Source of the DNA: Blastococcus capsensis
GTDB lineage: Bacteria; Actinomycetota; Actinomycetes; Mycobacteriales; Geodermatophilaceae
Reading direction: 5' to 3'
Assembly (NCBI RefSeq): GCF_030165005.1
Contig: NZ_JASNNW010000009.1
Coordinates: 62,001 to 126,000 of the forward strand
Length of the DNA: 64,000 nt
Shown here: positions 1-64,000 of the stretch, piece by piece
How the letters are laid out: every line of letters begins with the position of its first letter
How positions within the stretch are numbered: the first letter of the stretch is position 1
Position numbers and translations under genes: made by a program
The notes under the pieces: generated by a model
Database searches by the model: none
What the model saw: the letters and a program-made list of their open reading frames with translations, nothing else
What the model was told of the DNA's origin: nothing

Positions 1-783
1 CAGTTCCCCGGCGTGCGCTACGTCCGCGAGCCCCGGCCGGGTCTGGACGTCGCACGCAACGCGGGGCTGCGCGCCGCGACGACGGAGTTCGTCGCCTACA
101 CCGACGACGACGCGCGGCCGCACGCGGACTGGACCTGGCGGATCCGCCGGGCGTTCGACGACGATGCCCCGGTCCTCGGCGTCACCGGCCTGGTGCTGCC
201 CGCCGAGCTCGAGACCGAGGCGCAGGTCCTCTTCGAGGACGAGGCCGGGTTCGGACGGGGGTACGCGCGGCGGGACTTCGACGCCGGCTTCCTCCGCCGC
301 CACCGGCGGTGGGGCGCGCCGGTCTGGGAGATCGGCGCCGGGGCGAACATGGCCTTCCGCCGGGCCGCCGTCGAGGCGGTCGGAGGCTTCGACGAGCGGC
401 TCGACGTCGGGGCCGCGGGCTGCAGCGGGGACTCCGAGATGTGGTACCGGCTCCTGAGGGCCGGGGGGCGCTGCCGCTACGAGCCCACCGCGGTCGTGCA
501 CCACCACCACCGGCGCGACCTCGAGGGGCTCCGCCGGCAGATGTACTTCTACATGCGGGGGCACGTCTGCGCGCTCCTGGTGCAGTTCGAGCGGCACCGG
601 GACGGGGGCAACCTCCGCCGCCTGCTGCTCAGCCTGCCCCGGTACTACGGCCGGCGGGTGCCGCGGTTCCTCGAACGCCGGCTGCTGCGCCGTCCCCGGC
701 CGGCCGACGCGCTGCTCGGCCCCCAGCTGCGGGGCGCGGTGGCCGGAGTGCTCTTCTACCTGCGGGCGGACCGACGCCCATGA
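1..783 (+). CDS. Family 2 glycosyltransferase, 5' end outside window
   Basis: The reading frame is open from the first base, so the N-terminus and nucleotide-sugar motif lie upstream. What remains is the end of a GT-A fold: NAGLRAA, then the acidic metal-binding motif YTDDDA, then a WEIGAGANMAFRR acceptor region and a conserved GDSEMWYRL stretch. The C-terminal ~80 residues are Arg-rich. It most likely transfers a sugar during surface polysaccharide assembly at the inner face of the membrane. The stop overlaps an ATG (ATGA), but the next gene probably starts 12 nt later at a better ribosome site. The family is clear; donor and acceptor are unknown. Confidence 0.85.
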   Translation, partial: QFPGVRYVREPRPGLDVARNAGLRAATTEFVAYTDDDARPHADWTWRIRRAFDDDAPVLGVTGLVLPAELETEAQVLFEDEAGFGRGYARRDFDAGFLRRHRRWGAPVWEIGAGANMAFRRAAVEAVGGFDERLDVGAAGCSGDSEMWYRLLRAGGRCRYEPTAVVHHHHRRDLEGLRRQMYFYMRGHVCALLVQFERHRDGGNLRRLLLSLPRYYGRRVPRFLERRLLRRPRPADALLGPQLRGAVAGVLFYLRADRRP

Positions 784-794
784 CGGGAGCTGCC

Positions 795-1568
795 ATGTCC
801 GACGCCCGCCGGTGGCCGCGCCGGGTCGCTCGCCTCCTCCCCGCGCCGCTGCAGCGCCGGCTGCGCGCCGCCGTGCTCGGCCGGCACCACCGGCCGCCCG
901 TGGGGCAGGTCGACTTCGGCGACCTGCGCCGGACCGCCCCGCTGAGCCGGCACTTCGGCTACGACCGCGGGCTGCCCGTGGACCGTCACTACATCGAGCA
1001 GTGGCTGGCCAAGCGGGGCACGGATATCCGCGGCCGGGTGCTGGAGGTGGGGGACGACAGCTACACCCGCCGGTTCGGCGGGGAGGCGGTCACCGCCGCC
1101 GACGTGCTGCACCTGCACGGCGGCAACCCGCTGGCCACCTACGTCGCCGACCTCGCCTCGGGGGACGGCCTGCCGGACGCGCACTTCGACTGCCTGCTGC
1201 TGACCCAGACGCTGCACCTGGTGTACGACGTCCCCGCCGCGCTGCGCACCGCCTACCGGGTGCTGCGTCCCGGCGGCGTCCTGCTGGCCACCTTCCCGGG
1301 GATCAGCCAGCGCAGCGACGACGAGTGGGCCGCCTTCTGGTGCTGGTCGTTCACCAGCCTGTCGGCCACCCGGCTGTTCCACGAGAGCTTCCCCCCGGCC
1401 GGGGTGACGGTGGAGAGCCACGGCAACGTGCTCGCCGCCGTCTCGTTCCTGGAGGGCATCGCCGCCGAGGAGCTCAGCGCCGAGGAGCTCGCGATCAAGG
1501 ACCCGGCCTACGAGGTGCTGATCACGGTCCGCGCGGTGAAGCCGGGAGAGGAGGCGCGGCAGCCGTGA
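795..1568 (+). CDS. Class I SAM-dependent methyltransferase
   Basis: 257 residues. The SAM-binding motif I reads VLEVGDDSYT (about residue 85), followed by a DLASGDGLPD loop and the LLLTQTLHLVYD strand typical of methyltransferase type 11 proteins. RVLRPGGVLLATFPG is the usual post-motif III segment. Start 795 is chosen because GGGAG at 785-789 sits 5 nt upstream; the ATG at 780 overlaps the previous stop but lacks such a site. It sits between glycosyltransferase genes and overlaps the next by 4 nt, so it probably methylates a sugar of the same glycan. The substrate cannot be read from sequence. Confidence 0.82.
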   Translation: MSDARRWPRRVARLLPAPLQRRLRAAVLGRHHRPPVGQVDFGDLRRTAPLSRHFGYDRGLPVDRHYIEQWLAKRGTDIRGRVLEVGDDSYTRRFGGEAVTAADVLHLHGGNPLATYVADLASGDGLPDAHFDCLLLTQTLHLVYDVPAALRTAYRVLRPGGVLLATFPGISQRSDDEWAAFWCWSFTSLSATRLFHESFPPAGVTVESHGNVLAAVSFLEGIAAEELSAEELAIKDPAYEVLITVRAVKPGEEARQP

Positions 1569-2482
1569 CCCCTCCGGTGTCGGTCGTCGTGGTCTTCAAG
1601 GACGAGGAGCGCTTCCTCCCCGAAGCGGTGGACAGCGTCTTCGGCCAGCGGTTCGACGGGTGGGAGCTGCTGCTCGTCGACGACGGCTCCAGCGACGCGA
1701 GCGCCGAGATCGCCCGGGAGCAGGTCGGCCGGCGACCCGGTGCGGTGCGCTACCTGCAGCACCCGGACGGCGCCAACCTCGGCATCAGCGCCTCGCGGAA
1801 GCTCGGGATGGACGCCGCCCACGGCTCCTTCGTGGCCTTCCTCGACGGCGACGACGTGTGGCTGCCCGACAAGCTCGGCGACCAGGCGGCGCTGATGCGC
1901 GCGCACCCGGAGGTGGGGCTGGTCTACGGGCCGGTGCAGCTGTGGCACAGCTGGTCGGCGGCGTCCGCCGTCCACGACCACTTCGTCGACCTCGGGGTGC
2001 CGCCGGAGACGCTCGTCCCGGCTCCCCGGCTCCTCCCGCAGCTGATCGAGAACCGGTACCAGTCGCCGACCACGTCCGGCTCGATGCTCCGGCGCGACGT
2101 CGTCGACCGCGTGGGCGGGGTCGACGTCCGCTTCCGGGGGATGTACGAGGACCAGGTGCTGTTCACCAAGCTCCTGGCCGTCTCCGCGACGTACGTCTCC
2201 GGCCGGTGCTGGACCCGGTACCGGCAGCGTCCGGACAGCCTCAGCGCCCGGTTCGAGGACGCCGTGCCCTACCACGTGGGCCGGCTGGTCTACCTCCGCT
2301 GGGCGGAGGACCACCTGGCGGCGACGGGGACGACCGACCCGGAGGTGTGGCGGTCGCTGCGGCGGGAGCTCTCCGCCGCGCGGCACCCGCGGCTGACCCG
2401 GCTGCGGCACGGCGTGGGGGCGCGGGTGCGGCACGGCCTGGGGGCGCGGCTGCGGGCCCGGCGCGGAGGAGGCGACCGGTGA
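1565..2482 (+). CDS. Family 2 glycosyltransferase
   Basis: 305 residues with a full GT-A nucleotide-binding half: VSVVVVFKDEERFLPEAVDS, WELLLVDDGSSD and the metal motif FLDGDDVW. A GSMLRRDVVDRVGG acceptor loop and MYEDQVLFTKL, with its ED pair near the catalytic base position, follow. GTG at 1565 overlaps the methyltransferase stop (GTGA), a translational-coupling arrangement, and the gene overlaps the next glycosyltransferase by 4 nt. It resembles its downstream neighbour throughout (same FKD opening, VYGP segment and EDQVL motif), so the two look like tandem paralogues. The sugar specificity is unknown. Confidence 0.87.
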   Translation: MTPPVSVVVVFKDEERFLPEAVDSVFGQRFDGWELLLVDDGSSDASAEIAREQVGRRPGAVRYLQHPDGANLGISASRKLGMDAAHGSFVAFLDGDDVWLPDKLGDQAALMRAHPEVGLVYGPVQLWHSWSAASAVHDHFVDLGVPPETLVPAPRLLPQLIENRYQSPTTSGSMLRRDVVDRVGGVDVRFRGMYEDQVLFTKLLAVSATYVSGRCWTRYRQRPDSLSARFEDAVPYHVGRLVYLRWAEDHLAATGTTDPEVWRSLRRELSAARHPRLTRLRHGVGARVRHGLGARLRARRGGGDR

Positions 2483-3480
2483 CCCCGCCGCCCGGCGCTC
2501 CGGCGGCCGACGCCGGCGGGGACGGCGCCGACCTCGTGCCCGGGCTCGTCTCGGTGGTCACGATCTTCAAGGACCCGGGGGCGTTCCTGGCCGAGGCGGT
2601 GGACAGCGTCCGGGCCCAGGAGCACCGGGCCTGGGAGCTGCTGCTGGTCGACGACGGCTCGGTCGACGGCAGCGGCGACCTGGCGCGGGAGTGGGCCGCG
2701 CAGGACCCGCAGCGGATCCGCTACCTGCACCATCCCGGCGGCGTCACCCGCGGCAAGAGCACGTCGCGCAACCTGGGCATCTCCGCCGCGCGCGGGGAGT
2801 TCCTGGCCCTGCTCGACGCGGACGACGTCTACCTCCCCGACAAGCTCCGCCGGCAGGTGCGGCTGCTCGACGAGCACCCCCGGTCGGCCATGGTCTACGG
2901 CCCCACCCGGTACTGGTACGGGTGGACCGGCCGGCCGCAGGACGCCGCGCGCGACCGGCTGGCCGGCCTGGGGGTGCGCCCCGAGGCCGAGCACCCCCCG
3001 CCGACGCTGCTGACGAGGTTCCTGTGCGAACCCGGCGTGGTCCCGTGCACCTGCGGCCTGCTCGCGCGGACGGCCGTCGTCCGCCGGCTGGGTGCCTTCG
3101 ACCGGGAGATCGAGCACCTCTTCGAGGACCAGGTCCTGCTGGCCAAGATCTGCCTCGAGGAGCGGGTCTACGTGGAGGGCCGGTGCGGCGACCTCTACCG
3201 CCAGCACGACGCGTCGTCGTCCACGCGGGCCATCGCGGCGGGGGAGTACCACCCCGTCCGGCCCAACCCGGCCGAGGAGACCTACCTGCGCTGGCTGCAC
3301 GGCTACGTCCGGGCGCGCGGCGTGCGGGACGCCGCGCTGACGCGGGCGCTGCGACGGGCGTCGCTGCGTTACCGGCGGCCGGCGCTCAGCCGCGCGCTCG
3401 TGGTTGCCGGCGGCGCCCGCAGCCGGGTGGCCGGGAAGGCCCGGGCGCTGCGCCGCCGTCTCCGGGACGCCGGCGGCTAG
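2479..3480 (+). CDS. Family 2 glycosyltransferase, tandem paralogue of the preceding gene
   Basis: 333 residues. After a Pro/Ala-rich lead of about 25 residues come VSVVTIFKDPGAFLAEAVDS, WELLLVDDGSVDGS and the metal motif LLDADDVYLPDKL, then FEDQVLLAKICLEERVYVEG. The order of motifs matches the preceding gene. The GTG start overlaps the upstream stop (GTGA). Its TAG stop falls in a CTAG palindrome that also supplies the stop of the convergent deacetylase gene, so the two coding regions overlap by 4 nt. It probably adds a sugar to the same polysaccharide or lipid-linked intermediate. Confidence 0.87.
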   Translation: MTPPPGAPAADAGGDGADLVPGLVSVVTIFKDPGAFLAEAVDSVRAQEHRAWELLLVDDGSVDGSGDLAREWAAQDPQRIRYLHHPGGVTRGKSTSRNLGISAARGEFLALLDADDVYLPDKLRRQVRLLDEHPRSAMVYGPTRYWYGWTGRPQDAARDRLAGLGVRPEAEHPPPTLLTRFLCEPGVVPCTCGLLARTAVVRRLGAFDREIEHLFEDQVLLAKICLEERVYVEGRCGDLYRQHDASSSTRAIAAGEYHPVRPNPAEETYLRWLHGYVRARGVRDAALTRALRRASLRYRRPALSRALVVAGGARSRVAGKARALRRRLRDAGG

Positions 3481-4127
3481 GAACGCGGCGCCCGGCCCGA
3501 CGGGAGCGTCACGAGGGCCAGTCCCGCCGCCTCGGCGCGGCGGACGAGGGCGGGCACGGCGGCCACGGTGGCGGAGCGGTCCAGGGCCTCGTCGGACACC
3601 GGGAGCTCGATGCCGTCGTGCAGCAGGACGACGTCACCCGCCTCGAGGGCGGGCACCGCGCCCAGGATGTCCGCCGTCGTCCGCCCGGGAAGCCAGTCCC
3701 GGGGATCGCGCGTCCACAGCCACGGGCGCACCCCCGAGAGCGCCGCCGCGGCGGTGGACGGGAGCGCCACGTCGCCCATCGGCGGGCGGAACAGCCGGAC
3801 CGGGGCCCCGGCGGCCGCCTCGACGGCGCGCCGGCCGCGCCGGTACTCACGCAGCAGCCGGGGGAAGCTCTGGCCGCTGGGGTCGGGATGGCTCCACGAG
3901 TGGGAGCCGATGGCGTGACCGTCGCGCAGGATGCGCGACACGAGGCCGGGGTGCCGTTCGGCCCGCCGGCCGACGAGGAAGAAGGTCGCCACCACGCCGT
4001 GGTCGGCGAGCACGTCGAGCACCGCCGGCGTGAAGCGCGGGTCGGGCCCGTCGTCGAAGGTCAGGGCGGCGGCCGCCCGGCCCCCGGGGAGGCGGGAGCG
4101 GATCCCGGCGAGGCGCTCCCGGTTCAC
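3477..4127 (-). CDS. Polysaccharide deacetylase (NodB homology domain)
   Basis: 216 residues. The NodB motif 1 is intact (LTFDDGPD, catalytic base and metal Asp), motif 2 is HSWSHP (H-x3-H zinc ligands), motif 3 is LFRPPMG and motif 5 is LLHDG. It would remove N- or O-acetyl groups from a glycan in a metal-dependent reaction. No signal peptide is visible from the GTG start at 4127, which overlaps the stop of the ABC ATPase (GTGA), so the product is probably cytoplasmic or starts further upstream. Translational coupling to the exporter suggests it processes the exported polysaccharide. Confidence 0.88.
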   Translation of the reverse strand: MNRERLAGIRSRLPGGRAAAALTFDDGPDPRFTPAVLDVLADHGVVATFFLVGRRAERHPGLVSRILRDGHAIGSHSWSHPDPSGQSFPRLLREYRRGRRAVEAAAGAPVRLFRPPMGDVALPSTAAAALSGVRPWLWTRDPRDWLPGRTTADILGAVPALEAGDVVLLHDGIELPVSDEALDRSATVAAVPALVRRAEAAGLALVTLPSGRAPRS

Positions 4128-5320
4128 CGGTGCTCCGGGAGCGGCCGGACGGTGAACGGCAGGTCCAGCACCAGCAACCCCTCCGCATCGTCGGGCGCGG
4201 CGCCGTCCAGGGCGAACGACACGGCCGCCCGCTCGTCGATGAACTTCTCGTGCGCGCTGCCCATCCACAACCCCAGGGCGTAGTCGCCGGCGTTCAGCAC
4301 CGGAGGGATCGTGACCTGGGCGCAGTAGCGGCCCGGACCCACCCGCTCCAGGCTGCTCCGATCGGCGAACAGGTCCAGCACGGTGATGCCCCGGCCGGTG
4401 GTCACGAAGACGTTGACGACCAGGCCCCGGACCTCCTCGTCGAGGGAGAAGTCGACCTCGACGCGGACCGGCTCGTCGCGGAGCAGCGCCGTCCCGGCCC
4501 GGCCGTCGGCCGCCAGCACGCGCACGTTCCCGACCGTCACCGGTCCCGAGCGCAGCGGCGTCCACTGCGCCCCGGGCGCCGACAGCCCCGAGCCGAGGTA
4601 GCGGCGGACGATGTCGGCCGTCGGGCCGGAGCCCCGGACCCGGCCGGCCTCCAGCCACACGGACCGCCGGCAGATCGTGGCCAGCGTCTCCAGGTCGTGG
4701 CTGACGAACACCACGGTGCGCCCTTCCTGCCCGGCCGCGGCGATCCGCCCGATGCACTTGCGCTGGAACTCGGCGTCACCGACGGCCAGGATCTCGTCGA
4801 CCACCAGGACGTCCGGTTCCAGGTGGGCGGCGACGGCGAACCCCAGCCGGAGCTGCATCCCGGTGGAGTAGCGCTTGATCGGGGTGTCCAGGAACCGCTC
4901 GGTGCCCGCGAACTCCACGATCCGGTCGAACCGGGCGACGATGTCGCGTCGCGTCATGCCCAGGATCGCGCCGTTGAAGTACACGTTCTCCCGGCCGGTG
5001 AGCTCGGGGTGGAAGCCGGTGCCCACCTCCAGCAACGCGGCGACGCGCCCGCGCGTCCTCGAGACCCCCAGCGTGGGTTCGGTGATGCCGGCCAGGATCT
5101 TCAGGATGGTGCTCTTCCCGGCACCGTTGCGCCCGACGACGCCCAGCGCCTCGCCGTCGCCGACCGTGAAGCTCACGTCCCGCAGGGACCACAGCTCCCG
5201 GATCTCCTCGCGCTCCCCGCGCAGCAGCCGCCGCGCCGCGGCGCCGAGCGCCTCCCGGGCGTTGCGCTGCTCGCCCAGGACGTACCGCTTGCTCACCCGG
5301 TCGAGCTCGATGCGGTCCAT
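4124..5320 (-). CDS. ABC polysaccharide exporter ATPase (Wzt/TagH type)
   Basis: 398 residues. Walker A is GRNGAGKST (about residue 63), the signature is YSTGMQLRL and Walker B is DVLVVDE, followed by the DAEFQRKC loop typical of O-antigen and teichoic-acid exporters. The last ~150 residues form a beta-rich domain (VRVEVDFSLDEEVRG and beyond) matching the Wzt C-terminal carbohydrate-binding domain, which recognises the glycan terminus before export. It lies 3 nt downstream of the permease gene and overlaps the deacetylase gene, so the three form one operon. The C-terminal domain implies that a finished, capped polymer is exported. Confidence 0.92.
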   Translation of the reverse strand: MDRIELDRVSKRYVLGEQRNAREALGAAARRLLRGEREEIRELWSLRDVSFTVGDGEALGVVGRNGAGKSTILKILAGITEPTLGVSRTRGRVAALLEVGTGFHPELTGRENVYFNGAILGMTRRDIVARFDRIVEFAGTERFLDTPIKRYSTGMQLRLGFAVAAHLEPDVLVVDEILAVGDAEFQRKCIGRIAAAGQEGRTVVFVSHDLETLATICRRSVWLEAGRVRGSGPTADIVRRYLGSGLSAPGAQWTPLRSGPVTVGNVRVLAADGRAGTALLRDEPVRVEVDFSLDEEVRGLVVNVFVTTGRGITVLDLFADRSSLERVGPGRYCAQVTIPPVLNAGDYALGLWMGSAHEKFIDERAAVSFALDGAAPDDAEGLLVLDLPFTVRPLPEHR

Positions 5321-5323
5321 CCC

Positions 5324-6160
5324 TCAGATCACGTCCGCGAAGCCGCGCGCGGCGCGCCGGAAGTAGCGCACGCCGCCGATCAGCAGCAGGGCCACCGTCG
5401 CCGTGGAGACGGCGAGCGACCACCCGGGCCAGGGCGCACCGAGCAGCGACCACCGGCCCAGGCCGATGACCCCGGTGAGCGGGTTGAGCGCGAAGGCGAG
5501 TTCCTGCCAGCCCGACAGCAGGGTGCTCGGGTAGGCGACCGGGCTGAGGAACAGCCACAGCTGCAGCAGCGGCGCGATCGCGTGCTGCACGTCCCGGTAG
5601 CGGACATTGACCGCCGACAGCCAGAGCGCGACCGCGCCGGCGGTCAGGACCAGCAGCAGCAGCCACACCGGGACGGCGAGCAGCCGCCAGGACGGCTGGA
5701 CGGCGTAATGCAGCATGAAGACGACGACGAGCGCCAGCGAGACCGCGAGGTCGACCACGGGCGGCAGCAGCGCGCCGACCGGGGCGGCGATGCGGGGAAA
5801 GTACACCTTGGTGATGAGCGAGGAGTCCCCGACGAGCACGCTGCTCGCCCGCGAGACCGCGCTGGAGAAGTAGGTCCACGTGACCAGCCCGGTCAGCGCG
5901 AACAGCGGGTAGGGGATCCCCTGGCTGGCGATCCCGGCGAGCTCGTCGAAGACCAGCGTGAACGCCGCCACCGTCGCCAGCGGCTGCACCAGCACCCAGG
6001 CGGCGCCCAGCGCCGCCTGCTTGTACCGCGACGTCAGGTCCCGGAGGGCGAAGAAGCCCACCAGCTCGCGGGCCTGCCACAGCTCCGTCCAGGCCGGCGT
6101 CCGCGCGCGCGAACCGGGGGCGTTGTCGACCCACTCCGCCGACGTGTCGGTTCTGCGCAC
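5324..6160 (-). CDS. ABC polysaccharide exporter permease (Wzm/TagG type)
   Basis: 278 residues with about six membrane segments. The ABC-2 family signature LRDLTSRYKQAALGAAW lies near residues 40-56, and NVRYRDVQHAIAPLLQLW precedes the LSPVAYP segment in the C-terminal half, both hallmarks of Wzm/TagG permeases. It pairs with the Wzt-like ATPase 3 nt downstream to move a lipid-linked glycan across the membrane. GTG at 6160 is chosen because upstream residues have no family character; the next start in frame is far upstream. The gene is divergent from the glycosyltransferase at 6234, leaving about 73 bp for both promoters. Confidence 0.9.
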   Translation of the reverse strand: MRRTDTSAEWVDNAPGSRARTPAWTELWQARELVGFFALRDLTSRYKQAALGAAWVLVQPLATVAAFTLVFDELAGIASQGIPYPLFALTGLVTWTYFSSAVSRASSVLVGDSSLITKVYFPRIAAPVGALLPPVVDLAVSLALVVVFMLHYAVQPSWRLLAVPVWLLLLVLTAGAVALWLSAVNVRYRDVQHAIAPLLQLWLFLSPVAYPSTLLSGWQELAFALNPLTGVIGLGRWSLLGAPWPGWSLAVSTATVALLLIGGVRYFRRAARGFADVI

Positions 6161-6221
6161 GCCGAAGCCTAGAACGCCCGCGCGGTCGCGCCGCCGTGTC
6201 CGGGCCGGCGGCAGCGGTCGG

Positions 6222-6227
6222 CATACT
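6222..6227 (+). promoter_or_regulatory. Candidate -10 hexamer for the glycosyltransferase at 6234
   Basis: CATACT ends 6 nt before the ATG, a spacing consistent with a leaderless transcript. There is no clear -35 box and no ribosome-binding site between it and the start. Confidence 0.4.
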
Positions 6228-6233
6228 GCGCCG

Positions 6234-7247
6234 ATGTCGCCCGACTCCACCAGCAGCGGGACGGACGCCGTCCCCTCGGTCAGCGTGGTGATCCCCACGA
6301 AGAACCGCCGGATGCTCCTCCGGACCAGCCTCGCCGGCGTGCTCGCCCAGCGGGACGTCGACCTCGAGGTGGTCGTCGTGGACGACGGCTCCACCGACGG
6401 CACCGCCGACGCGCTCACGGCGATGGGCGATCCCCGGGTGCGGGTCCTGCGCCACCCGGCCTCGCAGGGGGTCGTGGCGGCGCGCAACCGGGGGCTGGCC
6501 GCGTCGACCGGCGACTGGGTCGCGTTCTGCGACGACGACGACCTCTGGGCCCCGGACAAGCTGGTGCAGCAGCTCGCCGCCGCCGCCCGGTCCGGGCGCG
6601 CGTGGGCGGTCGGAGGCGCCGTGGGCTTCGAGTCCGACGGCGCGGTCCTCTACGCCACGACCCCGGCGCCCGACGACGAGCTGGCCGCGCAGCTGCCCTG
6701 GCGCAACGCCGTCCCGGGTGGGTGCTCCAACGTGGTGGCCCGGCGACGCCTCCTCGAGGAGGCCGGCGGCTTCGATCCCCGGTTCCGGGTGCTCGCGGAC
6801 TGGGAGCTGTGGATCCGCCTCGCCCGGCACGGCGCCCCGGCCTCGCTGCCCGCCGCGGTCGTCGGGTACCGCATGCACGGGTCGAACATGTCCACCTCGT
6901 CCGAGGGGGTCCTGGAGGAGCTGCGCCTGGTCGAGACCCTCTCGGCCGACCTGCGCGACGGGCGGCGGCTGGACCCGGGCTGGTTCCACTACTGGATGGC
7001 CACCTCGATGCTGCGCGGCGGCGACAGCCGGGGAGCGGCCGGCGCCTTCTGGCGGGCCGCGAGCCTCCGGCGCCCGGCGCCGCTGCTGCGGGCACTGGTC
7101 TCCCTCACCGTCCCGGTCCGGGGACGGGCCCTGGCCCGGCGCGTGAAGAACCGGCGTTCGGTGCCGCTCCCCACGCCGCCGTGGCTGGCCGACCTGCTGG
7201 CCGAGGAGCGGGCCGGCGGCACGGCGGGGGACCGCTCCCACGGGTGA
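6234..7247 (+). CDS. Family 2 glycosyltransferase
   Basis: 337 residues: SVSVVIPTKNRRMLL, then VVVVDDGSTDGTAD, the RNRGLAAS loop and the metal motif FCDDDDLWAPDKL, all standard GT-A elements. FRVLADWELWIRLARHG occupies the catalytic-base region and a YRMHGSNMS acceptor motif follows. The last ~100 residues are helical and basic. It is divergent from the exporter operon and 41 nt upstream of the epimerase gene. It belongs to the same surface-glycan locus; specificity is unknown. Confidence 0.87.
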   Translation: MSPDSTSSGTDAVPSVSVVIPTKNRRMLLRTSLAGVLAQRDVDLEVVVVDDGSTDGTADALTAMGDPRVRVLRHPASQGVVAARNRGLAASTGDWVAFCDDDDLWAPDKLVQQLAAAARSGRAWAVGGAVGFESDGAVLYATTPAPDDELAAQLPWRNAVPGGCSNVVARRRLLEEAGGFDPRFRVLADWELWIRLARHGAPASLPAAVVGYRMHGSNMSTSSEGVLEELRLVETLSADLRDGRRLDPGWFHYWMATSMLRGGDSRGAAGAFWRAASLRRPAPLLRALVSLTVPVRGRALARRVKNRRSVPLPTPPWLADLLAEERAGGTAGDRSHG

Positions 7248-7276
7248 ACCGGGGTGGTCGCGGCGCCGGCCGGCCC

Positions 7277-7282
7277 TAGGGT
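7277..7282 (+). promoter_or_regulatory. Candidate -10 hexamer for galE, leaderless spacing
   Basis: TAGGGT matches TANNNT and ends 6 nt before the GTG start, so the first transcribed base would be at or next to the start codon. No Shine-Dalgarno sequence is present. Confidence 0.45.
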
Positions 7283-7288
7283 GGCCTG

Positions 7289-8263
7289 GTGCGCTGGCTG
7301 GTGACGGGTGGGGCCGGCTACCTGGGGGCGCACGTGGTCGCGGCGATGGCCGCCGCCGGTCAGGACGTCGTGGTGCTCGACGACCTCTCGACGGGGGTGC
7401 CGGACCGGGTGGCGGGCCACCCGCTGGTCGTGTCCTCCGTCCTCGACCAGGACGCCGTGGCCGACGCCCTCACCGGGGCCGGGATCACCGGCATCGTCCA
7501 CCTGGCAGCGAAGAAGACGGCGCCGGAGTCCCTGGCCCGGCCGCTGGACTACTACCGACAGAACGTGGAGGGGCTGCGCCGCCTGCTGGCCGCCGCGGCC
7601 GCGACGGGGGTGCGGGCCTTCGCCTTCACCTCCAGCGCCGCGGTGTACGGGACGCCGGAGGCCTCCCCGGTCGGGGAGGACGCCCCGTGCCGGCCGGTGA
7701 ACCCGTACGGCGAGACGAAGGTGGTCGGCGAATGGCTGGTCGCCGACGTCGCGCGCACGACGGGCATGTCGTTCCTGAACCTCCGGTGCTTCAACGTGGC
7801 CGGCGCCGCGTCGCGGCTGCTGGCCGACACGCACGGGCAGGACCTCCTCCAGCAGGTGGCCGACCGCCTCGACGCCGGCGTCGCCCCCCTGGTGTTCGGC
7901 GGGGACCACCCCACCCCGGACGGGAGCTGCGTCCGGGACTTCGTCGACGTCCGGGACGTCGCGGACGCGTACGTCGCGGCGGCGGAGCTCCTGGCGTCGG
8001 GCCCGGCGCCGGGACTGGCGGTCAACATCGGCCGGGGCGCCGGGGTGTCGGTCCTGGAGATGTGCCGGCTGATCGCCGCGGAGGCCTCCTCGGACCTCGC
8101 CCCCCGGGTGGTCGAGCGCCGGGCGGGTGACCCACCGGCCGTGGTCGCCGACGTGGACCGCGCCCGCCGGCTCCTGGGGTGGCACCCCCGCCGCGAGGTC
8201 CGGGAGATGGTCCGGTCGGCGCTGGCGGGCCGGGCCGGCGGCCGGCCCGCCCCGGGCGCCTAG
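7289..8263 (+). CDS. galE: NAD-dependent sugar epimerase (UDP-glucose 4-epimerase-like)
   Basis: 324 residues. The Rossmann motif VTGGAGYLGAH opens the protein, VLDDLSTG binds the adenine ribose, and the catalytic residues are the Ser of FTSSAAVYG and the YGETK Tyr/Lys pair (Y-x3-K). The length and the CFNVAGA segment fit bacterial GalE, which interconverts UDP-glucose and UDP-galactose. Related epimerases acting on other UDP-sugars have the same motifs, so the substrate is inferred. It follows the glycosyltransferase genes and would supply a nucleotide sugar. The TAG stop doubles as part of the tRNA-Pro promoter. Confidence 0.82.
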   Translation: MRWLVTGGAGYLGAHVVAAMAAAGQDVVVLDDLSTGVPDRVAGHPLVVSSVLDQDAVADALTGAGITGIVHLAAKKTAPESLARPLDYYRQNVEGLRRLLAAAAATGVRAFAFTSSAAVYGTPEASPVGEDAPCRPVNPYGETKVVGEWLVADVARTTGMSFLNLRCFNVAGAASRLLADTHGQDLLQQVADRLDAGVAPLVFGGDHPTPDGSCVRDFVDVRDVADAYVAAAELLASGPAPGLAVNIGRGAGVSVLEMCRLIAAEASSDLAPRVVERRAGDPPAVVADVDRARRLLGWHPRREVREMVRSALAGRAGGRPAPGA

Positions 8264-8266
8264 ACT
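8261..8266 (+). promoter_or_regulatory. -10 hexamer for tRNA-Pro, overlapping the galE stop codon
   Basis: TAGACT lies 10 nt before the first base of the mature tRNA, within the string CTAGACTCGGG. The same 11-mer recurs upstream of tig. The hexamer uses the galE TAG stop. Confidence 0.5.
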
Positions 8267-8276
8267 CGGGCGGCCA

Positions 8277-8350
8277 CGGGGTGTGGCGCAGCTTGGTAGC
8301 GCACCTGCTTTGGGAGCAGGGGGCCGCAGGTTCAAATCCTGTCACCCCGA
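8277..8350 (+). tRNA. tRNA-Pro (anticodon TGG)
   Basis: 74-nt cloverleaf. The acceptor arm CGGGGTG (8277-8283) pairs perfectly with CACCCCG (8343-8349), with A at 8350 as discriminator. The anticodon arm CCTGC-TTTGGGA-GCAGG shows anticodon TGG. The T arm holds GTTCAAATC. CCA is not encoded and must be added after transcription. Confidence 0.95.
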
Positions 8351-8405
8351 CCGGGCGAGCGCGCTGCGGCGCATCCCGCCACCGTGCGCGTGCCCCCGAC
8401 GTCTC

Positions 8406-8411
8406 TAGACT
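8406..8411 (+). promoter_or_regulatory. Candidate -10 hexamer for tig
   Basis: TAGACT within CTAGACTCGGG, 72 nt upstream of the tig start. It is identical to the -10 context of the upstream tRNA. No convincing -35 box is seen. Confidence 0.4.
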
Positions 8412-8483
8412 CGGGGGTCGACCCGGCGTCACCGGACCCCGCGGGCGCCCACAACCGCTGTCTTACCGAGGAGCACTGCCGCT

Positions 8484-9944
8484 GTGAAGAGCACCATCGA
8501 GGAACTGGGCCCCACGCGGGTCCGGATGGCGATCGAGGTGCCGTGGGGGGACCTGGACCACGCCTTCGGTGAGGTCTACAAGGAGCTGGGCAAGCAGGTC
8601 CGGGTTCCCGGTTTCCGCCCCGGCAAGGTCCCCAACCGCGTGCTCGACCAGCGGATCGGCCGCCCCGTCGTCCTGGAGCAGGTCGTCCAGCACGCGGTCC
8701 CGGAGGTCTACTCCGAGGTCATCCGCGAGAACCAGGTGCGGGTGCTCGGCCAGCCCGACATCGAGGTCACCCGCCTCGACGACGGCGACACCCTCGCCTT
8801 CACCGCCGAGGTCGACGTCGCCCCGCAGCTGGAGCTCCCCAGCCTGGAGAACCTCGCCGTGACCGTCGACGACGTCGAGGTCACCGACGAGGAGATCGAC
8901 CAGCAGGTCTCGGTCATGCGCGAGCGCTTCTCCATGCTCACGGGCGTCGAGCGCCCGGCGCAGGACGGCGACTTCGTCTCCATCGACCTCGAGGCCACGC
9001 TCGGCGGCGAGGTGCTGGAGGACGGCTCCACCACCGGAATGTCCTACGAGGTGGGCTCCGGCAACCTCATGGAGGGCCTCGACGACGCCGTCCGCGGGCT
9101 GTCCGCCGACGAGTCGAAGACCTTCGAGACCGCGCTGCTCGCCGGCCCGAACGCCGGCGAGATGGCCGAGGTCGCCGTCACCGTCCGCTCGGTGAAGGAG
9201 AAGGAGCTGCCGGAGCTGGACGACGAGTTCGCCTCCACCGCCAGCGAGTTCGACACCCTGGAGGAGCTCCGCGAGGATGTCCGGTCCCGGGTGGCCCGCT
9301 CGAAGGTGATCCAGCAGGGCGCCCAGGCGCGCGACGAGCTGGTCGAGCACCTGCTCGAGACCATCGAGGTGCCGATCCCGGAGAACCTCGTCGAACGCGA
9401 GGTCGAGTGGCGCAACCAGGCCTTCGAGCGAGAGCTCCAGCAGGCCGGCATGGACTGGGACACGTTCCTCCAGATGTCGGGCGTGGAGAACCGCGAGGCC
9501 TACGAGGCCGACCAGAAGAAGAACGTCGAGGAAGCGGTCAAGACCCAGTTCATCCTGGACGCGATCGCCGACGCCCGTGAGGTCACCGTCGACAACGAGG
9601 ACCTCTCGGCGCAGGTCATGGCCCAGGCCCAGCGCAACCGGATGAGCCCGGAGCAGTACGCCCAGCAGCTCCAGCAGGGCGGCAACATCGCCGAGTTCGT
9701 CGCCGACGTGCGCCGCACCAAGACGCTGGCCCAGCTGCTCGAGCAGACGACGATCACCGACGCGTCGGGCAACACCGTCGACCTCGAGGCGCTGCGCCCG
9801 AAGACGGTCCAGGCGCCGGCAACCGACGAGGCGCCGGGCGAGGACGCCGACGAGGTCCCGGCCGAGGACACCGACTCGCCGGCCGAGGCCGCCGACGAGG
9901 TCCCGGTCGAGGACACGCCGACCGAGGATCCCGACAAGGCCTGA
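8484..9944 (+). CDS. tig: Trigger factor, ribosome-associated chaperone and prolyl isomerase
   Basis: 486 residues. The N-terminal ribosome-binding domain includes the signature GFRPGKVP (about residues 44-51; the family motif is GFRxGxxP). It is followed by the FKBP-like isomerase domain from about residue 150 ([16 protein letters not shown]) and the helical chaperone domain. The last ~60 residues are an acidic, Pro/Ala-rich tail ([17 protein letters not shown]), a common actinobacterial extension. GTG at 8484 has GAGGAG 10 nt upstream. Trigger factor binds nascent chains at the exit tunnel; the neighbouring clpP-clpX genes place folding and proteolysis together, a widely conserved order. 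Confidence 0.97.
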
Positions 9945-10240
9945 GAAAGGACCCCGTCCTCCCCACGATTCGCAGGCTCGCCGCGGGGCCCGGGACGGGG
10001 CCGAGCCGCCGACGACGCCGTTCCGCCCACCCGGGTGGGGCGGCGTCGCCGCGTTTCCCGGGCCGGCGCTGCGCCGACGGCGAACACCGCCCGCTCGGGG
10101 ACTGTCCCGTCGCACCTGCGGGTTAGGGTCGACAGGACTCAGGCGATCGCCGGGGGGTACCGCCTCCCGGAGGGCCGTTCCGGGCCCCGCACCACCTCGA
10201 CCGACATGCCACGACGCGTCCTACGGAGGTCACCGCACCC
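9945..10240 (+). other. Intergenic region between tig and clpP
   Basis: After the tig hairpin there is a second strong imperfect hairpin at 10013-10048 (core ACCCGGGT). A possible promoter follows: CTGTCC at 10102-10107, a 16-nt spacer and TAGGGT at 10124-10129. A perfect 10-bp palindrome GGCGATCGCC lies at 10142-10151. GGAGGT at 10225-10230 is the clpP ribosome site. I see no coding sequence here. Confidence 0.5.
9949..10002 (+). terminator. Hairpin terminator of tig, member of a two-copy family
   Basis: CCCCGTCC (9952-9959) pairs with GGACGGGG (9993-10000), extended by GG/CC on either side of a bulged A. There is no T-run. The same stem sequence forms the hairpin behind rne. Confidence 0.6.
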
Positions 10241-10879
10241 GTGAGCACCACCGACCCGAACCTGGCGAGCGCACCGATGATGCGTGGTGCCGGCGGAATG
10301 ATGAACCTCGGCGACTCGGTCTACGAGCGCCTGCTGCGCGAGCGGATCATCTTCCTCGGCACCCAGGTCGACGACGTCATCGCCAACCAGCTGGCCGCGC
10401 AGATGCTGCTGCTCTCCGCCGAGGACCCCAAGCGGGACATCCACCTCTACATCAACTCGCCCGGCGGCTCGGTCAGCGCCGGCATGGCCATCTACGACAC
10501 GATGCAGTTCATCGACTGCGACGTCGCCACCTACGGGATGGGCCTGGCCGCCTCGATGGGCCAGTTCCTGCTCACCGCCGGCGCCAGTGGCAAGCGCTAC
10601 GCCCTGCCGCACGCGCGGATCATGATGCACCAGCCGTCGGCGGGTGTCGGTGGTACGGCGGCGGACATCGCCATCCAGGCCGACCTGTTCCGCCGGACGA
10701 AGAAGGAGCTGAACGAGCTGCAGTCCTTCCACACCGGGCAGAGCATCGAGCAGATCGAGAAGGATTCCGACCGCGACCGCTGGTTCACCGCGCAGGAGGC
10801 CCTCGAGTACGGCTTCGTCGACCACGTCGTCAGCCGCGCGGCCATGACCGACAGCGCCAACCCGGTCTCCGACAACTGA
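10241..10879 (+). CDS. clpP: ATP-dependent Clp protease proteolytic subunit, first copy
   Basis: 212 residues. The serine protease triad is visible as Ser105 in GLAASMGQF and His130 in RIMMHQPS, with the Asp in the region around residue 180. The YINSPGGSV oxyanion loop is at residues 70-78. GTG at 10241 has GGAGGT 10 nt upstream. In Actinomycetota two different ClpP subunits assemble into one hetero-tetradecamer fed by ClpX or ClpC. The second subunit follows 20 nt downstream, and clpX lies beyond a terminator-like hairpin. The N-terminal ~20 residues (Met/Gly-rich) would be the processed propeptide. Confidence 0.97.
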
Positions 10880-10899
10880 GCTCCCGAGGACAGACGACG

Positions 10900-11526
10900 A
10901 TGAGCTTCCAGATGCCCTCCAGCCGCTACATCCTGCCCTCGTTCGTGGAGCGCACGAGCTACGGCATGAAGGAGTCCAACCCGTACAACAAGCTCTTCGA
11001 GGAGCGCATCATCTTCCTCGGGGTGCAGATCGACGACGCGTCGGCGAACGACGTGATGGCCCAGCTCATCACGCTCGAGTCCGCCGACCCGGACCGGGAC
11101 ATCACGATCTACATCAACTCGCCCGGTGGCTCGTTCACCTCGCTGATGGCGATCTACGACACGATGATGTTCGTCCGGCCCGACATCCAGACCGTGGTCA
11201 TGGGCCAGGCCGCCTCGGCTGCCGCCGTCCTGCTCGCGGCCGGCACGCCGGGCAAGCGCCTGGCGCTGCCCTATTCCCGCGTGCTGATCCACCAGCCCTC
11301 GGGCGAGGCCGGCGGTCAGGTCACCGACCTGGAGATCCACGCCGCGGAGATCGAGCGGGTCCGGGTGCAGATGGAGGAGATCCTGGCCCGGCACACCGGC
11401 CGGTCCCAGGAGCAGGTCCGCACCGACATCGACCGCGACAAGATCCTCACGGCCGCCCAGGCCAAGGACTACGGGATCGTCGACCAGGTGATCCAGAGCC
11501 GCAAGCTCAACGCCCTCGCGACCTGA
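10900..11526 (+). CDS. clpP: ATP-dependent Clp protease proteolytic subunit, second copy
   Basis: 208 residues. Ser in [12 protein letters not shown] and His in [13 protein letters not shown] are the catalytic residues, and YINSPGGSF is the oxyanion loop. It differs clearly from the upstream copy, as expected for the ClpP1/ClpP2 pair that forms mixed double-ring particles in actinobacteria. The ATG is 20 nt after the upstream stop, so the two are co-transcribed. An 11-bp perfect hairpin just after the stop separates it from clpX. Confidence 0.97.
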
Positions 11527-11532
11527 CCGGCC

Positions 11533-11574
11533 GGTACGGGCCGGGACGCGCGTGACGCGTGTTCGGCCCGTACC
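11533..11574 (+). terminator. Hairpin downstream of the clpP pair
   Basis: Perfect 11-bp stem: GGTACGGGCCG (11533-11543) pairs with CGGCCCGTACC (11564-11574) around a 20-nt loop. There is no T-run, as is common in high-GC actinobacteria. Confidence 0.6.
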
Positions 11575-11667
11575 GTCGGAGGTCTGAGGGCACGGCGGGA
11601 CACGAGTGGGACGGCCGGGGCGGAACCGGGTGAGTCATTGCCCGACCTCGTCCACGGCGGCAGGTAC

Positions 11668-11678
11668 GTTCGGCGAAC
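11668..11678 (+). promoter_or_regulatory. Palindrome in the clpX leader, possible operator
   Basis: GTTCGGCGAAC is a perfect 5+1+5 palindrome 145 nt upstream of clpX. Actinobacterial clp genes are activated by ClgR, whose sites contain GTTCGC/GCG-like half-sites, so a ClgR site is possible. This assignment is inference. The rest of 11575-11822 shows only the GGAGG ribosome site at 11811-11815. Confidence 0.35.
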
Positions 11679-11822
11679 ACCCGATCCCCGGCCGACAGTG
11701 CCGGGAGAAGAGCCTCGCGGGACAGCTTGTCAGCGGGGTCGAGCAGGGGTAGCAAGCAGCGCACATCCAACCCGCGGGTACCTGGCACCAGGACCGGCGA
11801 CTGTCGAGGTGGAGGTCAGCAG

Positions 11823-13097
11823 GTGGCACGAATCGGTGAGAGCGGTGATCTGCTCAAGTGCTCGTTCTGCGGCAAGAGCCAGAAGCAGGTCAAGAAGCTC
11901 ATCGCTGGCCCCGGGGTCTACATCTGCGACGAGTGCATCGACCTCTGCAACGAGATCATCGAGGAAGAGCTCTCCGAGTCGTCGGACCTGAAGTTCGACG
12001 AGCTGCCGAAGCCCAAGGAGATCCACGACTTCCTCGACCAGTACGTCATCGGCCAGGACAAGGCCAAGCGGACGCTCTCGGTCGCGGTCTACAACCACTA
12101 CAAGCGGATCCAGGCCGGCGGTGACCGCGCCTCCCGCGAGGACGCCGTCGAGCTGGCGAAGTCCAACATCCTGCTCATCGGCCCCACCGGCTGCGGGAAG
12201 ACCCACCTGGCGCAGACGCTGGCCCGGATGCTCAACGTGCCGTTCGCCATCGCGGACGCCACCGCGCTCACCGAGGCCGGCTACGTGGGTGAGGACGTCG
12301 AGAACATCCTCCTCAAGCTGATCCAGGCCGCCGACTACGACGTCAAGCGGGCCGAGACCGGCATCATCTACATCGACGAGGTCGACAAGATCGCCCGCAA
12401 GAGCGAGAACCCGTCGATCACCCGGGACGTCTCCGGCGAGGGCGTGCAGCAGGCGCTGCTGAAGATCCTCGAGGGGACGACGGCATCGGTTCCGCCACAG
12501 GGTGGGCGCAAGCACCCGCACCAGGAGTTCATCCAGATCGACACGACGAACGTGCTGTTCATCGTGGGTGGCGCCTTCGCCGGGCTGGAGCAGGTCATCG
12601 AGGCGCGGGCCGGCAAGCAGGGCATCGGCTTCGCCGGCGAGATCCGCGGCAAGCAGGAGATCGAGGACGCCAACGCCTTCGCCGAGGTCATGCCCGAAGA
12701 CCTGCTGAAGTTCGGCATGATCCCCGAGTTCATCGGCCGCCTCCCGGTCATCACCAGCGTCCGCAAGCTGGACCGTCAGGCGCTGATCAACATCCTGACC
12801 CAGCCGAAGAACGCCCTGGTCCGCCAGTACCGGAAGCTGTTCGAGCTCGACGGCGTGGAGCTGGAGTTCACCGACGACGCGCTCGAGGCCGTCGCCGACC
12901 AGGCGATCCTGCGCGGCACCGGCGCCCGCGGCCTCCGCGCGATCATGGAGGAGGTGCTCCAGTCGGTGATGTACGACATCCCCAGCCGGGAGGACATCGC
13001 CGCCGTGACGATCACCAAGGAGGTCGTCCTGGAGCACGTGAACCCGACGATCGTCCCGCGCAAGCCGTCCCGTGCCCCCCGCGAGAAGTCGGCGTAA
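11823..13097 (+). CDS. clpX: ATP-dependent Clp protease ATP-binding subunit ClpX
   Basis: 424 residues. The N-terminal zinc-binding domain carries CSFCGKSQ and ICDECIDLC (C-x2-C pairs, residues ~13-41). Walker A is [12 protein letters not shown] (about residue 119), Walker B is [10 protein letters not shown], and GYVGEDVE (pore-1 loop, GYVG) and RGTGARGLR (sensor 2) are intact. It unfolds substrates and feeds them to the ClpP ring. GTG at 11823 is chosen for GGAGG 7 nt upstream and because the zinc domain begins right after it. It is transcribed separately from the clpP pair. Confidence 0.98.
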
Positions 13098-13108
13098 TCC
13101 TCAGCTGA

Positions 13109-13146
13109 CAGCGAGCCCGTTCCCACCTCCGGGGGCGGGCTCGCTG
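13109..13146 (+). terminator. Hairpin terminator of clpX
   Basis: CAGCGAGCCCG (13109-13119) pairs perfectly with CGGGCTCGCTG (13136-13146) around a 16-nt loop, starting 12 nt after the stop. Confidence 0.65.
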
Positions 13147-13298
13147 CCGTTCCGGGGCCCGGTTCCGGGACCTGAGCGTGTGCGCGAAGCAGCAGGTCTG
13201 GCGCGGGTCCCTGCCGGTCGCTGCACAGCGTCACCCGCGCCGTCCACAGATTCGCCGCTACCGACCCACGGCGCTCTGCCCCGCAGCAGCCTGGGCCC

Positions 13299-14210
13299 GT
13301 GGCGATCGACGTGACGAAGGCCGTCGGTCCGGATGGCTGGGTGGCGGCGGAGGAGCTCTTCGTGCGGGCCAGCCCCCGCACCGTCGGGTCGTGGGTGGCC
13401 GACGGGAAGATCATCCGCCTGCGCCCCGGTGTCTTCGCGCTCCCGAGCGCAGCCAGGAATTGGCGCACTCGCATCGCTGCTGCACTCGAGGGTCGCGAGG
13501 CCGTCGCCAGTCATGTCACGGCCCTGGCCCTCTGGGAACTGAGCCCGCATCCACCCGGACCGGTGCACCTGACGGTGGAGAGCGGCCGGAGCGGCAGAGG
13601 GTCGGCCGGAGTCAGGGTGCACCGGGCGCCTGGCGCCTTCGAGGACCGCCGTCGGGTGGCCGGCCTCGCCGTCACGTCCGCCGAGCGCTCCGTCGTCGAC
13701 ACCTGGGGTCGGCCCGGCCTGCTGGAGCGTCCGGCTGTCCGTGCTGCCGCGATCGAGGCCGTGCGGCAGCGGCTGTGCTCGCCGCGCGATCTCCAGGTCG
13801 AACTGGCTCGGCAACCGAGGCTCACCGGGCGTGCCGAACTGGCGCGGCTGGTGGGCCTGCTCGCCGACGGCTGTCGGAGCGAGCTGGAAGTCTGGGGGTG
13901 CCTGCACGTCCTCCGCGGCCCCGGCATGCCCGCGTTCGTCCAGCAGCGTCCGGTCAGCGTCGGTGGCCGGACCTTCATCCTCGACGCGGCGTACGAGGAC
14001 GTGCTGCTGGCCGTCGAGATGGATGGCGCGGCGTGGCACGGGTCGCGCTCTCAGCGGGAGCGGGACATCCAGCGGGACGCGTTGCTGGCCACGGTGGGCT
14101 GGCAGACGCTGCGCTTCAGCTTCGACCGGCTGACGCGCTCACCGGACGGCTGCCGCCGCGAGATCCTCGCCGTCCGAGCCGCCCGGTCGGGCCGTATGCG
14201 CGGGCGCTGA
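13299..14210 (+). CDS. AbiEi-type antitoxin N-domain fused to a DUF559-like nuclease fold
   Basis: 303 residues. Residues ~1-60 (VAAEELFVRASPRTVGSWV then RLRPGVFALP) resemble the winged-helix domain of AbiEi antitoxins. The C-terminal ~90 residues (FILDAAYEDVLLAVEMDG then AWHGSRSQRERDIQRD) resemble DUF559, a very-short-patch-repair-type PD-(D/E)XK fold. The Asp of DAAYED and the E-x-D of VEMDG are candidate metal ligands. Such proteins are abundant, usually lone genes in actinobacteria with no proven function. There is no toxin partner next to it, so I do not call a toxin-antitoxin system. It is convergent with valS. Confidence 0.7.
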   Translation: MAIDVTKAVGPDGWVAAEELFVRASPRTVGSWVADGKIIRLRPGVFALPSAARNWRTRIAAALEGREAVASHVTALALWELSPHPPGPVHLTVESGRSGRGSAGVRVHRAPGAFEDRRRVAGLAVTSAERSVVDTWGRPGLLERPAVRAAAIEAVRQRLCSPRDLQVELARQPRLTGRAELARLVGLLADGCRSELEVWGCLHVLRGPGMPAFVQQRPVSVGGRTFILDAAYEDVLLAVEMDGAAWHGSRSQRERDIQRDALLATVGWQTLRFSFDRLTRSPDGCRREILAVRAARSGRMRGR

Positions 14211-14252
14211 TCGGCAGAACGGAGCGCCCGATCTGCGGACCAGCGCACACCG

Positions 14253-16862
14253 TCAGGCCTCCGGGGTCTCCGCCAGGACGACGTCGACCCGCAGGTCACC
14301 CTCGCCGGGCACGATCGTCAGCAGCTGGATGCGACCGGCGTCGACCAGGTCCGAGCGCACCGCTTCCACCAGCGGCACCTGGTCGGCCGTCGCGGTGACC
14401 GTCGCGGTCTCCACGTCGGCGCGCATCGACTGCTTCGCGTCGGACTTGGCCTTGCGCACCGCCGACAGCGCCGCGGCGGCCACGGTCACCACCGCGGGGT
14501 CGCCCTCTGCGGGCAGCTCGCCGGCCGACGGCCATGCGGCGCGGTGCACGGAGCCGGTCTGCCACCACGACCAGACCTCCTCGGTGACGAACGGCAGCAC
14601 CGGGGCGAACAGCCGCAGCTGCACCGAGAGCGCCAGCGCCAGCGCGGCCTGCGCGGAGGCCGCGGCGTCGTCGCTGCGGTAGGCCCGGGACTTCACCAGC
14701 TCGACGTAGTCGTCGCAGAACGACCAGAAGAACGTCTCGGCCACCTCGAGCGCGCGCGTGTAGTTGTAGGCCTCCATCGCCGCGGTGGCCTCGTCCACGA
14801 CGGCGGCCAGCGCGGTGAGCATCCCGCGGTCGATGGGCTCGGTGATCTGCGTTGCCGCCGACGACAGGTCGACCGAGCCGGCGCCCAGCCCGAGCACGAA
14901 CTTGCCGATGTTGAGGATCTTCATGGCCAGCCGCCGGCCGACCTTCATCTGCGCCTCGTCGAACGGCGAGTCGGCACCCGGCCGGGCGCCGGCGGCGCGC
15001 CAGCGGACGGCGTCGGTGCCGTACCGCTCGAGGACGTCGATCGGCGTGGTCGCGTTGCCCTTGGACTTCGACATCTTCTTGCGGTCGGGGTCGACCACGA
15101 AGCCGGAGATGGTGGCGTGCGACCACGGCACGGTGCCGTGCTCGAAGTGTGCCCGGACGACCGTGGAGAACAGCCAGGTGCGGATGATGTCGTGCGCCTG
15201 CGGCCGCTGGTCCATCGGGAAGACCTTGGCGAACAGCTCCGGGTCGGTGTCCCAGCCAGAGGCCACCTGCGGCGACAGCGACGACGTCGCCCAGGTGTCC
15301 ATCACGTCGGGGTCGGCCATGAACCCGCCCGGCTTGCCGCGCTGGTCCTCGGTGAACCCCTCGGGCACGTCGGACGACGGGTCGACCGGCAGTGCCTCGT
15401 CGGGCGCCAGGATCGGCTCGTCGTGAACCGGCTCACCGGACTCGTCCAGCCGGTACCAGACCGGGAACGGGACGCCGAAGAAGCGCTGGCGGCTGATCAG
15501 CCAGTCGCCGTTGAGGCCCTCGACCCAGTTGTCGTAGCGGTGCCGCATGTGCTCGGGCACCCACTGGATCTCCCGGCCGCGGGCGATGAGGGCATCGCGC
15601 AGGTCGGCGTCCCGGCCGCCGTTGCGGATGTACCACTGCCGCGTGGTGACGATCTCCAGCGGGCGCTCGCCCTTCTCGAAGAACTTCACCGGGTGGGTGA
15701 TCTGCTTGGGTTCGCCCTCGAGGTCGCCGGACTCGCGCAGCAGCTCCACGATGCGGGCCTGCGCGCTGAACATCGTCTTGCCGGCCAGCTCGTCGTAGGG
15801 GTGCGCGGGCACGCCGGGCGGCGGGTCGGCCAGGATCCGGCCGTCCCAGCCGACGATGGCGCGGGTCGGCAGCTGCAGCTCGCGCCACCAGGTGACGTCG
15901 TTGAGGTCGCCGAAGGTGCAGATCATCGCGATGCCCGAGCCCTTGTCCGGCTCGGCGAGGCGGTGGGCGACCACGGGCACCTCGACGTCGAACAGCGGCG
16001 TCCGCACCGTCTTCCCGAACAGCGGCTGGTAGCGCTCGTCGCCGGGGTGCGCGACCAGCGCGACGCAGGCCGGCAGGAGCTCCGGACGGGTGGTCTCGAT
16101 GAAGACCGGGCCGTCGGCGGAGTGGAAGGCGATCCGGTGGTAGGCGCCGGGGCGCTCGCGGTCCTCCAGCTCGGCTTGCGCGACGGCGGTGCGGAAGGTG
16201 ACGTCCCAGAGGGTCGGGGCCTCCTGGGCATAGGCCTCGCCGCGGGCCAGGTTCTGCAGGAACATCCGCTGGGCCGTGGCCCGGGAGGACTCCGAGATGG
16301 TCCGGTAGACGTTCGACCAGTCGACCGAGAGCCCGACGCGGCGCCAGAGCTTCTCGAACTCGGCCTCGTCCTCCTCCGTCAGCTGCATGCACAGCTCGAC
16401 GAAGTTGCGCCGGGAGAGCGGCAGCTGGGCTCTGTCCGACTTCGCTGCCGCTGCGTCTCCTGGCGGCTCGAACGAGGCGTCGTAGGGCAGGGCCGGGTCG
16501 CAGCGGACGCCGTAGTAGTTCTGCACCCGCCGCTCGGTCGGCAGCCCGTTGTCGTCCCAGCCCATCGGGTAGTACACGTGCTTGCCGCGCATCCGCTGGT
16601 AGCGGGCGACGATGTCGGTGTGGGTGTAGCTGAACACGTGCCCCACGTGCAGCGAGCCGCTGGCGGTCGGCGGGGGAGTGTCGATCGAGTAGATCTGCTC
16701 GCGCGGCGCCTGCAGGGCGGCGTCGCGGTCGAAGCCGTAGGTGTCCTCGGAGGCCCAGCGGGCGACCCACTTCTCCTCGAGGCCGTCGACCGAGGGCTTG
16801 TCCGGTACGCCGCTCAGGACTCCCGGGGCGGCATTGTCCGGGGTCGCGATGCGGGGATCCAT
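14253..16862 (-). CDS. valS: Valine--tRNA ligase
   Basis: 869 residues, a class I synthetase of normal length. The HIGH signature is HVGH in [13 protein letters not shown] (about residue 70) and the KMSKS loop is intact in [15 protein letters not shown]. An editing (CP1) domain separates them, and the anticodon-binding domain follows (the [11 protein letters not shown] region lies near the C-terminus). It attaches valine to tRNA-Val in the cytoplasm. The ATG at 16862 is used; another in-frame ATG lies 9 nt upstream. It is divergent from the YccF-like gene with about 113 bp between them. Confidence 0.97.
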
Positions 16863-16975
16863 GCCCCGCATCCTAGGAAGGCGTGGCAACGCGATCGCAG
16901 TCGGCGCTGTGGCCGGACCCACGGTCGAGAGGGGAACCGGCGGACGCGGCCCTTCGTGGAACAGGTGTGACCACG

Positions 16976-17422
16976 ATGCGTCTGCTCCTGAACGTCGTCT
17001 GGCTGGTGCTGCAGGGCTGGGTGCTGGCGCTGGCCTACGCCCTGGCCGGTGTGCTGGCCTGTCTCCTCGTCGTGACCATCCCGTTCGGCATCGCCGCCTT
17101 CCGCCTGGCTTTCTTCGTCCTGTGGCCGTTCGGGCGCACCACCGTGCGGGCCCCGGGCGCCGGTGCGCCGTCGGTCCTGGGCAACCTCCTGTGGTTCCTG
17201 CTGGCCGGCTGGTGGCTGGCGCTGCTCCACGTCGTGGCCGGCATCGGCTTCTGCCTGACCATCGTCGGTATCCCGTTCGGCGTGGCCTCCTTCAAACTCG
17301 CCGCCGTGGGCCTCTTCCCGCTCGGCAAGCGGGTGGTGCCGGCGGTTCCTCCGCGGGGCTGGAGGCACGCCGGCGGCACCGTCGTGCACGGTGGCGCCCG
17401 GGAGACCGCGCTGGTCCGGTGA
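16976..17422 (+). CDS. YccF-like inner membrane protein
   Basis: 148 residues with two copies of a membrane unit. The repeats are visible as [25 protein letters not shown] and, about 60 residues later, [25 protein letters not shown], the duplicated motif of YccF family proteins (named here by pattern). Four hydrophobic segments are expected. ATG at 16976 has AGGTG 8 nt upstream; a GTG three codons earlier is possible. The family's function is not known. It ends 23 nt before folC and could share its transcript. Confidence 0.78.
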
Positions 17423-17444
17423 CCGGCCTGGCATCCTGAGCAGG

Positions 17445-18800
17445 ATGAGCAACAGCAGCACCGGTGACCTCGCCCGGGTGGAGCAGGAGCTGCTGGCCCG
17501 GTGGCCCGAGAGCCGGCTCGAGCCGTCCCTCGCCCGCATCAGCGCCCTGGTCGACCTGCTCGGTTCACCCCACCGGGCGATGCCGGTCATCCAGGTGGCC
17601 GGCACCAACGGCAAGACGACGACGGCGCGGATGATCGACGAGATCCTGCGCGGCTTCGGGCTGCGGGTGGGCCGGTTCACCAGCCCGCACCTGCAGACCA
17701 TGCGTGAGCGGATCGTGCTCGACGGCGAGCCGGTCGACGCCGGGCGCTTCGTCGAGGCCTACGACGACATCGCGCCGTACGTGCAGATGGTCGACGCCGC
17801 CGGCGAGATCCCGATGAGCTTCTTCGAGGTCATGGTCGGGATGGCCTACGCGCTCTTCGCCGACGCGCCGGTCGACGTCGCGGTCATCGAGGTCGGCATG
17901 GGCGGCACGTGGGACGCGACCAACGTCGCCGACGCGCGGGTCGCCGTCGTCACCCCCGTGGCGATGGACCACGCGGAGTACCTCGGCCCGGACGTCGCCA
18001 CGATCGCCGGCGAGAAGGCCGGCATCATCAAGCCCGACGCCGTGGCCGTGCTGGCGCACCAGCAGCCCGGGGCCTTGGACGCGCTGATCCGCCGGGCCGT
18101 CGAGGCCGACGCCGTGGTCGCCCGCGAGGGCACCGAGTTCGGCGTGCTCGACCGGAAGGTGGCCGTCGGAGGGCAGCAGATCCGGCTGCAAGGCCTCGGT
18201 GGGGAGTACGAGGAGGTCTTCCTCCCCCTGTTCGGCGCCCACCAGGCGCAGAACGCGGCCACCGCGCTGGCCGCGGTCGAGGCGTTCCTGGGTGCGGGGG
18301 CGGCCACCGGCCCCATCGAGCAGGAGACCGTCCGCGCCGCCTTCGCGGCCGTCCGCTCTCCCGGCCGCCTCGAGCGCGTGCGCACCAGCCCGACGGTGCT
18401 GGTCGACGCCGCCCACAACCCGGCCGGCATGGCCGCGACCGTCGAGGCGATCCGGGAGTCCTTCGACCTCACCCGGCTGGTCGGCGTCGTCGGCGCGGTC
18501 CACGGCAAGGACGTCGCCGGGATGCTCGCCGCCCTCGAAGAGGTCTGCGCCGAGCTGGTCGTCACCCAGAACAGCTCGTCGCGCGCCATGCCGGCCGACG
18601 AGCTGGGCGCGCTGGCGGTCGACGTCTTCGGCGCCGACCGGGTGAGCGTCTCGCCGCGGCTGAACGAGGCGATCACCGAGGCGATCGAGCTGGCCGAGGC
18701 CGGCCCGGACGACGCGCTCGGCGGCTCCGGGGTGCTGGTCACCGGCAGCGTCATCACCGCAGGTGAGGCACGCACCCTGCTGTCCGGGAGCCGGCGGTGA
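17445..18800 (+). CDS. folC: Bifunctional folylpolyglutamate/dihydrofolate synthase
   Basis: 451 residues of the Mur ligase-like fold. The P-loop GTNGKTTT is at residues 53-60, the folate-binding [12 protein letters not shown] follows, and [16 protein letters not shown] carries the conserved Glu. [12 protein letters not shown] marks the C-terminal domain. It adds glutamate to (dihydro)folates in the cytoplasm. It overlaps the DUF4233 gene by 4 nt, a pairing conserved in actinobacteria. The ATG at 17445 is preceded by CATCCT 7 nt upstream, which may be a -10 box. Confidence 0.95.
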
Positions 18801-19204
18801 CCGCTCCCGACCCGGCCCGCGCGGCGAAGGCGCTGCGCGGGGCCGCGGCGGCGGTGCTCGTGCTGGAGGGCATCGCCGTCCTCTTCGTGCCGCGCGGCAT
18901 CGCGCAGACCGAGGAGGGGCTCGGCGCCGGCCGCCTGACGGTCCTGCTCGTCCTGGCGGTCCTGCTGATCCTGGCGTCGGGCCTGCAGCGGCGGGAGCGC
19001 GGCCTGCTGATCGGCACCGCGCTGCAGCTGCCGTTGCTGCTCACCGGCCTGCTCAACAGCGTCATGTGGGTCGTGGCCGGGGCATTCGTGCTCATCTGGA
19101 GCTACCTGCTGCAGGTGCGCAAGCAGCTGATCGGCACGCCGTTCGGCCCGGTGGCGGCGCCCCGGACCGGCGACGCCGACGGCGAGGGCGCGGCCACCCC
19201 GTAG
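18797..19204 (+). CDS. DUF4233 small membrane protein
   Basis: 135 residues with four predicted membrane segments (around [45 protein letters not shown] and [18 protein letters not shown]) and a polar, acidic C-terminus. The position between folC and ndk, with GTGA overlap onto folC, is the usual setting of the DUF4233 family in actinobacteria. No function is established. Coupling to folC suggests co-expression, not a proven role in folate metabolism. Confidence 0.8.
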
Positions 19205-19207
19205 GCT
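19202..19207 (+). promoter_or_regulatory. Candidate -10 hexamer for ndk
   Basis: TAGGCT overlaps the stop of the upstream gene and ends 8 nt before the ndk GTG. There is no ribosome-binding site between them, so a leaderless transcript is possible. Confidence 0.4.
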
Positions 19208-19215
19208 CCGGCCCC

Positions 19216-19626
19216 GTGACCGAACGCACCCTTGTCCTCGTCAAGCCCGACGGCGTCTCCCGCGGCCTGGTCGGCGAGGTGATCACCCGGCTCGAGCGCA
19301 AGGGCCTGCGGCTGGTCGCCGCCGAGCTGCGCACGCTGACCGCCGACGTCGCCGAGACGCATTACGCCGAGCACCGCGAGCGGCCCTTCTTCGCCGACCT
19401 CGTGCAGTTCATCACCAGTGGTCCGCTGATGGCCCTGGTCGTGGAGGGTCCGCGCGCGATCGAGGCGTTCCGCGCCCTGGCCGGCGCCACCGACCCGGTG
19501 AAGGCCGCACCCGGCACGATCCGCGGCGACTTCGCCCTCGAGGTGCAGAACAACATCGTGCACGGCTCCGACTCGCCCGAGTCCGCCGCGCGCGAAATCG
19601 GCTTGTTCTTCCTCGACCTGGGCTGA
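19216..19626 (+). CDS. ndk: Nucleoside-diphosphate kinase
   Basis: 136 residues, the normal size. [18 protein letters not shown] is the N-terminal signature, and [13 protein letters not shown] contains the phosphorylated active-site His. It transfers the gamma-phosphate from ATP to other nucleoside diphosphates in the cytoplasm. The start GTG is the one giving the family N-terminus ([11 protein letters not shown]). A large nested hairpin follows the stop. Confidence 0.97.
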
Positions 19627-19638
19627 CCCGCCTCCCCG

Positions 19639-19698
19639 GGCATAGGAGGCTTCGCATACGGAATCGGCACCGAAACCGTAGGCATGGCCTCCTATGCC
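19639..19698 (+). repeat. 60-nt nested inverted repeat after ndk
   Basis: GGCATAGGAGGC (19639-19650) pairs perfectly with GCCTCCTATGCC (19687-19698). Inside it TACGG pairs with CCGTA and TCGG with CCGA around the centre, so almost the whole 60 nt folds as one imperfect hairpin. It could be the ndk terminator or a dispersed palindromic element. It is richer in A/T than its surroundings. Confidence 0.65.
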
Positions 19699-19770
19699 TG
19701 GGTGAGGGGCGACGGGCGCTCGGCGTAGCCGGGACGTGGCACTCCGGTCGCGGTCTACCCTGGACCGGTC

Positions 19771-21693
19771 ATGACTGGTGAGACCCTGTACCCCCGCCTC
19801 GAACCGCTGCTGGCCCAGATCCAGAAGCCGATCCAGTACGTCGGCGGTGAACTCAACGCCCAGGTGAAGCCGTGGGAGTCCGCGACCGTCCACTGGGCGC
19901 TGATGTATCCGGACGCCTACGAGGTGGGGCTGCCCAACCAGGGCCTCATGATCCTCTACGAGGTGCTCAACGAGCGCCCCGATGCGCTGGCCGAGCGCAC
20001 GTACGCCGTCTGGCCCGATCTCGCCGCGCTCATGCGCGAGCACGGCGTTCCGCAGTTCACCGTCGACGGTCACCGCTCGGTGCGCGACTTCGACCTGCTG
20101 GGCGTCAGCTTCGCCACCGAGCTCGGCTACACCAACCTGCTCGAGGCGCTGGACCTCGCGGGCGTCCCCCTGCACGCGGTCGACCGGGACGAGACCCACC
20201 CGGTCGTCGTCGCCGGCGGGCACGCCGCCTTCAACCCTGAGCCGGTCAGCGACTTCGTCGACTGCGCCGTCCTGGGTGACGGCGAGCAGGCCGTCGGCGA
20301 CATCACCGACGTCGTCGCCGCGTGGAAGGCGCAGGGGCGCCCGGGCGGCCGCGAGGAGCTGCTGGCCCGGCTCGCCCGCGTGGACGGCGTCTACGTGCCG
20401 CGCTTCTACGCCGTCTCCTACGGGCCCGACGGCGCCATCGCCGCGGTCACCCGCACCCGCGACGACGTCCCGGCGAAGGTCGGCAAGCGCACCGTCATGG
20501 ACCTCGACGAGTGGCCCTACCCGAAGACCCCGCTGGTGCCGCTGGCCGAGAGCGTGCACGAGCGGATGAGCGTGGAGATCTTCCGCGGCTGCACCCGCGG
20601 CTGCCGGTTCTGCCAGGCCGGGATGATCACCCGTCCCGTGCGCGAGCGGACGATCACCGGCATCGGCTCCATGGTGGAGCAGGGGCTGAAGGCGACCGGG
20701 TACGAGGAGGTCGGGCTGCTCTCGCTGTCCAGCGCCGACCACTCCGAGATCGGCCAGGTGGCCAAGGAGCTGGCCGACCGCTACGAGGGCACCAACACCG
20801 GCCTGAGCCTGCCGTCGACCCGCGTCGACGCCTTCAACGTCACGCTGGCCAACGAGCTGTCCCGCAACGGCCGGCGCAGCGGCCTCACCTTCGCCCCCGA
20901 GGGCGGCAGTGAGCGGATCCGCCGGGTCATCAACAAGACGGTGTCCAAGGAGGACCTCGTCCGCACGGTGACGACGGCCTACGCCAACGGCTGGACGCAG
21001 GTGAAGCTCTACTTCATGTGCGGTCTGCCCACCGAGACCGACGACGACGTGCTGGAGATCGCCGAGCTGGCGGTCGAGGTGATCCGCGCCGGCCGCGAGG
21101 CCAGTGGCCGCAAGGACATCCGCTGCACCGTCTCCATCGGTGGCTTCGTGCCCAAGCCGCACACCCCGTTCCAGTGGGCCGCCCAGGCCAGCGCCGAGAC
21201 GATCGACCACCGCCTGCGGGCGCTGCGCCAGGCGATCAACGCCGACCGCCGCATCGGCCGGTCCATCGGCCTGCGCTACCACGACGGCAAGCCGGGTGTC
21301 ATCGAAGGACTGCTCTCCCGCGGTGACCGCCGGGTCGGCCGGGTCATCGAGCGCGTGTGGCGCGACGGCGGCCGCTTCGACGGCTGGAGCGAGCACTTCT
21401 CCTACGAGCGGTGGGTCCAGGCCGCGGCCGAGGAGCTGGCGCCCTTCGGTGTCGACGTCGACTGGTACACCACCCGGGAGCGCACCGAGCACGAGATCCT
21501 GCCCTGGGACCACCTGGACTCCGGGCTGGACAAGGAGTGGCTCTGGGAGGACTGGCAGGAGGCCCTCTCCGAGGAGGAGGTCGCCGACTGCCGGTGGACC
21601 CCCTGCTACGACTGCGGTGTCTGCCCGACCATGGGCACCGAGATCCAGATCGGCCCGACCGGCCGCAGCCTGCTGCCGCTCACCGTCGTCTGA
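19771..21693 (+). CDS. B12-binding-domain radical SAM protein, TIGR03960 family
   Basis: 640 residues. A B12-binding-like Rossmann domain (residues ~35-200, with LMYPDAYEVGLPNQG and LDLAGVPLHAVDRDE) precedes the radical SAM core with the cluster motif C-x3-C-x2-C in FRGCTRGCRFCQAG (about residue 275). A second Cys cluster, CYDCGVCPTMG, lies near the C-terminus and may hold another iron-sulfur cluster. The next gene, overlapping by one base (TGATG), is the DUF2344 partner that always accompanies this family. In many bacteria the pair precedes rne or the rplU-rpmA genes, as here. The reaction is unknown; RNA modification is a guess from context. Confidence 0.88.
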   Translation: MTGETLYPRLEPLLAQIQKPIQYVGGELNAQVKPWESATVHWALMYPDAYEVGLPNQGLMILYEVLNERPDALAERTYAVWPDLAALMREHGVPQFTVDGHRSVRDFDLLGVSFATELGYTNLLEALDLAGVPLHAVDRDETHPVVVAGGHAAFNPEPVSDFVDCAVLGDGEQAVGDITDVVAAWKAQGRPGGREELLARLARVDGVYVPRFYAVSYGPDGAIAAVTRTRDDVPAKVGKRTVMDLDEWPYPKTPLVPLAESVHERMSVEIFRGCTRGCRFCQAGMITRPVRERTITGIGSMVEQGLKATGYEEVGLLSLSSADHSEIGQVAKELADRYEGTNTGLSLPSTRVDAFNVTLANELSRNGRRSGLTFAPEGGSERIRRVINKTVSKEDLVRTVTTAYANGWTQVKLYFMCGLPTETDDDVLEIAELAVEVIRAGREASGRKDIRCTVSIGGFVPKPHTPFQWAAQASAETIDHRLRALRQAINADRRIGRSIGLRYHDGKPGVIEGLLSRGDRRVGRVIERVWRDGGRFDGWSEHFSYERWVQAAAEELAPFGVDVDWYTTRERTEHEILPWDHLDSGLDKEWLWEDWQEALSEEEVADCRWTPCYDCGVCPTMGTEIQIGPTGRSLLPLTVV

Positions 21694-22460
21694 TGGCCCG
21701 CCAGCCCGAGGGCCCGCCCCCGCCGCCCACCGTGCAGAAGCTGCGCATCCGCTACGCCAAGCGGGGCCGGCTGCGGTTCGCCTCGCACCGCGACCTCGCG
21801 CGGGCACTGGAGCGGGCGCTTCGGCGCGCGCAGGTGCCCATGGCGTTCTCGGCGGGATTCAGCCCGCACCCGAAGATCTCCTACATCGGTGCCGCGCCCA
21901 CCGGGGCCGCCAGCGAGGCGGAGTACCTGGAGATCGGGGTCGCGATCCGTTGCGACCCCGAGGCGGTGCGGGTCGCGCTGGACACCGCGCTGCCGCCCGA
22001 CGTCGCCGTCCTCGAGGTCGTGGAAGCGGGGGAGGGAACCGGTTCGCTGGCCGACCGGATCGACACCTCCGTGTGGCGCGTCGAGCTGCCCGGGGTTCCC
22101 CTCGCGGAGCTGGCCCCGGCCGTCGAGAAGTTTCTCGCCAGCGATGTGGTGACCGTCGCCAAGCGCACCAAGAACGGGCTCAAGGACATCGACGCCCGCC
22201 CCTCCGTCGTCAGCGCGTCGGCGATCGAGGGGGCAGGTTGTGCCATACTGCACATGGTCGTCCGGCAGGGAACGCCCGTTGTACGACCCGATGACGTGTT
22301 GGCCGCCCTGGCTGCCGTCGCCGACCTGCGCCCGCCGTTGCCCCCACGGGCCGTGCGTGAGGCGCAGGGCCGGCTCGACGACACCGGGACCGTGGCCGAT
22401 CCGCTCGGTCCTGACCGTGCGGCGCGCACCCGCTGCCAGGGGGAGCACGCGACGGTCTGA
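21693..22460 (+). CDS. Radical SAM-associated DUF2344 protein (TIGR03936)
   Basis: 255 residues. KLRIRYAKRGRLRFASHRDL is the start of the family domain, and MAFSAGFSPHPKISY is its conserved central motif. The last ~60 residues are less conserved (KNGLKDIDARP onward). ATG at 21693 overlaps the TGA of the radical SAM gene, so translation is coupled. In some bacteria the two proteins are fused, which supports a shared but undefined function. The 319-nt rne leader follows. Confidence 0.88.
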   Translation: MARQPEGPPPPPTVQKLRIRYAKRGRLRFASHRDLARALERALRRAQVPMAFSAGFSPHPKISYIGAAPTGAASEAEYLEIGVAIRCDPEAVRVALDTALPPDVAVLEVVEAGEGTGSLADRIDTSVWRVELPGVPLAELAPAVEKFLASDVVTVAKRTKNGLKDIDARPSVVSASAIEGAGCAILHMVVRQGTPVVRPDDVLAALAAVADLRPPLPPRAVREAQGRLDDTGTVADPLGPDRAARTRCQGEHATV

Positions 22461-22779
22461 CCGGCGGATGCCCGGAGGCTGCGCGCCGTCGAGCGGCACG
22501 GCTGCCAGACGTGACGCGCCCGATCCGGGCCACCCGGCCCCGGACGCCCAGACCACCGCAGGACCAGCACCACCGCACCCGGCGTCACCGGAGGCGCGCA
22601 CCACCGCAGTTCGGCTCCTCGCCGCGGCAACCGTCGCGCGGGAGCCGCCCACAGACTTCGCAGGGCGAGCCCGTCCGTCGTACCCCGCGCGGCGGCTCGC
22701 CCCGCCCAACCCGTGCTCCTGCGCGGCCGCCAGTCGAACCGATCGGCGCCCGGGAGCACCACACAGGAGGCGAGCCCTC
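22461..22779 (+). other. Long leader region upstream of rne
   Basis: 319 nt without a credible gene. Open frames run through it but have no family character and a skewed Arg/Pro/His composition. The only site I can support is the ribosome site AGGAGG at 22765-22770. RNase E genes elsewhere regulate their own mRNA through the 5' UTR, so a long leader here is plausible for the same role (inference). Confidence 0.5.
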
Positions 22780-25700
22780 GTGGCTGACACCGACCACACC
22801 ACCGCGCACGACGACATCCAGGGCGACGACGTCCCGGCGGGCGCCTCGCAGCCTGCCGAGGCCGAGGCCACCGGCATGCCGGCGACCCCCGAGGAAGGGG
22901 CACCGGCCGACGAGGAGACGGACGCCGAGACGGAGACGGACGCCGAGACGGAGACGGACGCCTCCTCCGGATCGCCCGCCGAGCCGCAGCCGCCCGCCCA
23001 GCCCTCCGTGGACGCCGGCTCCGACGACGCGGAGCACGAATCGGTGCGGTCCCCGTTCGGGGCGCAGTTCAGCTCGCCGGAACCGACCGCCGTCGTCGCC
23101 CGCTCCCGCCGCCGGGCGACCCGCCCGGCGGGCGCGGCCGACCCGGACTCCGTCGAGGCGGTCGCCCCCGCCCCCGCGGCGCCGGTCCCGGCCTTCATCA
23201 GCTTCATGGCCCCGCCGGCCGACGTGCCGCCGGCCCCTCGCCGGCGTAGTCGCCGCCCGGCGGAGTCGCCCGACCCCGACGCGCTGGAGGAGCCGGCCGA
23301 GACACGGCAGAGCGGCGACGAGGAGGTCGCCGAGGAGGCGCCCCGCTCCCGCCGCAACCGCTCTCGCCGCCGCCCGGCCGACGACCAGCAGGAAACGGCC
23401 GAGACCACCGCCGAGGACGAGGACGCCGAGGACCAGGACGCCTCCGACGAGGACTCCGAGGAGGGGGGCTCGTCGGCCAGTCGGCGCCGGCGTCGTGGTC
23501 GTCGCGGGCGCGGACGCGGTCGCAGCGGCGAGGACGCCTCGGACTCGGACGACGACAACGGTGACGAGCGCCCCGGCGTCGAGGACGCCGACTCCGACAC
23601 CGACGAGGAAACCGACACCGCGGACGGGACCACGGACACCGAGGACGACGGCGACGACGAGGGCTCGACCGGCTCGGGCACCCGCCGCCGGCGGCGCCGT
23701 CGCCGGCGCAGCAGCGGCTCGGCCGCCGATGACTCCGCCGACGAGAGCGACGACGACCGTCCGGAGCGGGCCGGTCGCAACGGCCGGAGCACCAGCGACG
23801 ACGACGTCCGTGGCATCGCCGGCTCCACCCGGCTCGAGGCCAAGCGTCAGCGCCGCCGGGACGGCCGGGACACCGGGCGTCGGCGCACACCGATCCTGAC
23901 CGAGTCGGAGTTCCTCGCCCGTCGCGAGGCGGTGGACCGGAAGATGGTCATCCGCCAGCGCGGCGAGCGCACCCAGATCGCCGTCCTCGAGGACGACATC
24001 CTCGTCGAGCACTACGTCACCCAGGCGACGGCGACGTCGTTCGCCGGGAACGTCTACCTCGGCCGCGTGCAGAACGTCCTCCCCAGCATGGAGGCGGCCT
24101 TCGTCGACATCGGCAAGGGGCGCAATGCCGTCGTCTACGCCGGTGAGGTGAACTGGGACGCCGCCGGCCTGTCCGGCAAGCAGCGCTCCATCGAGCAGGC
24201 GTTCAAGTCCGGCGACAAGATCCTCGTGCAGGTCACCAAGGACCCGATCGGGCACAAGGGTGCCCGGCTGACGCAGCAGATCAACCTGCCCGGCCGGTTC
24301 CTGGTCTACGTGCCGGGTGGCTCGATGACCGGCATCAGCCGCAAGCTGCCCGACACCGAGCGGCAGCGGCTCAAGGACATCCTGAAGCGGATCGTCCCCG
24401 AGGACGCCGGCGTCATCATCAGGACCGCCGCGGAGGGCGCCTCGGAGGAGGAGCTCACCCGCGACGTCAACCGGCTGACCGCGCAGTGGGACGTCATCCA
24501 GAAGAAGGCGGAGTCCACCTCCAGCGCCCCGTCGCTGCTCTACGGCGAGCCCGATCTCGCCATCCGGGTCATCCGCGACGTCTTCAACGAGGACTTCAAG
24601 GAGCTGGTGGTCCAGGGCGACGACGCGTGGGACACCGTCGAGGCCTACGTCGCGCACGTCTCCCCGGAGCTGACCGAGCGGCTGACCCGCTACACGGGGG
24701 AGGGCGACGCCTTCCGCGACCTGCGGGTGGACGAGCAGCTGACCAAGGCGCTGGACCGCAAGGTGTGGCTGCCCTCGGGTGGCTCGCTGGTGATCGACCG
24801 CACCGAGGCGATGACCGTCGTCGACGTCAACACCGGCAAGTTCACCGGCTCCGGTGGCAACCTCGAGCAGACCGTCACGCGCAACAACATGGAGGCGGCC
24901 GAGGAGATCGTCCGCCAGCTCCGGCTGCGCGACATCGGCGGCATCATCGTCATCGACTTCATCGACATGGTCCTGGAGAGCAACCGGGACCTCGTCCTGC
25001 GCCGGCTCACCGAGTGCCTGGGCCGCGACCGCACCAAGCACCAGGTCGCGGAGGTCACCTCCCTGGGCCTGGTGCAGATGACCCGCAAGCGGGTCGGCCA
25101 GGGCCTGCTGGAGGTCTTCTCCGAGTCCTGCGAGCACTGCCGCGGCCGCGGGATCCTGGTGCACCTCGACCCCGTGGACGAGAAGCGCCGGGGCGGTGGC
25201 AGCAGCGGCGGTGGCGGCGGCGGTGGCAAGGAGTCCGGTAGCAAGGACTCCGGCGGCAAGGACTCCGGTGGCAAGGACCCTGGCGGCAAGGACTCCGGCC
25301 AGTCGGGCAGCGGCGGCAAGGACCCCGGCCGCAACCGCGGGGGCGGCAGCAAGGAGACGTCCGACAAGGAGACTGCCGAGGACGGCGCCCAGGGTCGTCA
25401 GGCCGAGGCCCCGACCGGTGACGGCGAGGCCTCCGAGGGCGGTCGCGGCGGGCGTCGCAACCGGGGCCGCCGCAACCGCGGCCAGTCGGGCGAGGAGCGC
25501 GCGGCCGAGGACGCCGCCGTGCTCGCGGGCGCGGCCGGCTCCGGGGAGGGGGCCGGCGGAACCTCCACCGCGGAGGCGGTGCCCGTGGCGCAGGAGCCGG
25601 ACGACGGCGAGATCCACGGCGAGCCGGTCGTGGCGCCCGTGCGCCGTCGCAGCGGGTCGGTCGCGACCGTCGAGCCGCTGCCCGAGACCGTGCCGGCACC

Positions 25701-25977
25701 GGCATCGTCACCGCCGGAGACCGAGGCCGAGGACGTGCTGCCGGCCGGTGAGGTCGGTGCCGTCGAGGTGCCGGAGCAGGACGCGGTGCCGGTCGTCCCG
25801 GCGACCACGACGGCCGACGTCCTCCCCGGTGCGGTGGCGCACACGCCCGACGCCGGTGCCGAGGCGGACGATCAGCCCGCCCAGGACGGCTCCGTGGGCG
25901 ACGAGGAGCCGCCGGCCACGAGCACCCGGCCGCGGCGTCGCCGGGCCGCCAGCCGCCCGGCAGGTCCGCCCGCGTAA
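22780..25977 (+). CDS. rne: Ribonuclease E/G family endoribonuclease with long disordered tails
   Basis: 1065 residues. The catalytic core lies roughly between residues 385 and 800. It holds the S1-like region (GNVYLGRVQNVLPSMEAAFVDIG), DNase I-like catalytic Asp residues in VVDVNTGKFTG (about residue 682) and IIVIDFIDM, and the zinc-link C-x2-C in SCEHCRGRG (about 783). It starts the decay and processing of mRNA and rRNA. The N-terminal ~380 residues are acidic with Arg-rich blocks, and the C-terminal ~260 are Gly/Lys and then acidic, typical of actinobacterial RNase E that binds partners through disordered arms. GTG at 22780 is chosen for its AGGAGG site. Confidence 0.95.
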   Translation: MADTDHTTAHDDIQGDDVPAGASQPAEAEATGMPATPEEGAPADEETDAETETDAETETDASSGSPAEPQPPAQPSVDAGSDDAEHESVRSPFGAQFSSPEPTAVVARSRRRATRPAGAADPDSVEAVAPAPAAPVPAFISFMAPPADVPPAPRRRSRRPAESPDPDALEEPAETRQSGDEEVAEEAPRSRRNRSRRRPADDQQETAETTAEDEDAEDQDASDEDSEEGGSSASRRRRRGRRGRGRGRSGEDASDSDDDNGDERPGVEDADSDTDEETDTADGTTDTEDDGDDEGSTGSGTRRRRRRRRRSSGSAADDSADESDDDRPERAGRNGRSTSDDDVRGIAGSTRLEAKRQRRRDGRDTGRRRTPILTESEFLARREAVDRKMVIRQRGERTQIAVLEDDILVEHYVTQATATSFAGNVYLGRVQNVLPSMEAAFVDIGKGRNAVVYAGEVNWDAAGLSGKQRSIEQAFKSGDKILVQVTKDPIGHKGARLTQQINLPGRFLVYVPGGSMTGISRKLPDTERQRLKDILKRIVPEDAGVIIRTAAEGASEEELTRDVNRLTAQWDVIQKKAESTSSAPSLLYGEPDLAIRVIRDVFNEDFKELVVQGDDAWDTVEAYVAHVSPELTERLTRYTGEGDAFRDLRVDEQLTKALDRKVWLPSGGSLVIDRTEAMTVVDVNTGKFTGSGGNLEQTVTRNNMEAAEEIVRQLRLRDIGGIIVIDFIDMVLESNRDLVLRRLTECLGRDRTKHQVAEVTSLGLVQMTRKRVGQGLLEVFSESCEHCRGRGILVHLDPVDEKRRGGGSSGGGGGGGKESGSKDSGGKDSGGKDPGGKDSGQSGSGGKDPGRNRGGGSKETSDKETAEDGAQGRQAEAPTGDGEASEGGRGGRRNRGRRNRGQSGEERAAEDAAVLAGAAGSGEGAGGTSTAEAVPVAQEPDDGEIHGEPVVAPVRRRSGSVATVEPLPETVPAPASSPPETEAEDVLPAGEVGAVEVPEQDAVPVVPATTTADVLPGAVAHTPDAGAEADDQPAQDGSVGDEEPPATSTRPRRRRAASRPAGPPA
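22921..22962 (+). repeat. 18-nt tandem repeat in the rne N-terminal arm
   Basis: Two exact copies of GACGCCGAGACGGAGACG (22921-22938 and 22939-22956) plus a 6-nt partial copy, encoding DAETET repeats. Copy number may vary between strains. Confidence 0.85.
25225..25299 (+). repeat. 15-nt tandem repeat in the rne C-terminal arm
   Basis: Five imperfect copies of GGCAAGGACTCCGGC, encoding the pentapeptide GKDSG (variants GKESG, SKDSG and GKDPG). It adds positive charge and flexibility next to the catalytic core. Confidence 0.85.
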
Positions 25978-26030
25978 GGCCCCGTCCGGAGGCTCGCCCC
26001 GAGCGTGCGAGGGGTGAGTGGGACGGGGTC
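25978..26030 (+). terminator. Hairpin terminator of rne, same family as the tig terminator
   Basis: The outer stem CCCCGTCC (25980-25987) pairs with GGACGGGG (26021-26028). The inner stem CTCGCCCC pairs with GGGGTGAG (one G-T pair). TCCTTC follows, giving a short pyrimidine-rich tail. Confidence 0.65.
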
Positions 26031-26047
26031 CTTCAACTCGGGTACGC

Positions 26048-26116
26048 TGGACGGGTTGCTGCGCCACCGCGCGGGCGCCCTCGGGCGCCGCCGGGAAGGT
26101 GTGCGCAACCCGTCCA
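26048..26116 (+). promoter_or_regulatory. Perfect 12-bp inverted repeat in the rplU leader
   Basis: TGGACGGGTTGC (26048-26059) pairs perfectly with GCAACCCGTCCA (26105-26116), enclosing a GC-rich hairpin region. A -10-like TACGCT sits at 26043-26048 at its 5' edge. Leaders of ribosomal protein operons often bind the encoded protein, so an L21 autoregulatory structure is possible. If TACGCT is the active -10, the 5' arm would be partly untranscribed, so promoter use must be known first. Confidence 0.5.
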
Positions 26117-26190
26117 AGCACCCGGCGCCCGTTCCGGTCGTGCGCGCCGGACACAGAGCTTGACGTGAAGAAGCGAACGAGGAGTCAGTG

Positions 26191-26502
26191 GTGTACGCAG
26201 TGGTGAAGGCCGGCGGCAGCCAGCACAAGGTGGCCGTGGGCGACACGTTCACGATCAACCGCCTGCAGGGCGCGGCGGGCGACACCGTTGCCCTCCCGGC
26301 CATCCTGCTGGTCGACGGGGACACCGTCACCAGCGATGCGGCGACCCTGGCCACGGTGACCGTGACCGGCGAGATCGTCGAGCACGGCAAGGGCCCGAAG
26401 ATCCACATCCACAAGTTCAAGAACAAGACCGGCTACCACAAGCGGCAGGGGCATCGTCAGCCCCTGACCAGCGTCGTGGTCCGCGACATCTCGAAGGGCT
26501 GA
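26191..26502 (+). CDS. rplU: 50S ribosomal protein L21
   Basis: 103 residues. [17 protein letters not shown] is the conserved start, and [20 protein letters not shown] is the signature near the C-terminus. Two adjacent GTG codons are possible starts. I use 26191 because GAGGAG lies 6 nt upstream (only 3 nt from 26188) and L21 proteins begin at this point. It binds 23S rRNA with L20. The rpmA gene follows after 7 nt, the universal rplU-rpmA pair. Confidence 0.96.
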
Positions 26503-26509
26503 CGCCGAC

Positions 26510-26767
26510 ATGGCACACAAGAAGGGCGCCTCGTCGTCCCGCAACGGTCGTGACTCGAACGCCCAGCGTCTCGGCGTGAAGCGTTTCGGTGGGCAGGTCG
26601 TCAAGGCCGGCGAGATCATCGTCCGCCAGCGTGGCACCCACTTCCACCCGGGCCTCGGCGTCGGCCGCGGCGGCGACGACACGCTGTTCGCGCTCGCACC
26701 CGGCTCGGTCACCTTCGGCACCCGGCGGGGACGCAAGACCGTCTCCATCACCGCGGTCGAGGCCTGA
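26510..26767 (+). CDS. rpmA: 50S ribosomal protein L27
   Basis: 85 residues. It starts [19 protein letters not shown], the L27 N-terminus that reaches the peptidyl transferase centre, with no Firmicutes-type cleaved extension. [20 protein letters not shown] is the family core. It is co-transcribed with rplU and followed by a 127-nt gap before obgE. Confidence 0.97.
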
Positions 26768-26894
26768 ACAACGCCCCTGCCCTGCAGGGGACCGCACATT
26801 CGCTTCGCGACGAGCGCACGGGCCGGCGGCCCGTGCGCTCGTGGCGCTTGACAGGTAGCTAGGAGGCGGCGCGGACCTCGTCCGCTCGGAACAC

Positions 26895-28415
26895 ATGGCC
26901 GCTTTCGTCGACCGCGTCACCATCCACGTCTCCGCCGGCAACGGCGGGCACGGCGTGTCCTCGGTGCACCGGGAGAAATTCAAGCCGCTCGGCGGCCCCG
27001 ACGGGGGCAACGGCGGGGACGGCGGCAACGTCGTCCTCGAGGTCGACCCCAGCGCGCACACCCTCCTCGACTTCCACCACCGCCCGCACCAGAAGGCGGC
27101 CAACGGCCGCCCCGGCGCCGGCAGCAACCGGCACGGCGCCCGGGGCGAGGACCGCGTGCTGCGGGTCCCCGAGGGCACCGTGGTCAGCGCCCCCGACGGC
27201 CGCGTGATCGCCGACCTCGTCGGTGCGGGCACCCGCGTCGTGCTGGCGCACGGCGGCAAGGGCGGGCTCGGCAACGCCGCACTCGCCAACCCCCGGCGGA
27301 AGGCGCCCGGCTTCGCGCTGCTCGGCGAGCCCGGCGAGGCGTTCGACGCGGTGCTGGAGCTCAAGAGCATCGCCGACGTCGGCCTGGTCGGGTACCCGTC
27401 GGCCGGCAAGTCGTCGCTGATCGCCGCCATGTCCTCGGCCCGGCCGAAGATCGCCGACTACCCGTTCACCACCCTGGTGCCCAACCTGGGTGTGATCCGG
27501 TCCGGCGACACCGTCTACACGATGGCCGACGTCCCCGGGCTCATCCCCGGCGCGTCCACCGGCAAGGGGCTCGGCCTGCAGTTCCTCCGGCACGTGGAGC
27601 GCTGCGCCGTCCTGGTGCACGTCGTCGACATGGCCACGATGGAGCCCGGCCGGGACCCCGAGAGCGACATCGAGGCACTGGAGCACGAGCTCGCCGAGTA
27701 CGGGGGGGACGAGCTGGACCTCGTCGGGCGCCTGCGGATCGCGGTGCTCAACAAGATCGACGTCCCGGACGGCCGGGAGCTGGTCGACCTCGTGCGGGCC
27801 TCGCTCGAGGAACGCGGCCTGCAGGTCTTCCCCGTCAGCGCCGCGACCGGCGAGGGGCTGGCCGCGTTCGGTTACGCGCTCGCCGCGGCGGTCGAGGAGC
27901 ACCGGGCCTCGCTCCCGGCGCCCGAACCGGTGCGGGTGACCCTGACCCCGCGGGCGGTCGACGACACCGGCTTCACCGTCGAGCGGGATCCCGACGACGA
28001 CGAGGCGTTCGTCGTCCGCGGCGTGAAGCCCGAGCGCTGGGTCCGCCAGACCGACTTCACCAACGACGAGGCCGTCGGCTACCTGGCCGACCGGCTCAAC
28101 CGGCTCGGGGTCGAGGAGAAGCTGGCCGAGGCCGGCGCCCGCGAGGGCGACGCGGTCACCATCGGCGACGTCACCTTCGACTGGGCCCCGACGCTGCCGG
28201 CCGGCACGCTCACCGCGGAGGAGTCCGCCGGGCTCGGCGGTCGCGGCACCGACAACCGGTTGGAGACCACCGAGCGGGTCGGCGCCACCGAGCGGCTCGC
28301 TGCGAAGCGCGCCCGCCGGGTGCCGTTCGAGGTCACCGAGGGCGGCTGGACCGACGAGGACCTCGCCGGCCTCGACGACGGTGCGGAGGACGACGAAGCG
28401 GACGGCGCCCGGTGA
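26895..28415 (+). CDS. obgE: Obg family GTPase (ribosome assembly)
   Basis: 506 residues. The Gly-rich N-terminal OBG fold ([14 protein letters not shown]) is followed by the GTPase domain with G1 GYPSAGKSS (about residue 166), G3 [10 protein letters not shown]4 NKID and G5 VSAAT. The OCT domain ([17 protein letters not shown], about 360-440) and an acidic actinobacterial tail end the protein. Obg acts in 50S assembly and stress signalling. A TTGACA is present at 26848-26853 but has no -10 partner at proper spacing. It overlaps proB by 4 nt. Confidence 0.97.
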
Positions 28416-29548
28416 CCGGCGCGCCGGCCACCACCACCGCCCGCCCGGAGATCGCCGGCGCCGGTCGGGTCGTGGTCAAGGTCGGCTCCTCGTCGCTGAC
28501 CACCCTCCCCGGCGGTCTGGACGTCGAGCGGCTGACGGCGCTGGTGGACGTGCTCGCCGCCGTGCGGGCGTCCGGCCGGGAGGTCGTGCTGGTGTCCTCC
28601 GGCGCGATCGCCGCCGGACTGGCCCCGCTGGGGATCGACGGGCGCCCGCGTGACCTGGCCACCGCGCAGGCGGCGGCCAGCGTGGGTCAGCTGCGGCTGG
28701 CCCAGACCTACGCCGACGCCTTCGCCCGGCACGGGATCACCGTGGGACAGGTGCTGCTCACCGCCGACGACCTGACCCGTCGCAGCCATTACCGCAACGC
28801 CCACCGGACGGTCGAGCGGCTGCTGTCGCTGGGCGTGCTGCCGATCGTCAACGAGAACGACACGGTCGCCACCGAGGAGATCCGGTTCGGCGACAACGAC
28901 CGGCTGGCCGCGCTGGTGGCGCACGTCGCGCAGGCCGGGGCGCTGGTGCTGCTCTCCGACGTCGACGGCGTGTACGACGGAGACCCGCGCACCGGCCCCG
29001 CCCAGCTGGTCGACACGGTGCGCGAGCCCGGCGACCTCGCGGCGGTCAGCCTGGGCTCGGCCAGCCGCAACGGCGTGGGCACCGGAGGCATGGCCACCAA
29101 GGTCGAGGCCGCCTTCATCGCCGCGCACGCCGGCGTCCCCGTGGTGATCACCTCCACCCCGCAGGCCGCCGACGCCCTGGCCGGCAACCGGGTGGGCACG
29201 CTCTTCGGGGCCATGGGCAAGCGGCCCAGCGCCCGGCAGTTCTGGCTGCGCTACGCCAGCCGGCCGCGCGGCCGGCTGATCCTCGACGACGGCGCGGTCA
29301 CCGCGGTGCGGGAGCGGCACGCCTCGCTGCTGGCCGCCGGCATCACCGGCATCGCGGGGGAGTTCCTCGCCGACGACCCGGTCGAGCTGGTCGGGCCCGA
29401 CGGCGCGGTGGTGGCCCGTGGCCTGGTGGCCTACGACGCCCGTGAGATGCCGGGCCTGCTCGGGCGCAAGACCGGCGACCTGCCGCCCGAGCACCGCCGC
29501 GAGGTGGTGCACCGCGACGAGATGGTGCTGGTCGGACGTCTGCGCTGA
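28412..29548 (+). CDS. proB: Glutamate 5-kinase
   Basis: 378 residues. The amino acid kinase domain begins [11 protein letters not shown] (ATP-binding), with [27 protein letters not shown] (substrate-binding Asn/Asp) and [14 protein letters not shown]. The C-terminal ~80 residues form a PUA domain ([13 protein letters not shown] onward). It performs the first step of proline synthesis. Translation is coupled to obgE through GTGA. proA, the next enzyme, is about 3.9 kb downstream, separated by def and the divergent zinc operon. Confidence 0.95.
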
Positions 29549-29566
29549 GCGCTGGGGCGGGGCTGC

Positions 29567-29572
29567 AAGACT
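29567..29572 (+). promoter_or_regulatory. Candidate -10 hexamer for def
   Basis: AAGACT (TANNNT-like with one mismatch) ends 6 nt before the GTG start. No ribosome-binding site is present, consistent with leaderless initiation. Confidence 0.35.
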
Positions 29573-29578
29573 GGCCCG

Positions 29579-30061
29579 GTGACGATCCGTCCCATCCGCG
29601 AACTCGGTGACCCCGTGCTCCGCACCCCCTCCGACCCGGTCCGGGCCTTCGACGGCTGGCTGGCCGCGTTGATCCGCGACCTGGAGGACACCGTCGAGCA
29701 CCCCGGCCGGGCCGGCGTGGCCGCGCCCCAGATCGGCGTCGGGGTCCGTGCGTTCTCCTACAACGTCGACGGGGTGATCGGGCACATGGTCAACCCGGTG
29801 ATCGTCGAGCGGTCCGAGGAGATCCAGGACGGCGACGAGGGCTGCCTGTCGGTGCCCGGTATCTGGGCGCCGACCGTCCGCGCGATGCACTGCGTCGCCG
29901 AAGGGTTCGACGTCGACGGCACGCCGCTGCGGCTGGAGGGGACCGGGCTGATGGCCCGGGCCCTGCAGCACGAGGTCGACCACCTCGACGGCAAGGTCTT
30001 CCTGGACCGGCTCACCGGGGAGGCGCGGAAGTCGGCGCTGCGCGCCCTGCGCGACCGCTGA
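29579..30061 (+). CDS. def: Peptide deformylase
   Basis: 160 residues. The three family motifs are present: GVAAPQIGV (motif 1), EGCLSVPG (motif 2, metal Cys) and QHEVDHLDG (motif 3, HExxH-type with two metal His). It removes the formyl group from nascent N-termini using a metal ion. Motif 1 reads GVAAPQIG where GLAAPQIG is usual, a conservative change. It converges on the zur gene, with stops only a few nucleotides apart. Confidence 0.93.
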   Translation: MTIRPIRELGDPVLRTPSDPVRAFDGWLAALIRDLEDTVEHPGRAGVAAPQIGVGVRAFSYNVDGVIGHMVNPVIVERSEEIQDGDEGCLSVPGIWAPTVRAMHCVAEGFDVDGTPLRLEGTGLMARALQHEVDHLDGKVFLDRLTGEARKSALRALRDR

Positions 30062-30068
30062 CGCCTCC

Positions 30069-30497
30069 TCAGCTCACGACGGGGCCGGCCGTGGTGCACG
30101 CGCGGCAGGTGCCGAAGACCTCGACCTGGTGCTGGACGTCGGCGAAGCCGTGCTCGGCCGCGATCTGCCTGGCCCACCGCTCGACGGGCGGGTCGGCGAC
30201 CTCGACGGTCGTGCCGCACGATCGGCACACCAGGTGGTGGTGGTGGACCGGCGAGCACCGCCGGTAGGCCGCCTCCCCGTCCGCTCCCCGCAGGACGTCG
30301 ACCTGGCCGTCGTCCACCAGCGCCTGCAGGGCCCGGTAGACCGTCGCCAGCCCCACCGCGTCGCCGCGCTCGCGCAGCAGCGCGTGCAGATCCTGCGCGC
30401 TGCTGAATCCGTCGAGGTCGTCGAGCAGGGCGAGCACCGCGCTGCGCTGCCGGCTCGGCCGCCGCGCCGTCCCCTCCGGCTGGTCGGCTCCGCTCAC
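30069..30497 (-). CDS. zur: Zinc uptake regulator (Fur family)
   Basis: 142 residues. The winged-helix N-terminal half (FSSAQDLHALLRERGDAVG then ATVYRALQALVDDGQVDV) matches Fur proteins. The metal part has the HHHH run in PVHHHHLVCRSCG and a second C-x2-C in FGTCRACT, forming the structural zinc site. It is the last gene of znuA-znuC-znuB-zur, and a Zur-box palindrome lies at the znuA start. That context identifies it as Zur rather than Fur. It would repress the operon, and so itself, when zinc is plentiful. The GTG overlaps the znuB stop. Confidence 0.92.
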   Translation of the reverse strand: MSGADQPEGTARRPSRQRSAVLALLDDLDGFSSAQDLHALLRERGDAVGLATVYRALQALVDDGQVDVLRGADGEAAYRRCSPVHHHHLVCRSCGTTVEVADPPVERWARQIAAEHGFADVQHQVEVFGTCRACTTAGPVVS

Positions 30498-31522
30498 CGG
30501 GCGGCTCCCTTCCCGGGCCGGTGCACGGGGGCGGCGTCCGACCCGTGCTCGTCGTAGTGGATGCCCGTGCCGGTCAGGTGCGGGGCGTGCAGGTGCCCGT
30601 CGTGGTCGTAGTCGACGTGGTCGCCGTGGAAGACCGGCTGGTGCCCGCAGCCCTCGCCGTGCTCGTGGGGGTGTGCGTCGTGCACGTCGGTCCTGCGCCG
30701 GTGCCGGCGGCGGGCCGTCGCGTCCCGAACGGTCACCCCGGTGGTGACGAGCAGGAACAGCGCGATGGCCAGCAGCACGATCGTCCCGCCCGAGGGTGTT
30801 CCGGCGTAGAAGGACGTGGTCGTCCCGGCGACGCTCACGACCAGCCCGACCACGCACGCCAGGGCCAGGGTCGTGCGGAAGCTGCGGGCCAGGAGCTGGG
30901 CGATGGCGCTCGGCACGATCATGAGGGCGCTGATCAGCAGCAGGCCGACGACCCGCATGGAGAGCACGACCGTGGCGGCGACGAGGGCGGCCAGCACGAC
31001 GTTGAGCGCGAGCACCGGGAGCCCGACCGCGCGGGCGTACTCCTCGTCGTCGCTCACCGCGTACAGCCGGTGGCCGAGCAGGGCGACGGTGGCCAGCACG
31101 ACCAGCGCGATGCCGGCGAACACCGCCACGTCCTCGGTGCTGGTCGTGGTGATGGCGCCGAAGAGGTACGAGTCGAGGTTGGTGGCCTGCCCGCGGGGGG
31201 CGAGGCTCAGCAGGACGACGCCGCCGGCGATGCCCCCGTAGAAGAGGACGGCGAGGGCGACGTCGCCGCTGGTGCGCCCCCGGGCCCGGACCAGCTCGAT
31301 GAGCACCGCGCCGAGGACGGCGGCCACCAGCGCCGTCCACACCGGGCTGGTGGCGGTCAGGACGCCGACGGCCACGCCGGTGAGCGCCACGTGCCCGAGC
31401 CCGTCGCCCAGCAGGGACAGCCGCCGCTGCACGAGGAACACGCCGACGGCGGGGGCGACGAGCCCGACCATGAGGGAGGCCAGCAGCGCCCGCTGCATGA
31501 AGTCGTAGTCGAGGATGTCCAC
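30494..31522 (-). CDS. znuB: Zinc ABC transporter permease
   Basis: 342 residues with about eight membrane helices of the ABC-3 family: RRLSLLGDGLGHVALTGVA is the conserved loop contacting the ATPase, and LLLISALMIVPSAIAQL a signature helix. The C-terminal ~70 residues are a His/Asp-rich cytoplasmic tail (HDAHPHEHGEGCGH, then more His pairs) that could bind zinc. It pairs with ZnuC, whose stop is 1 nt upstream of this start, and ZnuA. It overlaps zur by 4 nt. Confidence 0.93.
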   Translation of the reverse strand: MDILDYDFMQRALLASLMVGLVAPAVGVFLVQRRLSLLGDGLGHVALTGVAVGVLTATSPVWTALVAAVLGAVLIELVRARGRTSGDVALAVLFYGGIAGGVVLLSLAPRGQATNLDSYLFGAITTTSTEDVAVFAGIALVVLATVALLGHRLYAVSDDEEYARAVGLPVLALNVVLAALVAATVVLSMRVVGLLLISALMIVPSAIAQLLARSFRTTLALACVVGLVVSVAGTTTSFYAGTPSGGTIVLLAIALFLLVTTGVTVRDATARRRHRRRTDVHDAHPHEHGEGCGHQPVFHGDHVDYDHDGHLHAPHLTGTGIHYDEHGSDAAPVHRPGKGAAR

Positions 31523-31523
31523 G

Positions 31524-32354
31524 TCAGCGTCCCTGCTCGGCGGAGCCGCCGCGCCGGGTGGTCACGGTCGGCTGGTCCATCCGGTAGCCGCGCGGCGCCG
31601 TGTCGTGCGGGTGGTGGTGGGGGTCCGGTTCGTCCAGGGTGTGGCCCGGCAGCAGGGGGCCGTCGTAGGAGATCCGGCCGTGGTCGACCACGACCGCCCG
31701 GGTGAGGACGCCGGCCAGCGGGGCGGTCTCGTGCGTGACGACGACCAGCGTGGTGCCGCCCGACGAGACCCGCGCGAGGACGCCGGCCAGCGCCTCCTGG
31801 CTCGCGGCGTCCACCCCGGCGGTCGGCTCGTCCATGATCAGCAGCTCGGGTTCGGCGGCGAGCGCGCGGGCCACGAGCACCCGCCGCTGCTGGCCACCGG
31901 ACAGCGCGGCGACCGGGTCGTCCAGCCGGTCGGCGAGACCGACCGCGGCCACGGCGTCGGTGACGGCCGCCCGGTCGGCGGCGCCGAGCCGGCGGAACAG
32001 GCCGAGGTGGGCCAGGCGGCCCACGCCCACCACCTCGCGGACCGTGGCCGGGACCGCCCCGGTCACCGAGTGGCGCTGGGGGACGTAGCCCACCCGGCCG
32101 CGCTGGGCGGGCGGGCGATGACTCAGCCGCCCGACCGGCGCGCCGAGCAGCTCGACGTCCCCGCCGAGCACCGCCGCCAGTCCCAGCAGCCCCCGGGCGA
32201 GCGTGGTCTTCCCCGAGCCGTTGGAGCCCAGGACCGCGACCGCCTCCCCGGGGCCGACCGTCAGATCCGCACCGCGCACGATCGGCACGTCGCCGTAGCC
32301 GATCGTGGCGTCCCGCAGGTGGATGACGGCCGGTGCCGTGGCCGGTCGGTTCAC
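31524..32354 (-). CDS. znuC: Zinc ABC transporter ATPase
   Basis: 276 residues. Walker A GSNGSGKT is at residues 43-50, the Q-loop region is GYVPQRH, the signature is LSGGQQRR and Walker B is LLIMDEPTAGVD with the switch His in VVTHE. The GTG start at 32354 overlaps the znuA stop (GTGA). The C-terminus carries a His-rich stretch (DPHHHPHD), echoing the tails of ZnuB and ZnuA. It powers zinc import through ZnuB. Confidence 0.94.
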   Translation of the reverse strand: MNRPATAPAVIHLRDATIGYGDVPIVRGADLTVGPGEAVAVLGSNGSGKTTLARGLLGLAAVLGGDVELLGAPVGRLSHRPPAQRGRVGYVPQRHSVTGAVPATVREVVGVGRLAHLGLFRRLGAADRAAVTDAVAAVGLADRLDDPVAALSGGQQRRVLVARALAAEPELLIMDEPTAGVDAASQEALAGVLARVSSGGTTLVVVTHETAPLAGVLTRAVVVDHGRISYDGPLLPGHTLDEPDPHHHPHDTAPRGYRMDQPTVTTRRGGSAEQGR

Positions 32355-33313
32355 GAGCAGGACTGGCCCTCGGCCAGCGTGGCGAGGTTGCTGCGCATGA
32401 CCTCGAGGTAGTCCTCGCCGGCCGACTCGTCGGTCAGGCCCTCGATCGGGTCCAGGACGGCGGTCCGGACGCCGGCCTCGTCGGCGACCGTCTCGGCCAC
32501 AGAGGGGTCGACCAGCGTCTCGGTGTAGACGGTGGTCACGTCCCGCTCGCCGACGAGCGCGGAGATCTCGGCCATCTGGTCGGCCGAGGGCTCCTGGTCG
32601 GGGCTGAGCCCGCTGATGCCCACCACGTCGAAACCGTAGCGGTCGGCGAGGTACCCGAAGGCGTCGTGGCTGGTGACCAGGGTGTCCACCCGGCAGTCGC
32701 CGAGGCCCTCGGCCATCTCGGCGTCCAGGGTCTCGAGGTCGGCACGCAGGGCGGCGGCGTTCTCGGCGTAGGCCTGCGCGTCGTCGGGATCGAGCTCGGC
32801 CAGCCGGTCGGCCAGCGCGTCGCCGACCGCGGCCAGCCGCAGCGGGTCCAGCCAGAAGTGCGGGTCCGCCGCGCCTTCGTCGTGGGCGTGCTCCTCCTCG
32901 GCGTGCTCGTCCTCCTCCTCCTCCGCGTGCTCCGAGCCGCCCGAGGACAGGGAGAGGTCGGCCGCCTCGGCGGCGTCCCACGCGGCCTCGCCGGCCTGCG
33001 ACCGGGCCGCGTCGTCCACCGCCGGCTGGAAGCCGCTGAGGTAGACGAGCAGGTCGGCGTCGGAGACGGCGGCGACGTCCTGGGGGGTGAGTTCGAGATC
33101 GTGCGGCTCGGCGCCGGAGGTGGTCAGGGACGAGACCGACACGAGGTTCCCGCCGACGCGCTCCGCGGCCCACTCCAGCGGGTAGAAGCCGGCGACGACG
33201 TCCACCTGGTCGTCCTCCGCGGCGGGGGAGCCCGAGCCGGAACAGCCGGCGAGCAGGAGCAGGGTCGCTGCGGCAGAGGCGGTGGCAGATCGACGCAGAC
33301 CCGAAGTGTTCAT
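32351..33313 (-). CDS. znuA: Zinc-binding lipoprotein of the ABC importer
   Basis: 320 residues. A lipoprotein signal peptide ends in the lipobox LLLAGC (about residues 19-24), so it is anchored outside the membrane. The cluster A-I fold shows a metal His in GAEPHDLEL, a His/Glu-rich loop (EHAEEEEDEHAEEEHAHDE), a second His in PHFWLDP, a third in VTSHDAFGY and an Asp/Glu site near LDPIEGL. The acidic His loop is typical of zinc-specific binders. ATG at 33313 is immediately preceded by the Zur palindrome. It heads the operon and is divergent from proA. Confidence 0.94.
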   Translation of the reverse strand: MNTSGLRRSATASAAATLLLLAGCSGSGSPAAEDDQVDVVAGFYPLEWAAERVGGNLVSVSSLTTSGAEPHDLELTPQDVAAVSDADLLVYLSGFQPAVDDAARSQAGEAAWDAAEAADLSLSSGGSEHAEEEEDEHAEEEHAHDEGAADPHFWLDPLRLAAVGDALADRLAELDPDDAQAYAENAAALRADLETLDAEMAEGLGDCRVDTLVTSHDAFGYLADRYGFDVVGISGLSPDQEPSADQMAEISALVGERDVTTVYTETLVDPSVAETVADEAGVRTAVLDPIEGLTDESAGEDYLEVMRSNLATLAEGQSCS

Positions 33314-33327
33314 GAGAATCATTCTCG
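33313..33327 (-). promoter_or_regulatory. Zur box abutting the znuA start codon
   Basis: GAGAATCATTCTC (33314-33326) is a perfect 6+1+6 palindrome, and its TGA-N-AATCATT-N-TC frame matches actinobacterial Zur operators. It lies directly before the znuA ATG, so Zur bound here would block transcription start or translation of a near-leaderless mRNA. The proA promoter lies about 60 bp away on the other strand. Confidence 0.85.
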
Positions 33328-33388
33328 CATAGCCGGTGGTGTGGCGGCGACGGGGTCGCAGGCGCGGGATCGAGCGGAGTTCCACGCG

Positions 33389-33394
33389 TACCCT
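33389..33394 (+). promoter_or_regulatory. Candidate -10 hexamer for proA
   Basis: TACCCT ends 7 nt before the GTG start, with no ribosome site between them. This is the leaderless pattern seen at several genes here. Confidence 0.45.
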
Positions 33395-33401
33395 TCCGTG
33401 C

Positions 33402-34655
33402 GTGACCGACGTCTCCGGCCTGCCGCTCATCGGTGCCGCCGCCCTGCGTGCGCGGGCGGCCGCACGGGTGCTGCGCACCCTGCCCACCGAGACCAAGGAC
33501 GCCGCGCTGACCGCGATGGCCGACGCGCTGGTCCGGCGCACCGACGAGATCCTCGCCGCGAACGCCGAGGACGTGGCGGCCGCGGCGGCCGCCGGCACTC
33601 CGGCGTCGGTGCTCGACCGGCTGCGCCTGGACGCCGGCCGGGTGGCGGGCGTGGCCGACGCGCTCCGCCAGCTGGTCGCGCTGCCCGACCCGGTCGGCGA
33701 CGTCGTCCGCGGCTCCCGGCTCGCCAACGGCCTGCAGCTGCGCCAGGTGCGGGTGCCCCTCGGGGTGGTCGGCATCGTCTACGAGGCCCGGCCCAACGTC
33801 ACCGTCGACGCGGCGGGGCTGTGCCTCAAGAGCGGCAACGCCGCGCTCCTGCGCGGCTCGGCCTCGGCGTTCGGCACCAACACCGCGTTGGTCACCGTCC
33901 TCACCGAGGCCGCGGAGAAGGCCGGGCTGCCGGCCGGTTCCGTGGAGCTGCTGCCGGCCGACCGCGCGTCGGTGGGGGAGCTGTTGAACGCTCGCGGCCT
34001 GGTCGACGTCGTGATCCCGCGCGGCGGGGCTTCGCTCATCGAGCGCGTCGTCCGCGAGTCGACCGTGCCGGTCATCGAGACCGGCGTCGGCAACTGCCAC
34101 GTCTACGTCGACGCCTCCGCCGACGCGGCGATGGCCGAGGCGATCGTGCTCAACTCCAAGACCCACCGGGTGAGCGTCTGCAACTCCGCCGAGACGCTGC
34201 TCGTGCACCGCGACGTGCCGTTCCTGCCCCGGCTGCTGTCGGCGCTGGTGGAGGCCAGTGTGACCCTGCACGGCGACGAGCCGGCACAGGCGGCCCACGG
34301 GTCCGTCGTCCCCGCCACCGACGAGGACTGGGCGACCGAGTACCTGTCGATGGACATGGCGGTGCGGGTGGTCGACGACCTGCCGCAGGCCTTGGAGCAC
34401 ATCGCGACCTGGGGGAGCGGGCACAGCGAGGCGATCGTCGCCGACTCCGCCGGTGCCATCGCCGATTTCACCGCCGGCGTCGACGCCGCCGCCGTGCTGG
34501 TCAACGCCTCCACCCGGTTCACCGACGGCGGCGAGTTCGGCTTCGGCGCCGAGATCGGCATCTCCACCCAGAAGCTGCACGCCCGCGGCCCGCTCGGCCT
34601 GCCCGAACTGACTTCGACCACCTACGTCGTCACGGGGTCCGGCCACACCCGCTGA
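33402..34655 (+). CDS. proA: Glutamate-5-semialdehyde dehydrogenase
   Basis: 417 residues. The NADPH-dependent aldehyde dehydrogenase fold shows [20 protein letters not shown] (substrate loop), [10 protein letters not shown], and the catalytic Cys in [14 protein letters not shown]. It reduces glutamyl-5-phosphate made by ProB in proline synthesis. GTG at 33402 gives the family N-terminus. Upstream codons in the frame are Arg-rich and overlap the znuA promoter. It is separated from proB in this genome. Confidence 0.95.
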
Positions 34656-34704
34656 CGCCTTCCGTCGAGCAGCCACCCATCCCACCGCCCCGAGCAGGAG
34701 CCCG

Positions 34705-35586
34705 ATGCCCCGCCAGCAGTCCCCGAACTTCTCGTCGGTCGCGGACGTGAGCAAGCGGCTGTCCACCGCCGGCTACCTGCCCGACGCGCAGATCGCGACG
34801 ACGGTCTTCCTCGCCGACCGGCTCGGCAAGCCGCTGCTCGTCGAGGGGCCGGCCGGCACGGGCAAGACCGAGCTGGCCAAGGCGCTGGCGACGGCCACCG
34901 GGTCGGAGCTCATCCGGCTGCAGTGCTACGAGGGTCTGGACGAGGCCCGGGCGCTGTACGAGTGGAACTACAAGAAGCAGCTGCTGCGCATCCAGGCGTC
35001 ACAGGCCGACGGCGGGGCCGACTGGGACACCGTCCACGACGACATCTTCGGCGAGGAGTTCCTGCTCTCCCGCCCGCTGCTCACCGCGATCCGGCGCGCG
35101 GAGCCGACGGTGCTGCTCATCGACGAGACCGACAAGGCCGACGTCGAGGTCGAGGGGCTGCTGCTGGAGGTGCTGAGCGACTTCCAGGTGACCATCCCCG
35201 AGCTCGGCACGATCACCGCCACCCGCCGGCCGACCGTCGTCCTCACCTCCAACGCCACCCGCGAGCTCTCCGAGGCGCTCAAGCGACGCTGCCTCTACCT
35301 GGCGCTGGACTATCCGTCGGCCGAGCGGGAGCGGGAGATCGTGCTCTCCCGGGTGCCCGACCTCGCGCCCGGGCTGGCCGACCAGCTCGTGCGCACGGTG
35401 CGGGCCCTGCGTGGCCTGGAGCTCAAGAAGTCGCCGTCGATCTCGGAGACCCTGGACTGGGCGCAGACCCTGCTCGAGCTGGGGCTGGACACCCTCGACG
35501 AGCCGGCGATGGCCTCGACCCTCGGGGTGGTGCTCAAGCACGCCAGCGACCAGACCCGGGCCGCCGCCGAGCTGCGGCTGAACTGA
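34705..35586 (+). CDS. MoxR-family AAA+ ATPase
   Basis: 293 residues. Walker A is EGPAGTGKTEL (about residue 50), Walker B is VLLIDETDKAD, and sensor 1 is VLTSNATREL with the arginine finger in ALKRRCLYL. MoxR proteins work with a VWA-domain partner as chaperones for metal-cofactor insertion or complex assembly. The VWA gene follows 85 nt downstream. The pair resembles CoxD/CoxE of CO dehydrogenase loci, but no dehydrogenase genes are adjacent, so the client is unknown. Confidence 0.9.
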   Translation: MPRQQSPNFSSVADVSKRLSTAGYLPDAQIATTVFLADRLGKPLLVEGPAGTGKTELAKALATATGSELIRLQCYEGLDEARALYEWNYKKQLLRIQASQADGGADWDTVHDDIFGEEFLLSRPLLTAIRRAEPTVLLIDETDKADVEVEGLLLEVLSDFQVTIPELGTITATRRPTVVLTSNATRELSEALKRRCLYLALDYPSAEREREIVLSRVPDLAPGLADQLVRTVRALRGLELKKSPSISETLDWAQTLLELGLDTLDEPAMASTLGVVLKHASDQTRAAAELRLN

Positions 35587-35671
35587 TGAACGCTGCTCCG
35601 CAGGGGAACCGGACACACCTCCGGTGTGTGATCGGTGCCTGCGGCGCTGCCGTCCTCCTGGCGGAGCGGCG

Positions 35672-37090
35672 TTGACCGCGCCGTCGGGGTCGACGGTCGG
35701 GCACGGCGGGCTCGCCGGGCACCTCGACGCGTTCGTGCGCGCCGTGCGGGAGGCCGGGATCCCCGTGGGGATCAGCCAGGCCGTCGACGCCGCCGAGATC
35801 CTCACCGTCGTCGACCTGCTCGACCGGGAGCAGCTGCGCCACGGGCTCGCGGCGGTGCTGCTGCAGCGGGCCGCCCAGCGCGATGCCTACGACGTGCTGT
35901 TCGACCTGTGGTGGCCACTGGGCGACCGGCCGGCGGCCGAGGGCGAGGACGGGGCGGGCGAGCCGGGGGAGTCCACGCTCGACGTCCCCGACGGGGAGGC
36001 GCTGGCCGAGGACATGCGCGCCGAGCTGCTCCGGCTGCTCGAGGACGGCGATCCGGAAGCCCTGCGCCGGTTCGCCCGGGACGCCGTCGACCTGCTGGGC
36101 CGCGGTCAGCCGGCGCCGTCGGGGCAGTCGTACTTCAGCTACCGGGTCATGCGGGCACTGTCGCCGGACACCCTGGTGGCTCAGCTGCTGGCCGGGCTGC
36201 TCGGCGACGCCGGCCGGGGCGGGCTGGCCGAGCAGGTGGCCCGGCAGACCGTGCGCGACCGGCTGGCCGCCTTCCGGGGCGCCGTGGAGGCCGAGGTGCG
36301 GCGGCGGACCGCGGCCGAGAAGGGGCGCGACCGCGTCGCCAAGAACGCCGTCCGGCCGCTGGTCGACCAGGTGGACTTCCTCCGGGCGCAGTCCGCCGAC
36401 CTCGCCGAGCTGCGCCGTGCGGTGGCACCGCTGGCCCGGCGCCTGGCGGTCCGGCTCTCCGCCCGCCGCCGGTTGGGCCGGGAGGGCCGGCTGGACTTCC
36501 GCAAGACCGTCCGCGCCTCCCTGGGCACCGGTGGGGTACCCGTGGTCACCCACCACCGGCCGCGCAAGGTGCACAAGCCGGAGCTGGTGGTGCTCTGCGA
36601 CGTCAGCGGCTCGGTGGCCGGGTTCAGTCACTTCACCCTGATGCTCACCCAGGCCCTGCGCGAGCACTTCACCGGAGTGCGCGCCTTCGCCTTCGTGGAC
36701 TCCACCGACGAGGTGACCCGCTTCTTCCGCCCCGGCGTCGACGTGGCCGACGCCATCGTCCGCATCGGCCGGGAGGCGCAGGTGGTCGCCTTCGACGGGC
36801 ACAGCGACTACGGCAACGCCTTCGACGTGTTCGCCGACCGGTGGGCGTCGGCGATCGGGCCGAAGACGTCGCTGCTCGTGCTCGGCGACGGGCGGACGAA
36901 CTACCGGCAGCCGGGTGTCCCGGTGCTGGCCGGCCTGGTGTCCAAGGCCCGGTCGGCGCACTGGCTGAACCCCGAGCCGCACCGGCTGTGGGGGAGCGGT
37001 GACTCCGCGGCCGACCGCTACGGCGAGGTCATCGACATGGTCGAGTGCCGGAACGCCGCGCAGCTGGCCGACTTCGTCACCACGCTGTAA
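35672..37090 (+). CDS. VWA-domain protein (CoxE-like), partner of the MoxR ATPase
   Basis: 472 residues from a TTG start at 35672. GGAG lies 5 nt upstream, and sequence before this point (Cys/Arg-rich) has no family character; a GTG at 35624 is the alternative. The N-terminal ~290 residues are helical. The von Willebrand A domain begins at PELVVLCDVSGSVAGFSHF with the MIDAS motif D-x-S-x-S; the later metal residues include DGHSDYGNAF. It probably binds the client or metal and is remodelled by the adjacent ATPase. The client is not evident. Confidence 0.88.
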   Translation: MTAPSGSTVGHGGLAGHLDAFVRAVREAGIPVGISQAVDAAEILTVVDLLDREQLRHGLAAVLLQRAAQRDAYDVLFDLWWPLGDRPAAEGEDGAGEPGESTLDVPDGEALAEDMRAELLRLLEDGDPEALRRFARDAVDLLGRGQPAPSGQSYFSYRVMRALSPDTLVAQLLAGLLGDAGRGGLAEQVARQTVRDRLAAFRGAVEAEVRRRTAAEKGRDRVAKNAVRPLVDQVDFLRAQSADLAELRRAVAPLARRLAVRLSARRRLGREGRLDFRKTVRASLGTGGVPVVTHHRPRKVHKPELVVLCDVSGSVAGFSHFTLMLTQALREHFTGVRAFAFVDSTDEVTRFFRPGVDVADAIVRIGREAQVVAFDGHSDYGNAFDVFADRWASAIGPKTSLLVLGDGRTNYRQPGVPVLAGLVSKARSAHWLNPEPHRLWGSGDSAADRYGEVIDMVECRNAAQLADFVTTL

Positions 37091-37213
37091 CAGGTTCTCG
37101 ATCCGGGCGACCGAGCCCTGCACCCGCAGCCTCGGGCGCCAATGAACCACAGGCATGCGGCCGGTCACGAGATGCAGTGCTCGACGAGCGCACATGGAAA
37201 CGCTGAGACAGTG

Positions 37214-37269
37214 TTGCGGCGCCGTGACGGTGTGCGGTGGCCAGTTTTCGCTCACGTGCCGCCGGGCAG
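37214..37269 (+). promoter_or_regulatory. Upstream element shared with the propeller gene at 48414
   Basis: TTGCGG (37214), TTTTC (37245) and CCGCCGGGCAG (37259-37269) recur with identical spacing 5' of the gene at 48414, with GTGAC also aligned between the first two. The element ends 67 nt before the ATG. I infer a common promoter or operator. The rest of 37091-37336 shows no other structure. Confidence 0.6.
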
Positions 37270-37336
37270 TCCCGGGCTTCTGCCGGCGAGTCCGCAGCCG
37301 ATCGGCGAGGTGGGCTCCACGAGATGGGACCCACGC

Positions 37337-39055
37337 ATGTCCTCCATGGTCGGAAAGCCCGGGAAGAGGTCCAGCCTCGCGTTGGCGCTCGCGCTGCTGA
37401 GTGCGGCGAGCGGTGCGGGTGTGGCAGCCGCTGACACGCACAGCCCGCCGTCGGCCGGCGAGGACGGGCACCACGCGACGGAGAGCGCAGGAGCCGCTGC
37501 CCACCCAGAAGAACCAGCGGGTGACGCCCCGCAGACGCCGGCTGCGACCGACGGCCTGCAACCGATCGAGGATCCGCTTCCGCCACCACCGTTGAGCGAT
37601 CTCCAGGTGGGGGTCGAGTTGGTGGCCGAGGGTTTCAAGAAGCCGACGAACAGCGCCGTCGCGCCCGGTGACCCGGACGCCCTGTACGTCTCCGACCAGT
37701 TCGGCCCGCTGTGGCGGGTGGATGTGCGGGACGGCAGCAAGACGATGGTCGCGGACCTGTCCGGCCTGCTGGTGCCGGTCGGGCTGACCATCGAGAGCGG
37801 AGCGCACCACGTCCCCGACGAGCGCGGCTTCCTGGGGGTGGCCTTCCACCCGGACTTCGAGAGCAACGGCCTGCTCTACACGCACACCTCCGAGCCGTCG
37901 GACAGCGGCGAGCCGACCTTCCCCTCGACACTGCCGCCCGGCGAGCGCGCCGACCACCGCGCCGTGCTACGGGAGTGGACGGTCCAGAGGTCCGCGGACG
38001 GTACGCCGAGCCTCGACGTGGACAGCTCACGGGTGCTGTTCAGCATCGCCGAGCCGCAGTGGAACCACAACGGAGGAGAGCTCCTCTTCGGACCGGACGG
38101 GATGCTCTACGTCCACCTCGGTGACGGCGGTGGCGCCGACGACCAGAACGAGCAGCTCTGGTGGATCGACCCCGACGACGACGGCACCTACACCCTCGGG
38201 CCGATCGCCGGGCACCTGGACGGCGGCAACGCCCAGGATCTGAGCGTCCCGCTGGGCAAGATCCTCCGCATCGACGTCGACGGGCGCGGCGCCCCGCACG
38301 GGGAGTACGGCGTCCCCGCGGACAACCCGTTCGTCGGCGTCGACGGAGCCCTGGGCGAGATCTGGGCCTACGGCCTGCGCAACCCCTTCCAGGGGTCGAT
38401 CGACCGCGCGACCGGTGACTACTGGGTCGGTGACGTCGGGCAGGGCGACGTCGAGGAGATCGACGTGATCCAGCGCGGCGGCAACTACGGCTGGAACGTC
38501 CGTGAGGGCGCCTTCTGGTTCGCCCCCCGCGGTTTCGAGCAGGGCAGCGGCACGGTCGTCGAGGAGCCCGTACAGCCGGTTCCGCCGGAGCTGGTGGACC
38601 CGGTCGCCCAGTACGACCACGAGTGGGGTGTGGCGGTCATCGGCGGTTACGTCTACCGCGGCCCGGACCAGCCGGCCCTGCAGGGGCAGTACGTCTTCGG
38701 CGACCACCACGGCGGCAAGCTGCTCGTCCACTCCGCCGAGGATCCGGCGCGCCAGCTCAGGATCGCCGGTTCCGAGAACAACGAGCTCGGGTTCTCGCTG
38801 ACGGCCTTCGCCGAGGACGCGCACGGCGAGCTCTACGTGATGGGATCCCCGCACGAGGGCAGTGGTCGCATCGAGCGGATCGTCCCGGCCGGCACCGATG
38901 GCATGGTCACAGTCCCTCGCGGCGGTGTCGCGGCCGGCGCCGGGGGTGCCGCCGACGACGGTACCGCGGCCACGGTGGCCGGGGTCGCCGCGCTGGCCGG
39001 GGCGACCGCGCTGGTGGGCGTGGGGATCGCGCGTCGTCGCACCGCGACGCGCTGA
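37337..39055 (+). CDS. Secreted PQQ-type glucose/sorbosone dehydrogenase-like propeller, wall-anchored
   Basis: 572 residues. A Sec signal peptide (KRSSLALALALLSAASG, ending at about AAA-D) precedes an acidic linker and a six-bladed propeller of the soluble glucose dehydrogenase family: RGFLGVAFHPDF, WNHNGGELLFGPDGMLYV, GDGGGADD, LGKILRIDVDG, WAYGLRNPF and GDVGQGDVEEI are family motifs. PQQ binding is inferred. The C-terminus (VPRGGVAAGAGGAA, hydrophobic stretch, RRRTATR) is a sorting signal nearly identical to that of the next gene and lacks LPXTG. ATG 37337 is chosen because it gives a proper signal peptide. The class F sortase is two genes downstream. Confidence 0.85.
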   Translation: MSSMVGKPGKRSSLALALALLSAASGAGVAAADTHSPPSAGEDGHHATESAGAAAHPEEPAGDAPQTPAATDGLQPIEDPLPPPPLSDLQVGVELVAEGFKKPTNSAVAPGDPDALYVSDQFGPLWRVDVRDGSKTMVADLSGLLVPVGLTIESGAHHVPDERGFLGVAFHPDFESNGLLYTHTSEPSDSGEPTFPSTLPPGERADHRAVLREWTVQRSADGTPSLDVDSSRVLFSIAEPQWNHNGGELLFGPDGMLYVHLGDGGGADDQNEQLWWIDPDDDGTYTLGPIAGHLDGGNAQDLSVPLGKILRIDVDGRGAPHGEYGVPADNPFVGVDGALGEIWAYGLRNPFQGSIDRATGDYWVGDVGQGDVEEIDVIQRGGNYGWNVREGAFWFAPRGFEQGSGTVVEEPVQPVPPELVDPVAQYDHEWGVAVIGGYVYRGPDQPALQGQYVFGDHHGGKLLVHSAEDPARQLRIAGSENNELGFSLTAFAEDAHGELYVMGSPHEGSGRIERIVPAGTDGMVTVPRGGVAAGAGGAADDGTAATVAGVAALAGATALVGVGIARRRTATR

Positions 39056-39078
39056 CGAAGCCGATCCCCGGAGGGCTG

Positions 39079-39124
39079 CGCGCAGTCCCCGTGGCCGCTG
39101 GCGCATCCTCGCGCGAGCGGCCAC
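39079..39124 (+). terminator. Hairpin repeat, copy 1, after the propeller gene
   Basis: GTGGCCGCT (39091-39099) pairs with AGCGGCCAC (39116-39124), with an inner GCGC/GCGC stem and loop ATCCTC. The segment 39079-39114 matches 50067-50102 at 33 of 36 positions. It probably terminates the propeller transcript before the spondin gene. The rest of 39125-39343 shows only the GAGGAG site. Confidence 0.65.
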
Positions 39125-39343
39125 GCGCCCTCTGGGACGTCGAACGGATATGCCGCTCCTGCTGCCGACTGTGCCGGGATCGGGGGGAGAAGTTGTCAGC
39201 CGTGTGACGAAACCCGCACCTCGCGAGCGGTGATCTGCGGGCGCTGCTGTTCTGAGCAGGGGCGTCGCCAAGGCGCCGGTGACCGAGCGGCGGATCCGTC
39301 AGGCGACAGCCGCCGCTCGACCAATCGACCCAGAGGAGACCAA

Positions 39344-40222
39344 GTGTTGAGGAAACTTGCAGGAGCGGGCGCTGCGACGCTCGTCAGCGCCGCTGCGATG
39401 GCGCCGGCGTCGGCGCTGGCCGCCGACGGGGAGACGACGTTCCGAGTGGAGGTCACCAACGTCACGAAGCAGACCGGGACGAAGGTGGAGACCCCGCAAG
39501 GGCCGATGCCGATCCCGCTTTCGCCCGGTGCGTTCGCCGTCTACTCCGGTCAGGACAACCCGGCGTTCACGGTCGGCGCCGAGGCAACCCAGCCCCTCGG
39601 TGGGGAGGGGCTGGAGAACATCGCCGAGGACGGCTTCCCGATGCAGCTGGCCCAGCAGTTCAAGGACGCGCCGATGGTGAGTGACAGTGGCACCTTCGCC
39701 GATCCGCAGGGACCGAAGAAGGCTTTGGAGCCCGGCATGAGCACTTCTTTCACCGTCACGGCGTCGCCGGGCGAGAAGCTCACGCTGGCGACGATGTTCG
39801 TCCCGTCCAACGACGCCTTCTACGGCCCCGCCGACGGCATCGAGCTGTTCGACTCCGGCGGCAACCCCGTCAGCGCGGACGTGACCAGCGCGATCGCGAC
39901 GTACGACGCGGGCACCGAGGTGAACGAGCCGTTCTTCGGGCCTGCCACCAAGCCCATGCAGCCGCAGCCGGACTTCGGTACCGCCGAGGATTCCGTCGTC
40001 CTGCCCGTGGCGGAGATCGAGGGGCAGCCGCAGGTCTACCCGGAGGTCGGCCAGGTCATCCGCGTGGCCATCGCACCGGCTCCGGCCGGGGGCGTCGCCG
40101 CCGGTGCCGGGGGTGCCGCCGAGGACGACACCGTCAGCACGGTGGCCGGGATCGCTGCGCTGGGCGGGGCGGCCCTGTTGGCGGGCATCGGCGTCACGCG
40201 CCGTCGCACTGCGACGCGCTGA
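39344..40222 (+). CDS. Secreted spondin-domain protein with class F sortase-type C-terminus
   Basis: 292 residues. GTG at 39344 has GAGGAG 5 nt upstream and gives a signal peptide (RKLAGAGAATLVSAAAM, cleavage near ALA-AD). Residues ~30-200 resemble Spondin_N: FRVEVTNVT, LSPGAFAVYSG, LENIAEDGFP and KLTLATMFVPSNDAFYG. Such domains bind surface or matrix ligands, and metal binding is likely. The C-terminus APAGGVAAGAGGAA, then a hydrophobic helix and RRRTATR, copies that of the upstream propeller. The sortase gene starts 8 nt after its stop, which supports its role as a substrate. Confidence 0.83.
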   Translation: MLRKLAGAGAATLVSAAAMAPASALAADGETTFRVEVTNVTKQTGTKVETPQGPMPIPLSPGAFAVYSGQDNPAFTVGAEATQPLGGEGLENIAEDGFPMQLAQQFKDAPMVSDSGTFADPQGPKKALEPGMSTSFTVTASPGEKLTLATMFVPSNDAFYGPADGIELFDSGGNPVSADVTSAIATYDAGTEVNEPFFGPATKPMQPQPDFGTAEDSVVLPVAEIEGQPQVYPEVGQVIRVAIAPAPAGGVAAGAGGAAEDDTVSTVAGIAALGGAALLAGIGVTRRRTATR

Positions 40223-40229
40223 CCCGGCG

Positions 40230-40934
40230 ATGCTGAAGCAGCAGGAGGAGCGATTCCGGAGACCGTGGTCTTCGGCGCTCCTGTTCGGGATGGCCGTGGT
40301 CCTCGCCGTTGCCGGTGTCCTCCTCCTGCTGCCTCCCGGCCTTCCCGACGCCTCGGTCCACACGCCTCTTCCGGCGGCCACCGCACCGGTCGCCGAGCCG
40401 GACGGCCGGCGCGACACGACCGACGGGAACCCGCGCAGCTCGCCCCTCGAACGCGCCCAGCCCATCCTCGAGCACCCGCCTGCCGGCGTGCCCTCGGCTC
40501 CGCCGGTGGGTGTGCGCGTCGACGCGATCGACGTCGACGCACGAGTCGTGCCGCTCGGGCTCGATGCCGACGGCCACCTGGAGGTGCCCGACGACTTCTC
40601 GGCCGCCGGCTGGTGGGAAGGCGGAGCCGAGCCCGGTGAGGCGGGACCGACGGTCGTGGTCGGCCACGTCGACTCCTACCAGGGTCCGGCCGTCTTCCAC
40701 CGGCTGCGGGACCTCGAGGTCGGCGACGAGATCGTCCTCACCGTCGAGGGCGGTGAGTCGGTGTCCTACCGGGTGACCGGCACCCAGGAGGTGCCGAAGG
40801 ACGAGTTCCCGACCGAGGCCGTCTACGGCACCACTCCTGGGCCGACGCTGCGTCTCATCACCTGCGGAGGCCCCTTCGACCGGACCGCGCGCAGCTACCT
40901 GAACAACACGATCGTCTTCGCGGACCTGAGCTGA
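40230..40934 (+). CDS. Class F sortase
   Basis: 234 residues. An N-terminal membrane anchor (LLFGMAVVLAVAGVLLLL, about residues 17-34) and a Pro/Ala-rich linker lead to the sortase beta-barrel. Catalytic His146 lies in VVVGHVDSYQG, Cys212 in TLRLITCGG (the TLxTC motif) and the Arg in DRTARSYLNN. It cuts sorting signals and joins proteins to the cell wall. Both flanking secreted proteins have a G-G-V-x-A-G-x-G tail instead of LPXTG, so its specificity is probably unusual. ATG 40230 follows the spondin stop by 7 nt. Its TGA overlaps an ATG that opens the frame of the downstream cyclase. Confidence 0.93.
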   Translation: MLKQQEERFRRPWSSALLFGMAVVLAVAGVLLLLPPGLPDASVHTPLPAATAPVAEPDGRRDTTDGNPRSSPLERAQPILEHPPAGVPSAPPVGVRVDAIDVDARVVPLGLDADGHLEVPDDFSAAGWWEGGAEPGEAGPTVVVGHVDSYQGPAVFHRLRDLEVGDEIVLTVEGGESVSYRVTGTQEVPKDEFPTEAVYGTTPGPTLRLITCGGPFDRTARSYLNNTIVFADLS

Positions 40935-41079
40935 TGCCTGAGCATGGTCTCGAGTCCGGCCGGCACGGCCCCTGCCGCGACCCGGCGCGTGGATCCGCCG
41001 AGCCGGCCGCGCGGCACCTTCCCGGGGCACGTGGCGGCGGCTGGTCACCGGCGCAGGGCCTGGTCACGGCCGGGATCGG

Positions 41080-41107
41080 TTTAGCGAAGCCCGATAGAGG
41101 TCAGTCT
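41080..41107 (+). promoter_or_regulatory. Candidate promoter of the ebo operon
   Basis: TTTAGC (41080-41085), a 16-nt spacer and CAGTCT (41102-41107); the -10-like box ends 6 nt before the ATG at 41114. The area is the most A/T-rich between the sortase and the cyclase. Both hexamers are weak, but the leaderless spacing matches other genes in the window. Confidence 0.4.
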
Positions 41108-41113
41108 GGGACA

Positions 41114-42292
41114 ATGCATACCGCCCCGCAGCCGGATCGCAGAAGTCGGACCGGACTATGGCTCATCGGCGGGCGCGGCTCGGTGGCCACGACGGCGATC
41201 GTGGGGGCGGCGCTCGTCGAGGCCGGGCTGTCGCCGCAGACGGGCTTCGTGACGGCGCTCGAACCGTTCCAGCAGGCGGGTCTGGGCCGCGCCACGGACG
41301 TGGTGTTCGGCGGCCACGACATCGCGACCGTCCCGCTGCAGAAGCGCGCGGAGATCCTCACGGACGGTGGCGTGCTGCCGCAGGGCGCCGTCCGTGCAGT
41401 GACCGAGCAGCTCGACCGGGTCGACGCGGAGATCCTGGCGGCTCCCGGCGCCGGAACGCCACCATCGGTCGCACTGGAGCGGCTCGTCGCAGACCTGCGC
41501 ACGTTCCGGAACCGCCACGGGCTCGACCGCGTCGTCGTGGTCGACGTCTCCTCCACCGAGGCGCCCGTACCGGCCCACCCGGCCCACCGGGACCTGGCCG
41601 GGCTCCGCCGGGCGCTCGAACGGGGGGAGGACGTCCTTCCGCCGAGCTCCCTGTACGCCATGGCGGCCTTCGAGGCCGGCTGCCCGCACGTGTCCTTCAC
41701 GCCGTCCACCGGGGCGCGCCTGCCGGCCCTGGACGAGCTGGCCCAGGAACGCGGCCTGCCGTACGCGGGCTCCGACGGCAAGACGGGGGAGACCCTGCTC
41801 CGGACTGCGCTCGCCCCGATGTTCGCCACCCGCAACCTCACCGTGCGGTCCTGGAGCGGTACCAACCTGCTGGGGGGCGGGGACGGCGAGACCCTGGCCG
41901 ACCCCGCGCACGCCGCCTCCAAGCTCGACTCCAAGTCCGGCGTCCTGGGCGCTCTGCTCGGCTACGACGTCGTCGCGCCGCTGCACATCGACAACGTCCC
42001 GGACATGGGCGACTGGAAGACCTCGTGGGACCACGTCAGCTTCGAGGGATTCCTCGGTACCCGGATGCGGATGCAGGTGACCTGGGAGGGGTGCGACTCC
42101 GCGCTGGCGGCGCCGCTGGTCCTGGACCTCGCCCATCTCCTCGCGCACGCGCACGGGGCCGGCCTGTCCGGGCCGGTCCCGGAACTGGCCTTCTTCTTCA
42201 AGGATCCGCTCGGCCGGGTGCCGACCCACGGTGTGGAGCAGCAGTTCGCCACGCTGGTGCGCTGGGCCGAGGGCCTCGGGGGCGGCCGGTGA
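41114..42292 (+). CDS. Inositol-3-phosphate synthase-family cyclase heading the ebo operon
   Basis: 392 residues. GLWLIGGRGSVATT is the NAD-binding loop, VVVVDVSSTEAP and GSDGKTGETLLRTALAP are the sugar-phosphate and phosphate-binding region, and WSGTNLLGGGDGETL and VTWEGCDSALAAPLVLDLA match the C-terminal MIPS motifs. The family converts glucose-6-phosphate to myo-inositol-3-phosphate; the exact substrate here is inferred. Start 41114 is where homology begins. The frame is open 60 codons further, back to an ATG overlapping the sortase stop. In canonical ebo clusters the sugar-phosphate cyclase is EboD (dehydroquinate-synthase-like), so this looks like a functional replacement. Confidence 0.87.
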   Translation: MHTAPQPDRRSRTGLWLIGGRGSVATTAIVGAALVEAGLSPQTGFVTALEPFQQAGLGRATDVVFGGHDIATVPLQKRAEILTDGGVLPQGAVRAVTEQLDRVDAEILAAPGAGTPPSVALERLVADLRTFRNRHGLDRVVVVDVSSTEAPVPAHPAHRDLAGLRRALERGEDVLPPSSLYAMAAFEAGCPHVSFTPSTGARLPALDELAQERGLPYAGSDGKTGETLLRTALAPMFATRNLTVRSWSGTNLLGGGDGETLADPAHAASKLDSKSGVLGALLGYDVVAPLHIDNVPDMGDWKTSWDHVSFEGFLGTRMRMQVTWEGCDSALAAPLVLDLAHLLAHAHGAGLSGPVPELAFFFKDPLGRVPTHGVEQQFATLVRWAEGLGGGR

Positions 42293-43167
42293 CCCGCTGG
42301 GCTGCCGGGCCGCTCATCGAGCTGGTACGGCTACCTGCCGTGCTCAGCATCCCCGGCGACGTCCTGGCCGGCGCCGCGGCGGCGGGACGGCGCGAGCCGC
42401 GCGCGACGGCCGGGACGGTGTTCGCCTCCGCCAGCGTCTACCTCGCCGGTATGGCCCTCAACGACTGGGCCGACCGGGACGTCGACGCGCGGGAACGCCC
42501 CGGACGCCCGATCCCGTCCGGCCGGATATCGCCCGCCTCCGCGTTCGGAGTCGCGGCCGGGCTGACCGGCGCCGGCCTGCTCGCGGCAGGTTCGGCGGGA
42601 GGACGGGACACCCTGGCGGTGTTCGGGCCGCTGGTGGCGGTGGCCTGGTCCTACGACCTCGTCCTCAAGGACACGATGGCCGGGCCGGTCGCGATGGCCG
42701 CGGCCCGGTCGCTCAACGTCCTGGCCGGCGCCGGCGGGCACGGCGCCCGGCGGGCGTTGGCCGACGCGCTCACCGTGGGCGCCCACACCGGCATCCTGAC
42801 GGTGGTCAGCCGGTCGGAGGTCGGCGGCGCTTCCCCTGCGCTGGGGCGGGCCGCGGGTGCGGCCACCGGCATCCTGGCCGGGATGACGGCGGCGCGGGCC
42901 TGGAGAACGACGGACGCGCCTGCGGCTCGCGCCGTCGCGCTCGCCTGCGTGGCCCGCTACGCGGTCGACGTGGGCGGCGCCGCGCTGGCCGCGACCCGCA
43001 TGCCCTCGGCCGCCCGGCTCCAGCAGTTCGTCGCCCGGGGGATCCGCGCCTTCCCGATCCTGGACGGCGCGCTGATCGCCGCGCGCGGACGCATCGGGAC
43101 CGGGCTGGCGGTGGCCGCCCTGCACCCGCTGGCCGGCCGGCTCGGCCGGCGGGTGGCGACGACGTGA
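42289..43167 (+). CDS. eboC: UbiA-family prenyltransferase EboC
   Basis: 292 residues with about eight membrane helices. The first Asp-rich motif is NDWADRDVDARERPGRPIPS (N-D-x2-D-x3-D plus the RPxRPI element), which binds prenyl diphosphate through magnesium. The second motif region (SYDLVLKDTMAGPVAM) is less acidic than usual, as in EboC-like proteins. It would attach a polyprenyl chain to a small molecule in the membrane. The GTG start overlaps the cyclase stop, and the stop overlaps the next start, so translation is coupled on both sides. Confidence 0.88.
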   Translation: MTRWAAGPLIELVRLPAVLSIPGDVLAGAAAAGRREPRATAGTVFASASVYLAGMALNDWADRDVDARERPGRPIPSGRISPASAFGVAAGLTGAGLLAAGSAGGRDTLAVFGPLVAVAWSYDLVLKDTMAGPVAMAAARSLNVLAGAGGHGARRALADALTVGAHTGILTVVSRSEVGGASPALGRAAGAATGILAGMTAARAWRTTDAPAARAVALACVARYAVDVGGAALAATRMPSAARLQQFVARGIRAFPILDGALIAARGRIGTGLAVAALHPLAGRLGRRVATT

Positions 43168-44027
43168 CCGCGCCCCTGCGGTTCGCCTACGGGACCAACG
43201 GGCTGGCCGACAACCGGCTGCCCGAGGCCGTGGACCTGCTCGCCGATCTCGGCTACGACGGGGTGGCGCTGACCCTGGACGTGCACCACCTGGATCCCTT
43301 CTCCCCCACGTCGGACGCGGACGTCCAACGGGTCGCGCAGCAGCTCCGGGCCCGCGGCCTCGCCGTGGTCGTCGAGACCGGCGGCCGCTATGTCCTCGAC
43401 CCCCGCCGCAAGCACCGTCCGACGCTGCTCGATGAGGATCCCCGGCTACGCCGGGAGTTCCTGCAGCGGGCCGTCGAGATCGCCGCGAACCTGGGAGCCT
43501 CGGTGGTCTCGTTCTGGTCCGGTTCGCTGCCCGCGGGAACGGCACCCGCGACGGCCTGGGCCCGGCTGACGGAAGAGGTGGCCGGGTTGCTGCCCCATGC
43601 CGAGATGCACGGCGTCCGGCTCGGGTTCGAGCCGGAGCCGGGCATGCTCGTCGACCGGATCACCGGGTTCGAACGGCTCGCCGCCGAGCTGGGGGACCCC
43701 GCCGGCCTGGGAATCACCCTCGATCTGGGGCACTGCCTGTGCATCGAGGACGACCCGGTGGTCGACTGCGTGCGCCGGGTCGCCGGCCGGCTGGTCAACG
43801 TGCAGATCGAGGACATGCGCCGCGGAGTGCACGAGCACCTCCCGTTCGGTGAGGGAGAGCTCGACGTGCCGCCCGTGCTGGCCGCGCTGCGCGAGGTCGG
43901 CTACTCCGGCCTCGTGGGTGTGGAGCTGCCCCGTCACAGCCATGCGGGCCCGGACCTGGCCGAGGCGTCCATCCGGTTCCTGCGGTCGGCCGAGGAGCGT
44001 GCCGGCGCGACCCGGGGCGTGGCATGA
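43164..44027 (+). CDS. Xylose isomerase-like TIM barrel (sugar phosphate isomerase/epimerase)
   Basis: 287 residues of the AP-endonuclease 2/xylose isomerase-like fold. Strand ends carrying metal ligands are visible: RLGFEPEPGM (Glu), ITLDLGHCL (Asp, His), NVQIEDMRRG (Glu) and VGVELPRHSH (Glu, His). Such enzymes isomerise or epimerise sugars or cyclitols such as inosose. It sits between EboC and EboA with 4-nt overlaps, so it acts in the same pathway. It is a second TIM-barrel member in addition to EboE. A cyclitol substrate is inferred from the inositol-phosphate synthase two genes upstream. Confidence 0.82.
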   Translation: MTAPLRFAYGTNGLADNRLPEAVDLLADLGYDGVALTLDVHHLDPFSPTSDADVQRVAQQLRARGLAVVVETGGRYVLDPRRKHRPTLLDEDPRLRREFLQRAVEIAANLGASVVSFWSGSLPAGTAPATAWARLTEEVAGLLPHAEMHGVRLGFEPEPGMLVDRITGFERLAAELGDPAGLGITLDLGHCLCIEDDPVVDCVRRVAGRLVNVQIEDMRRGVHEHLPFGEGELDVPPVLAALREVGYSGLVGVELPRHSHAGPDLAEASIRFLRSAEERAGATRGVA

Positions 44028-44734
44028 CCGGCGACGAGCTCCGGCAGCTGCTGGACCGGGAGCTGGAGCCGGCGGGCCGGGCCTGGCTCGCCGGGGCGGA
44101 GGCCGCGGTCCGGAAGGATCCTCGCGTCGTCCAGACGGCCTTTCCCGCCGCCGGGCGGTCCGTGGGCCGCCGGCTGCTGGCCGGCGATCCACCCACCGGG
44201 TGGACGGCCGACGACGCCGCGCGTGCGCTGCTGCTGATCACGCTGGGCGACGCGGCCGGCGAGCAGGTGCCCGACCTGTTCGGCTACGGCGACGCCGACG
44301 AGCAGCGGGCCGTCGTCCGCTCGCTGCACCTGCTGCCACCCGTGCCCGGGGCCGCCGAGCTGGTGGCGGCGGCGTCGCGCTCCAACGACCGGCGGCTGGT
44401 CGCGGCCTCCCTGGGGCCGTGGGCGCTGGCGCACCTCGACGACGAGGCGGTCGCCCAGTCGGTGCTCAAGTGCGTCTTCCAGGAGGTTCCCCTGACCGGG
44501 CTCCCCGGCCTGGCCGAGCGCGCCACCCCCCGGCTGTCGCGAATGCTGGCCGAGCTCGCGCACGAGCGGATCGCCGCCGGGCGGCCCGTCCCCGAGGACG
44601 TCTGGCCGCTGATCGAACGGTTCCCGCCCGAGGACACGCTCGCCCGGATCGAGGCCGAGCAGGAGCACCCGGTACCGGAGCGCCGCGCCGCGGCACGAGC
44701 CGCGCTGGCGTCCCGACGAGGACAGGAGACCTGA
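44024..44734 (+). CDS. eboA: EboA-domain protein
   Basis: 236 residues, largely helical and soluble. The order of features (ELRQLLDRELEP start, GWTADDAARALLLITLGD, EQRAVVRSLHLLP, FQEVPLTGLPGLAERAT with LSRMLAELAHERIAAGRPV) fits the EboA family, with repeat-like helical pairs. No catalytic motif is visible. EboA is required in characterised ebo clusters, but its biochemical role is unknown. It overlaps the TIM-barrel gene by 4 nt, and its TGA overlaps the eboB ATG by one base. Confidence 0.85.
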   Translation: MTGDELRQLLDRELEPAGRAWLAGAEAAVRKDPRVVQTAFPAAGRSVGRRLLAGDPPTGWTADDAARALLLITLGDAAGEQVPDLFGYGDADEQRAVVRSLHLLPPVPGAAELVAAASRSNDRRLVAASLGPWALAHLDDEAVAQSVLKCVFQEVPLTGLPGLAERATPRLSRMLAELAHERIAAGRPVPEDVWPLIERFPPEDTLARIEAEQEHPVPERRAAARAALASRRGQET

Positions 44735-45600
44735 TGCGCATCTTCGATCCGCACATCCACATGAGCTCACGGACCACCGACGACTACGAGGCGATGTATG
44801 CGGCCGGGGTCCGGGCCATCGTCGAGCCGGCGTTCTGGCTCGGTCAGCCGCGGACGTCGGTGGGCAGCTTCGTCGACTACTTCCAGTCGCTGCTCGGCTG
44901 GGAACGGTTCCGCGCGAGCCAGTTCGGCATCCGGCACCACTGCACCATCGCGCTCAACCCCAAGGAGGCCAACGACCCCGGCCTGCGCACGGAGGTGCTG
45001 AGCATCCTGCCGCGGTTCCTCGCCAAGGACGGCGTCGTGGCCGTCGGCGAGGTCGGCTACGACTCGGCCACCCCCGACGAGGACGCCGCCTTCGAGGAAC
45101 AGGTCGCGATGGGCCAGGAACACCGGCTGCCGCTGCTGGTGCACACCCCGCACCGGGACAAGGCCGCCGGCACCCGGCGCAGCATCGACCTGCTGCGCGC
45201 GGCCGGCGTGCCCGGCGAGATGGCGGTCATCGACCACAACAACGAGCTGACCGTCGAGGACACCCTCGACTCCGGCTACTGGGCCGGCTTCTCGGTCTAC
45301 CCGGACACCAAGATGGACGTCGACCGGATGGTGCGGATCCTGCAGCAGTACGGCACCGACCGGATCCTGGTGAACTCGGCCGCGGACTGGGGCCGCAGCG
45401 ATCCGCTGCGGGTGCGCAAGGTGGCCGATGCGATGACGGCCGCCGGGTTCGACGCCGACGACGTCGACAAGGTCGTCTGGCGCAACCCGGTCGAGTTCTT
45501 CGGCCGGAGCGGGCGGCTGGAGCTCGACGAGCCGGCGCCCGACGCCGCGGCGACCTTCGCCGGCAACAGCATCCTGCGCGGCGCCCCGGCCGGGTCCTGA
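44734..45600 (+). CDS. eboB: TatD-like metal-dependent hydrolase EboB
   Basis: 288 residues of the amidohydrolase/TatD superfamily. The metal motif H-x-H is in MRIFDPHIHMSSRTTDDY, the bridging Glu in AVGEVGYDSA, further His in LLVHTPHRDK and VIDHNNE, and the last Asp in VNSAADWGRSDPL. The family includes phosphodiesterase or nuclease activities; EboB's real substrate is not known. ATG 44734 overlaps the EboA stop, with AGGAGA just upstream. EboE follows after 1 nt. Confidence 0.87.
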   Translation: MRIFDPHIHMSSRTTDDYEAMYAAGVRAIVEPAFWLGQPRTSVGSFVDYFQSLLGWERFRASQFGIRHHCTIALNPKEANDPGLRTEVLSILPRFLAKDGVVAVGEVGYDSATPDEDAAFEEQVAMGQEHRLPLLVHTPHRDKAAGTRRSIDLLRAAGVPGEMAVIDHNNELTVEDTLDSGYWAGFSVYPDTKMDVDRMVRILQQYGTDRILVNSAADWGRSDPLRVRKVADAMTAAGFDADDVDKVVWRNPVEFFGRSGRLELDEPAPDAAATFAGNSILRGAPAGS

Positions 45601-45601
45601 C

Positions 45602-46771
45602 ATGCGGCTGAGCCGCGCCGGGGACGGGCCGATCCACCTCGGGTACTGCACGAACGTCCACCCGGCCGAGGACGTCGCCGGGATCGTCGACCAGCTACGC
45701 CGGCTGGCGGCGGGGGTCCGCGCCGAGCTGACATGGCCGCGGCTGGGCGTGGGCCTGTGGCTGCCGCGCACCGCGGCGACCGAGCTCGCCGACCCGGCGG
45801 CCTGCGCCCGCCTGCGGGAGGTGCTCGACGAGCTCGGCCTCGAGGTGGTCACCCTGAACGGCTTTCCGTACCAGGGGTTCCAGGAGGAGGTCGTCAAGCA
45901 CCGCGTCTACCGCCCGGACTGGACCGAGGACGCCCGCGTCACGTGGACCCTCGACCTCGCCCGCATCCTGGCCCGGCTGCTGCCCGACGACGTCGCGACC
46001 GGCTCGATCTCCACGCTCCCGCTGGGCTGGCGGGAGCCGTGGGACGACGCTGCCGACGTCGCAGCGATCGCCAACCTCCGCGCGGTCGGCGACGCGCTGG
46101 CCGCCCTCGAGGAGGAGACCGGGAAGCGGATCCTCCTGGCGATCGAGCCCGAGCCCGGCTGCCGGGTGGAGACCACGGCCGAGGCGGCGGCGGTCGCGGA
46201 GCGGGTCGGCCGGCCGCACGTCGGGATCTGCGTGGACCTGTGCCACCTCGCCGTCGAGTTCGAGGACCCGGTCGCGGCGATCGCCGCGCTCCAGGAACGC
46301 GGCACGCTGGTGGCCAAGGTGCAGGTGTCCAGCGCGCTGCGGGCGGAGGATCCGGACGACCCTGCGGTCCGGGCGGCGCTCGCCGGGTTCGACGAGGCCC
46401 GCTTCCTGCACCAGACCCGCGCCGGCGGGGACGGCGGAATCCGGGCGCGCGCGGACGACTTGGGCGAGGCCCTCGCCGGCGCCGTCCCCGTCGACGCGGA
46501 GTGGCGGGTGCACTTCCACGCGCCGCTGCAGGCCGCGGCCCTCCCGCCGCTGGGCACCACCCGGTCCGAGCTGGAGACGGCGCTGCAGCAGCTGGTCGGG
46601 CCGGGCCGGGTGCTGACCCGGCACCTGGAGCTGGAGACCTACACCTGGACGGTCCTGCCGCCCGACCGGCGGCCGGCCGGCGACGACTCGCTGGTCTCCG
46701 CGCTCGCCGAGGAACTGCGGTACGTGGCCGGGCGGCTCCGCTCGCTCGGCTGGACGAAGGAGGAGGAATGA
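45602..46771 (+). CDS. eboE: Metabolite traffic protein EboE
   Basis: 389 residues. HLGYCTNVHPAEDVAGIVDQL is the characteristic EboE start, followed by LGVGLWLPRTAATEL, VVTLNGFPYQGF and STLPLGWR. The barrel metal region is ILLAIEPEPGCRVETT and VGICVDLCHLAVEFEDP. EboE is related to xylose isomerase-like TIM barrels but has its own conserved N- and C-terminal parts (EWRVHFHAPLQ, HLELETYTWTVLP). It overlaps eboF by 4 nt. In cyanobacteria the ebo set is needed for moving a scytonemin precursor to the periplasm; the reaction of EboE is not known. Confidence 0.92.
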   Translation: MRLSRAGDGPIHLGYCTNVHPAEDVAGIVDQLRRLAAGVRAELTWPRLGVGLWLPRTAATELADPAACARLREVLDELGLEVVTLNGFPYQGFQEEVVKHRVYRPDWTEDARVTWTLDLARILARLLPDDVATGSISTLPLGWREPWDDAADVAAIANLRAVGDALAALEEETGKRILLAIEPEPGCRVETTAEAAAVAERVGRPHVGICVDLCHLAVEFEDPVAAIAALQERGTLVAKVQVSSALRAEDPDDPAVRAALAGFDEARFLHQTRAGGDGGIRARADDLGEALAGAVPVDAEWRVHFHAPLQAAALPPLGTTRSELETALQQLVGPGRVLTRHLELETYTWTVLPPDRRPAGDDSLVSALAEELRYVAGRLRSLGWTKEEE

Positions 46772-48147
46772 GCCGTCGCCCGGTGGTGGTGCTCGACGTG
46801 GTGGGGCTGACCCCGCGCTTGCTCGAGCACATGCCCGCGGTACGAGCCGTGGCCGACGACGGGTTCGCCGCCGAGCTCGGCACGGTCCTGCCGGCGGTCA
46901 CGTGCAGTGCGCAGGCGACCCTGCTGACCGGGACGCTGCCCCGCGAGCACGGCATCGTCGGCAACGGCTGGTACTTCCGCGACCTCGGCGACGTGCTGCT
47001 CTGGCGCCAGCACGACCGCCTCGTGCAGGCCGAGCGGATCTGGGACACCGCCCGCCGCCTGGATCCGGAGCACCGGACGGCGAACCTGTTCTGGTGGTAC
47101 GCCATGGGCGCCCGCGCCGACGTCACGGCCACGCCGCGGCCGGTCTACCACGCCGACGGCCGCAAGGACCCGGACTTCTACATCCGCCCGCCGGAGCTGC
47201 ACGACCAGCTGGAGTCCGAACTCGGCACCTTTCCCCTCTTCAACTACTGGGGCCCGACGGCAGGGATCGCCTCCTCGCAGTGGATCGCCCAGGCCGCGCA
47301 GCTGGTGCAGCGCACCCGGCAGCCGGACCTGCTGCTCACCTACGTGCCGCACCTGGACTACGCGCTGCAGCGGCACGGGCCCACCGGTCCGGAGGCGATC
47401 GCGGCGGCCCGGGAGCTCGACGCGGTGCTCGCCGGGCTGATCGGCGAGGCGCGGGACCGCGGCGCGGCCGTCGTCGTGCTCTCCGAGTACGGCATCACCG
47501 ACGCCGCCCGCCCGGTCGACATCAACCGGGCCCTGCGCCGCGAGGGATTGCTGGAGGTGCACACCCAGCAGGGCATGGAGTACCTCGACCCGATGGCCTC
47601 GCGTGCCTTCGCCGTCGCCGACCACCAGATCGCGCACGTCTACGTCCGGGACGAGCAGGACGTCCCCCGGGTCGCCGCGCTGCTGGCCGAGCTCGAGGGT
47701 GTGGCCGAGGTGCTCGACGCCGAGGGCAAGCGCCGGGCCGGGCTGGACCACGAGAGGTCCGGGGAACTGGTCGCGGTCGCCGCGCCGGACGCCTGGTTCA
47801 CCTACTACTACTGGCTCGACGACGACCGCGCCCCCGACTTCGCCAAGCTGGTCGAGATCCACCGCAAACCCGGCTACGACCCCGCCGAGCTCTTCCTCGA
47901 CCCCGCCGACCCGCTGGTCAAGGCCCGCGCCGGGCTCGCCCTGGCCCGCAAGAAGCTCGGCTTCCGCTACACCATGGACGTGGTGCCGCTGGACCCGTCC
48001 CCGGTCCGCGGCTCGCACGGCCGGCTGCCCGACGACCCCCGGGACGGCCCGGTCCTGCTCTGCTCGGACCCATCCCTCACCCGCGACCGCATGGCCGCCA
48101 CCGACGTGCGGGACCTCCTCCTGCGGCTCAACGGCTTTCCTCGGTGA
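46768..48147 (+). CDS. eboF: Alkaline phosphatase-superfamily hydrolase EboF
   Basis: 459 residues, nucleotide pyrophosphatase/phosphodiesterase type. The first metal Asp is in VVVLDVVGLTPRLL, the nucleophile region is AVTCSAQATLLTGTLPREHG (Thr or Ser), and later metal ligands are in LTYVPHLDYALQRHGP and VVLSEYGITDA. No signal peptide is seen, so it is probably cytoplasmic or membrane-associated. It would cleave a phosphodiester or phosphate, fitting removal of phosphate from a cyclitol or prenyl-linked intermediate. It is the last gene of the coupled operon and starts inside the EboE stop (ATGA). Confidence 0.9.
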   Translation: MSRRPVVVLDVVGLTPRLLEHMPAVRAVADDGFAAELGTVLPAVTCSAQATLLTGTLPREHGIVGNGWYFRDLGDVLLWRQHDRLVQAERIWDTARRLDPEHRTANLFWWYAMGARADVTATPRPVYHADGRKDPDFYIRPPELHDQLESELGTFPLFNYWGPTAGIASSQWIAQAAQLVQRTRQPDLLLTYVPHLDYALQRHGPTGPEAIAAARELDAVLAGLIGEARDRGAAVVVLSEYGITDAARPVDINRALRREGLLEVHTQQGMEYLDPMASRAFAVADHQIAHVYVRDEQDVPRVAALLAELEGVAEVLDAEGKRRAGLDHERSGELVAVAAPDAWFTYYYWLDDDRAPDFAKLVEIHRKPGYDPAELFLDPADPLVKARAGLALARKKLGFRYTMDVVPLDPSPVRGSHGRLPDDPRDGPVLLCSDPSLTRDRMAATDVRDLLLRLNGFPR

Positions 48148-48274
48148 CCCCTCCGCTGCTGTGGCGGCGGAAGGCTCCGTCGGCCGATCTCCGCGGCGGT
48201 ACGCCGCCGTCCCCTTCTGCTGCAGGCCCTGTCCACACCACGGCGGCACAGCTCCTTGCGTTCCGTGACGAATC

Positions 48275-48330
48275 TTGCGGTCGTGTGACACGTCACAGCG
48301 ACCGGTTTTCTGGTGTGGGCCGGCGGGCAG
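48275..48330 (+). promoter_or_regulatory. Upstream element shared with the propeller gene at 37337
   Basis: TTGCGG (48275), TTTTC (48306) and CCGGCGGGCAG (48320-48330) occur at the same spacing as in 37214-37269. GTGAC is also aligned. It lies 83 nt before the start codon, between eboF and the last gene of the island. Confidence 0.6.
48284..48297 (+). promoter_or_regulatory. Inverted repeat inside the shared upstream element
   Basis: TGTGACACGTCACA has 6-bp arms around AC. It resembles a CRP/GlxR operator (TGTGA-N6-TCACA) but with a 4-nt spacer, so a true CRP-family site is doubtful. The equivalent place upstream of the 37337 gene keeps only the GTGAC half. Confidence 0.4.
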
Positions 48331-48413
48331 GCGCCGAACCGGCCGTGAACCCACTGGCCGGTGTCGAGGTGGCTCGTCCCTGACCAGCGACGGTCCACGG
48401 AAGCAGGAGCGCT

Positions 48414-50042
48414 ATGTCCGACATGAGCAGGACCGTGACGAGAAGGTTCAGCGCCGCAGTGGCGCTGGGGTTGCTGGGTACGGCGAGCAGCGTAGGCGCG
48501 ACGGGGGCGGCGGCGGCGCCCGCGTCGCCGGCGGGTGGTGAGTTCGACCTGCCCGAGGGGTACCAGATCGAGCAGGTCGTCGGCGGGCTGCAGCTGCCCA
48601 GCTCCCTGACCTGGGACGACGAAGGGCGCATGTACGTGGGCGAGGCCGGCAGCGGGCTCTTCCCCGAGCAGCTCGCGCCCATCCGGATCCTCGAGGTCGC
48701 GAACGGGCAGGCGACGCCGGTCATCGAGCTCGACGAGGCGATCGAGCCTGCGCTGGTCGGCCTGAAGTGGCACGACGGCGCCTTCTACTTCACCCACCGC
48801 GCCGACGACCTCACCGGGGCGGTGTCGCGAGCGACGCCCGACGGTGAGGTGGAGTTGCTGTTCGACGGGATCATCGACAGCCAGGCGGAGCACCAGATCA
48901 ACGACATCGACGTCGGGCCGGACGGCCGGATGTACGTGTCGGTCGGACCGGCCGGAAACGCCGGGGTGATGGGTCCCTCGACCGCTCCCTGGATCATGAA
49001 GAGCCCGGGCGTGCACACCACGCCCTGCGAGGACATCGTGCTCACCGGGCACAACTTCGAGACCCCGAACTTCCTGACCGAGGACCCGGACGACAAGGTG
49101 CTCACGGGGGCCTACGTCCCGTTCGGGACCGCGACCGAGCCCGGGCAGGTGATCGAGGGCGTGGAGAAGTGCGGCGGCTCGATCCTGACCTTCGACCCGG
49201 ACAATGCCGAGGAGACGATCGAGACCCACGCCTGGGGCTTCCGCAACCTGCTCGGCCTCACCTGGACCGAGGACGGCGAGATGTTCGCCGTCGAGAACGG
49301 CTACGACATCCGTGGGTCCCGCCCGGTGCAGGGCGAGATCGACGCGTCGCTGCGGATCGAGCCCGGCCGCTGGTACGGGATCCCCGAGTACTCCGCCAGC
49401 CGTGAGCCGCTGACCGAGCCGAAGTTCGAGCCGCCGGACGAGTTCCAGGTGCCGGTCTTCCTCGGCACCGACGAGCCCCTGGGCAAGATCCTCGGATCGG
49501 TGATCGACGTGGAGGCCAGTGGCCTGACCCCGCCCGATCCCGCGTGGATCCTGGGACGGCACACCGTCAACTCGTCTCCGTCCATGGCCGACATCGCGCC
49601 GCAGGACTGGGGGGAGTTCGGTGGGCAGATGATGGTCGCCGAGTGGGGGGACCTCGCGCCGCCGACCAACCCGCTGCGCAAGGAGAACGTCGGTCGCCAG
49701 GTGGTGGCGGTCGACACCGAGACCGGCGAGATCACGCCGTTCGTGAAGGGCGACCCCATCGCCCGTCCGTTCGACGTGCAGTTCGGCCCGGACGGCGCGA
49801 TGTACATCGTCGACTACGGCGTCGTGAACATCGACATGGAGCTCAAGCCCCCGTACGCCTATGAGCCGGGCACCGGCGGCATCTGGAAGGTGACCCGGAT
49901 GCCGGTCGGCGGCGTCGACGCCGGCGGCGGCAGCACCGCCGGTGTCGAGTCGATGGGCCTGTTCCTCCTCGGCGGCACGGCTCTGGCCGGTGCGGCCGTC
50001 GCGGGCGCCGTGGTCGTCCGCCGCCGCGCCGAGCACGGCTGA
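48414..50042 (+). CDS. Secreted sorbosone dehydrogenase-like propeller, wall-anchored
   Basis: 542 residues. Signal peptide (RRFSAAVALGLLGTASSVG, cleavage near AAA-AP), then a beta-propeller with blade motifs LPSSLTWDDEGRMYVGEAG, NDIDVGPDGRMYVSVGPAG, WGFRNLLGLTWTEDGEMFAV and FDVQFGPDGAMYIVDYG, as in glucose/sorbosone dehydrogenases. The tail PVGGVDAGGGSTAG, then a hydrophobic helix and VVVRRRAEHG, is the same type of sorting signal as in the two proteins by the sortase, though more divergent. The cofactor (PQQ) and sugar substrate are inferred. AGGAG lies 4 nt upstream of ATG 48414. Shared 5' and 3' elements tie it to the gene at 37337. Confidence 0.83.
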   Translation: MSDMSRTVTRRFSAAVALGLLGTASSVGATGAAAAPASPAGGEFDLPEGYQIEQVVGGLQLPSSLTWDDEGRMYVGEAGSGLFPEQLAPIRILEVANGQATPVIELDEAIEPALVGLKWHDGAFYFTHRADDLTGAVSRATPDGEVELLFDGIIDSQAEHQINDIDVGPDGRMYVSVGPAGNAGVMGPSTAPWIMKSPGVHTTPCEDIVLTGHNFETPNFLTEDPDDKVLTGAYVPFGTATEPGQVIEGVEKCGGSILTFDPDNAEETIETHAWGFRNLLGLTWTEDGEMFAVENGYDIRGSRPVQGEIDASLRIEPGRWYGIPEYSASREPLTEPKFEPPDEFQVPVFLGTDEPLGKILGSVIDVEASGLTPPDPAWILGRHTVNSSPSMADIAPQDWGEFGGQMMVAEWGDLAPPTNPLRKENVGRQVVAVDTETGEITPFVKGDPIARPFDVQFGPDGAMYIVDYGVVNIDMELKPPYAYEPGTGGIWKVTRMPVGGVDAGGGSTAGVESMGLFLLGGTALAGAAVAGAVVVRRRAEHG

Positions 50043-50066
50043 CCCCAGCCGTCGGCGCGCGGAGCA

Positions 50067-50115
50067 CGCGCAGTACCCGTGGCCGCTGGCGCGTTCTCGC
50101 GCCGGCGGCCACGGG
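50067..50115 (+). terminator. Hairpin repeat, copy 2, after the last island gene
   Basis: A 17-bp stem (50076-50092 with 50099-50115, one T-G pair) around loop GTTCTC, beginning 33 nt after the stop. It shares 33 of 36 positions with the copy at 39079-39114. It probably ends the island's transcription. Confidence 0.75.
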
Positions 50116-50318
50116 CCTGCTTGCCGCCGGGCACCTCTGGCGTGGCCGGCCACGACCTGCTCGGGATCGGGACGTGGTCACCGCGAATCGACGACCGGCC
50201 GGTACTCGAACCCGGGAACCTGTCGACCTGTCGCCATGACGACGCGCCACGGCGACGCCCGGCACCCCGCTGTTCCCATGCGCGGCCGTAACCGATCGGG
50301 CTCGGAACCGTTGGTCAC

Positions 50319-50344
50319 GGCGGTGTCGACATGTCGACACCGCC
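50319..50344 (+). promoter_or_regulatory. Perfect 26-bp palindrome upstream of nadD
   Basis: The core TGTCGACATGTCGACA is flanked by GGCGG and CCGCC, giving 26 bp of exact twofold symmetry with no loop. That form suits a protein-binding operator better than an RNA hairpin. A related GTCGACCTGTCG lies about 100 nt upstream (near 50223). The remainder of 50116-50489 holds no credible gene. Confidence 0.6.
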
Positions 50345-50489
50345 CGACCGCGACGCCGCGGCCGGATCGCGACCGGCTGCACGGGGGAGCCGGTCGCAGC
50401 GGCCGCCGCCGCTCCGGCCCCCGGGTCCGGACGGCGGCCCGCCGGGCCGGGGCCCGGTCCTCACGGGGCCGGCTCCGGGGGCCTGCGGA

Positions 50490-50495
50490 TAGGCT
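50490..50495 (+). promoter_or_regulatory. Candidate -10 hexamer for nadD, leaderless spacing
   Basis: TAGGCT ends 6 nt before the GTG start. There is no ribosome-binding site. Confidence 0.45.
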
Positions 50496-50501
50496 CGGAC
50501 G

Positions 50502-51242
50502 GTGGCGGGACGACGAGTCGGCGTGATGGGCGGGACCTTCGATCCCGTCCACCACGGCCACCTGGTGGCCGCCAGCGAGGTGGCGGGCCTGTTCGGTCTC
50601 GACGAAGTGGTGTTCGTGCCCACCGGTGAGCCGTGGCAGAAGAGCGACCAGGCGGTCAGCCCCGCGGAGGACCGCTACCTGATGACGGTCATCGCGACAG
50701 CGTCCAACCCGCGGTTCTCCGTCAGCCGGGTGGACATCGACCGCGGCGGACCGACCTACACGTTCGACACCCTCACCGACCTGCAGGCCCAGCGGCCCGG
50801 CGCCGAGCTGTTCTTCATCACCGGCGCCGACGCGCTGGCCCAGATCATGACCTGGCGGGACGGCGCCCGGTGCTTCGAGCTGGCCCACTTCATCGGTGTC
50901 ACGCGGCCCGGGTACACCTTGGCCGATTCGCACCTGCCCGAAGGCGGGGTCAGCCTGGTCGAGATCCCTGCCCTCGCCATCAGCTCCAGCGACTGCCGCG
51001 CCCGCGTGGGGAGAGGCATGCCCGTCTGGTACCTCGTCCCCGACGGGGTGGTGCAGTACATCGAGAAGCGCGGGCTCTACCGCCAGCCGTCCCGGCGGCC
51101 CGCGTCCGCTCCCGACGGGCGTCCGGCCGGCGACCGACCCACGTACGACCGTCTCCCGCCCGACGCGCCCGGGAACACCGCCGAGGGCACCGGCGCTGCA
51201 CCATCACCGACGACTTCTCACCTCCAGGAGGTACCCCGATGA
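50502..51242 (+). CDS. nadD: Nicotinate-nucleotide adenylyltransferase
   Basis: 246 residues. [19 protein letters not shown] holds the nucleotidyltransferase H-x-G-H motif, and [13 protein letters not shown] the C-terminal ISSTxIR-like motif (here ISSSDCR). It forms deaminated NAD from nicotinate mononucleotide and ATP. The last ~50 residues are a Pro/Arg-rich extension. nadD-rsfS is a conserved pair; rsfS starts within the nadD stop. A second GTG/ATG choice (ATG at 50526) would remove eight residues but break the VGVMGGTF strand. Confidence 0.94.
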
Positions 51243-51664
51243 CCGCCTCGGCCGAAGCACGGGAGACCGCGCTCGTCGCCGCCCAGGCGGCTGCGGACAA
51301 GCTGGCCGTCGACGTCTCGATCGTCGACGTCAGCGAGCGACTCGCCATCACCGACGCGTTCGTCCTCGCGTCGGCCCCCAACGAGCGGCAGGTCCAGGCG
51401 ATCGTCGACGAGGTGGAGGAGCGGCTCCGGGAGCACGGCGTGAAGCCGGTGCGCCGGGAGGGCGTCGCCGAGGCGCGCTGGGTGCTCCTGGACTTCGTCG
51501 ACGTGGTGGTGCACGTGCAGCACGCCGAGGAGCGGGCGTACTACGCCCTCGAGCGGCTCTGGAAGGACTGTCCCACCATCCCGTTCGTCGATGCGGCCGC
51601 CCCCGCCCCCGAGGGCTCGACCGACGCGGGCTCCCCGTCCGTCGCGGAGACGACCGGCCAGTGA
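51239..51664 (+). CDS. rsfS: Ribosome silencing factor
   Basis: 141 residues. The family core [25 protein letters not shown], then [20 protein letters not shown] and [15 protein letters not shown], is complete. RsfS binds L14 on the large subunit and blocks subunit joining under starvation. The ribosome site AGGAGGT (51226-51232) lies inside the end of nadD and the ATG overlaps the nadD TGA. A short acidic tail follows the domain. Confidence 0.95.
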
Positions 51665-52410
51665 CCCCGCCGGCCCTGCCCGAGCTGCCGGTGACCCGAC
51701 TCGTGGTCTGGCGGCACGGACGGACCGAGTGGAACGCGGCGGGCCGTTTCCAGGGGCAGCTCGACCCACCGCTGGACGACGTCGGCCGCGCACAGGCAGC
51801 CCAGGCGGCACCGCACCTGGTGGCGGCCGGACTGGCGGGCCGCTCGACGGCGGTGATCTCCAGTGACCTGGTGCGCGCCGTGGAGACCGCCCGAGCACTG
51901 ACCGCCCTGCTCGACGTGCCGTTGCGGCAGGACGCCCGGCTGCGCGAGCACGGCATGGGCGCATGGGAAGGGCTGACCCGGGAGGAGGTCGCCGAGCGGT
52001 ACCCCGGGCAGTACGCCGACTGGATGGCCGGCCGGCCGGTGCGCGGCCGTGGCGGCGAGGATCACGTGGCGGTGGCCGATCGGGTGCTCGCGGCCCTGGT
52101 GGAGCTGCCGCCGGTGGACGTGGCGGTCGTGGTGACCCATGGCGGCACGAGCGGCCGGTTGCTCGAGCTGCTGCTCGAACTCGGCCCCGACCACCGGCGC
52201 GTGTTCGGTCCGCTCGGCAACTGCGCCTGGAGCGAGCTGGCGCGCCAGAGCGGCCGGTGGCGGCTGGTGCGGCACAACTCGTCGGCCGGCCCGCTCCCGG
52301 AGGGCCTCTCCGTGCCCCCCGCGGAGCGGCTCCGAGCCGACCGGGCGCCGGGCGTGGGCGCAGCCGACGGCGGGAACCGACCCGCGCAGGACGCCGACGC
52401 CGTGGGCTGA
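51661..52410 (+). CDS. Histidine phosphatase family protein (phosphoglycerate mutase-like)
   Basis: 249 residues. The phospho-His motif is RLVVWRHGRTEWN (RHG), with GQLDPPLDDVGRAQA, SSDLVRAVETA, the acid in REHGMGAWEGLT and the second His in VVVTHGG. This matches cobC/GpmB-like broad phosphatases rather than classic phosphoglycerate mutase. In actinobacteria a gene of this type after rsfS is common, and some relatives are glucosyl-3-phosphoglycerate phosphatases. It overlaps rsfS by 4 nt (GTGA). Confidence 0.87.
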   Translation: MTPPALPELPVTRLVVWRHGRTEWNAAGRFQGQLDPPLDDVGRAQAAQAAPHLVAAGLAGRSTAVISSDLVRAVETARALTALLDVPLRQDARLREHGMGAWEGLTREEVAERYPGQYADWMAGRPVRGRGGEDHVAVADRVLAALVELPPVDVAVVVTHGGTSGRLLELLLELGPDHRRVFGPLGNCAWSELARQSGRWRLVRHNSSAGPLPEGLSVPPAERLRADRAPGVGAADGGNRPAQDADAVG

Positions 52411-52459
52411 GCGGTCCGCCCGCGTGGCGGGTGCCGGGCCTCTCGCCGGGGGCGACGGC

Positions 52460-52465
52460 TAGCCT
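52460..52465 (+). promoter_or_regulatory. Candidate -10 hexamer for the DegV gene, leaderless spacing
   Basis: TAGCCT ends 6 nt before the GTG start. There is no ribosome-binding site. Confidence 0.45.
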
Positions 52466-52471
52466 CGCCGC

Positions 52472-53374
52472 GTGCGCGTCGCCGTCCTCACCGATTCGAC
52501 GGCCTACCTGCCCCGGGCACTCGCCGACGAGTACGGCATCCACGTCGTCCCCCTCTACGTCGTGCTGGCCGGCCGGTCGGGCCGCGAGGGCGAGGACATC
52601 TCGTCGGCGGACGTGGCCAGGGCGCTGTCGTCGCGCGGCCAGCGGGTCTCCACGTCGCGGCCCACGCCGGGGGACTTCCTGGCCGCCTACCGTGCCGCGC
52701 TGGAGGCCGGCGCCGACCGGCTGGTGTCCATCCACCTGTCGGCGGAGCTGTCCGGCACCTGGGACGCCGCCCGGGTCGCCGCGTCGCAGGTCGGGGAGCA
52801 CATCGTCTCCGTGGTGGACTCGCGATCGGCGGCGATGGGCACCGGGTTCGCAGTCCTCGCGGCCGCCCGTGCGGCGGCGGCCGGCGCGGACCGGGACACC
52901 GTGGCGCGGGTGGCGCGGGAGGCGGCCGAGGGCACCCGCACGCTGTTCGTCGTGGACACCCTGGAGCACCTGCGCCGGGGCGGGCGGCTCGGCTCCGCGG
53001 CCGCCTTCCTCGGGTCGGCCCTCGCGGTGAAGCCGGTGCTCCACGTGGTGGACGGGAAGGTCGTGCCGCTGGAGAAGGTGCGCACGTCGGCGCGGGCGCT
53101 GAGCCGGCTGGTGCAGCACGTCGTCGACCACGCGGGAGAGCGGGAGGTCTCGCTCGCCGTCCACCACCTCGCCGCGACCGAGCGCGCCGACCGGCTGGTC
53201 ACCGAGCTCCGTCAGCGGGTGCCCGGCCTGCGGGAGCTGCACGTGAGCGAGCTGGGAGCCGCTATCGGGGCCCATGTGGGGCCCGGGTCCGTCGGGGTGG
53301 TGGTCTCCACGGGTGTGCCTGCGCCCGCGCAGCCGGCGGACGGCGCGGCGGGCGACGATCCCGCGGTGCAGTGA
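52472..53374 (+). CDS. DegV family fatty-acid-binding protein
   Basis: 300 residues. VAVLTDSTAYLPRALADEYG is the family start, TSRPTPGDFLAAYRAALEAG includes the conserved (S/T)xPxxxxF motif, and HLSAELSGTWDAAR and VDTLEHLRRGGRLGSAAAF are further signatures. DegV/FakB proteins hold a fatty acid for phosphorylation by a FakA kinase in some bacteria. No fakA is nearby, so that role here is uncertain. Confidence 0.9.
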   Translation: MRVAVLTDSTAYLPRALADEYGIHVVPLYVVLAGRSGREGEDISSADVARALSSRGQRVSTSRPTPGDFLAAYRAALEAGADRLVSIHLSAELSGTWDAARVAASQVGEHIVSVVDSRSAAMGTGFAVLAAARAAAAGADRDTVARVAREAAEGTRTLFVVDTLEHLRRGGRLGSAAAFLGSALAVKPVLHVVDGKVVPLEKVRTSARALSRLVQHVVDHAGEREVSLAVHHLAATERADRLVTELRQRVPGLRELHVSELGAAIGAHVGPGSVGVVVSTGVPAPAQPADGAAGDDPAVQ

Positions 53375-53495
53375 TCGGCGAGGTCCCATGGACCGAGCGT
53401 GCACCGGGGAGGACGCCCGATGCGGTCCGCCGTCCACAGGAGGGACCGGCGTCCACAGCCTGGTCCTGACGGGCACACGGCCGGACGGCGCTGCC

Positions 53496-53501
53496 TAGCG
53501 T
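53496..53501 (+). promoter_or_regulatory. Candidate -10 hexamer for comEA, leaderless spacing
   Basis: TAGCGT ends 7 nt before the GTG start. There is no ribosome-binding site. Confidence 0.4.
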
Positions 53502-53508
53502 CGCCCGG

Positions 53509-54363
53509 GTGCGCCTGACCACCCGCCGCGGCGACGACGCCGACATCATCCGCGCCCGCCTGCGGGCGCTGCTCGCTGAGCAGGGCCCGGTCGGCGGGTG
53601 GCTCCCGGAGGACCAGCCGGACGAGGGGTGTCCGGCCCCGGCGGGTCCGGTCGAGGAACCGGTGGCCCTCTCGGACGGGGGAGCCGACGACGGACTGCCG
53701 CAGGGCGTGGGCCGGCATCGCGCGCCGGGCGTCGGGGTCCGCTGGGGTGCCGGCCCCGCCGGGTCCCGCTCCCTGTGGGTGGCGGCGGTCGCCACCGTCC
53801 TGGTGGTGCTCGGCTGGACCTGGCTGGAGCGGCCGCGCGTGGAACCGGCCGCCGCCGCGTCGGATGCCGCCGGCTCCTCCGCCGGTGTACCGGCCTCGCC
53901 TTCCGCCCCACCCGGTGAGGCGCCTCCGGCCCCCTCGGCGGTGGTCGTGTCCGTGGTGGGCGAGGTGGCGCGGCCCGGCCTGGTCACGCTCGCCCCGGGG
54001 GCACGGGTCGCCGATGCCGTCGCCGCGGCCGGTGGCCTCCTCCCGGATGCCGATCCGGCCTCGGTGAACCTGGCGGCGCTCGTCACCGACGGGCAGCAGA
54101 TCCCGGTGGGTGTGCCGGCCGCGGCTTCTCCGGTCGGCGGGGTCGCCGGTCCCGCCGACGGGGGACCGGTAGGTCGGGTCGATCTCAACACCGCCGGGGT
54201 CGCCGACCTGGACGCGCTGCCGGGAATCGGCCCGGTGCTCGCCCAGCGGATCGTCGACCACCGCACCCGGCACGGACCCTTCCGCAGCGTCGACGAGCTC
54301 GACGACGTCGCGGGCATCGGCCCGGCCATCGCGGCGGAGCTGGCCGAGCTGGTGGCCGTGTGA
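53509..54363 (+). CDS. comEA: ComEA-like DNA-binding protein
   Basis: 284 residues. A cytoplasmic Arg/Pro-rich N-terminus of about 80 residues precedes one membrane segment (SLWVAAVATVLVVLGWTWL). A SLBB domain (VSVVGEVARPGLVTLAPGAR onward) and a C-terminal pair of helix-hairpin-helix motifs (VDLNTAGVADLDALPGIGPV and VDELDDVAGIGPAIAAEL) follow outside. It binds incoming DNA at the outer face of the membrane and passes it to ComEC, encoded next with GTGA overlap. Competence in this organism is inferred only from the genes. Confidence 0.92.
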   Translation: MRLTTRRGDDADIIRARLRALLAEQGPVGGWLPEDQPDEGCPAPAGPVEEPVALSDGGADDGLPQGVGRHRAPGVGVRWGAGPAGSRSLWVAAVATVLVVLGWTWLERPRVEPAAAASDAAGSSAGVPASPSAPPGEAPPAPSAVVVSVVGEVARPGLVTLAPGARVADAVAAAGGLLPDADPASVNLAALVTDGQQIPVGVPAAASPVGGVAGPADGGPVGRVDLNTAGVADLDALPGIGPVLAQRIVDHRTRHGPFRSVDELDDVAGIGPAIAAELAELVAV

Positions 54364-57224
54364 GCGACCGGCGTCCGCCGGCCGGTCCGCCGGCGCCCGG
54401 CCGCTGGCACTGGCTCGACCTGCGGCTGTGGCCGGTCGCCGCCGCGGTCTGGGCAGTGGGGCTCGCAGCCCCCTTCCTGGCGCCGCACCTGCTCGCCGCC
54501 GGAGCAGTCGGCGCGCTCGGGGCCGCCGCGGTGGTCGGTGTGCGAGGCCGGGGCGCACCTGCGGCGATCGCGCTCGTGGTGCTCGCCGGGGTCACCGCCG
54601 CCTCCGGGGCCGCCGCGGTGCGCGGCGCGGCACGGGAGGGCTCGCCGCTCCGTGCCGCCGCGGAGTCCGGTGCCACGGCGGAGGTCACCCTGACGGTCCG
54701 CAGCGACGCCCGGCGGCTGCCCGGCCCGGGCGGACCGCGGGTGCTGCTCGACGCCGAGGTCACCTCCCTGTCCGACGGCGGCGCCGTCCATCGGCTGCGG
54801 GATGCGGTCGTGGTGTTCGCGCCGGCCGATGGCTGGGTCGGAGCGCTTCCCGGCCAGGTGGTCCGCGTGCGCGTCCGGGTGGCGCCACCGGAGAAGGGCG
54901 AGGACGTCGTCGCGGTGCTCTCCGCGCGCGGGCCACCCGAACGCGGCGAGGGCCCGGGCGCCGTCCAGCGGGCGGCCGGCGCGCTGCGGGAGTCGCTGGC
55001 GAGCGCCTCCGCGCGCGTGCTCGACCACCGGGCCGGTGGGCTGCTGCCGGGGCTGGTGGTCGGGGACACCCGCCGCATGGACGAGGTGCTCGACGAGGAG
55101 TTCCAGCGGGCGGGGCTGGCTCACCTGACCGCCGTCTCGGGCGCCAACGTGGCGATCGTGATCGCCTGCGTGCTGCACCCGCTCCGCCGGCGTGCCGTCG
55201 ACCGCCGGGTGCAGGCCGGTGTGGCCCTGGTGGCCCTGGTGGGCTTCGTCGTCCTGGCCCGGCCCAGCGCGAGCGTGCTGCGCGCAGGGGTGATGGGCGG
55301 GGTCGCGCTGCTCGCCCTCGCCTCCGGCCGCCCGCGGGCTGCGCTGCCGGCTCTGGGCGCCGCGGTCACCGTGCTGCTGTTGGCCGTGCCGGAGTTCGCG
55401 CGGGACCCGGGTTTCGCGCTCTCGGTGACGGCGACCGCGGCCATCGTGCTGCTGGCCCCGCCGTGGGCCCGGCGGCTGCGGGCGCGGAGCTGGCCGGCGT
55501 GGGCGGCCGACGCCCTCTCGGTGAGTGTCGCCGCCGGGCTGGCCACGGCCCCGATCGTCGCGGGGCTGAACGGCACCGTCAGCCTGGTCTCGGTGCCGGC
55601 GAACCTGCTGGCCGTGCCCGCGGTGATGCCGGCGACCGTGCTGGGGCTGCTCGCGGCCCCGGCGGGGCTGGTGTCGCCTTCGCTCGGGAACGCGCTGGTG
55701 TGGCTCGCCGGCTGGCCCGTGCGCTGGATCGTCGGAGTGGCCGAGCGCGCCGCGGCCGCCCCGGATGCGGTCGTCGGATGGCCGGGGGGAACGCTGGGCG
55801 CCTGTGTCCTCGCCGGCGTGCTGCTCGGTACGGGCTGGGCGCTCTGGCGCCTGCCGCGGCTGCGGCCCCTCGGCGTGGCCGCCCTGATCGGTCTGGTCGT
55901 CGTCGCCTGGCCGGTGCGCCAGCACGTGGACGGCTGGCCGCCCGCCGGCGCGGTGCTCGTGGCCTGCGACGTCGGGCAGGGGGATGCGCTCGTCCTGCCG
56001 GTGGGAGCCGGGCGCGGGATCCTCGTCGACGCCGGCCCCGACGTGGCCGCGGTCGACCGCTGCCTGGACCGGCTGGGCATCGAGGAGCTGCCGCTGGTCC
56101 TGCTCTCGCACCTCGACGCCGACCACGTCGGCGGGCTGGCCGGCGCTCTGACCGGCCGGACGGTCGGAGAGGTCGCCGGCGGGACGCTGCCGCCCAGCGA
56201 CGACCGCGCCCCGGCGGTCGACGAACTCGTGCGGCAGGCCGGCAGCACCCGCGCCGTCCTGGTTCCCGGTGACCGGCGCACCGTGTCCGGGGTGGTGGTG
56301 GACGTCCTGTCTCCCGATCCCCGGCGCGCCACCGCCACCGCGGAGAGCAACGACCTGTCCCTCGTCGTGCGGGTGACGGTGCGCGGTCTGCGGCTGCTGC
56401 TGACCGGTGACCTGGGTGCCGACTCGGAGACGCGGCTGCGGCGCGACGGGGTCGATCTGCGCGCCGACGTGCTCAAGGTGCCGCACCACGGCAGCGGGGA
56501 CGCCGATCCGGCCTTCCTCGCCGCGACCGGCGCCCGGATCGCGCTGATCTCGGTGGCGGCGGACAACTCCTACGGCCATCCGGCGCCGCGGCTGCTGGGC
56601 TGGCTGGCCGGCGCCGGCATGCGGGTGCACCGCACCGATCGGGAGGGCGACCTCGCCGTCGTGGGGGAGAAGGGCGACTGGGGCGTGGTCACGCGGGGGA
56701 GCAGCGGTGCGGAGGCGGCGTCGGAGCGGCCGGCCGCCCCCTGGCCGCATCCGACGGTGCCCTCGCCGGCGCCCCGGCGGACCGCCGGGAACGGTCGGCG
56801 GCGCATGGCACCATGCACCCGTGCCTGCAGCCCCGGTCGAGCCCACGTCGCGCCTGCGGGTGGTCATCGGCGAGGAGGAGCTGCTGCGGTCCCGCGCGGT
56901 CGGCGCCGTCCGCTCCGCCGTCCTCGCCCACCACCCCGACGCCGAGGTGCACGAGCTGGCCGCGCTCGGCCTGCCGGTGGGCCAGCTGGCCGACGTGCTC
57001 GCCCCGTCGCTGTTCGGCGGCCACCGGCTGGTGGTGGTCACCGGGGTGCACGAGGCGGCCGGTGCGCTGGCCGACTCGCTCACCGCCTACGCCAAGGACC
57101 CGGACCCGGACCTCACGCTCGTCGTCGTGCACTCCGGCGGGAAGCGCAACGAGGCCCTGGTGAAGGCGTTCAGGTCCGCGGGAGCCGCGGTCGACGACTG
57201 CCCGAAGGTCAGCTCGGTCGGTGA
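54360..57224 (+). CDS. comEC: ComEC/Rec2 DNA-uptake channel, open frame runs into holA
   Basis: 954 codons are open. The N-terminal DUF4131-like part, then the competence domain with many helices (GLVVGDTRRMDEVLDEEF and HLTAVSGANVAIVIACVL are signatures), and a C-terminal metallo-beta-lactamase domain (LLSHLDADHVGGLAG, LLLTGDLG, KVPHHGSGD) account for residues 1 to about 785 (to ~56,715). The remaining ~170 residues are Arg/Gly/Ala/Pro-rich with no domain and are an out-of-frame reading of holA. Either the overlap is real or a frameshift hides the true stop. ComEC is the channel for single-stranded DNA entry and may also degrade one strand. Confidence 0.85.
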   Translation: MSDRRPPAGPPAPGRWHWLDLRLWPVAAAVWAVGLAAPFLAPHLLAAGAVGALGAAAVVGVRGRGAPAAIALVVLAGVTAASGAAAVRGAAREGSPLRAAAESGATAEVTLTVRSDARRLPGPGGPRVLLDAEVTSLSDGGAVHRLRDAVVVFAPADGWVGALPGQVVRVRVRVAPPEKGEDVVAVLSARGPPERGEGPGAVQRAAGALRESLASASARVLDHRAGGLLPGLVVGDTRRMDEVLDEEFQRAGLAHLTAVSGANVAIVIACVLHPLRRRAVDRRVQAGVALVALVGFVVLARPSASVLRAGVMGGVALLALASGRPRAALPALGAAVTVLLLAVPEFARDPGFALSVTATAAIVLLAPPWARRLRARSWPAWAADALSVSVAAGLATAPIVAGLNGTVSLVSVPANLLAVPAVMPATVLGLLAAPAGLVSPSLGNALVWLAGWPVRWIVGVAERAAAAPDAVVGWPGGTLGACVLAGVLLGTGWALWRLPRLRPLGVAALIGLVVVAWPVRQHVDGWPPAGAVLVACDVGQGDALVLPVGAGRGILVDAGPDVAAVDRCLDRLGIEELPLVLLSHLDADHVGGLAGALTGRTVGEVAGGTLPPSDDRAPAVDELVRQAGSTRAVLVPGDRRTVSGVVVDVLSPDPRRATATAESNDLSLVVRVTVRGLRLLLTGDLGADSETRLRRDGVDLRADVLKVPHHGSGDADPAFLAATGARIALISVAADNSYGHPAPRLLGWLAGAGMRVHRTDREGDLAVVGEKGDWGVVTRGSSGAEAASERPAAPWPHPTVPSPAPRRTAGNGRRRMAPCTRACSPGRAHVAPAGGHRRGGAAAVPRGRRRPLRRPRPPPRRRGARAGRARPAGGPAGRRARPVAVRRPPAGGGHRGARGGRCAGRLAHRLRQGPGPGPHARRRALRREAQRGPGEGVQVRGSRGRRLPEGQLGR

Positions 57225-57825
57225 CCGCATCGCCTTCGTGCGCAACGAGGTGCGCCGGCTGGGCGGCCGGATCACCCCCGACGCGGTCACCGCGCTGGTC
57301 GATGCCATCGGGGCCGACCTCCGGTCCCTGTCGGCCGCCGCCGGCCAGCTCGTCTCCGACTTCGGCGGCAGCGTCGATGCCGACGACGTCGCCCGGTTCC
57401 ACCGGGGGCAGGCGGAGGTCACCGGGTTCACCGTCGCCGAGCGGGTGCTGACCGGTGACCGCGCGGGCTCCATCGAGATGCTGCGCTGGGCACTGGAGCG
57501 CGGGGTCGCGCACGTGCTGATCGCCGACGCCATCGCCGACGGCGTGCGCACCGCCGCCCGGGTGGCTTCCCTGAGCTCCAGCAACCCCGGCGACCTCGCC
57601 CGCACCCTCAGGAGGCCGCCCTGGAAGGTCAAGAAGGCCCAGGTCCAGGCGCGGGGCTGGAGCATCGAGGGGCTGCAGCAGGCGCTGGGCGTGGCCGCCG
57701 ACCTGAACGCCGACGTCAAGGGCGTCGCCGCCAGCGCCGACTACGCGCTCGAGCGGGCGATCCGGCGCATCGTCGCCATCCGGGCCGAGACCGGCCGGGG
57801 AGGGCGCGCGCCCGCCCGGCGCTGA
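56821..57825 (+). CDS. holA: DNA polymerase III delta subunit
   Basis: 334 residues. The degenerate clamp-loader AAA+ fold shows LRVVIGEEELLRSRAV, LAPSLFGGHRLVVVTGVHEA, LVVVHSGGKRNEALVKAFRS and, in the C-terminal part, VAHVLIADAIADGVRTAA and PWKVKKAQVQARGWS. It opens the beta clamp in the replisome. GTG 56821 gives the family N-terminus; the frame is open further upstream inside the end of comEC. The comEC frame overlaps it by 404 nt. It is convergent with rpsT across a strong shared hairpin. Confidence 0.92.
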   Translation: MPAAPVEPTSRLRVVIGEEELLRSRAVGAVRSAVLAHHPDAEVHELAALGLPVGQLADVLAPSLFGGHRLVVVTGVHEAAGALADSLTAYAKDPDPDLTLVVVHSGGKRNEALVKAFRSAGAAVDDCPKVSSVGDRIAFVRNEVRRLGGRITPDAVTALVDAIGADLRSLSAAAGQLVSDFGGSVDADDVARFHRGQAEVTGFTVAERVLTGDRAGSIEMLRWALERGVAHVLIADAIADGVRTAARVASLSSSNPGDLARTLRRPPWKVKKAQVQARGWSIEGLQQALGVAADLNADVKGVAASADYALERAIRRIVAIRAETGRGGRAPARR

Positions 57826-57960
57826 GCCGCACCGTCGGCCGGACTCGGCCCGGACGGAGCGCGCTCCGGACCGGCCGGGCGGACCCGTACCGGCCGGGGC
57901 GCCTACCGCGCCGGCAGCGGACACGGCCGAGCCCCGGACAGCCATGAGCCCCGGAGATGC

Positions 57961-57993
57961 GACGAGCCCCCTCCCTGCGGGAGGGGGCTCGTC
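57961..57993. terminator. Bidirectional terminator between holA and rpsT
   Basis: A perfect 15-bp stem: GACGAGCCCCCTCCC (57961-57975) and its complement (57979-57993), with a 3-nt loop TGC. It lies between convergent genes and can serve both. There is no T-run on either strand. Confidence 0.8.
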
Positions 57994-58053
57994 GGGAGTT
58001 GGATCGGGTGAGCCGAGCGCCGAGTCGGCGTCAGCTCACCAGCGCCGCGTGGC

Positions 58054-58314
58054 TCAGAGGCCGGCCGTCAGCTTCGCCAGACCGGACTTGCGGTTGGCGG
58101 CCTGGTTCTTGTGGATGACGCCCTTGCTGGCGGCCTTGTCCAGCTGCCTGGCGGCGGCCTGGTAGGCGGTGGCCGCAGCGGCGGCGTCCCCGGAATCGGC
58201 AGCCGTGCGGACGCGCCGGACGGCCGTCTTCAGGGCGGACTTGACGGCAACGTTGCGCTGGCGCGCCTTCTCGTTGGTCTTGATCCGCTTCAACTGGGAC
58301 TTGATGTTCGCCAC
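58054..58314 (-). CDS. rpsT: 30S ribosomal protein S20
   Basis: 86 residues, Lys/Arg/Ala-rich and helical. [20 protein letters not shown] at the N-terminus and [18 protein letters not shown] at the C-terminus are S20 signatures. It binds 16S rRNA early in 30S assembly. The GTG start at 58314 has GAGG about 7 nt upstream on this strand. It is divergent from lepA, with 229 nt between them. Confidence 0.96.
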
Positions 58315-58543
58315 GCGTGAGCCTCGGTGTCTCGACAGGAGGGAGTACTTCTGACAATGGTGCTGAAGATCTGCGTCCGGGCATGCGCCACAGGACCGGC
58401 CTGCAAGATTACCAGCGTCGCCCCGGCTACCCCAACCCGCGGTCCGGGGACGTACCGCACACCCCCGTGCCCGCCGCCCACCACCCACCGGCCGCCGCGC
58501 CCGCTCCCGCTCCCGGGTGGGGACGTGGGACGATGGCGGCACT

Positions 58544-60394
58544 GTGACGACTCCCGCTGCCACCGATCCGGCCCGCATCCGGAACTTCTGCATCATCGCC
58601 CACATCGACCACGGCAAGTCGACGCTGGCCGACCGGATGCTGGAAGTCACCGGAATCGTCGAGGGCCGCAACATGCGCGCCCAGTACCTCGACCGCATGG
58701 ACATCGAGCGCGAGCGCGGCATCACCATCAAGGCCCAGAACGTCCGCCTGCCCTGGACGCCGCGGACCGGTGAGGACACCACCACCGAGTTCGTGCTGGA
58801 CATGATCGATACCCCCGGCCACGTCGACTTCACCTACGAGGTGTCCCGGTCGCTGGCCGCCTGCGAGGGCGCCGTGCTGCTGGTCGACGCCGCGCAGGGG
58901 ATCGAGGCCCAGACGCTGGCGAACCTGTACCTGGCGCTGGAGAACGACCTCACGATCATCCCGGTCCTCAACAAGATCGACCTGCCGGCGGCGCAGCCGG
59001 AGAAGTACGCCGCGGAGATCGCCCACATCATCGGCTGCGACCCCGACGACGTGCTGCGGGTCAGCGGCAAGACCGGTGTCGGCGTCCCGGAACTGCTCGA
59101 CCGGATCGTCACCGACATCCCGGCGCCCACCGGCGTCGCCGAGGGGCCCGCCCGGGCGATGATCTTCGACTCCGTCTACGACATCTACCGCGGCGTCATC
59201 ACCTACGTCCGCGTCGTCGACGGCCGGATCTCCGCCCGCGAGCGGATCAAGATGATGTCCACCGGCGCCACCCACGAGCTGCTCGAGATCGGCGTCATCT
59301 CGCCCGAGCCCAAGCCCGTGGCGTCCCTGGGCGTCGGCGAGGTCGGCTACTTCATCACCGGGGTGAAGGACGTCCGCCAGTCCCGCGTCGGCGACACCGT
59401 CACGCTGCAGCACAAGCCGGCCACCGAGTCCATCGGCGGCTACCGCGACCCCAAGCCGATGGTCTACTCGGGCCTCTATCCCATCGACGGCAGCGAGTAC
59501 CCGCTGCTGCGCGAGGCGCTGGACAAGCTGCTGCTCAACGACGCCGCGCTGGTCTACGAGCCGGAGACGTCGGCGGCGCTGGGCTTCGGCTTCCGCGTCG
59601 GCTTCCTGGGCCTGCTGCACCTGGAGATCGTCCGGGAGCGGCTCGAGCGCGAGGCGGGCATCAGCCTGATCTCGACCGCGCCCAACGTCGTCTACCGCGT
59701 GATCATGGAGGACGGCACCGAGCACACGGTGACCAACCCCAGCGACTGGCCCGAGGGCAAGATCGACAGGGTTCACGAGCCGATCGTCAACGCGACGATC
59801 ATCGCGCCCAGCGACTACACCGGCGCCATCATGGAGCTCTGCCAGAGCCGCCGTGGCCAGCTCGGCGGGATGGACTACCTCTCCGAGTCCCGGGTCGAGC
59901 TCCGCTACACGCTGCCCCTCGGCGAGATCATCTTCGACTTCTTCGACGCGCTGAAGTCCCGTACCCGCGGCTACGCCAGCCTCGACTACCAGGAGGCCGG
60001 CGAGCAGGAGTCCGCGCTGGTCAAGGTGGACATCCTCCTGCAGGGCGAGGCCGTCGACGCGTTCAGCGCGATCGTGCACAAGGACAAGGCCTACAGCTAC
60101 GGCGTGATGATGGCCGGCAAGCTCCGCGAGCTCATCCCGCGCCAGCAGTTCGAGGTGCCCATCCAGGCCGCCGTCGGCTCCCGGGTCATCGCCCGCGAGA
60201 CCGTCCGCGCCATCCGCAAGGACGTCCTCGCCAAGTGCTACGGCGGTGACATCACCCGGAAGCGGAAGCTGCTGGAGAAGCAGAAGGAGGGCAAGAAGCG
60301 GATGAAGATGGTCGGCCGCGTCGAGGTCCCCCAGGAGGCGTTCGTCGCCGCGCTCTCCACCAACGAGTCCACCGCCTCCGCCAAGCCCAAGTGA
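58544..60394 (+). CDS. lepA: Elongation factor 4 (LepA)
   Basis: 616 residues. The GTPase domain has G1 [15 protein letters not shown]2 [12 protein letters not shown]3 DTPGHVDF and G4 NKIDLP. Domain 2, EF-G-like domains and the LepA-specific C-terminal domain ([20 protein letters not shown], then [20 protein letters not shown]) are complete. It acts on translating ribosomes and initiation-complex formation. GTG 58544 gives a short N-terminus like other LepA proteins; a GTG nine codons upstream is possible. Confidence 0.97.
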
Positions 60395-60463
60395 GCGAGC
60401 TCGCGAGCGCACTCGACGGCACAGCATCCACGAACGCGTGATCGGGCGGCTCGACGCCGTCTG

Positions 60464-60574
60464 CTGTCCGGTCAGGACCTGCTGCCCCAGCTGGCCCCGG
60501 CGCTGTCCTTCCGCCCGGTCAAGGACCAGGCGAAGGTCGCCGCGAAGATCGACCCCCGAGCCGCCCGCAGCTGA
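60464..60574 (+). pseudogene. Possible C-terminal gene remnant downstream of lepA
   Basis: A frame ending at TGA 60572-60574 reads LSGQDLLPQLAPALSF then RPVKDQAKVAAKIDPRAARS. It has balanced, protein-like composition, in contrast to the Arg-rich noise before it. No start codon with a ribosome site fits it. It may be the end of a gene whose front was deleted; I do not recognise the family. It lies in the 243-nt gap between lepA and the lipoprotein gene. Confidence 0.35.
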
Positions 60575-60637
60575 GCTGCCGGGCGCGCTAGTGTCCGCGG
60601 ACGGCCGGGGAACCCCGCCGGGGACGTGGAGGTCGCC

Positions 60638-61342
60638 ATGCTCTTGCGCCGATCGGGGCTGCCCGTCCTCGTCGTCGCACTGTTCGCCGGCCCGGTCCTG
60701 GCCGGCTGCGGTGCCGACGAGCCCGACGAGTCCGCCGCTCAGCTGCTCGAACGCGCCAAGACGACCCTGGACGAGGCCGAGAGCGCGCACTTCGTGCTGG
60801 ACAGCGAAGGGGCCCCGTCCAGCGGCACCCTGCTGGTCGGGGGCGAGGGCGACATCGCCCGGCCGGCGTCCTTCGACGGCACGCTGGAGGTGCAGGCGCT
60901 GGGATCCACGCTGGACCTCGAGGTGGTCTCGGTCGACGACACGGTCTACGCCCAGCTGCCGTTCACCAGCGGGTTCAGCGTCATCGATCCGGCGCAGTTC
61001 GGGTTCGGCGACCCCGGCGACCTGCTCGACCCGGAGACCGGCATCTCCCAGCTGCTCGCCGAGGCGACCTCCGCCGAACTCGGTGAGGAGCGCCGGGTCG
61101 GCGGCGAGGTGGTGCGCGAGGTGACCGCCCAGCTGCCCGCTGAGCTCGTCGAGCAGATCCTCAGCAGCGAGGAGCTGTCCGAGCCCGTGCAGGCACGGTT
61201 CTCCATCGCCAGCGACAGCGGCGAACTCCGCCGCGCGGAGCTGACCGGGCCGTTCTTCACCGCCGACGAGGACGCCACGTACACCCTCGAGCTCAGCGAC
61301 TTCGGGGCCGATGTCGAGATCAGCGCACCGCCCACCGGCTGA
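60638..61342 (+). CDS. lprG: LppX/LprG-family lipoprotein
   Basis: 234 residues. Lipobox VLAGC (about residues 19-23) after a hydrophobic signal peptide, then an LppX_LprAFG-type fold: SAHFVLDSEGAPSSGTLLVG, LEVQALGSTLDLEVVSVDD and LPAELVEQILSSEELSEPVQ. ATG 60638 has GGAGG 5 nt upstream. LprG of mycobacteria carries triacylated lipids in a hydrophobic pocket and is encoded with the MFS exporter P55. The next gene is a P55-like MFS protein, which supports the same pairing here. Confidence 0.82.
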   Translation: MLLRRSGLPVLVVALFAGPVLAGCGADEPDESAAQLLERAKTTLDEAESAHFVLDSEGAPSSGTLLVGGEGDIARPASFDGTLEVQALGSTLDLEVVSVDDTVYAQLPFTSGFSVIDPAQFGFGDPGDLLDPETGISQLLAEATSAELGEERRVGGEVVREVTAQLPAELVEQILSSEELSEPVQARFSIASDSGELRRAELTGPFFTADEDATYTLELSDFGADVEISAPPTG

Positions 61343-61376
61343 CCGGTCGTCCGCCGCCCGGGAGGTCCCCGGGTTG

Positions 61377-63062
61377 ATGGCGATCGCGCTGGCCACCCTC
61401 GCCGTCCTCGTCACGGCGGCCGACACCTACGTCGTCGTCCTCGCCCTGCCGGACATCCTCGCCGGCGTCGGGGTCGGTCTGGACGAGCTGCAGAAGGCGA
61501 CGCCGATCGTCGGCGGCTTCCTGCTCGGCTACACCGCCACGCTTCCGCTGCTGGGCCGGCTGGCCGATCTGCGCGGGCGGACGCCGGTGCTCATCGGCTG
61601 CCTCCTGCTGTTCGCGCTCGGGTCGCTGCTGACCGCCGCGGCGGAGTCGCTGGGGCTCGCGGTGGCCGGTCGAGGGCTGCAGGGCATCGGGGCCGGCGGG
61701 CTGGTCCCGGCCACGCTCGCGCTGGTCGCCGACCGCTGGCCGCCCGAGCGCCGGTCGCTGCCCCTCGGCGTGGTCGGGGCCGTGCAGGAGGCGGGTGCGG
61801 TGCTGGGGCCGCTGGCGGGTGCGGCGGTGCTCGCCCTGGCGGACTGGCGGGCGATCTTCTGGCTGAACCTGCTGCTCGGGCTGGGGCTCGCGGCCGGCGT
61901 GGTCGTCACCGGACAGGTGCGGCGACCGGACCCGGGAGGGCTGGTGCTGGCCGTGGTCGCGGCGGCCACGCTCGGGCTGCTGCTCGCCGAGCCGGCCGCG
62001 CTGGCCGAGGACGTCGCCCTCGGCCTGCTGTACGTGCCCCTCGTTGCGGGGAAGTCGTGGACGGCGCCCCTGCTGCTGGCGACCGTGCTCGCCGCCGCGG
62101 CACTGGTGGCGCGCAGCCTGATCCGGCCGGCCGGCGCCGTGCTGCCGCTGCGGGGGCTCGGACGGCTGGCCCGCGAGGTCGACGTGGTCGGCTCGGCGCT
62201 GGTCGTGCTGGCGCTGGGCGCGCTGGTCTGGGCGTTCGCCGCCGCCGACACATCCCAGGAGGTCGTCGCCCACGGCTGGGTGCTCCTGCCGCTCGCCGCT
62301 GTCGCCGGGGTGCTCTTCGTGGTGCACGAGCGGCGCACGCCGAACCCGGTACTGCCCCTGGCCGCCCTGCGCCCGGTGGGTGCGTGGGGTGCGCTGCTGG
62401 TCAACCTCCTGGTGGGGGTCGCGCTCGTCGCCGCGCTGGTCGACATCCCGCTCTTCGCCCGTGCCACCACCACGCCGGGTGACCAGCTGGGCGCCGCGCT
62501 GGTGCTGCTCCGGCTGCTGGTCGCCGTTCCGGTGGGCGCCGTGGCCGGCGGGTGGCTGTGCCGGGTGGTCGCGCCGCGCGTGGTGGCCGGCGTCGGCATG
62601 GCGCTGACCGCGGTGGCCTTCGTCGCCATGACCGGCTGGGACGAGCGGTCGCTGGACGGTGCGTGGTCGACAGTCGTGCTGCTCGCCGCGGGCCTGGGCT
62701 TCGGTCTGGCCATCGCGCCGGTGAACGCGGTGCTGCTGGCCGTCACCCGGGCCGAGGTGCACGGCAGCGCCAGTGCGCTCGCCGTCGTCACCCGGACGGT
62801 CGGCATGCTGGCCGGGCTGTCGCTGCTCACCGCCGTGGCGCTGCGCCGGTTCACCGCCGAGATCGCCGCGATCGGCACGCCGATGGAGCTGTGCCCGACG
62901 AGCCCCGCCGACTGCGCCGCCTACGACGCCGCGACCGAGACCGCGCTGCTGACCCAGCTGCACACCGTCTTCGCCGGGGCGGCGATCGCGGCGGGTCTGG
63001 CGGCGGTCGCCGCGCTCGTCCTGCTCCGCGGCGCGCCGGTCAGGGATCCAGCGCGAGCCTGA
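61377..63062 (+). CDS. MFS exporter, P55-like partner of LprG
   Basis: 561 residues with 14 predicted helices. [14 protein letters not shown] and [21 protein letters not shown] (motif A region) resemble the mycobacterial P55 N-terminus, and the antiporter motif C region is [17 protein letters not shown]. The start is uncertain: 61377 follows GGAGG by 11 nt, while an ATG at 61311 would overlap lprG by 32 nt. P55 with LprG exports lipids and affects drug tolerance in mycobacteria; the substrate here is inferred. The stop overlaps the convergent Clp-N gene by 23 nt. Confidence 0.82.
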
Positions 63063-63318
63063 GGTCCGCGCGCAGCGCGTCGGCGTCCACCCCGCGGTCG
63101 TGCAGCACCTTCACCGCCAGCCCGTCGCCTCCCCGCAGCAGCGCGAGGGCGATGTGCCCGGCCGGCTGCCGGCCCGAGCGGCGCGGCCGGTCCAGCGCTC
63201 CTGGGCCGGACGTCGCCTCCACCGAGCTGCGGACCGCCTCCAGGCCGATGCCCACGGCTTCCAGCGCACCGGCATCCAGTTCCGGCCCACCGACGGCGGC
63301 GGCGACCGCCTCCGTCAC
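63040..63318 (-). CDS. Short Clp N-terminal-domain-like protein, probably internally deleted
   Basis: 92 residues. The C-terminal half GHIALALLRGGDGLAVKVL, then [14 protein letters not shown], matches the second Clp-N repeat. The first part (LEAVRSSVEATSGPGALDRP) matches the segment that normally precedes it. The helix that usually links them (the TPRAKKVLELA-like region) is missing, so GALDRPRR runs almost straight into GHIALALL. A complete gene of this type is about twice as long. It lacks ATPase domains. It may be a decayed gene or a minimal adaptor. It overlaps the MFS gene end. Confidence 0.55.
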   Translation of the reverse strand: MTEAVAAAVGGPELDAGALEAVGIGLEAVRSSVEATSGPGALDRPRRSGRQPAGHIALALLRGGDGLAVKVLHDRGVDADALRADLRLALDP

Positions 63319-63393
63319 GGCATGTCACCGTTGATTGACAGCCCGCGCGACGGAGGCGCGTGCGAGACTGGGGGAGAGCTGCGACCACGGCTC

Positions 63394-63436
63394 CCGGACG
63401 AGCGGTGCCGTACCCGGTGTGCGACAAGACGGCGCC
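63394..63436 (+). promoter_or_regulatory. Guanidine-III riboswitch (ykkC-III class)
   Basis: The segment opens CCGGACGAG, continues with GTGCCGTACCCGG and ends with ACAAGACGGCGCC, the conserved blocks of the class III guanidine aptamer. GGTGCCGT (63404-63411) pairs with ACGGCGCC (63429-63436; one T-G pair) and CCGG (63394-63397) with CCGG (63414-63417), giving the pseudoknot. It ends 1 nt before the GAGGAG ribosome site of the SMR gene, so it likely controls translation in response to guanidinium. Confidence 0.88.
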
Positions 63437-63449
63437 TGAGGAGCCCGCG

Positions 63450-63764
63450 ATGTCGTGGTTGGTGCTGGTCGTGTCGGGGATGCTCGAGGCGGTGTGGGCG
63501 GTGGCTCTGGACCGGTCGGAGGGGTTCAGCCGGCTGTGGCCGACGGTGCTCTTCGCCGTCGCCCTGGCCGCGAGCATGGGCGGGCTGGCCTTCGCCATGC
63601 GCGAGCTGCCCCTGGGGACGGCCTACGCGGTATGGGTCGGCATCGGCGCGGTGCTCACGGTGGTCTACGCCATGGTCACCGGTGCCGAGCCGGTCTCGCT
63701 CGTGCGGCTGCTGCTGCTCGCCGGGATCGTGGGCTGCGTCGTCGGGCTCAAGGTCGTGCACTGA
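63450..63764 (+). CDS. sugE: SMR-family guanidinium exporter (SugE/Gdx)
   Basis: 104 residues with four membrane helices. SWLVLVVSGMLEAVWAVALD contains the essential Glu in helix 1 with the G-x-x-E-x-x-W pattern of Gdx-type transporters. GTAYAVWVGIGAVLTVVYAM is the conserved third-helix region. Gdx proteins exchange guanidinium for protons. The guanidine-III riboswitch just upstream supports guanidinium rather than quaternary ammonium drugs as the substrate. ATG 63450 has GAGGAG 6 nt upstream. Confidence 0.93.
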   Translation: MSWLVLVVSGMLEAVWAVALDRSEGFSRLWPTVLFAVALAASMGGLAFAMRELPLGTAYAVWVGIGAVLTVVYAMVTGAEPVSLVRLLLLAGIVGCVVGLKVVH

Positions 63765-63854
63765 GCCGTCGCCGGGTGAGCAGTCGCAGCAGGCGACCGC
63801 GGCGAGTTCGCACGTGTCGGCGACCGCACCTGCCCACTCGTCCGGGCGGGGGTC

Positions 63855-64000
63855 TCAGAGCGTGAAGACGATCTTCCCGTTGGTGCGGCCCTCGAGCATC
63901 CGCTGGAAACCCTCCCGCGCCTGGGCCAGCGGCAGCTCGACGTCGATCTGCGGCCGGATGCCGGTGACCCGGCACATCTGGATCAGGGCCTCCAGCTCCG
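63855..64000 (-). CDS. Zinc-type alcohol dehydrogenase/quinone oxidoreductase, C-terminal end only
   Basis: 48 codons are visible, ending ELPLAQAREGFQRML, then EGRTNGKIVFTL and a TGA. This is the typical close of medium-chain dehydrogenase/reductase proteins (the A-x-EGFxxMLEGRxxGKIV pattern). The catalytic and NAD(P)-binding parts lie outside the window. It is convergent with sugE across about 90 nt. Confidence 0.75.
   Translation of the reverse strand, partial: ELEALIQMCRVTGIRPQIDVELPLAQAREGFQRMLEGRTNGKIVFTL

Follow-up and report, generated by a model that had tools for sequence, protein, structure and literature searches.

An ebo cluster with MIPS in place of EboD, on a genomic island of Blastococcus capsensis

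What might an ebo cluster make, and for which proteins, when its cyclase EboD is replaced by an unrelated one? This question is raised by seven genes in the window, as we call the whole stretch of 64,000 nucleotides of the Blastococcus capsensis genome analysed here. To our knowledge, no ebo product had been established by 2016, when the cluster received its name; our literature searches found neither a reported product nor a published description of an ebo variant with myo-inositol-1-phosphate synthase (MIPS). The seven genes, at positions 41114-48147, all lie on the plus strand with every frame open, in the order MIPS, EboC, XI, EboA, EboB, EboE and EboF. Neighbouring frames share 1-4 nt at five of the six junctions (42289-42292, 43164-43167, 44024-44027, 44734 and 46768-46771) and EboB and EboE, at the sixth, are 1 nt apart, which bears out the coupled seven-gene operon proposed in a preliminary description. 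That description matched six genes to the ebo set; canonical ebo relatives number five (EboC, A, B, E and F), and the barrel at 43164-44027, here XI, is not one of EboA-F. The leading gene had been called a sugar-phosphate cyclase, its identity as MIPS in the stead of EboD having been missed. Judged by its sequence, the operon represents an ebo variant of MIPS type, located on an island absent from same-genus relatives (Table 1).

Table 1 Features of the island and of the ebo-type operon, in window coordinates.
Feature	Position	Strand	Support
Island between VWA-protein gene and nadD	37090..50282		absent from relatives, ~13 kb
Glucose/sorbosone dehydrogenase (GSDH)-like beta-propeller, probably secreted; start uncertain	37142..39055	+	PF07995 116.5 bits
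Spondin-domain protein	39230..40222	+	NF038123 113.6 bits, cut-off 40
Class F sortase	40104..40934	+	NF033748 175.5 bits, cut-off 166
MIPS homologue, replaces EboD	41114..42292	+	PF07994 154.7 bits, PF01658 108.1 bits
EboC-type UbiA prenyltransferase (SCO3242 family)	42289..43167	+	NF045897 316.5 bits, cut-off 260
XI, extra xylose-isomerase-like TIM barrel, accompanies MIPS	43164..44027	+	PF01261 150.6 bits
EboA, all-helical	44024..44734	+	NF035938 130.2 bits, cut-off 50
EboB, TatD-like metal-dependent hydrolase	44734..45600	+	PF01026 53.1 bits
EboE TIM barrel	45602..46771	+	NF035939 410.6 bits, cut-off 250
EboF, type I phosphodiesterase-like, altered motif	46768..48147	+	PF01663 224 bits
ScyE-like beta-propeller, probably secreted	48414..50042	+	ScyE_fam NF033206 51.4 bits, below cut-off 80

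The closest PDB relative of the MIPS homologue is 1U1I (E=1.6e-69), and N251, K270, K274, K302 and K363 are invariant across 19 of 19 sequences, the alignment indicating that the window protein keeps the catalytic Asn and Lys residues tested. The protein is not the canonical actinobacterial INO1, which was ruled out by a TIGR03450 score of 18.4 bits against a cut-off of 638. An EboD (a DHQ-synthase-like cyclase) hidden in the operon or nearby could also be ruled out, as EboD queries found no match in any of 98 actinobacterial ebo loci, 76 of which carry MIPS. The 14 non-actinobacterial plasmid loci divide into nine with EboD, four with MIPS (Gemmatirosa and three haloarchaea) and a Haladaptatus locus with neither within its stretch examined; none has both. 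MIPS is absent in cis from 12 actinobacterial loci with 4 kb of upstream sequence, one of them degraded, and an ebo-type MIPS match occurs elsewhere in the genome in 12 of 13 MIPS-less genomes tested. The kept catalytic residues would suit plain primary metabolism, with MIPS merely supplying myo-inositol and its place beside ebo incidental. We consider this highly improbable, given the presence of MIPS in 76 of the 98 loci, the separate gene of canonical INO1 look in the window's genome (G000:C14) and the grouping of actinobacterial ebo-linked MIPS in one clade (100/99) of a 24-row tree built without canonical INO1. The exchange of unrelated cyclases points to a cyclitol as the common core of ebo products. 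MIPS homologues can make other rings: distant relatives include a five-membered-cyclitol-phosphate synthase. MIPS itself is a well-understood enzyme with an established assay, and a second ebo form that uses it makes the first pathway step directly testable.

Sequence motifs are also conserved in other genes of the operon. The prenyltransferase passed the SCO3242-family model and fell below the cut-off of the EboC equivalog (112 bits, cut-off 250); Y51, N58, D59, D62, D66, D123 and R140 are kept in all 44 aligned sequences, and flavobacterial EboC homologues farnesylate some aromatic acceptors in vitro (part of PMC9235831). E156, D187 and H190 of XI are present in 90/90 sequences and E254 in 89/90, while in EboB E106, H137, H140, H168 and D218 are found in 96/96, and H7 and H9 in 93/96. 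The window EboB is 42-59% identical to the EboB of seven aligned EboD-type loci. Strong EboA and EboE profile matches had been anticipated, and both the EboE model and the EboA domain model gave them (Table 1), the stricter EboA family model NF035937 remaining at 78.5 bits (cut-off 320). The predicted EboA model (pLDDT 97.3) had no match in the PDB at E<=0.001, the best being helical-repeat proteins with a low TM-score. For EboE (pLDDT 92.7) the top fold matches were ketose 3-epimerases, too general a guide to its substrate.

EboF departs from this pattern, and its earlier assignment as a phosphatase was not sustained. In the alignment to 3szy, its SEYG stands against the ADHG of phosphonoacetate hydrolase, and the Asp-His of the xDHG motif of PF01663, which we take to have a metal role, is absent from the window protein. 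On this alignment EboF is without part of the metal motif of its family. E240 and Y241 are kept in 93/93 sequences, and EYG in 14/14 EboF proteins spanning the MIPS type, the EboD type and archaea, and this altered motif weakens "phosphatase" as the default function of EboF. As for the product, the enzyme set fits an ebo-type cluster whose product is likely a prenylated cyclitol. Export, which had also been proposed, is one hypothesis; the neighbours of MIPS-type clusters point equally to the oxidation of sugars by secreted proteins and to their uptake.

How widespread is this form? The linkage of these genes in other genomes was confirmed: the same seven, in the same order and on one strand, are found in 66 of 98 actinobacterial loci, or 70 if intervening extra matches are allowed, all counts over loci being inflated by relatedness. 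Loci that miss the exact order are cut off at a contig edge, contain genes that were not recognised, belong to a subtype without MIPS or, in one case, are degraded. The 98 loci combine 13 from a phylum sample, five plasmids and the best-scoring 80 of at least 577, the latter therefore biased to close relatives; XI and EboA are fused in 16 of these 80. A degraded locus (L032) was excluded from the 13, yet its contig was counted in as L099, and two assemblies of one strain (L052 and L053) were both counted. The five actinobacterial plasmids were chosen from the plasmid matches, with a lone eboE (L048) excluded; the plasmid loci analysed are a selection among the matches listed (EboE, 40 of 48 records; EboB, 52/52; MIPS, 59/59). 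A core function of the lineage could be ruled out, as a single genome among the 112 from the window's family has EboE, and 14 of 296 genomes of the phylum sample do, the window's included.

The stretch missing from relatives (~37.09-50.28 kb) is larger than the unit of 41114-48147 originally delimited. In one relative (G316) the flanks lie 35 bp apart (window 37086 versus 50283), and in another (G299, contig C18) window positions 37086 and 50432 are separated by ~150 bp. In a third (G303), positions 37089 and 48274 sit 56 bp apart, corresponding to the ScyE-like gene without ebo. The true start of the class F sortase encoded on the island is probably near 40230, as judged by eye. The ScyE-like protein has a GVDTG sorting signal (GVDTG_CTERM 34.5, cut-off 29), while the C-terminal signals of the GSDH-like (18.8) and spondin-domain (21.3) proteins are weak, so that only one of the three proposed sortase substrates reaches the cut-off. 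A class F sortase was found near ebo in 1 of 98 loci, 5.4 kb away and on the opposite strand, and the sortase link is therefore special to the window island.

A secreted GSDH protein is a recurrent neighbour. It adjoins ebo in 45 of 98 loci, 43 times on the same strand, against ~1.2 expected, with the in-locus profile built from the loci themselves, the genome background taken from the Pfam model and GSDH the only neighbour family calibrated in this way. All 45 carry MIPS (45 of the 76 MIPS-bearing loci), and GSDH was absent from 53 of the 98. There is none in the 22 loci without MIPS, of which many are truncated, nor, with the same HMM, in nine EboD-type loci, and thus the GSDH link belongs to the MIPS type and cannot alone explain EboD-type clusters. 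On a quick EboB tree of 95 rows (three of the 98 loci have no EboB row), the GSDH-neighbour label changes at least 16 times over 77 labelled loci, 18 rows with <4 kb on a side being left unlabelled. Neighbours were counted as single-linkage clusters (>80 bits), in which multi-domain proteins can chain; one locus (L056) is labelled ThuA/GSDH yet lies outside the 45. Two of the four haloarchaeal loci (Halocatena, which also has ThuA, and Natronococcus) have an annotated PQQ-dependent sugar dehydrogenase close by, Haladaptatus has DUF1080 and Gfo/Idh, and Halobaculum has no such sugar-oxidation neighbour within its stretch. Because the MIPS type recurs beside secreted sugar dehydrogenases, both in actinobacteria and in these two haloarchaeal loci, the role of the product can be framed as a concrete hypothesis. 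Polyprenyl synthetase genes also fall within the stretches of 11/98 loci.

Sequence comparison supports the gene identities, the motifs kept in all but EboF, the fixed order, the mutual exclusion of MIPS and EboD in the loci examined and the recurrent linkage of the MIPS type to GSDH. Our preferred reading, which we hold tentatively, is that MIPS-type ebo makes a prenylated cyclitol lipid serving extracytoplasmic oxidoreductases. MIPS would convert a sugar phosphate to an inositol-phosphate-like cyclitol, which XI and EboE (isomerase/dehydratase-type barrels) and EboB would reshape, and to which EboC would add a prenyl chain at the membrane, with EboA and perhaps EboF as non-catalytic or non-hydrolytic partners. 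The lipid would remain in the cytoplasmic membrane and serve extracytoplasmic beta-propeller oxidoreductases, either as a carrier delivering substrate or as a cofactor or electron acceptor. In the window the clients would be the GSDH-like and ScyE-like proteins, both of which might be anchored at the surface by the adjoining class F sortase. Besides the sequence evidence above, the polyprenyl synthetase genes, the farnesylation by flavobacterial EboC homologues and the build-up, in Nostoc ebo mutants, of the monomer that ScyE would use speak for this reading. Against it stand the 53 loci with no GSDH, the loci lacking MIPS in cis, the Halobaculum stretch, the streptomycete clusters described below, the sub-threshold scores of the ScyE-like protein and of two sorting signals, and the other rings that MIPS homologues can make.

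The published model is of a general exporter aid, in which the ebo lipid carries small metabolites of any pathway across the membrane, sugar-oxidation neighbours being one kind of client. In Nostoc, passage of a metabolite to the periplasm depends on ebo, and the monomer that secreted ScyE would use accumulates in the mutants, kept in the cytoplasm (part of PMC6282210). This confinement (Klicki 2018) favours translocation and counts against our preferred reading. Some streptomycete ebo clusters instead adjoin genes for NRPS or type II polyketide synthesis, in keeping with a helper of general use, as are the EboD-type loci without GSDH. Streptomyces coelicolor SCO3242, of the same prenyltransferase subfamily as the window EboC (NCBIfam "SCO3242 family prenyltransferase"), is likewise listed with the CDA antibiotic cluster together with the next-numbered SCO3243, called myo-inositol phosphate synthase; the available text of PMC3610822 does not call the pair an ebo variant. 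Nevertheless, we regard the exporter model as somewhat less likely than our preferred reading, given that GSDH adjoins so many MIPS-bearing loci and that import-type sugar ABC genes, present in roughly one in four of the 98 loci, run opposite to export.

Another alternative is that MIPS-ebo encodes accessory enzymes of carbohydrate catabolism, which modify an imported keto-sugar or cyclitol without a lipid carrier or cofactor. Long clusters are in keeping with it, such as the Amycolatopsis run of ROK, ABC ATPase, two ABC permease/binding genes, Gfo/Idh, MIPS, C, an XI-A fusion, B, E, F, a GSDH giant and a second and third barrel (L064). A representative neighbour Gfo/Idh protein best matches levoglucosan dehydrogenase (371.5 bits, below the cut-off of 650), and the levoglucosan (lgd) loci, as described in parts of PMC7676230 and PMC10066097, have the ABC importer, Gfo/Idh, PF01261 barrels and ROK seen near some relatives of the window cluster. 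However, no ABC, Gfo/Idh or ROK gene was found among the window proteins searched (35.6-51.2 kb), and catabolism leaves unexplained both the membrane prenyltransferase and the ebo clusters beside scytonemin or polyketide genes. This alternative therefore seems unlikely to us.

A broader extension of our preferred reading, speculative and on balance improbable, is that the products of the ebo clusters belong to a single class of membrane lipid, namely a prenylated cyclitol on which secreted beta-propeller oxidoreductases (ScyE, GSDH/ThuA giants, PQQ-type sugar dehydrogenases) would rely as their cofactor, electron acceptor or docking lipid. The ring would be supplied by EboD in some clusters and by the unrelated cyclase MIPS in others, through non-orthologous replacement in one pathway, and EboF would be a repurposed former phosphodiesterase. 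If so, the "transport" phenotype of Nostoc would be one outcome of lipid loss.

The idea of a prenylated cyclitol is already in print for ebo (parts of PMC5133447 and PMC6282210), and canonical ebo, known from eustigmatophyte plastids, Bacteroidetes and cyanobacteria (same sources), resembles the window cluster both in this likely product and in the tight operon of EboC, A, B, E and F relatives. The altered EboF motif is common to the window and the EboD-type proteins examined. In contrast, the window cluster lacks EboD, has MIPS and an extra barrel instead and differs in gene order. An actinobacterial XI-EboA fusion, mentioned as "data not shown" in part of PMC5133447, contains the same two domains, which in the window are two genes with a 4-nt overlap. 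The scytonemin locus (part of PMC12188702) and the window both combine ebo with a secreted ScyE-type protein and a transpeptidase-type sorting enzyme, although the window sortase is of class F and its ScyE-like protein scores below the family cut-off. In that system scytonemin depends on the exosortase that serves ScyD/E/F (PMC12188702, in part), a parallel to the sortase-plus-propeller island of the window.

The ebo operon of the window consists of seven head-to-tail genes, neighbours overlapping by 1-4 nt at five junctions and lying 1 nt apart at the sixth; profile searches assigned them to the families listed in the table. The preliminary description had expected strong EboA and EboE profile matches; EboE well exceeded its NCBIfam cut-off, and EboA passed a domain cut-off only. 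The window EboC passed the SCO3242 model and did not pass the EboC equivalog. The cyclase of the published ebo set is EboD, a DHQ-synthase-like protein (PMC5133447), whereas that of the window is a homologue of myo-inositol-1-phosphate synthase (MIPS).

Coordinates of the ebo operon, its island and features of compared loci
Feature	Location	Position	Content or context
ebo operon	window, + strand	41114-48147	1, MIPS family; 2, UbiA prenyltransferase, SCO3242/EboC kind; 3, xylose-isomerase-like PF01261 barrel (XI); 4, EboA; 5, EboB, TatD-like; 6, EboE; 7, EboF, PF01663
Island	window	~37.09-50.28 kb	glucose/sorbosone-dehydrogenase (GSDH), spondin-domain protein, class F sortase, seven ebo genes, ScyE-like propeller
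Inverted 215-bp EboF 3' remnant	L190, relative G299	5420-5634	adjoins ScyE-like gene
Solitary eboE	L048, Streptomyces sp. NBC_01244	9971-11149	within type II polyketide cluster
ScyD/ScyE-family gene	L045, Streptomyces camelliae plasmid	4221-5423	immediately upstream of MIPS
Further MIPS-led cluster	L186	7977-17152	
Further MIPS-led cluster	L187	7584-16285	
Further MIPS-led cluster	L192 (genome G315)	1974-11855	

The window MIPS was ruled out as a canonical actinobacterial INO1 (18.4 bits against 638), and its genome carries a second MIPS-domain gene, of canonical appearance, outside ebo. The closest solved structure is the MIPS entry 1U1I (E=1.6e-69), from Archaeoglobus. By alignment, the alanine-substituted positions in the 3qvw, 3qvx and 3qw2 sequences correspond to K274, K363 and N251 of the window protein; N251, K270, K274, K302 and K363 are invariant in all 19 ebo-linked MIPS. 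In a tree of 24 rows that did not include canonical INO1, the 16 actinobacterial ebo-MIPS formed a single clade (100/99) and the four haloarchaeal proteins, three of them ebo-linked, a separate one (100/100), the placement of Gemmatirosa being weakly supported.

MIPS was present in 76 of 98 actinobacterial ebo loci and EboD in none; the exact seven-gene order on a single strand was kept in 66 (70 allowing extra hits). Eighty of these loci, those with organism names, were the best-scoring of at least 577 and are therefore biased to close relatives. Among 14 non-actinobacterial plasmid loci, nine carried EboD (Azospirillum, Salipiger, Ketogulonicigenium, two Deinococcus, Mycetohabitans, Aureibacter, Gloeothece and Roseivivax), four carried MIPS (Gemmatirosa and three haloarchaea), none carried both, and one haloarchaeal locus had neither in the stretch examined. 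XI matches were found alongside MIPS in both Gemmatirosa and the haloarchaea, and none was found in the EboD-type loci; in Ketogulonicigenium a gene annotated as sugar phosphate isomerase/epimerase adjoins the cluster. No EboA or EboE match was found in the haloarchaeal loci, which are therefore reduced or diverged in form. Near ebo in L040, L041 and L042, three loci of the EboD type from different phyla, lie a ferritin-like protein and a hypothetical protein of ~590-660 aa.

A MIPS-less subtype also exists, chiefly in Streptomyces. An ebo-type MIPS match lay elsewhere in 12 of 13 such genomes (in one, split into two pieces), and within another ebo cluster in 8 of 12 stretches examined. Six MIPS-less streptomycete clusters (L020, L051, L067, L074, L075, L127) have in common an FAD oxidoreductase upstream and a gene of the inositol monophosphatase family, and five of them a P450 downstream. 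NRPS or type II polyketide genes adjoin some streptomycete clusters, and in L044 a complete MIPS-ebo set adjoins polyketide-type genes.

MIPS and a barrel look like a recurring pair. Outside ebo, a Roseomonas cluster comprises MIPS, methyltransferase, Gfo/Idh, MBL-fold, YcaO, PF01261 barrel, glycosyltransferase and PIG-L genes, and Hymenobacter has a related set; a relative from the genus of the window carries a MIPS (39%) and, ~5 kb away, a barrel (45% to XI).

A GSDH-domain protein adjoins ebo in 45 of the 98 actinobacterial loci (same strand in 43, within 2.5 kb in 41), all carrying MIPS; the window GSDH protein as sole query recovers 40 loci, and the 37 named loci among the 45 span 21 genera, as read from the locus lists. 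The background in 38 of these genomes was 294 Pfam GSDH matches, or 1.01 per Mb, and therefore ~1.2 of 98 loci would be expected by chance. On a quickly built EboB tree with 77 labelled loci, the GSDH label switches at least 16 times, and the adjacency is therefore not a single inherited arrangement. GSDH was found beside none of the 22 MIPS-less actinobacterial loci, many of them truncated, and none of the nine EboD-type loci. In both of the proteins that were scanned (L105 and L057), GSDH occurs together with PKD, CBM6, ThuA and 3-keto-disaccharide hydrolase domains.

Other recurrent neighbours, counted as single-linkage protein clusters, were a PF01261 barrel (43 loci; representative with a twin-arginine-like start by eye), another barrel (28), sugar ABC ATPase (25), sugar ABC permease/binding protein (24), Gfo/Idh (23), ROK (19) and polyprenyl synthetase (11). 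Of the four haloarchaeal loci, two have an annotated PQQ-dependent sugar dehydrogenase nearby, and the EboD-type Salipiger cluster has an annotated PQQ-dependent dehydrogenase of a different kind in its vicinity. Downstream in L045 lie an aromatic prenyltransferase and a multicopper oxidase.

EboF matches its Pfam family strongly, yet the ADHG of phosphonoacetate hydrolase 3szy aligns with SEYG in the window protein. E240 and Y241 occur in 93 of 93 actinobacterial EboF, and EYG in 14 of 14 proteins drawn from the MIPS type, the EboD type and archaea, nine of which also have an N-terminal Asp substituted. In PF01663 proteins, these positions bind metal. Section 3.4 of PMC5133447 predicts a hydrolase and does not discuss these positions.

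From the parts, order, motifs and linkage observed, a pathway may be proposed in which MIPS would form a ring, XI, EboE and EboB would reshape it, EboC would prenylate the product and the resulting lipid would serve secreted oxidoreductases. When flavobacterial EboC homologues were offered 14 aromatic acceptors, they farnesylated six, with quinoline types as the best substrates, and did not modify phenols or catechols (PMC9235831). Such a lipid might act as a carrier or as a cofactor; the Nostoc localisation data favour a carrier, and the sugar-import neighbours do not. The literature searched, with most subscription journals outside its scope, held no description of a MIPS-type cluster or of the GSDH linkage, and no mention of "inositol" turned up in the main text of PMC5133447, PMC6282210, PMC9235831 and PMC6092422.

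EboE was found in one of 112 genomes of the taxonomic family to which the window belongs. The island flanks lie 35 bp apart in the relative G316 and ~150 bp apart on one contig of the same-genus G299, and G303 has the ScyE-like gene and lacks ebo; these comparisons therefore delimit the unit that was gained or lost, perhaps in more than one step. The EboF remnant, near the end of another G299 contig, marks an ebo cluster that has been lost or rearranged. The ScyE-like protein scored above the GVDTG sorting-signal cut-off, and the GSDH and spondin-domain proteins below it. Scytonemin in Nostoc requires the exosortase, and ScyD/E/F of that organism are putative PEP-CTERM proteins (PMC12188702); the likeness of the island to this system is suggestive, and may reflect convergence.
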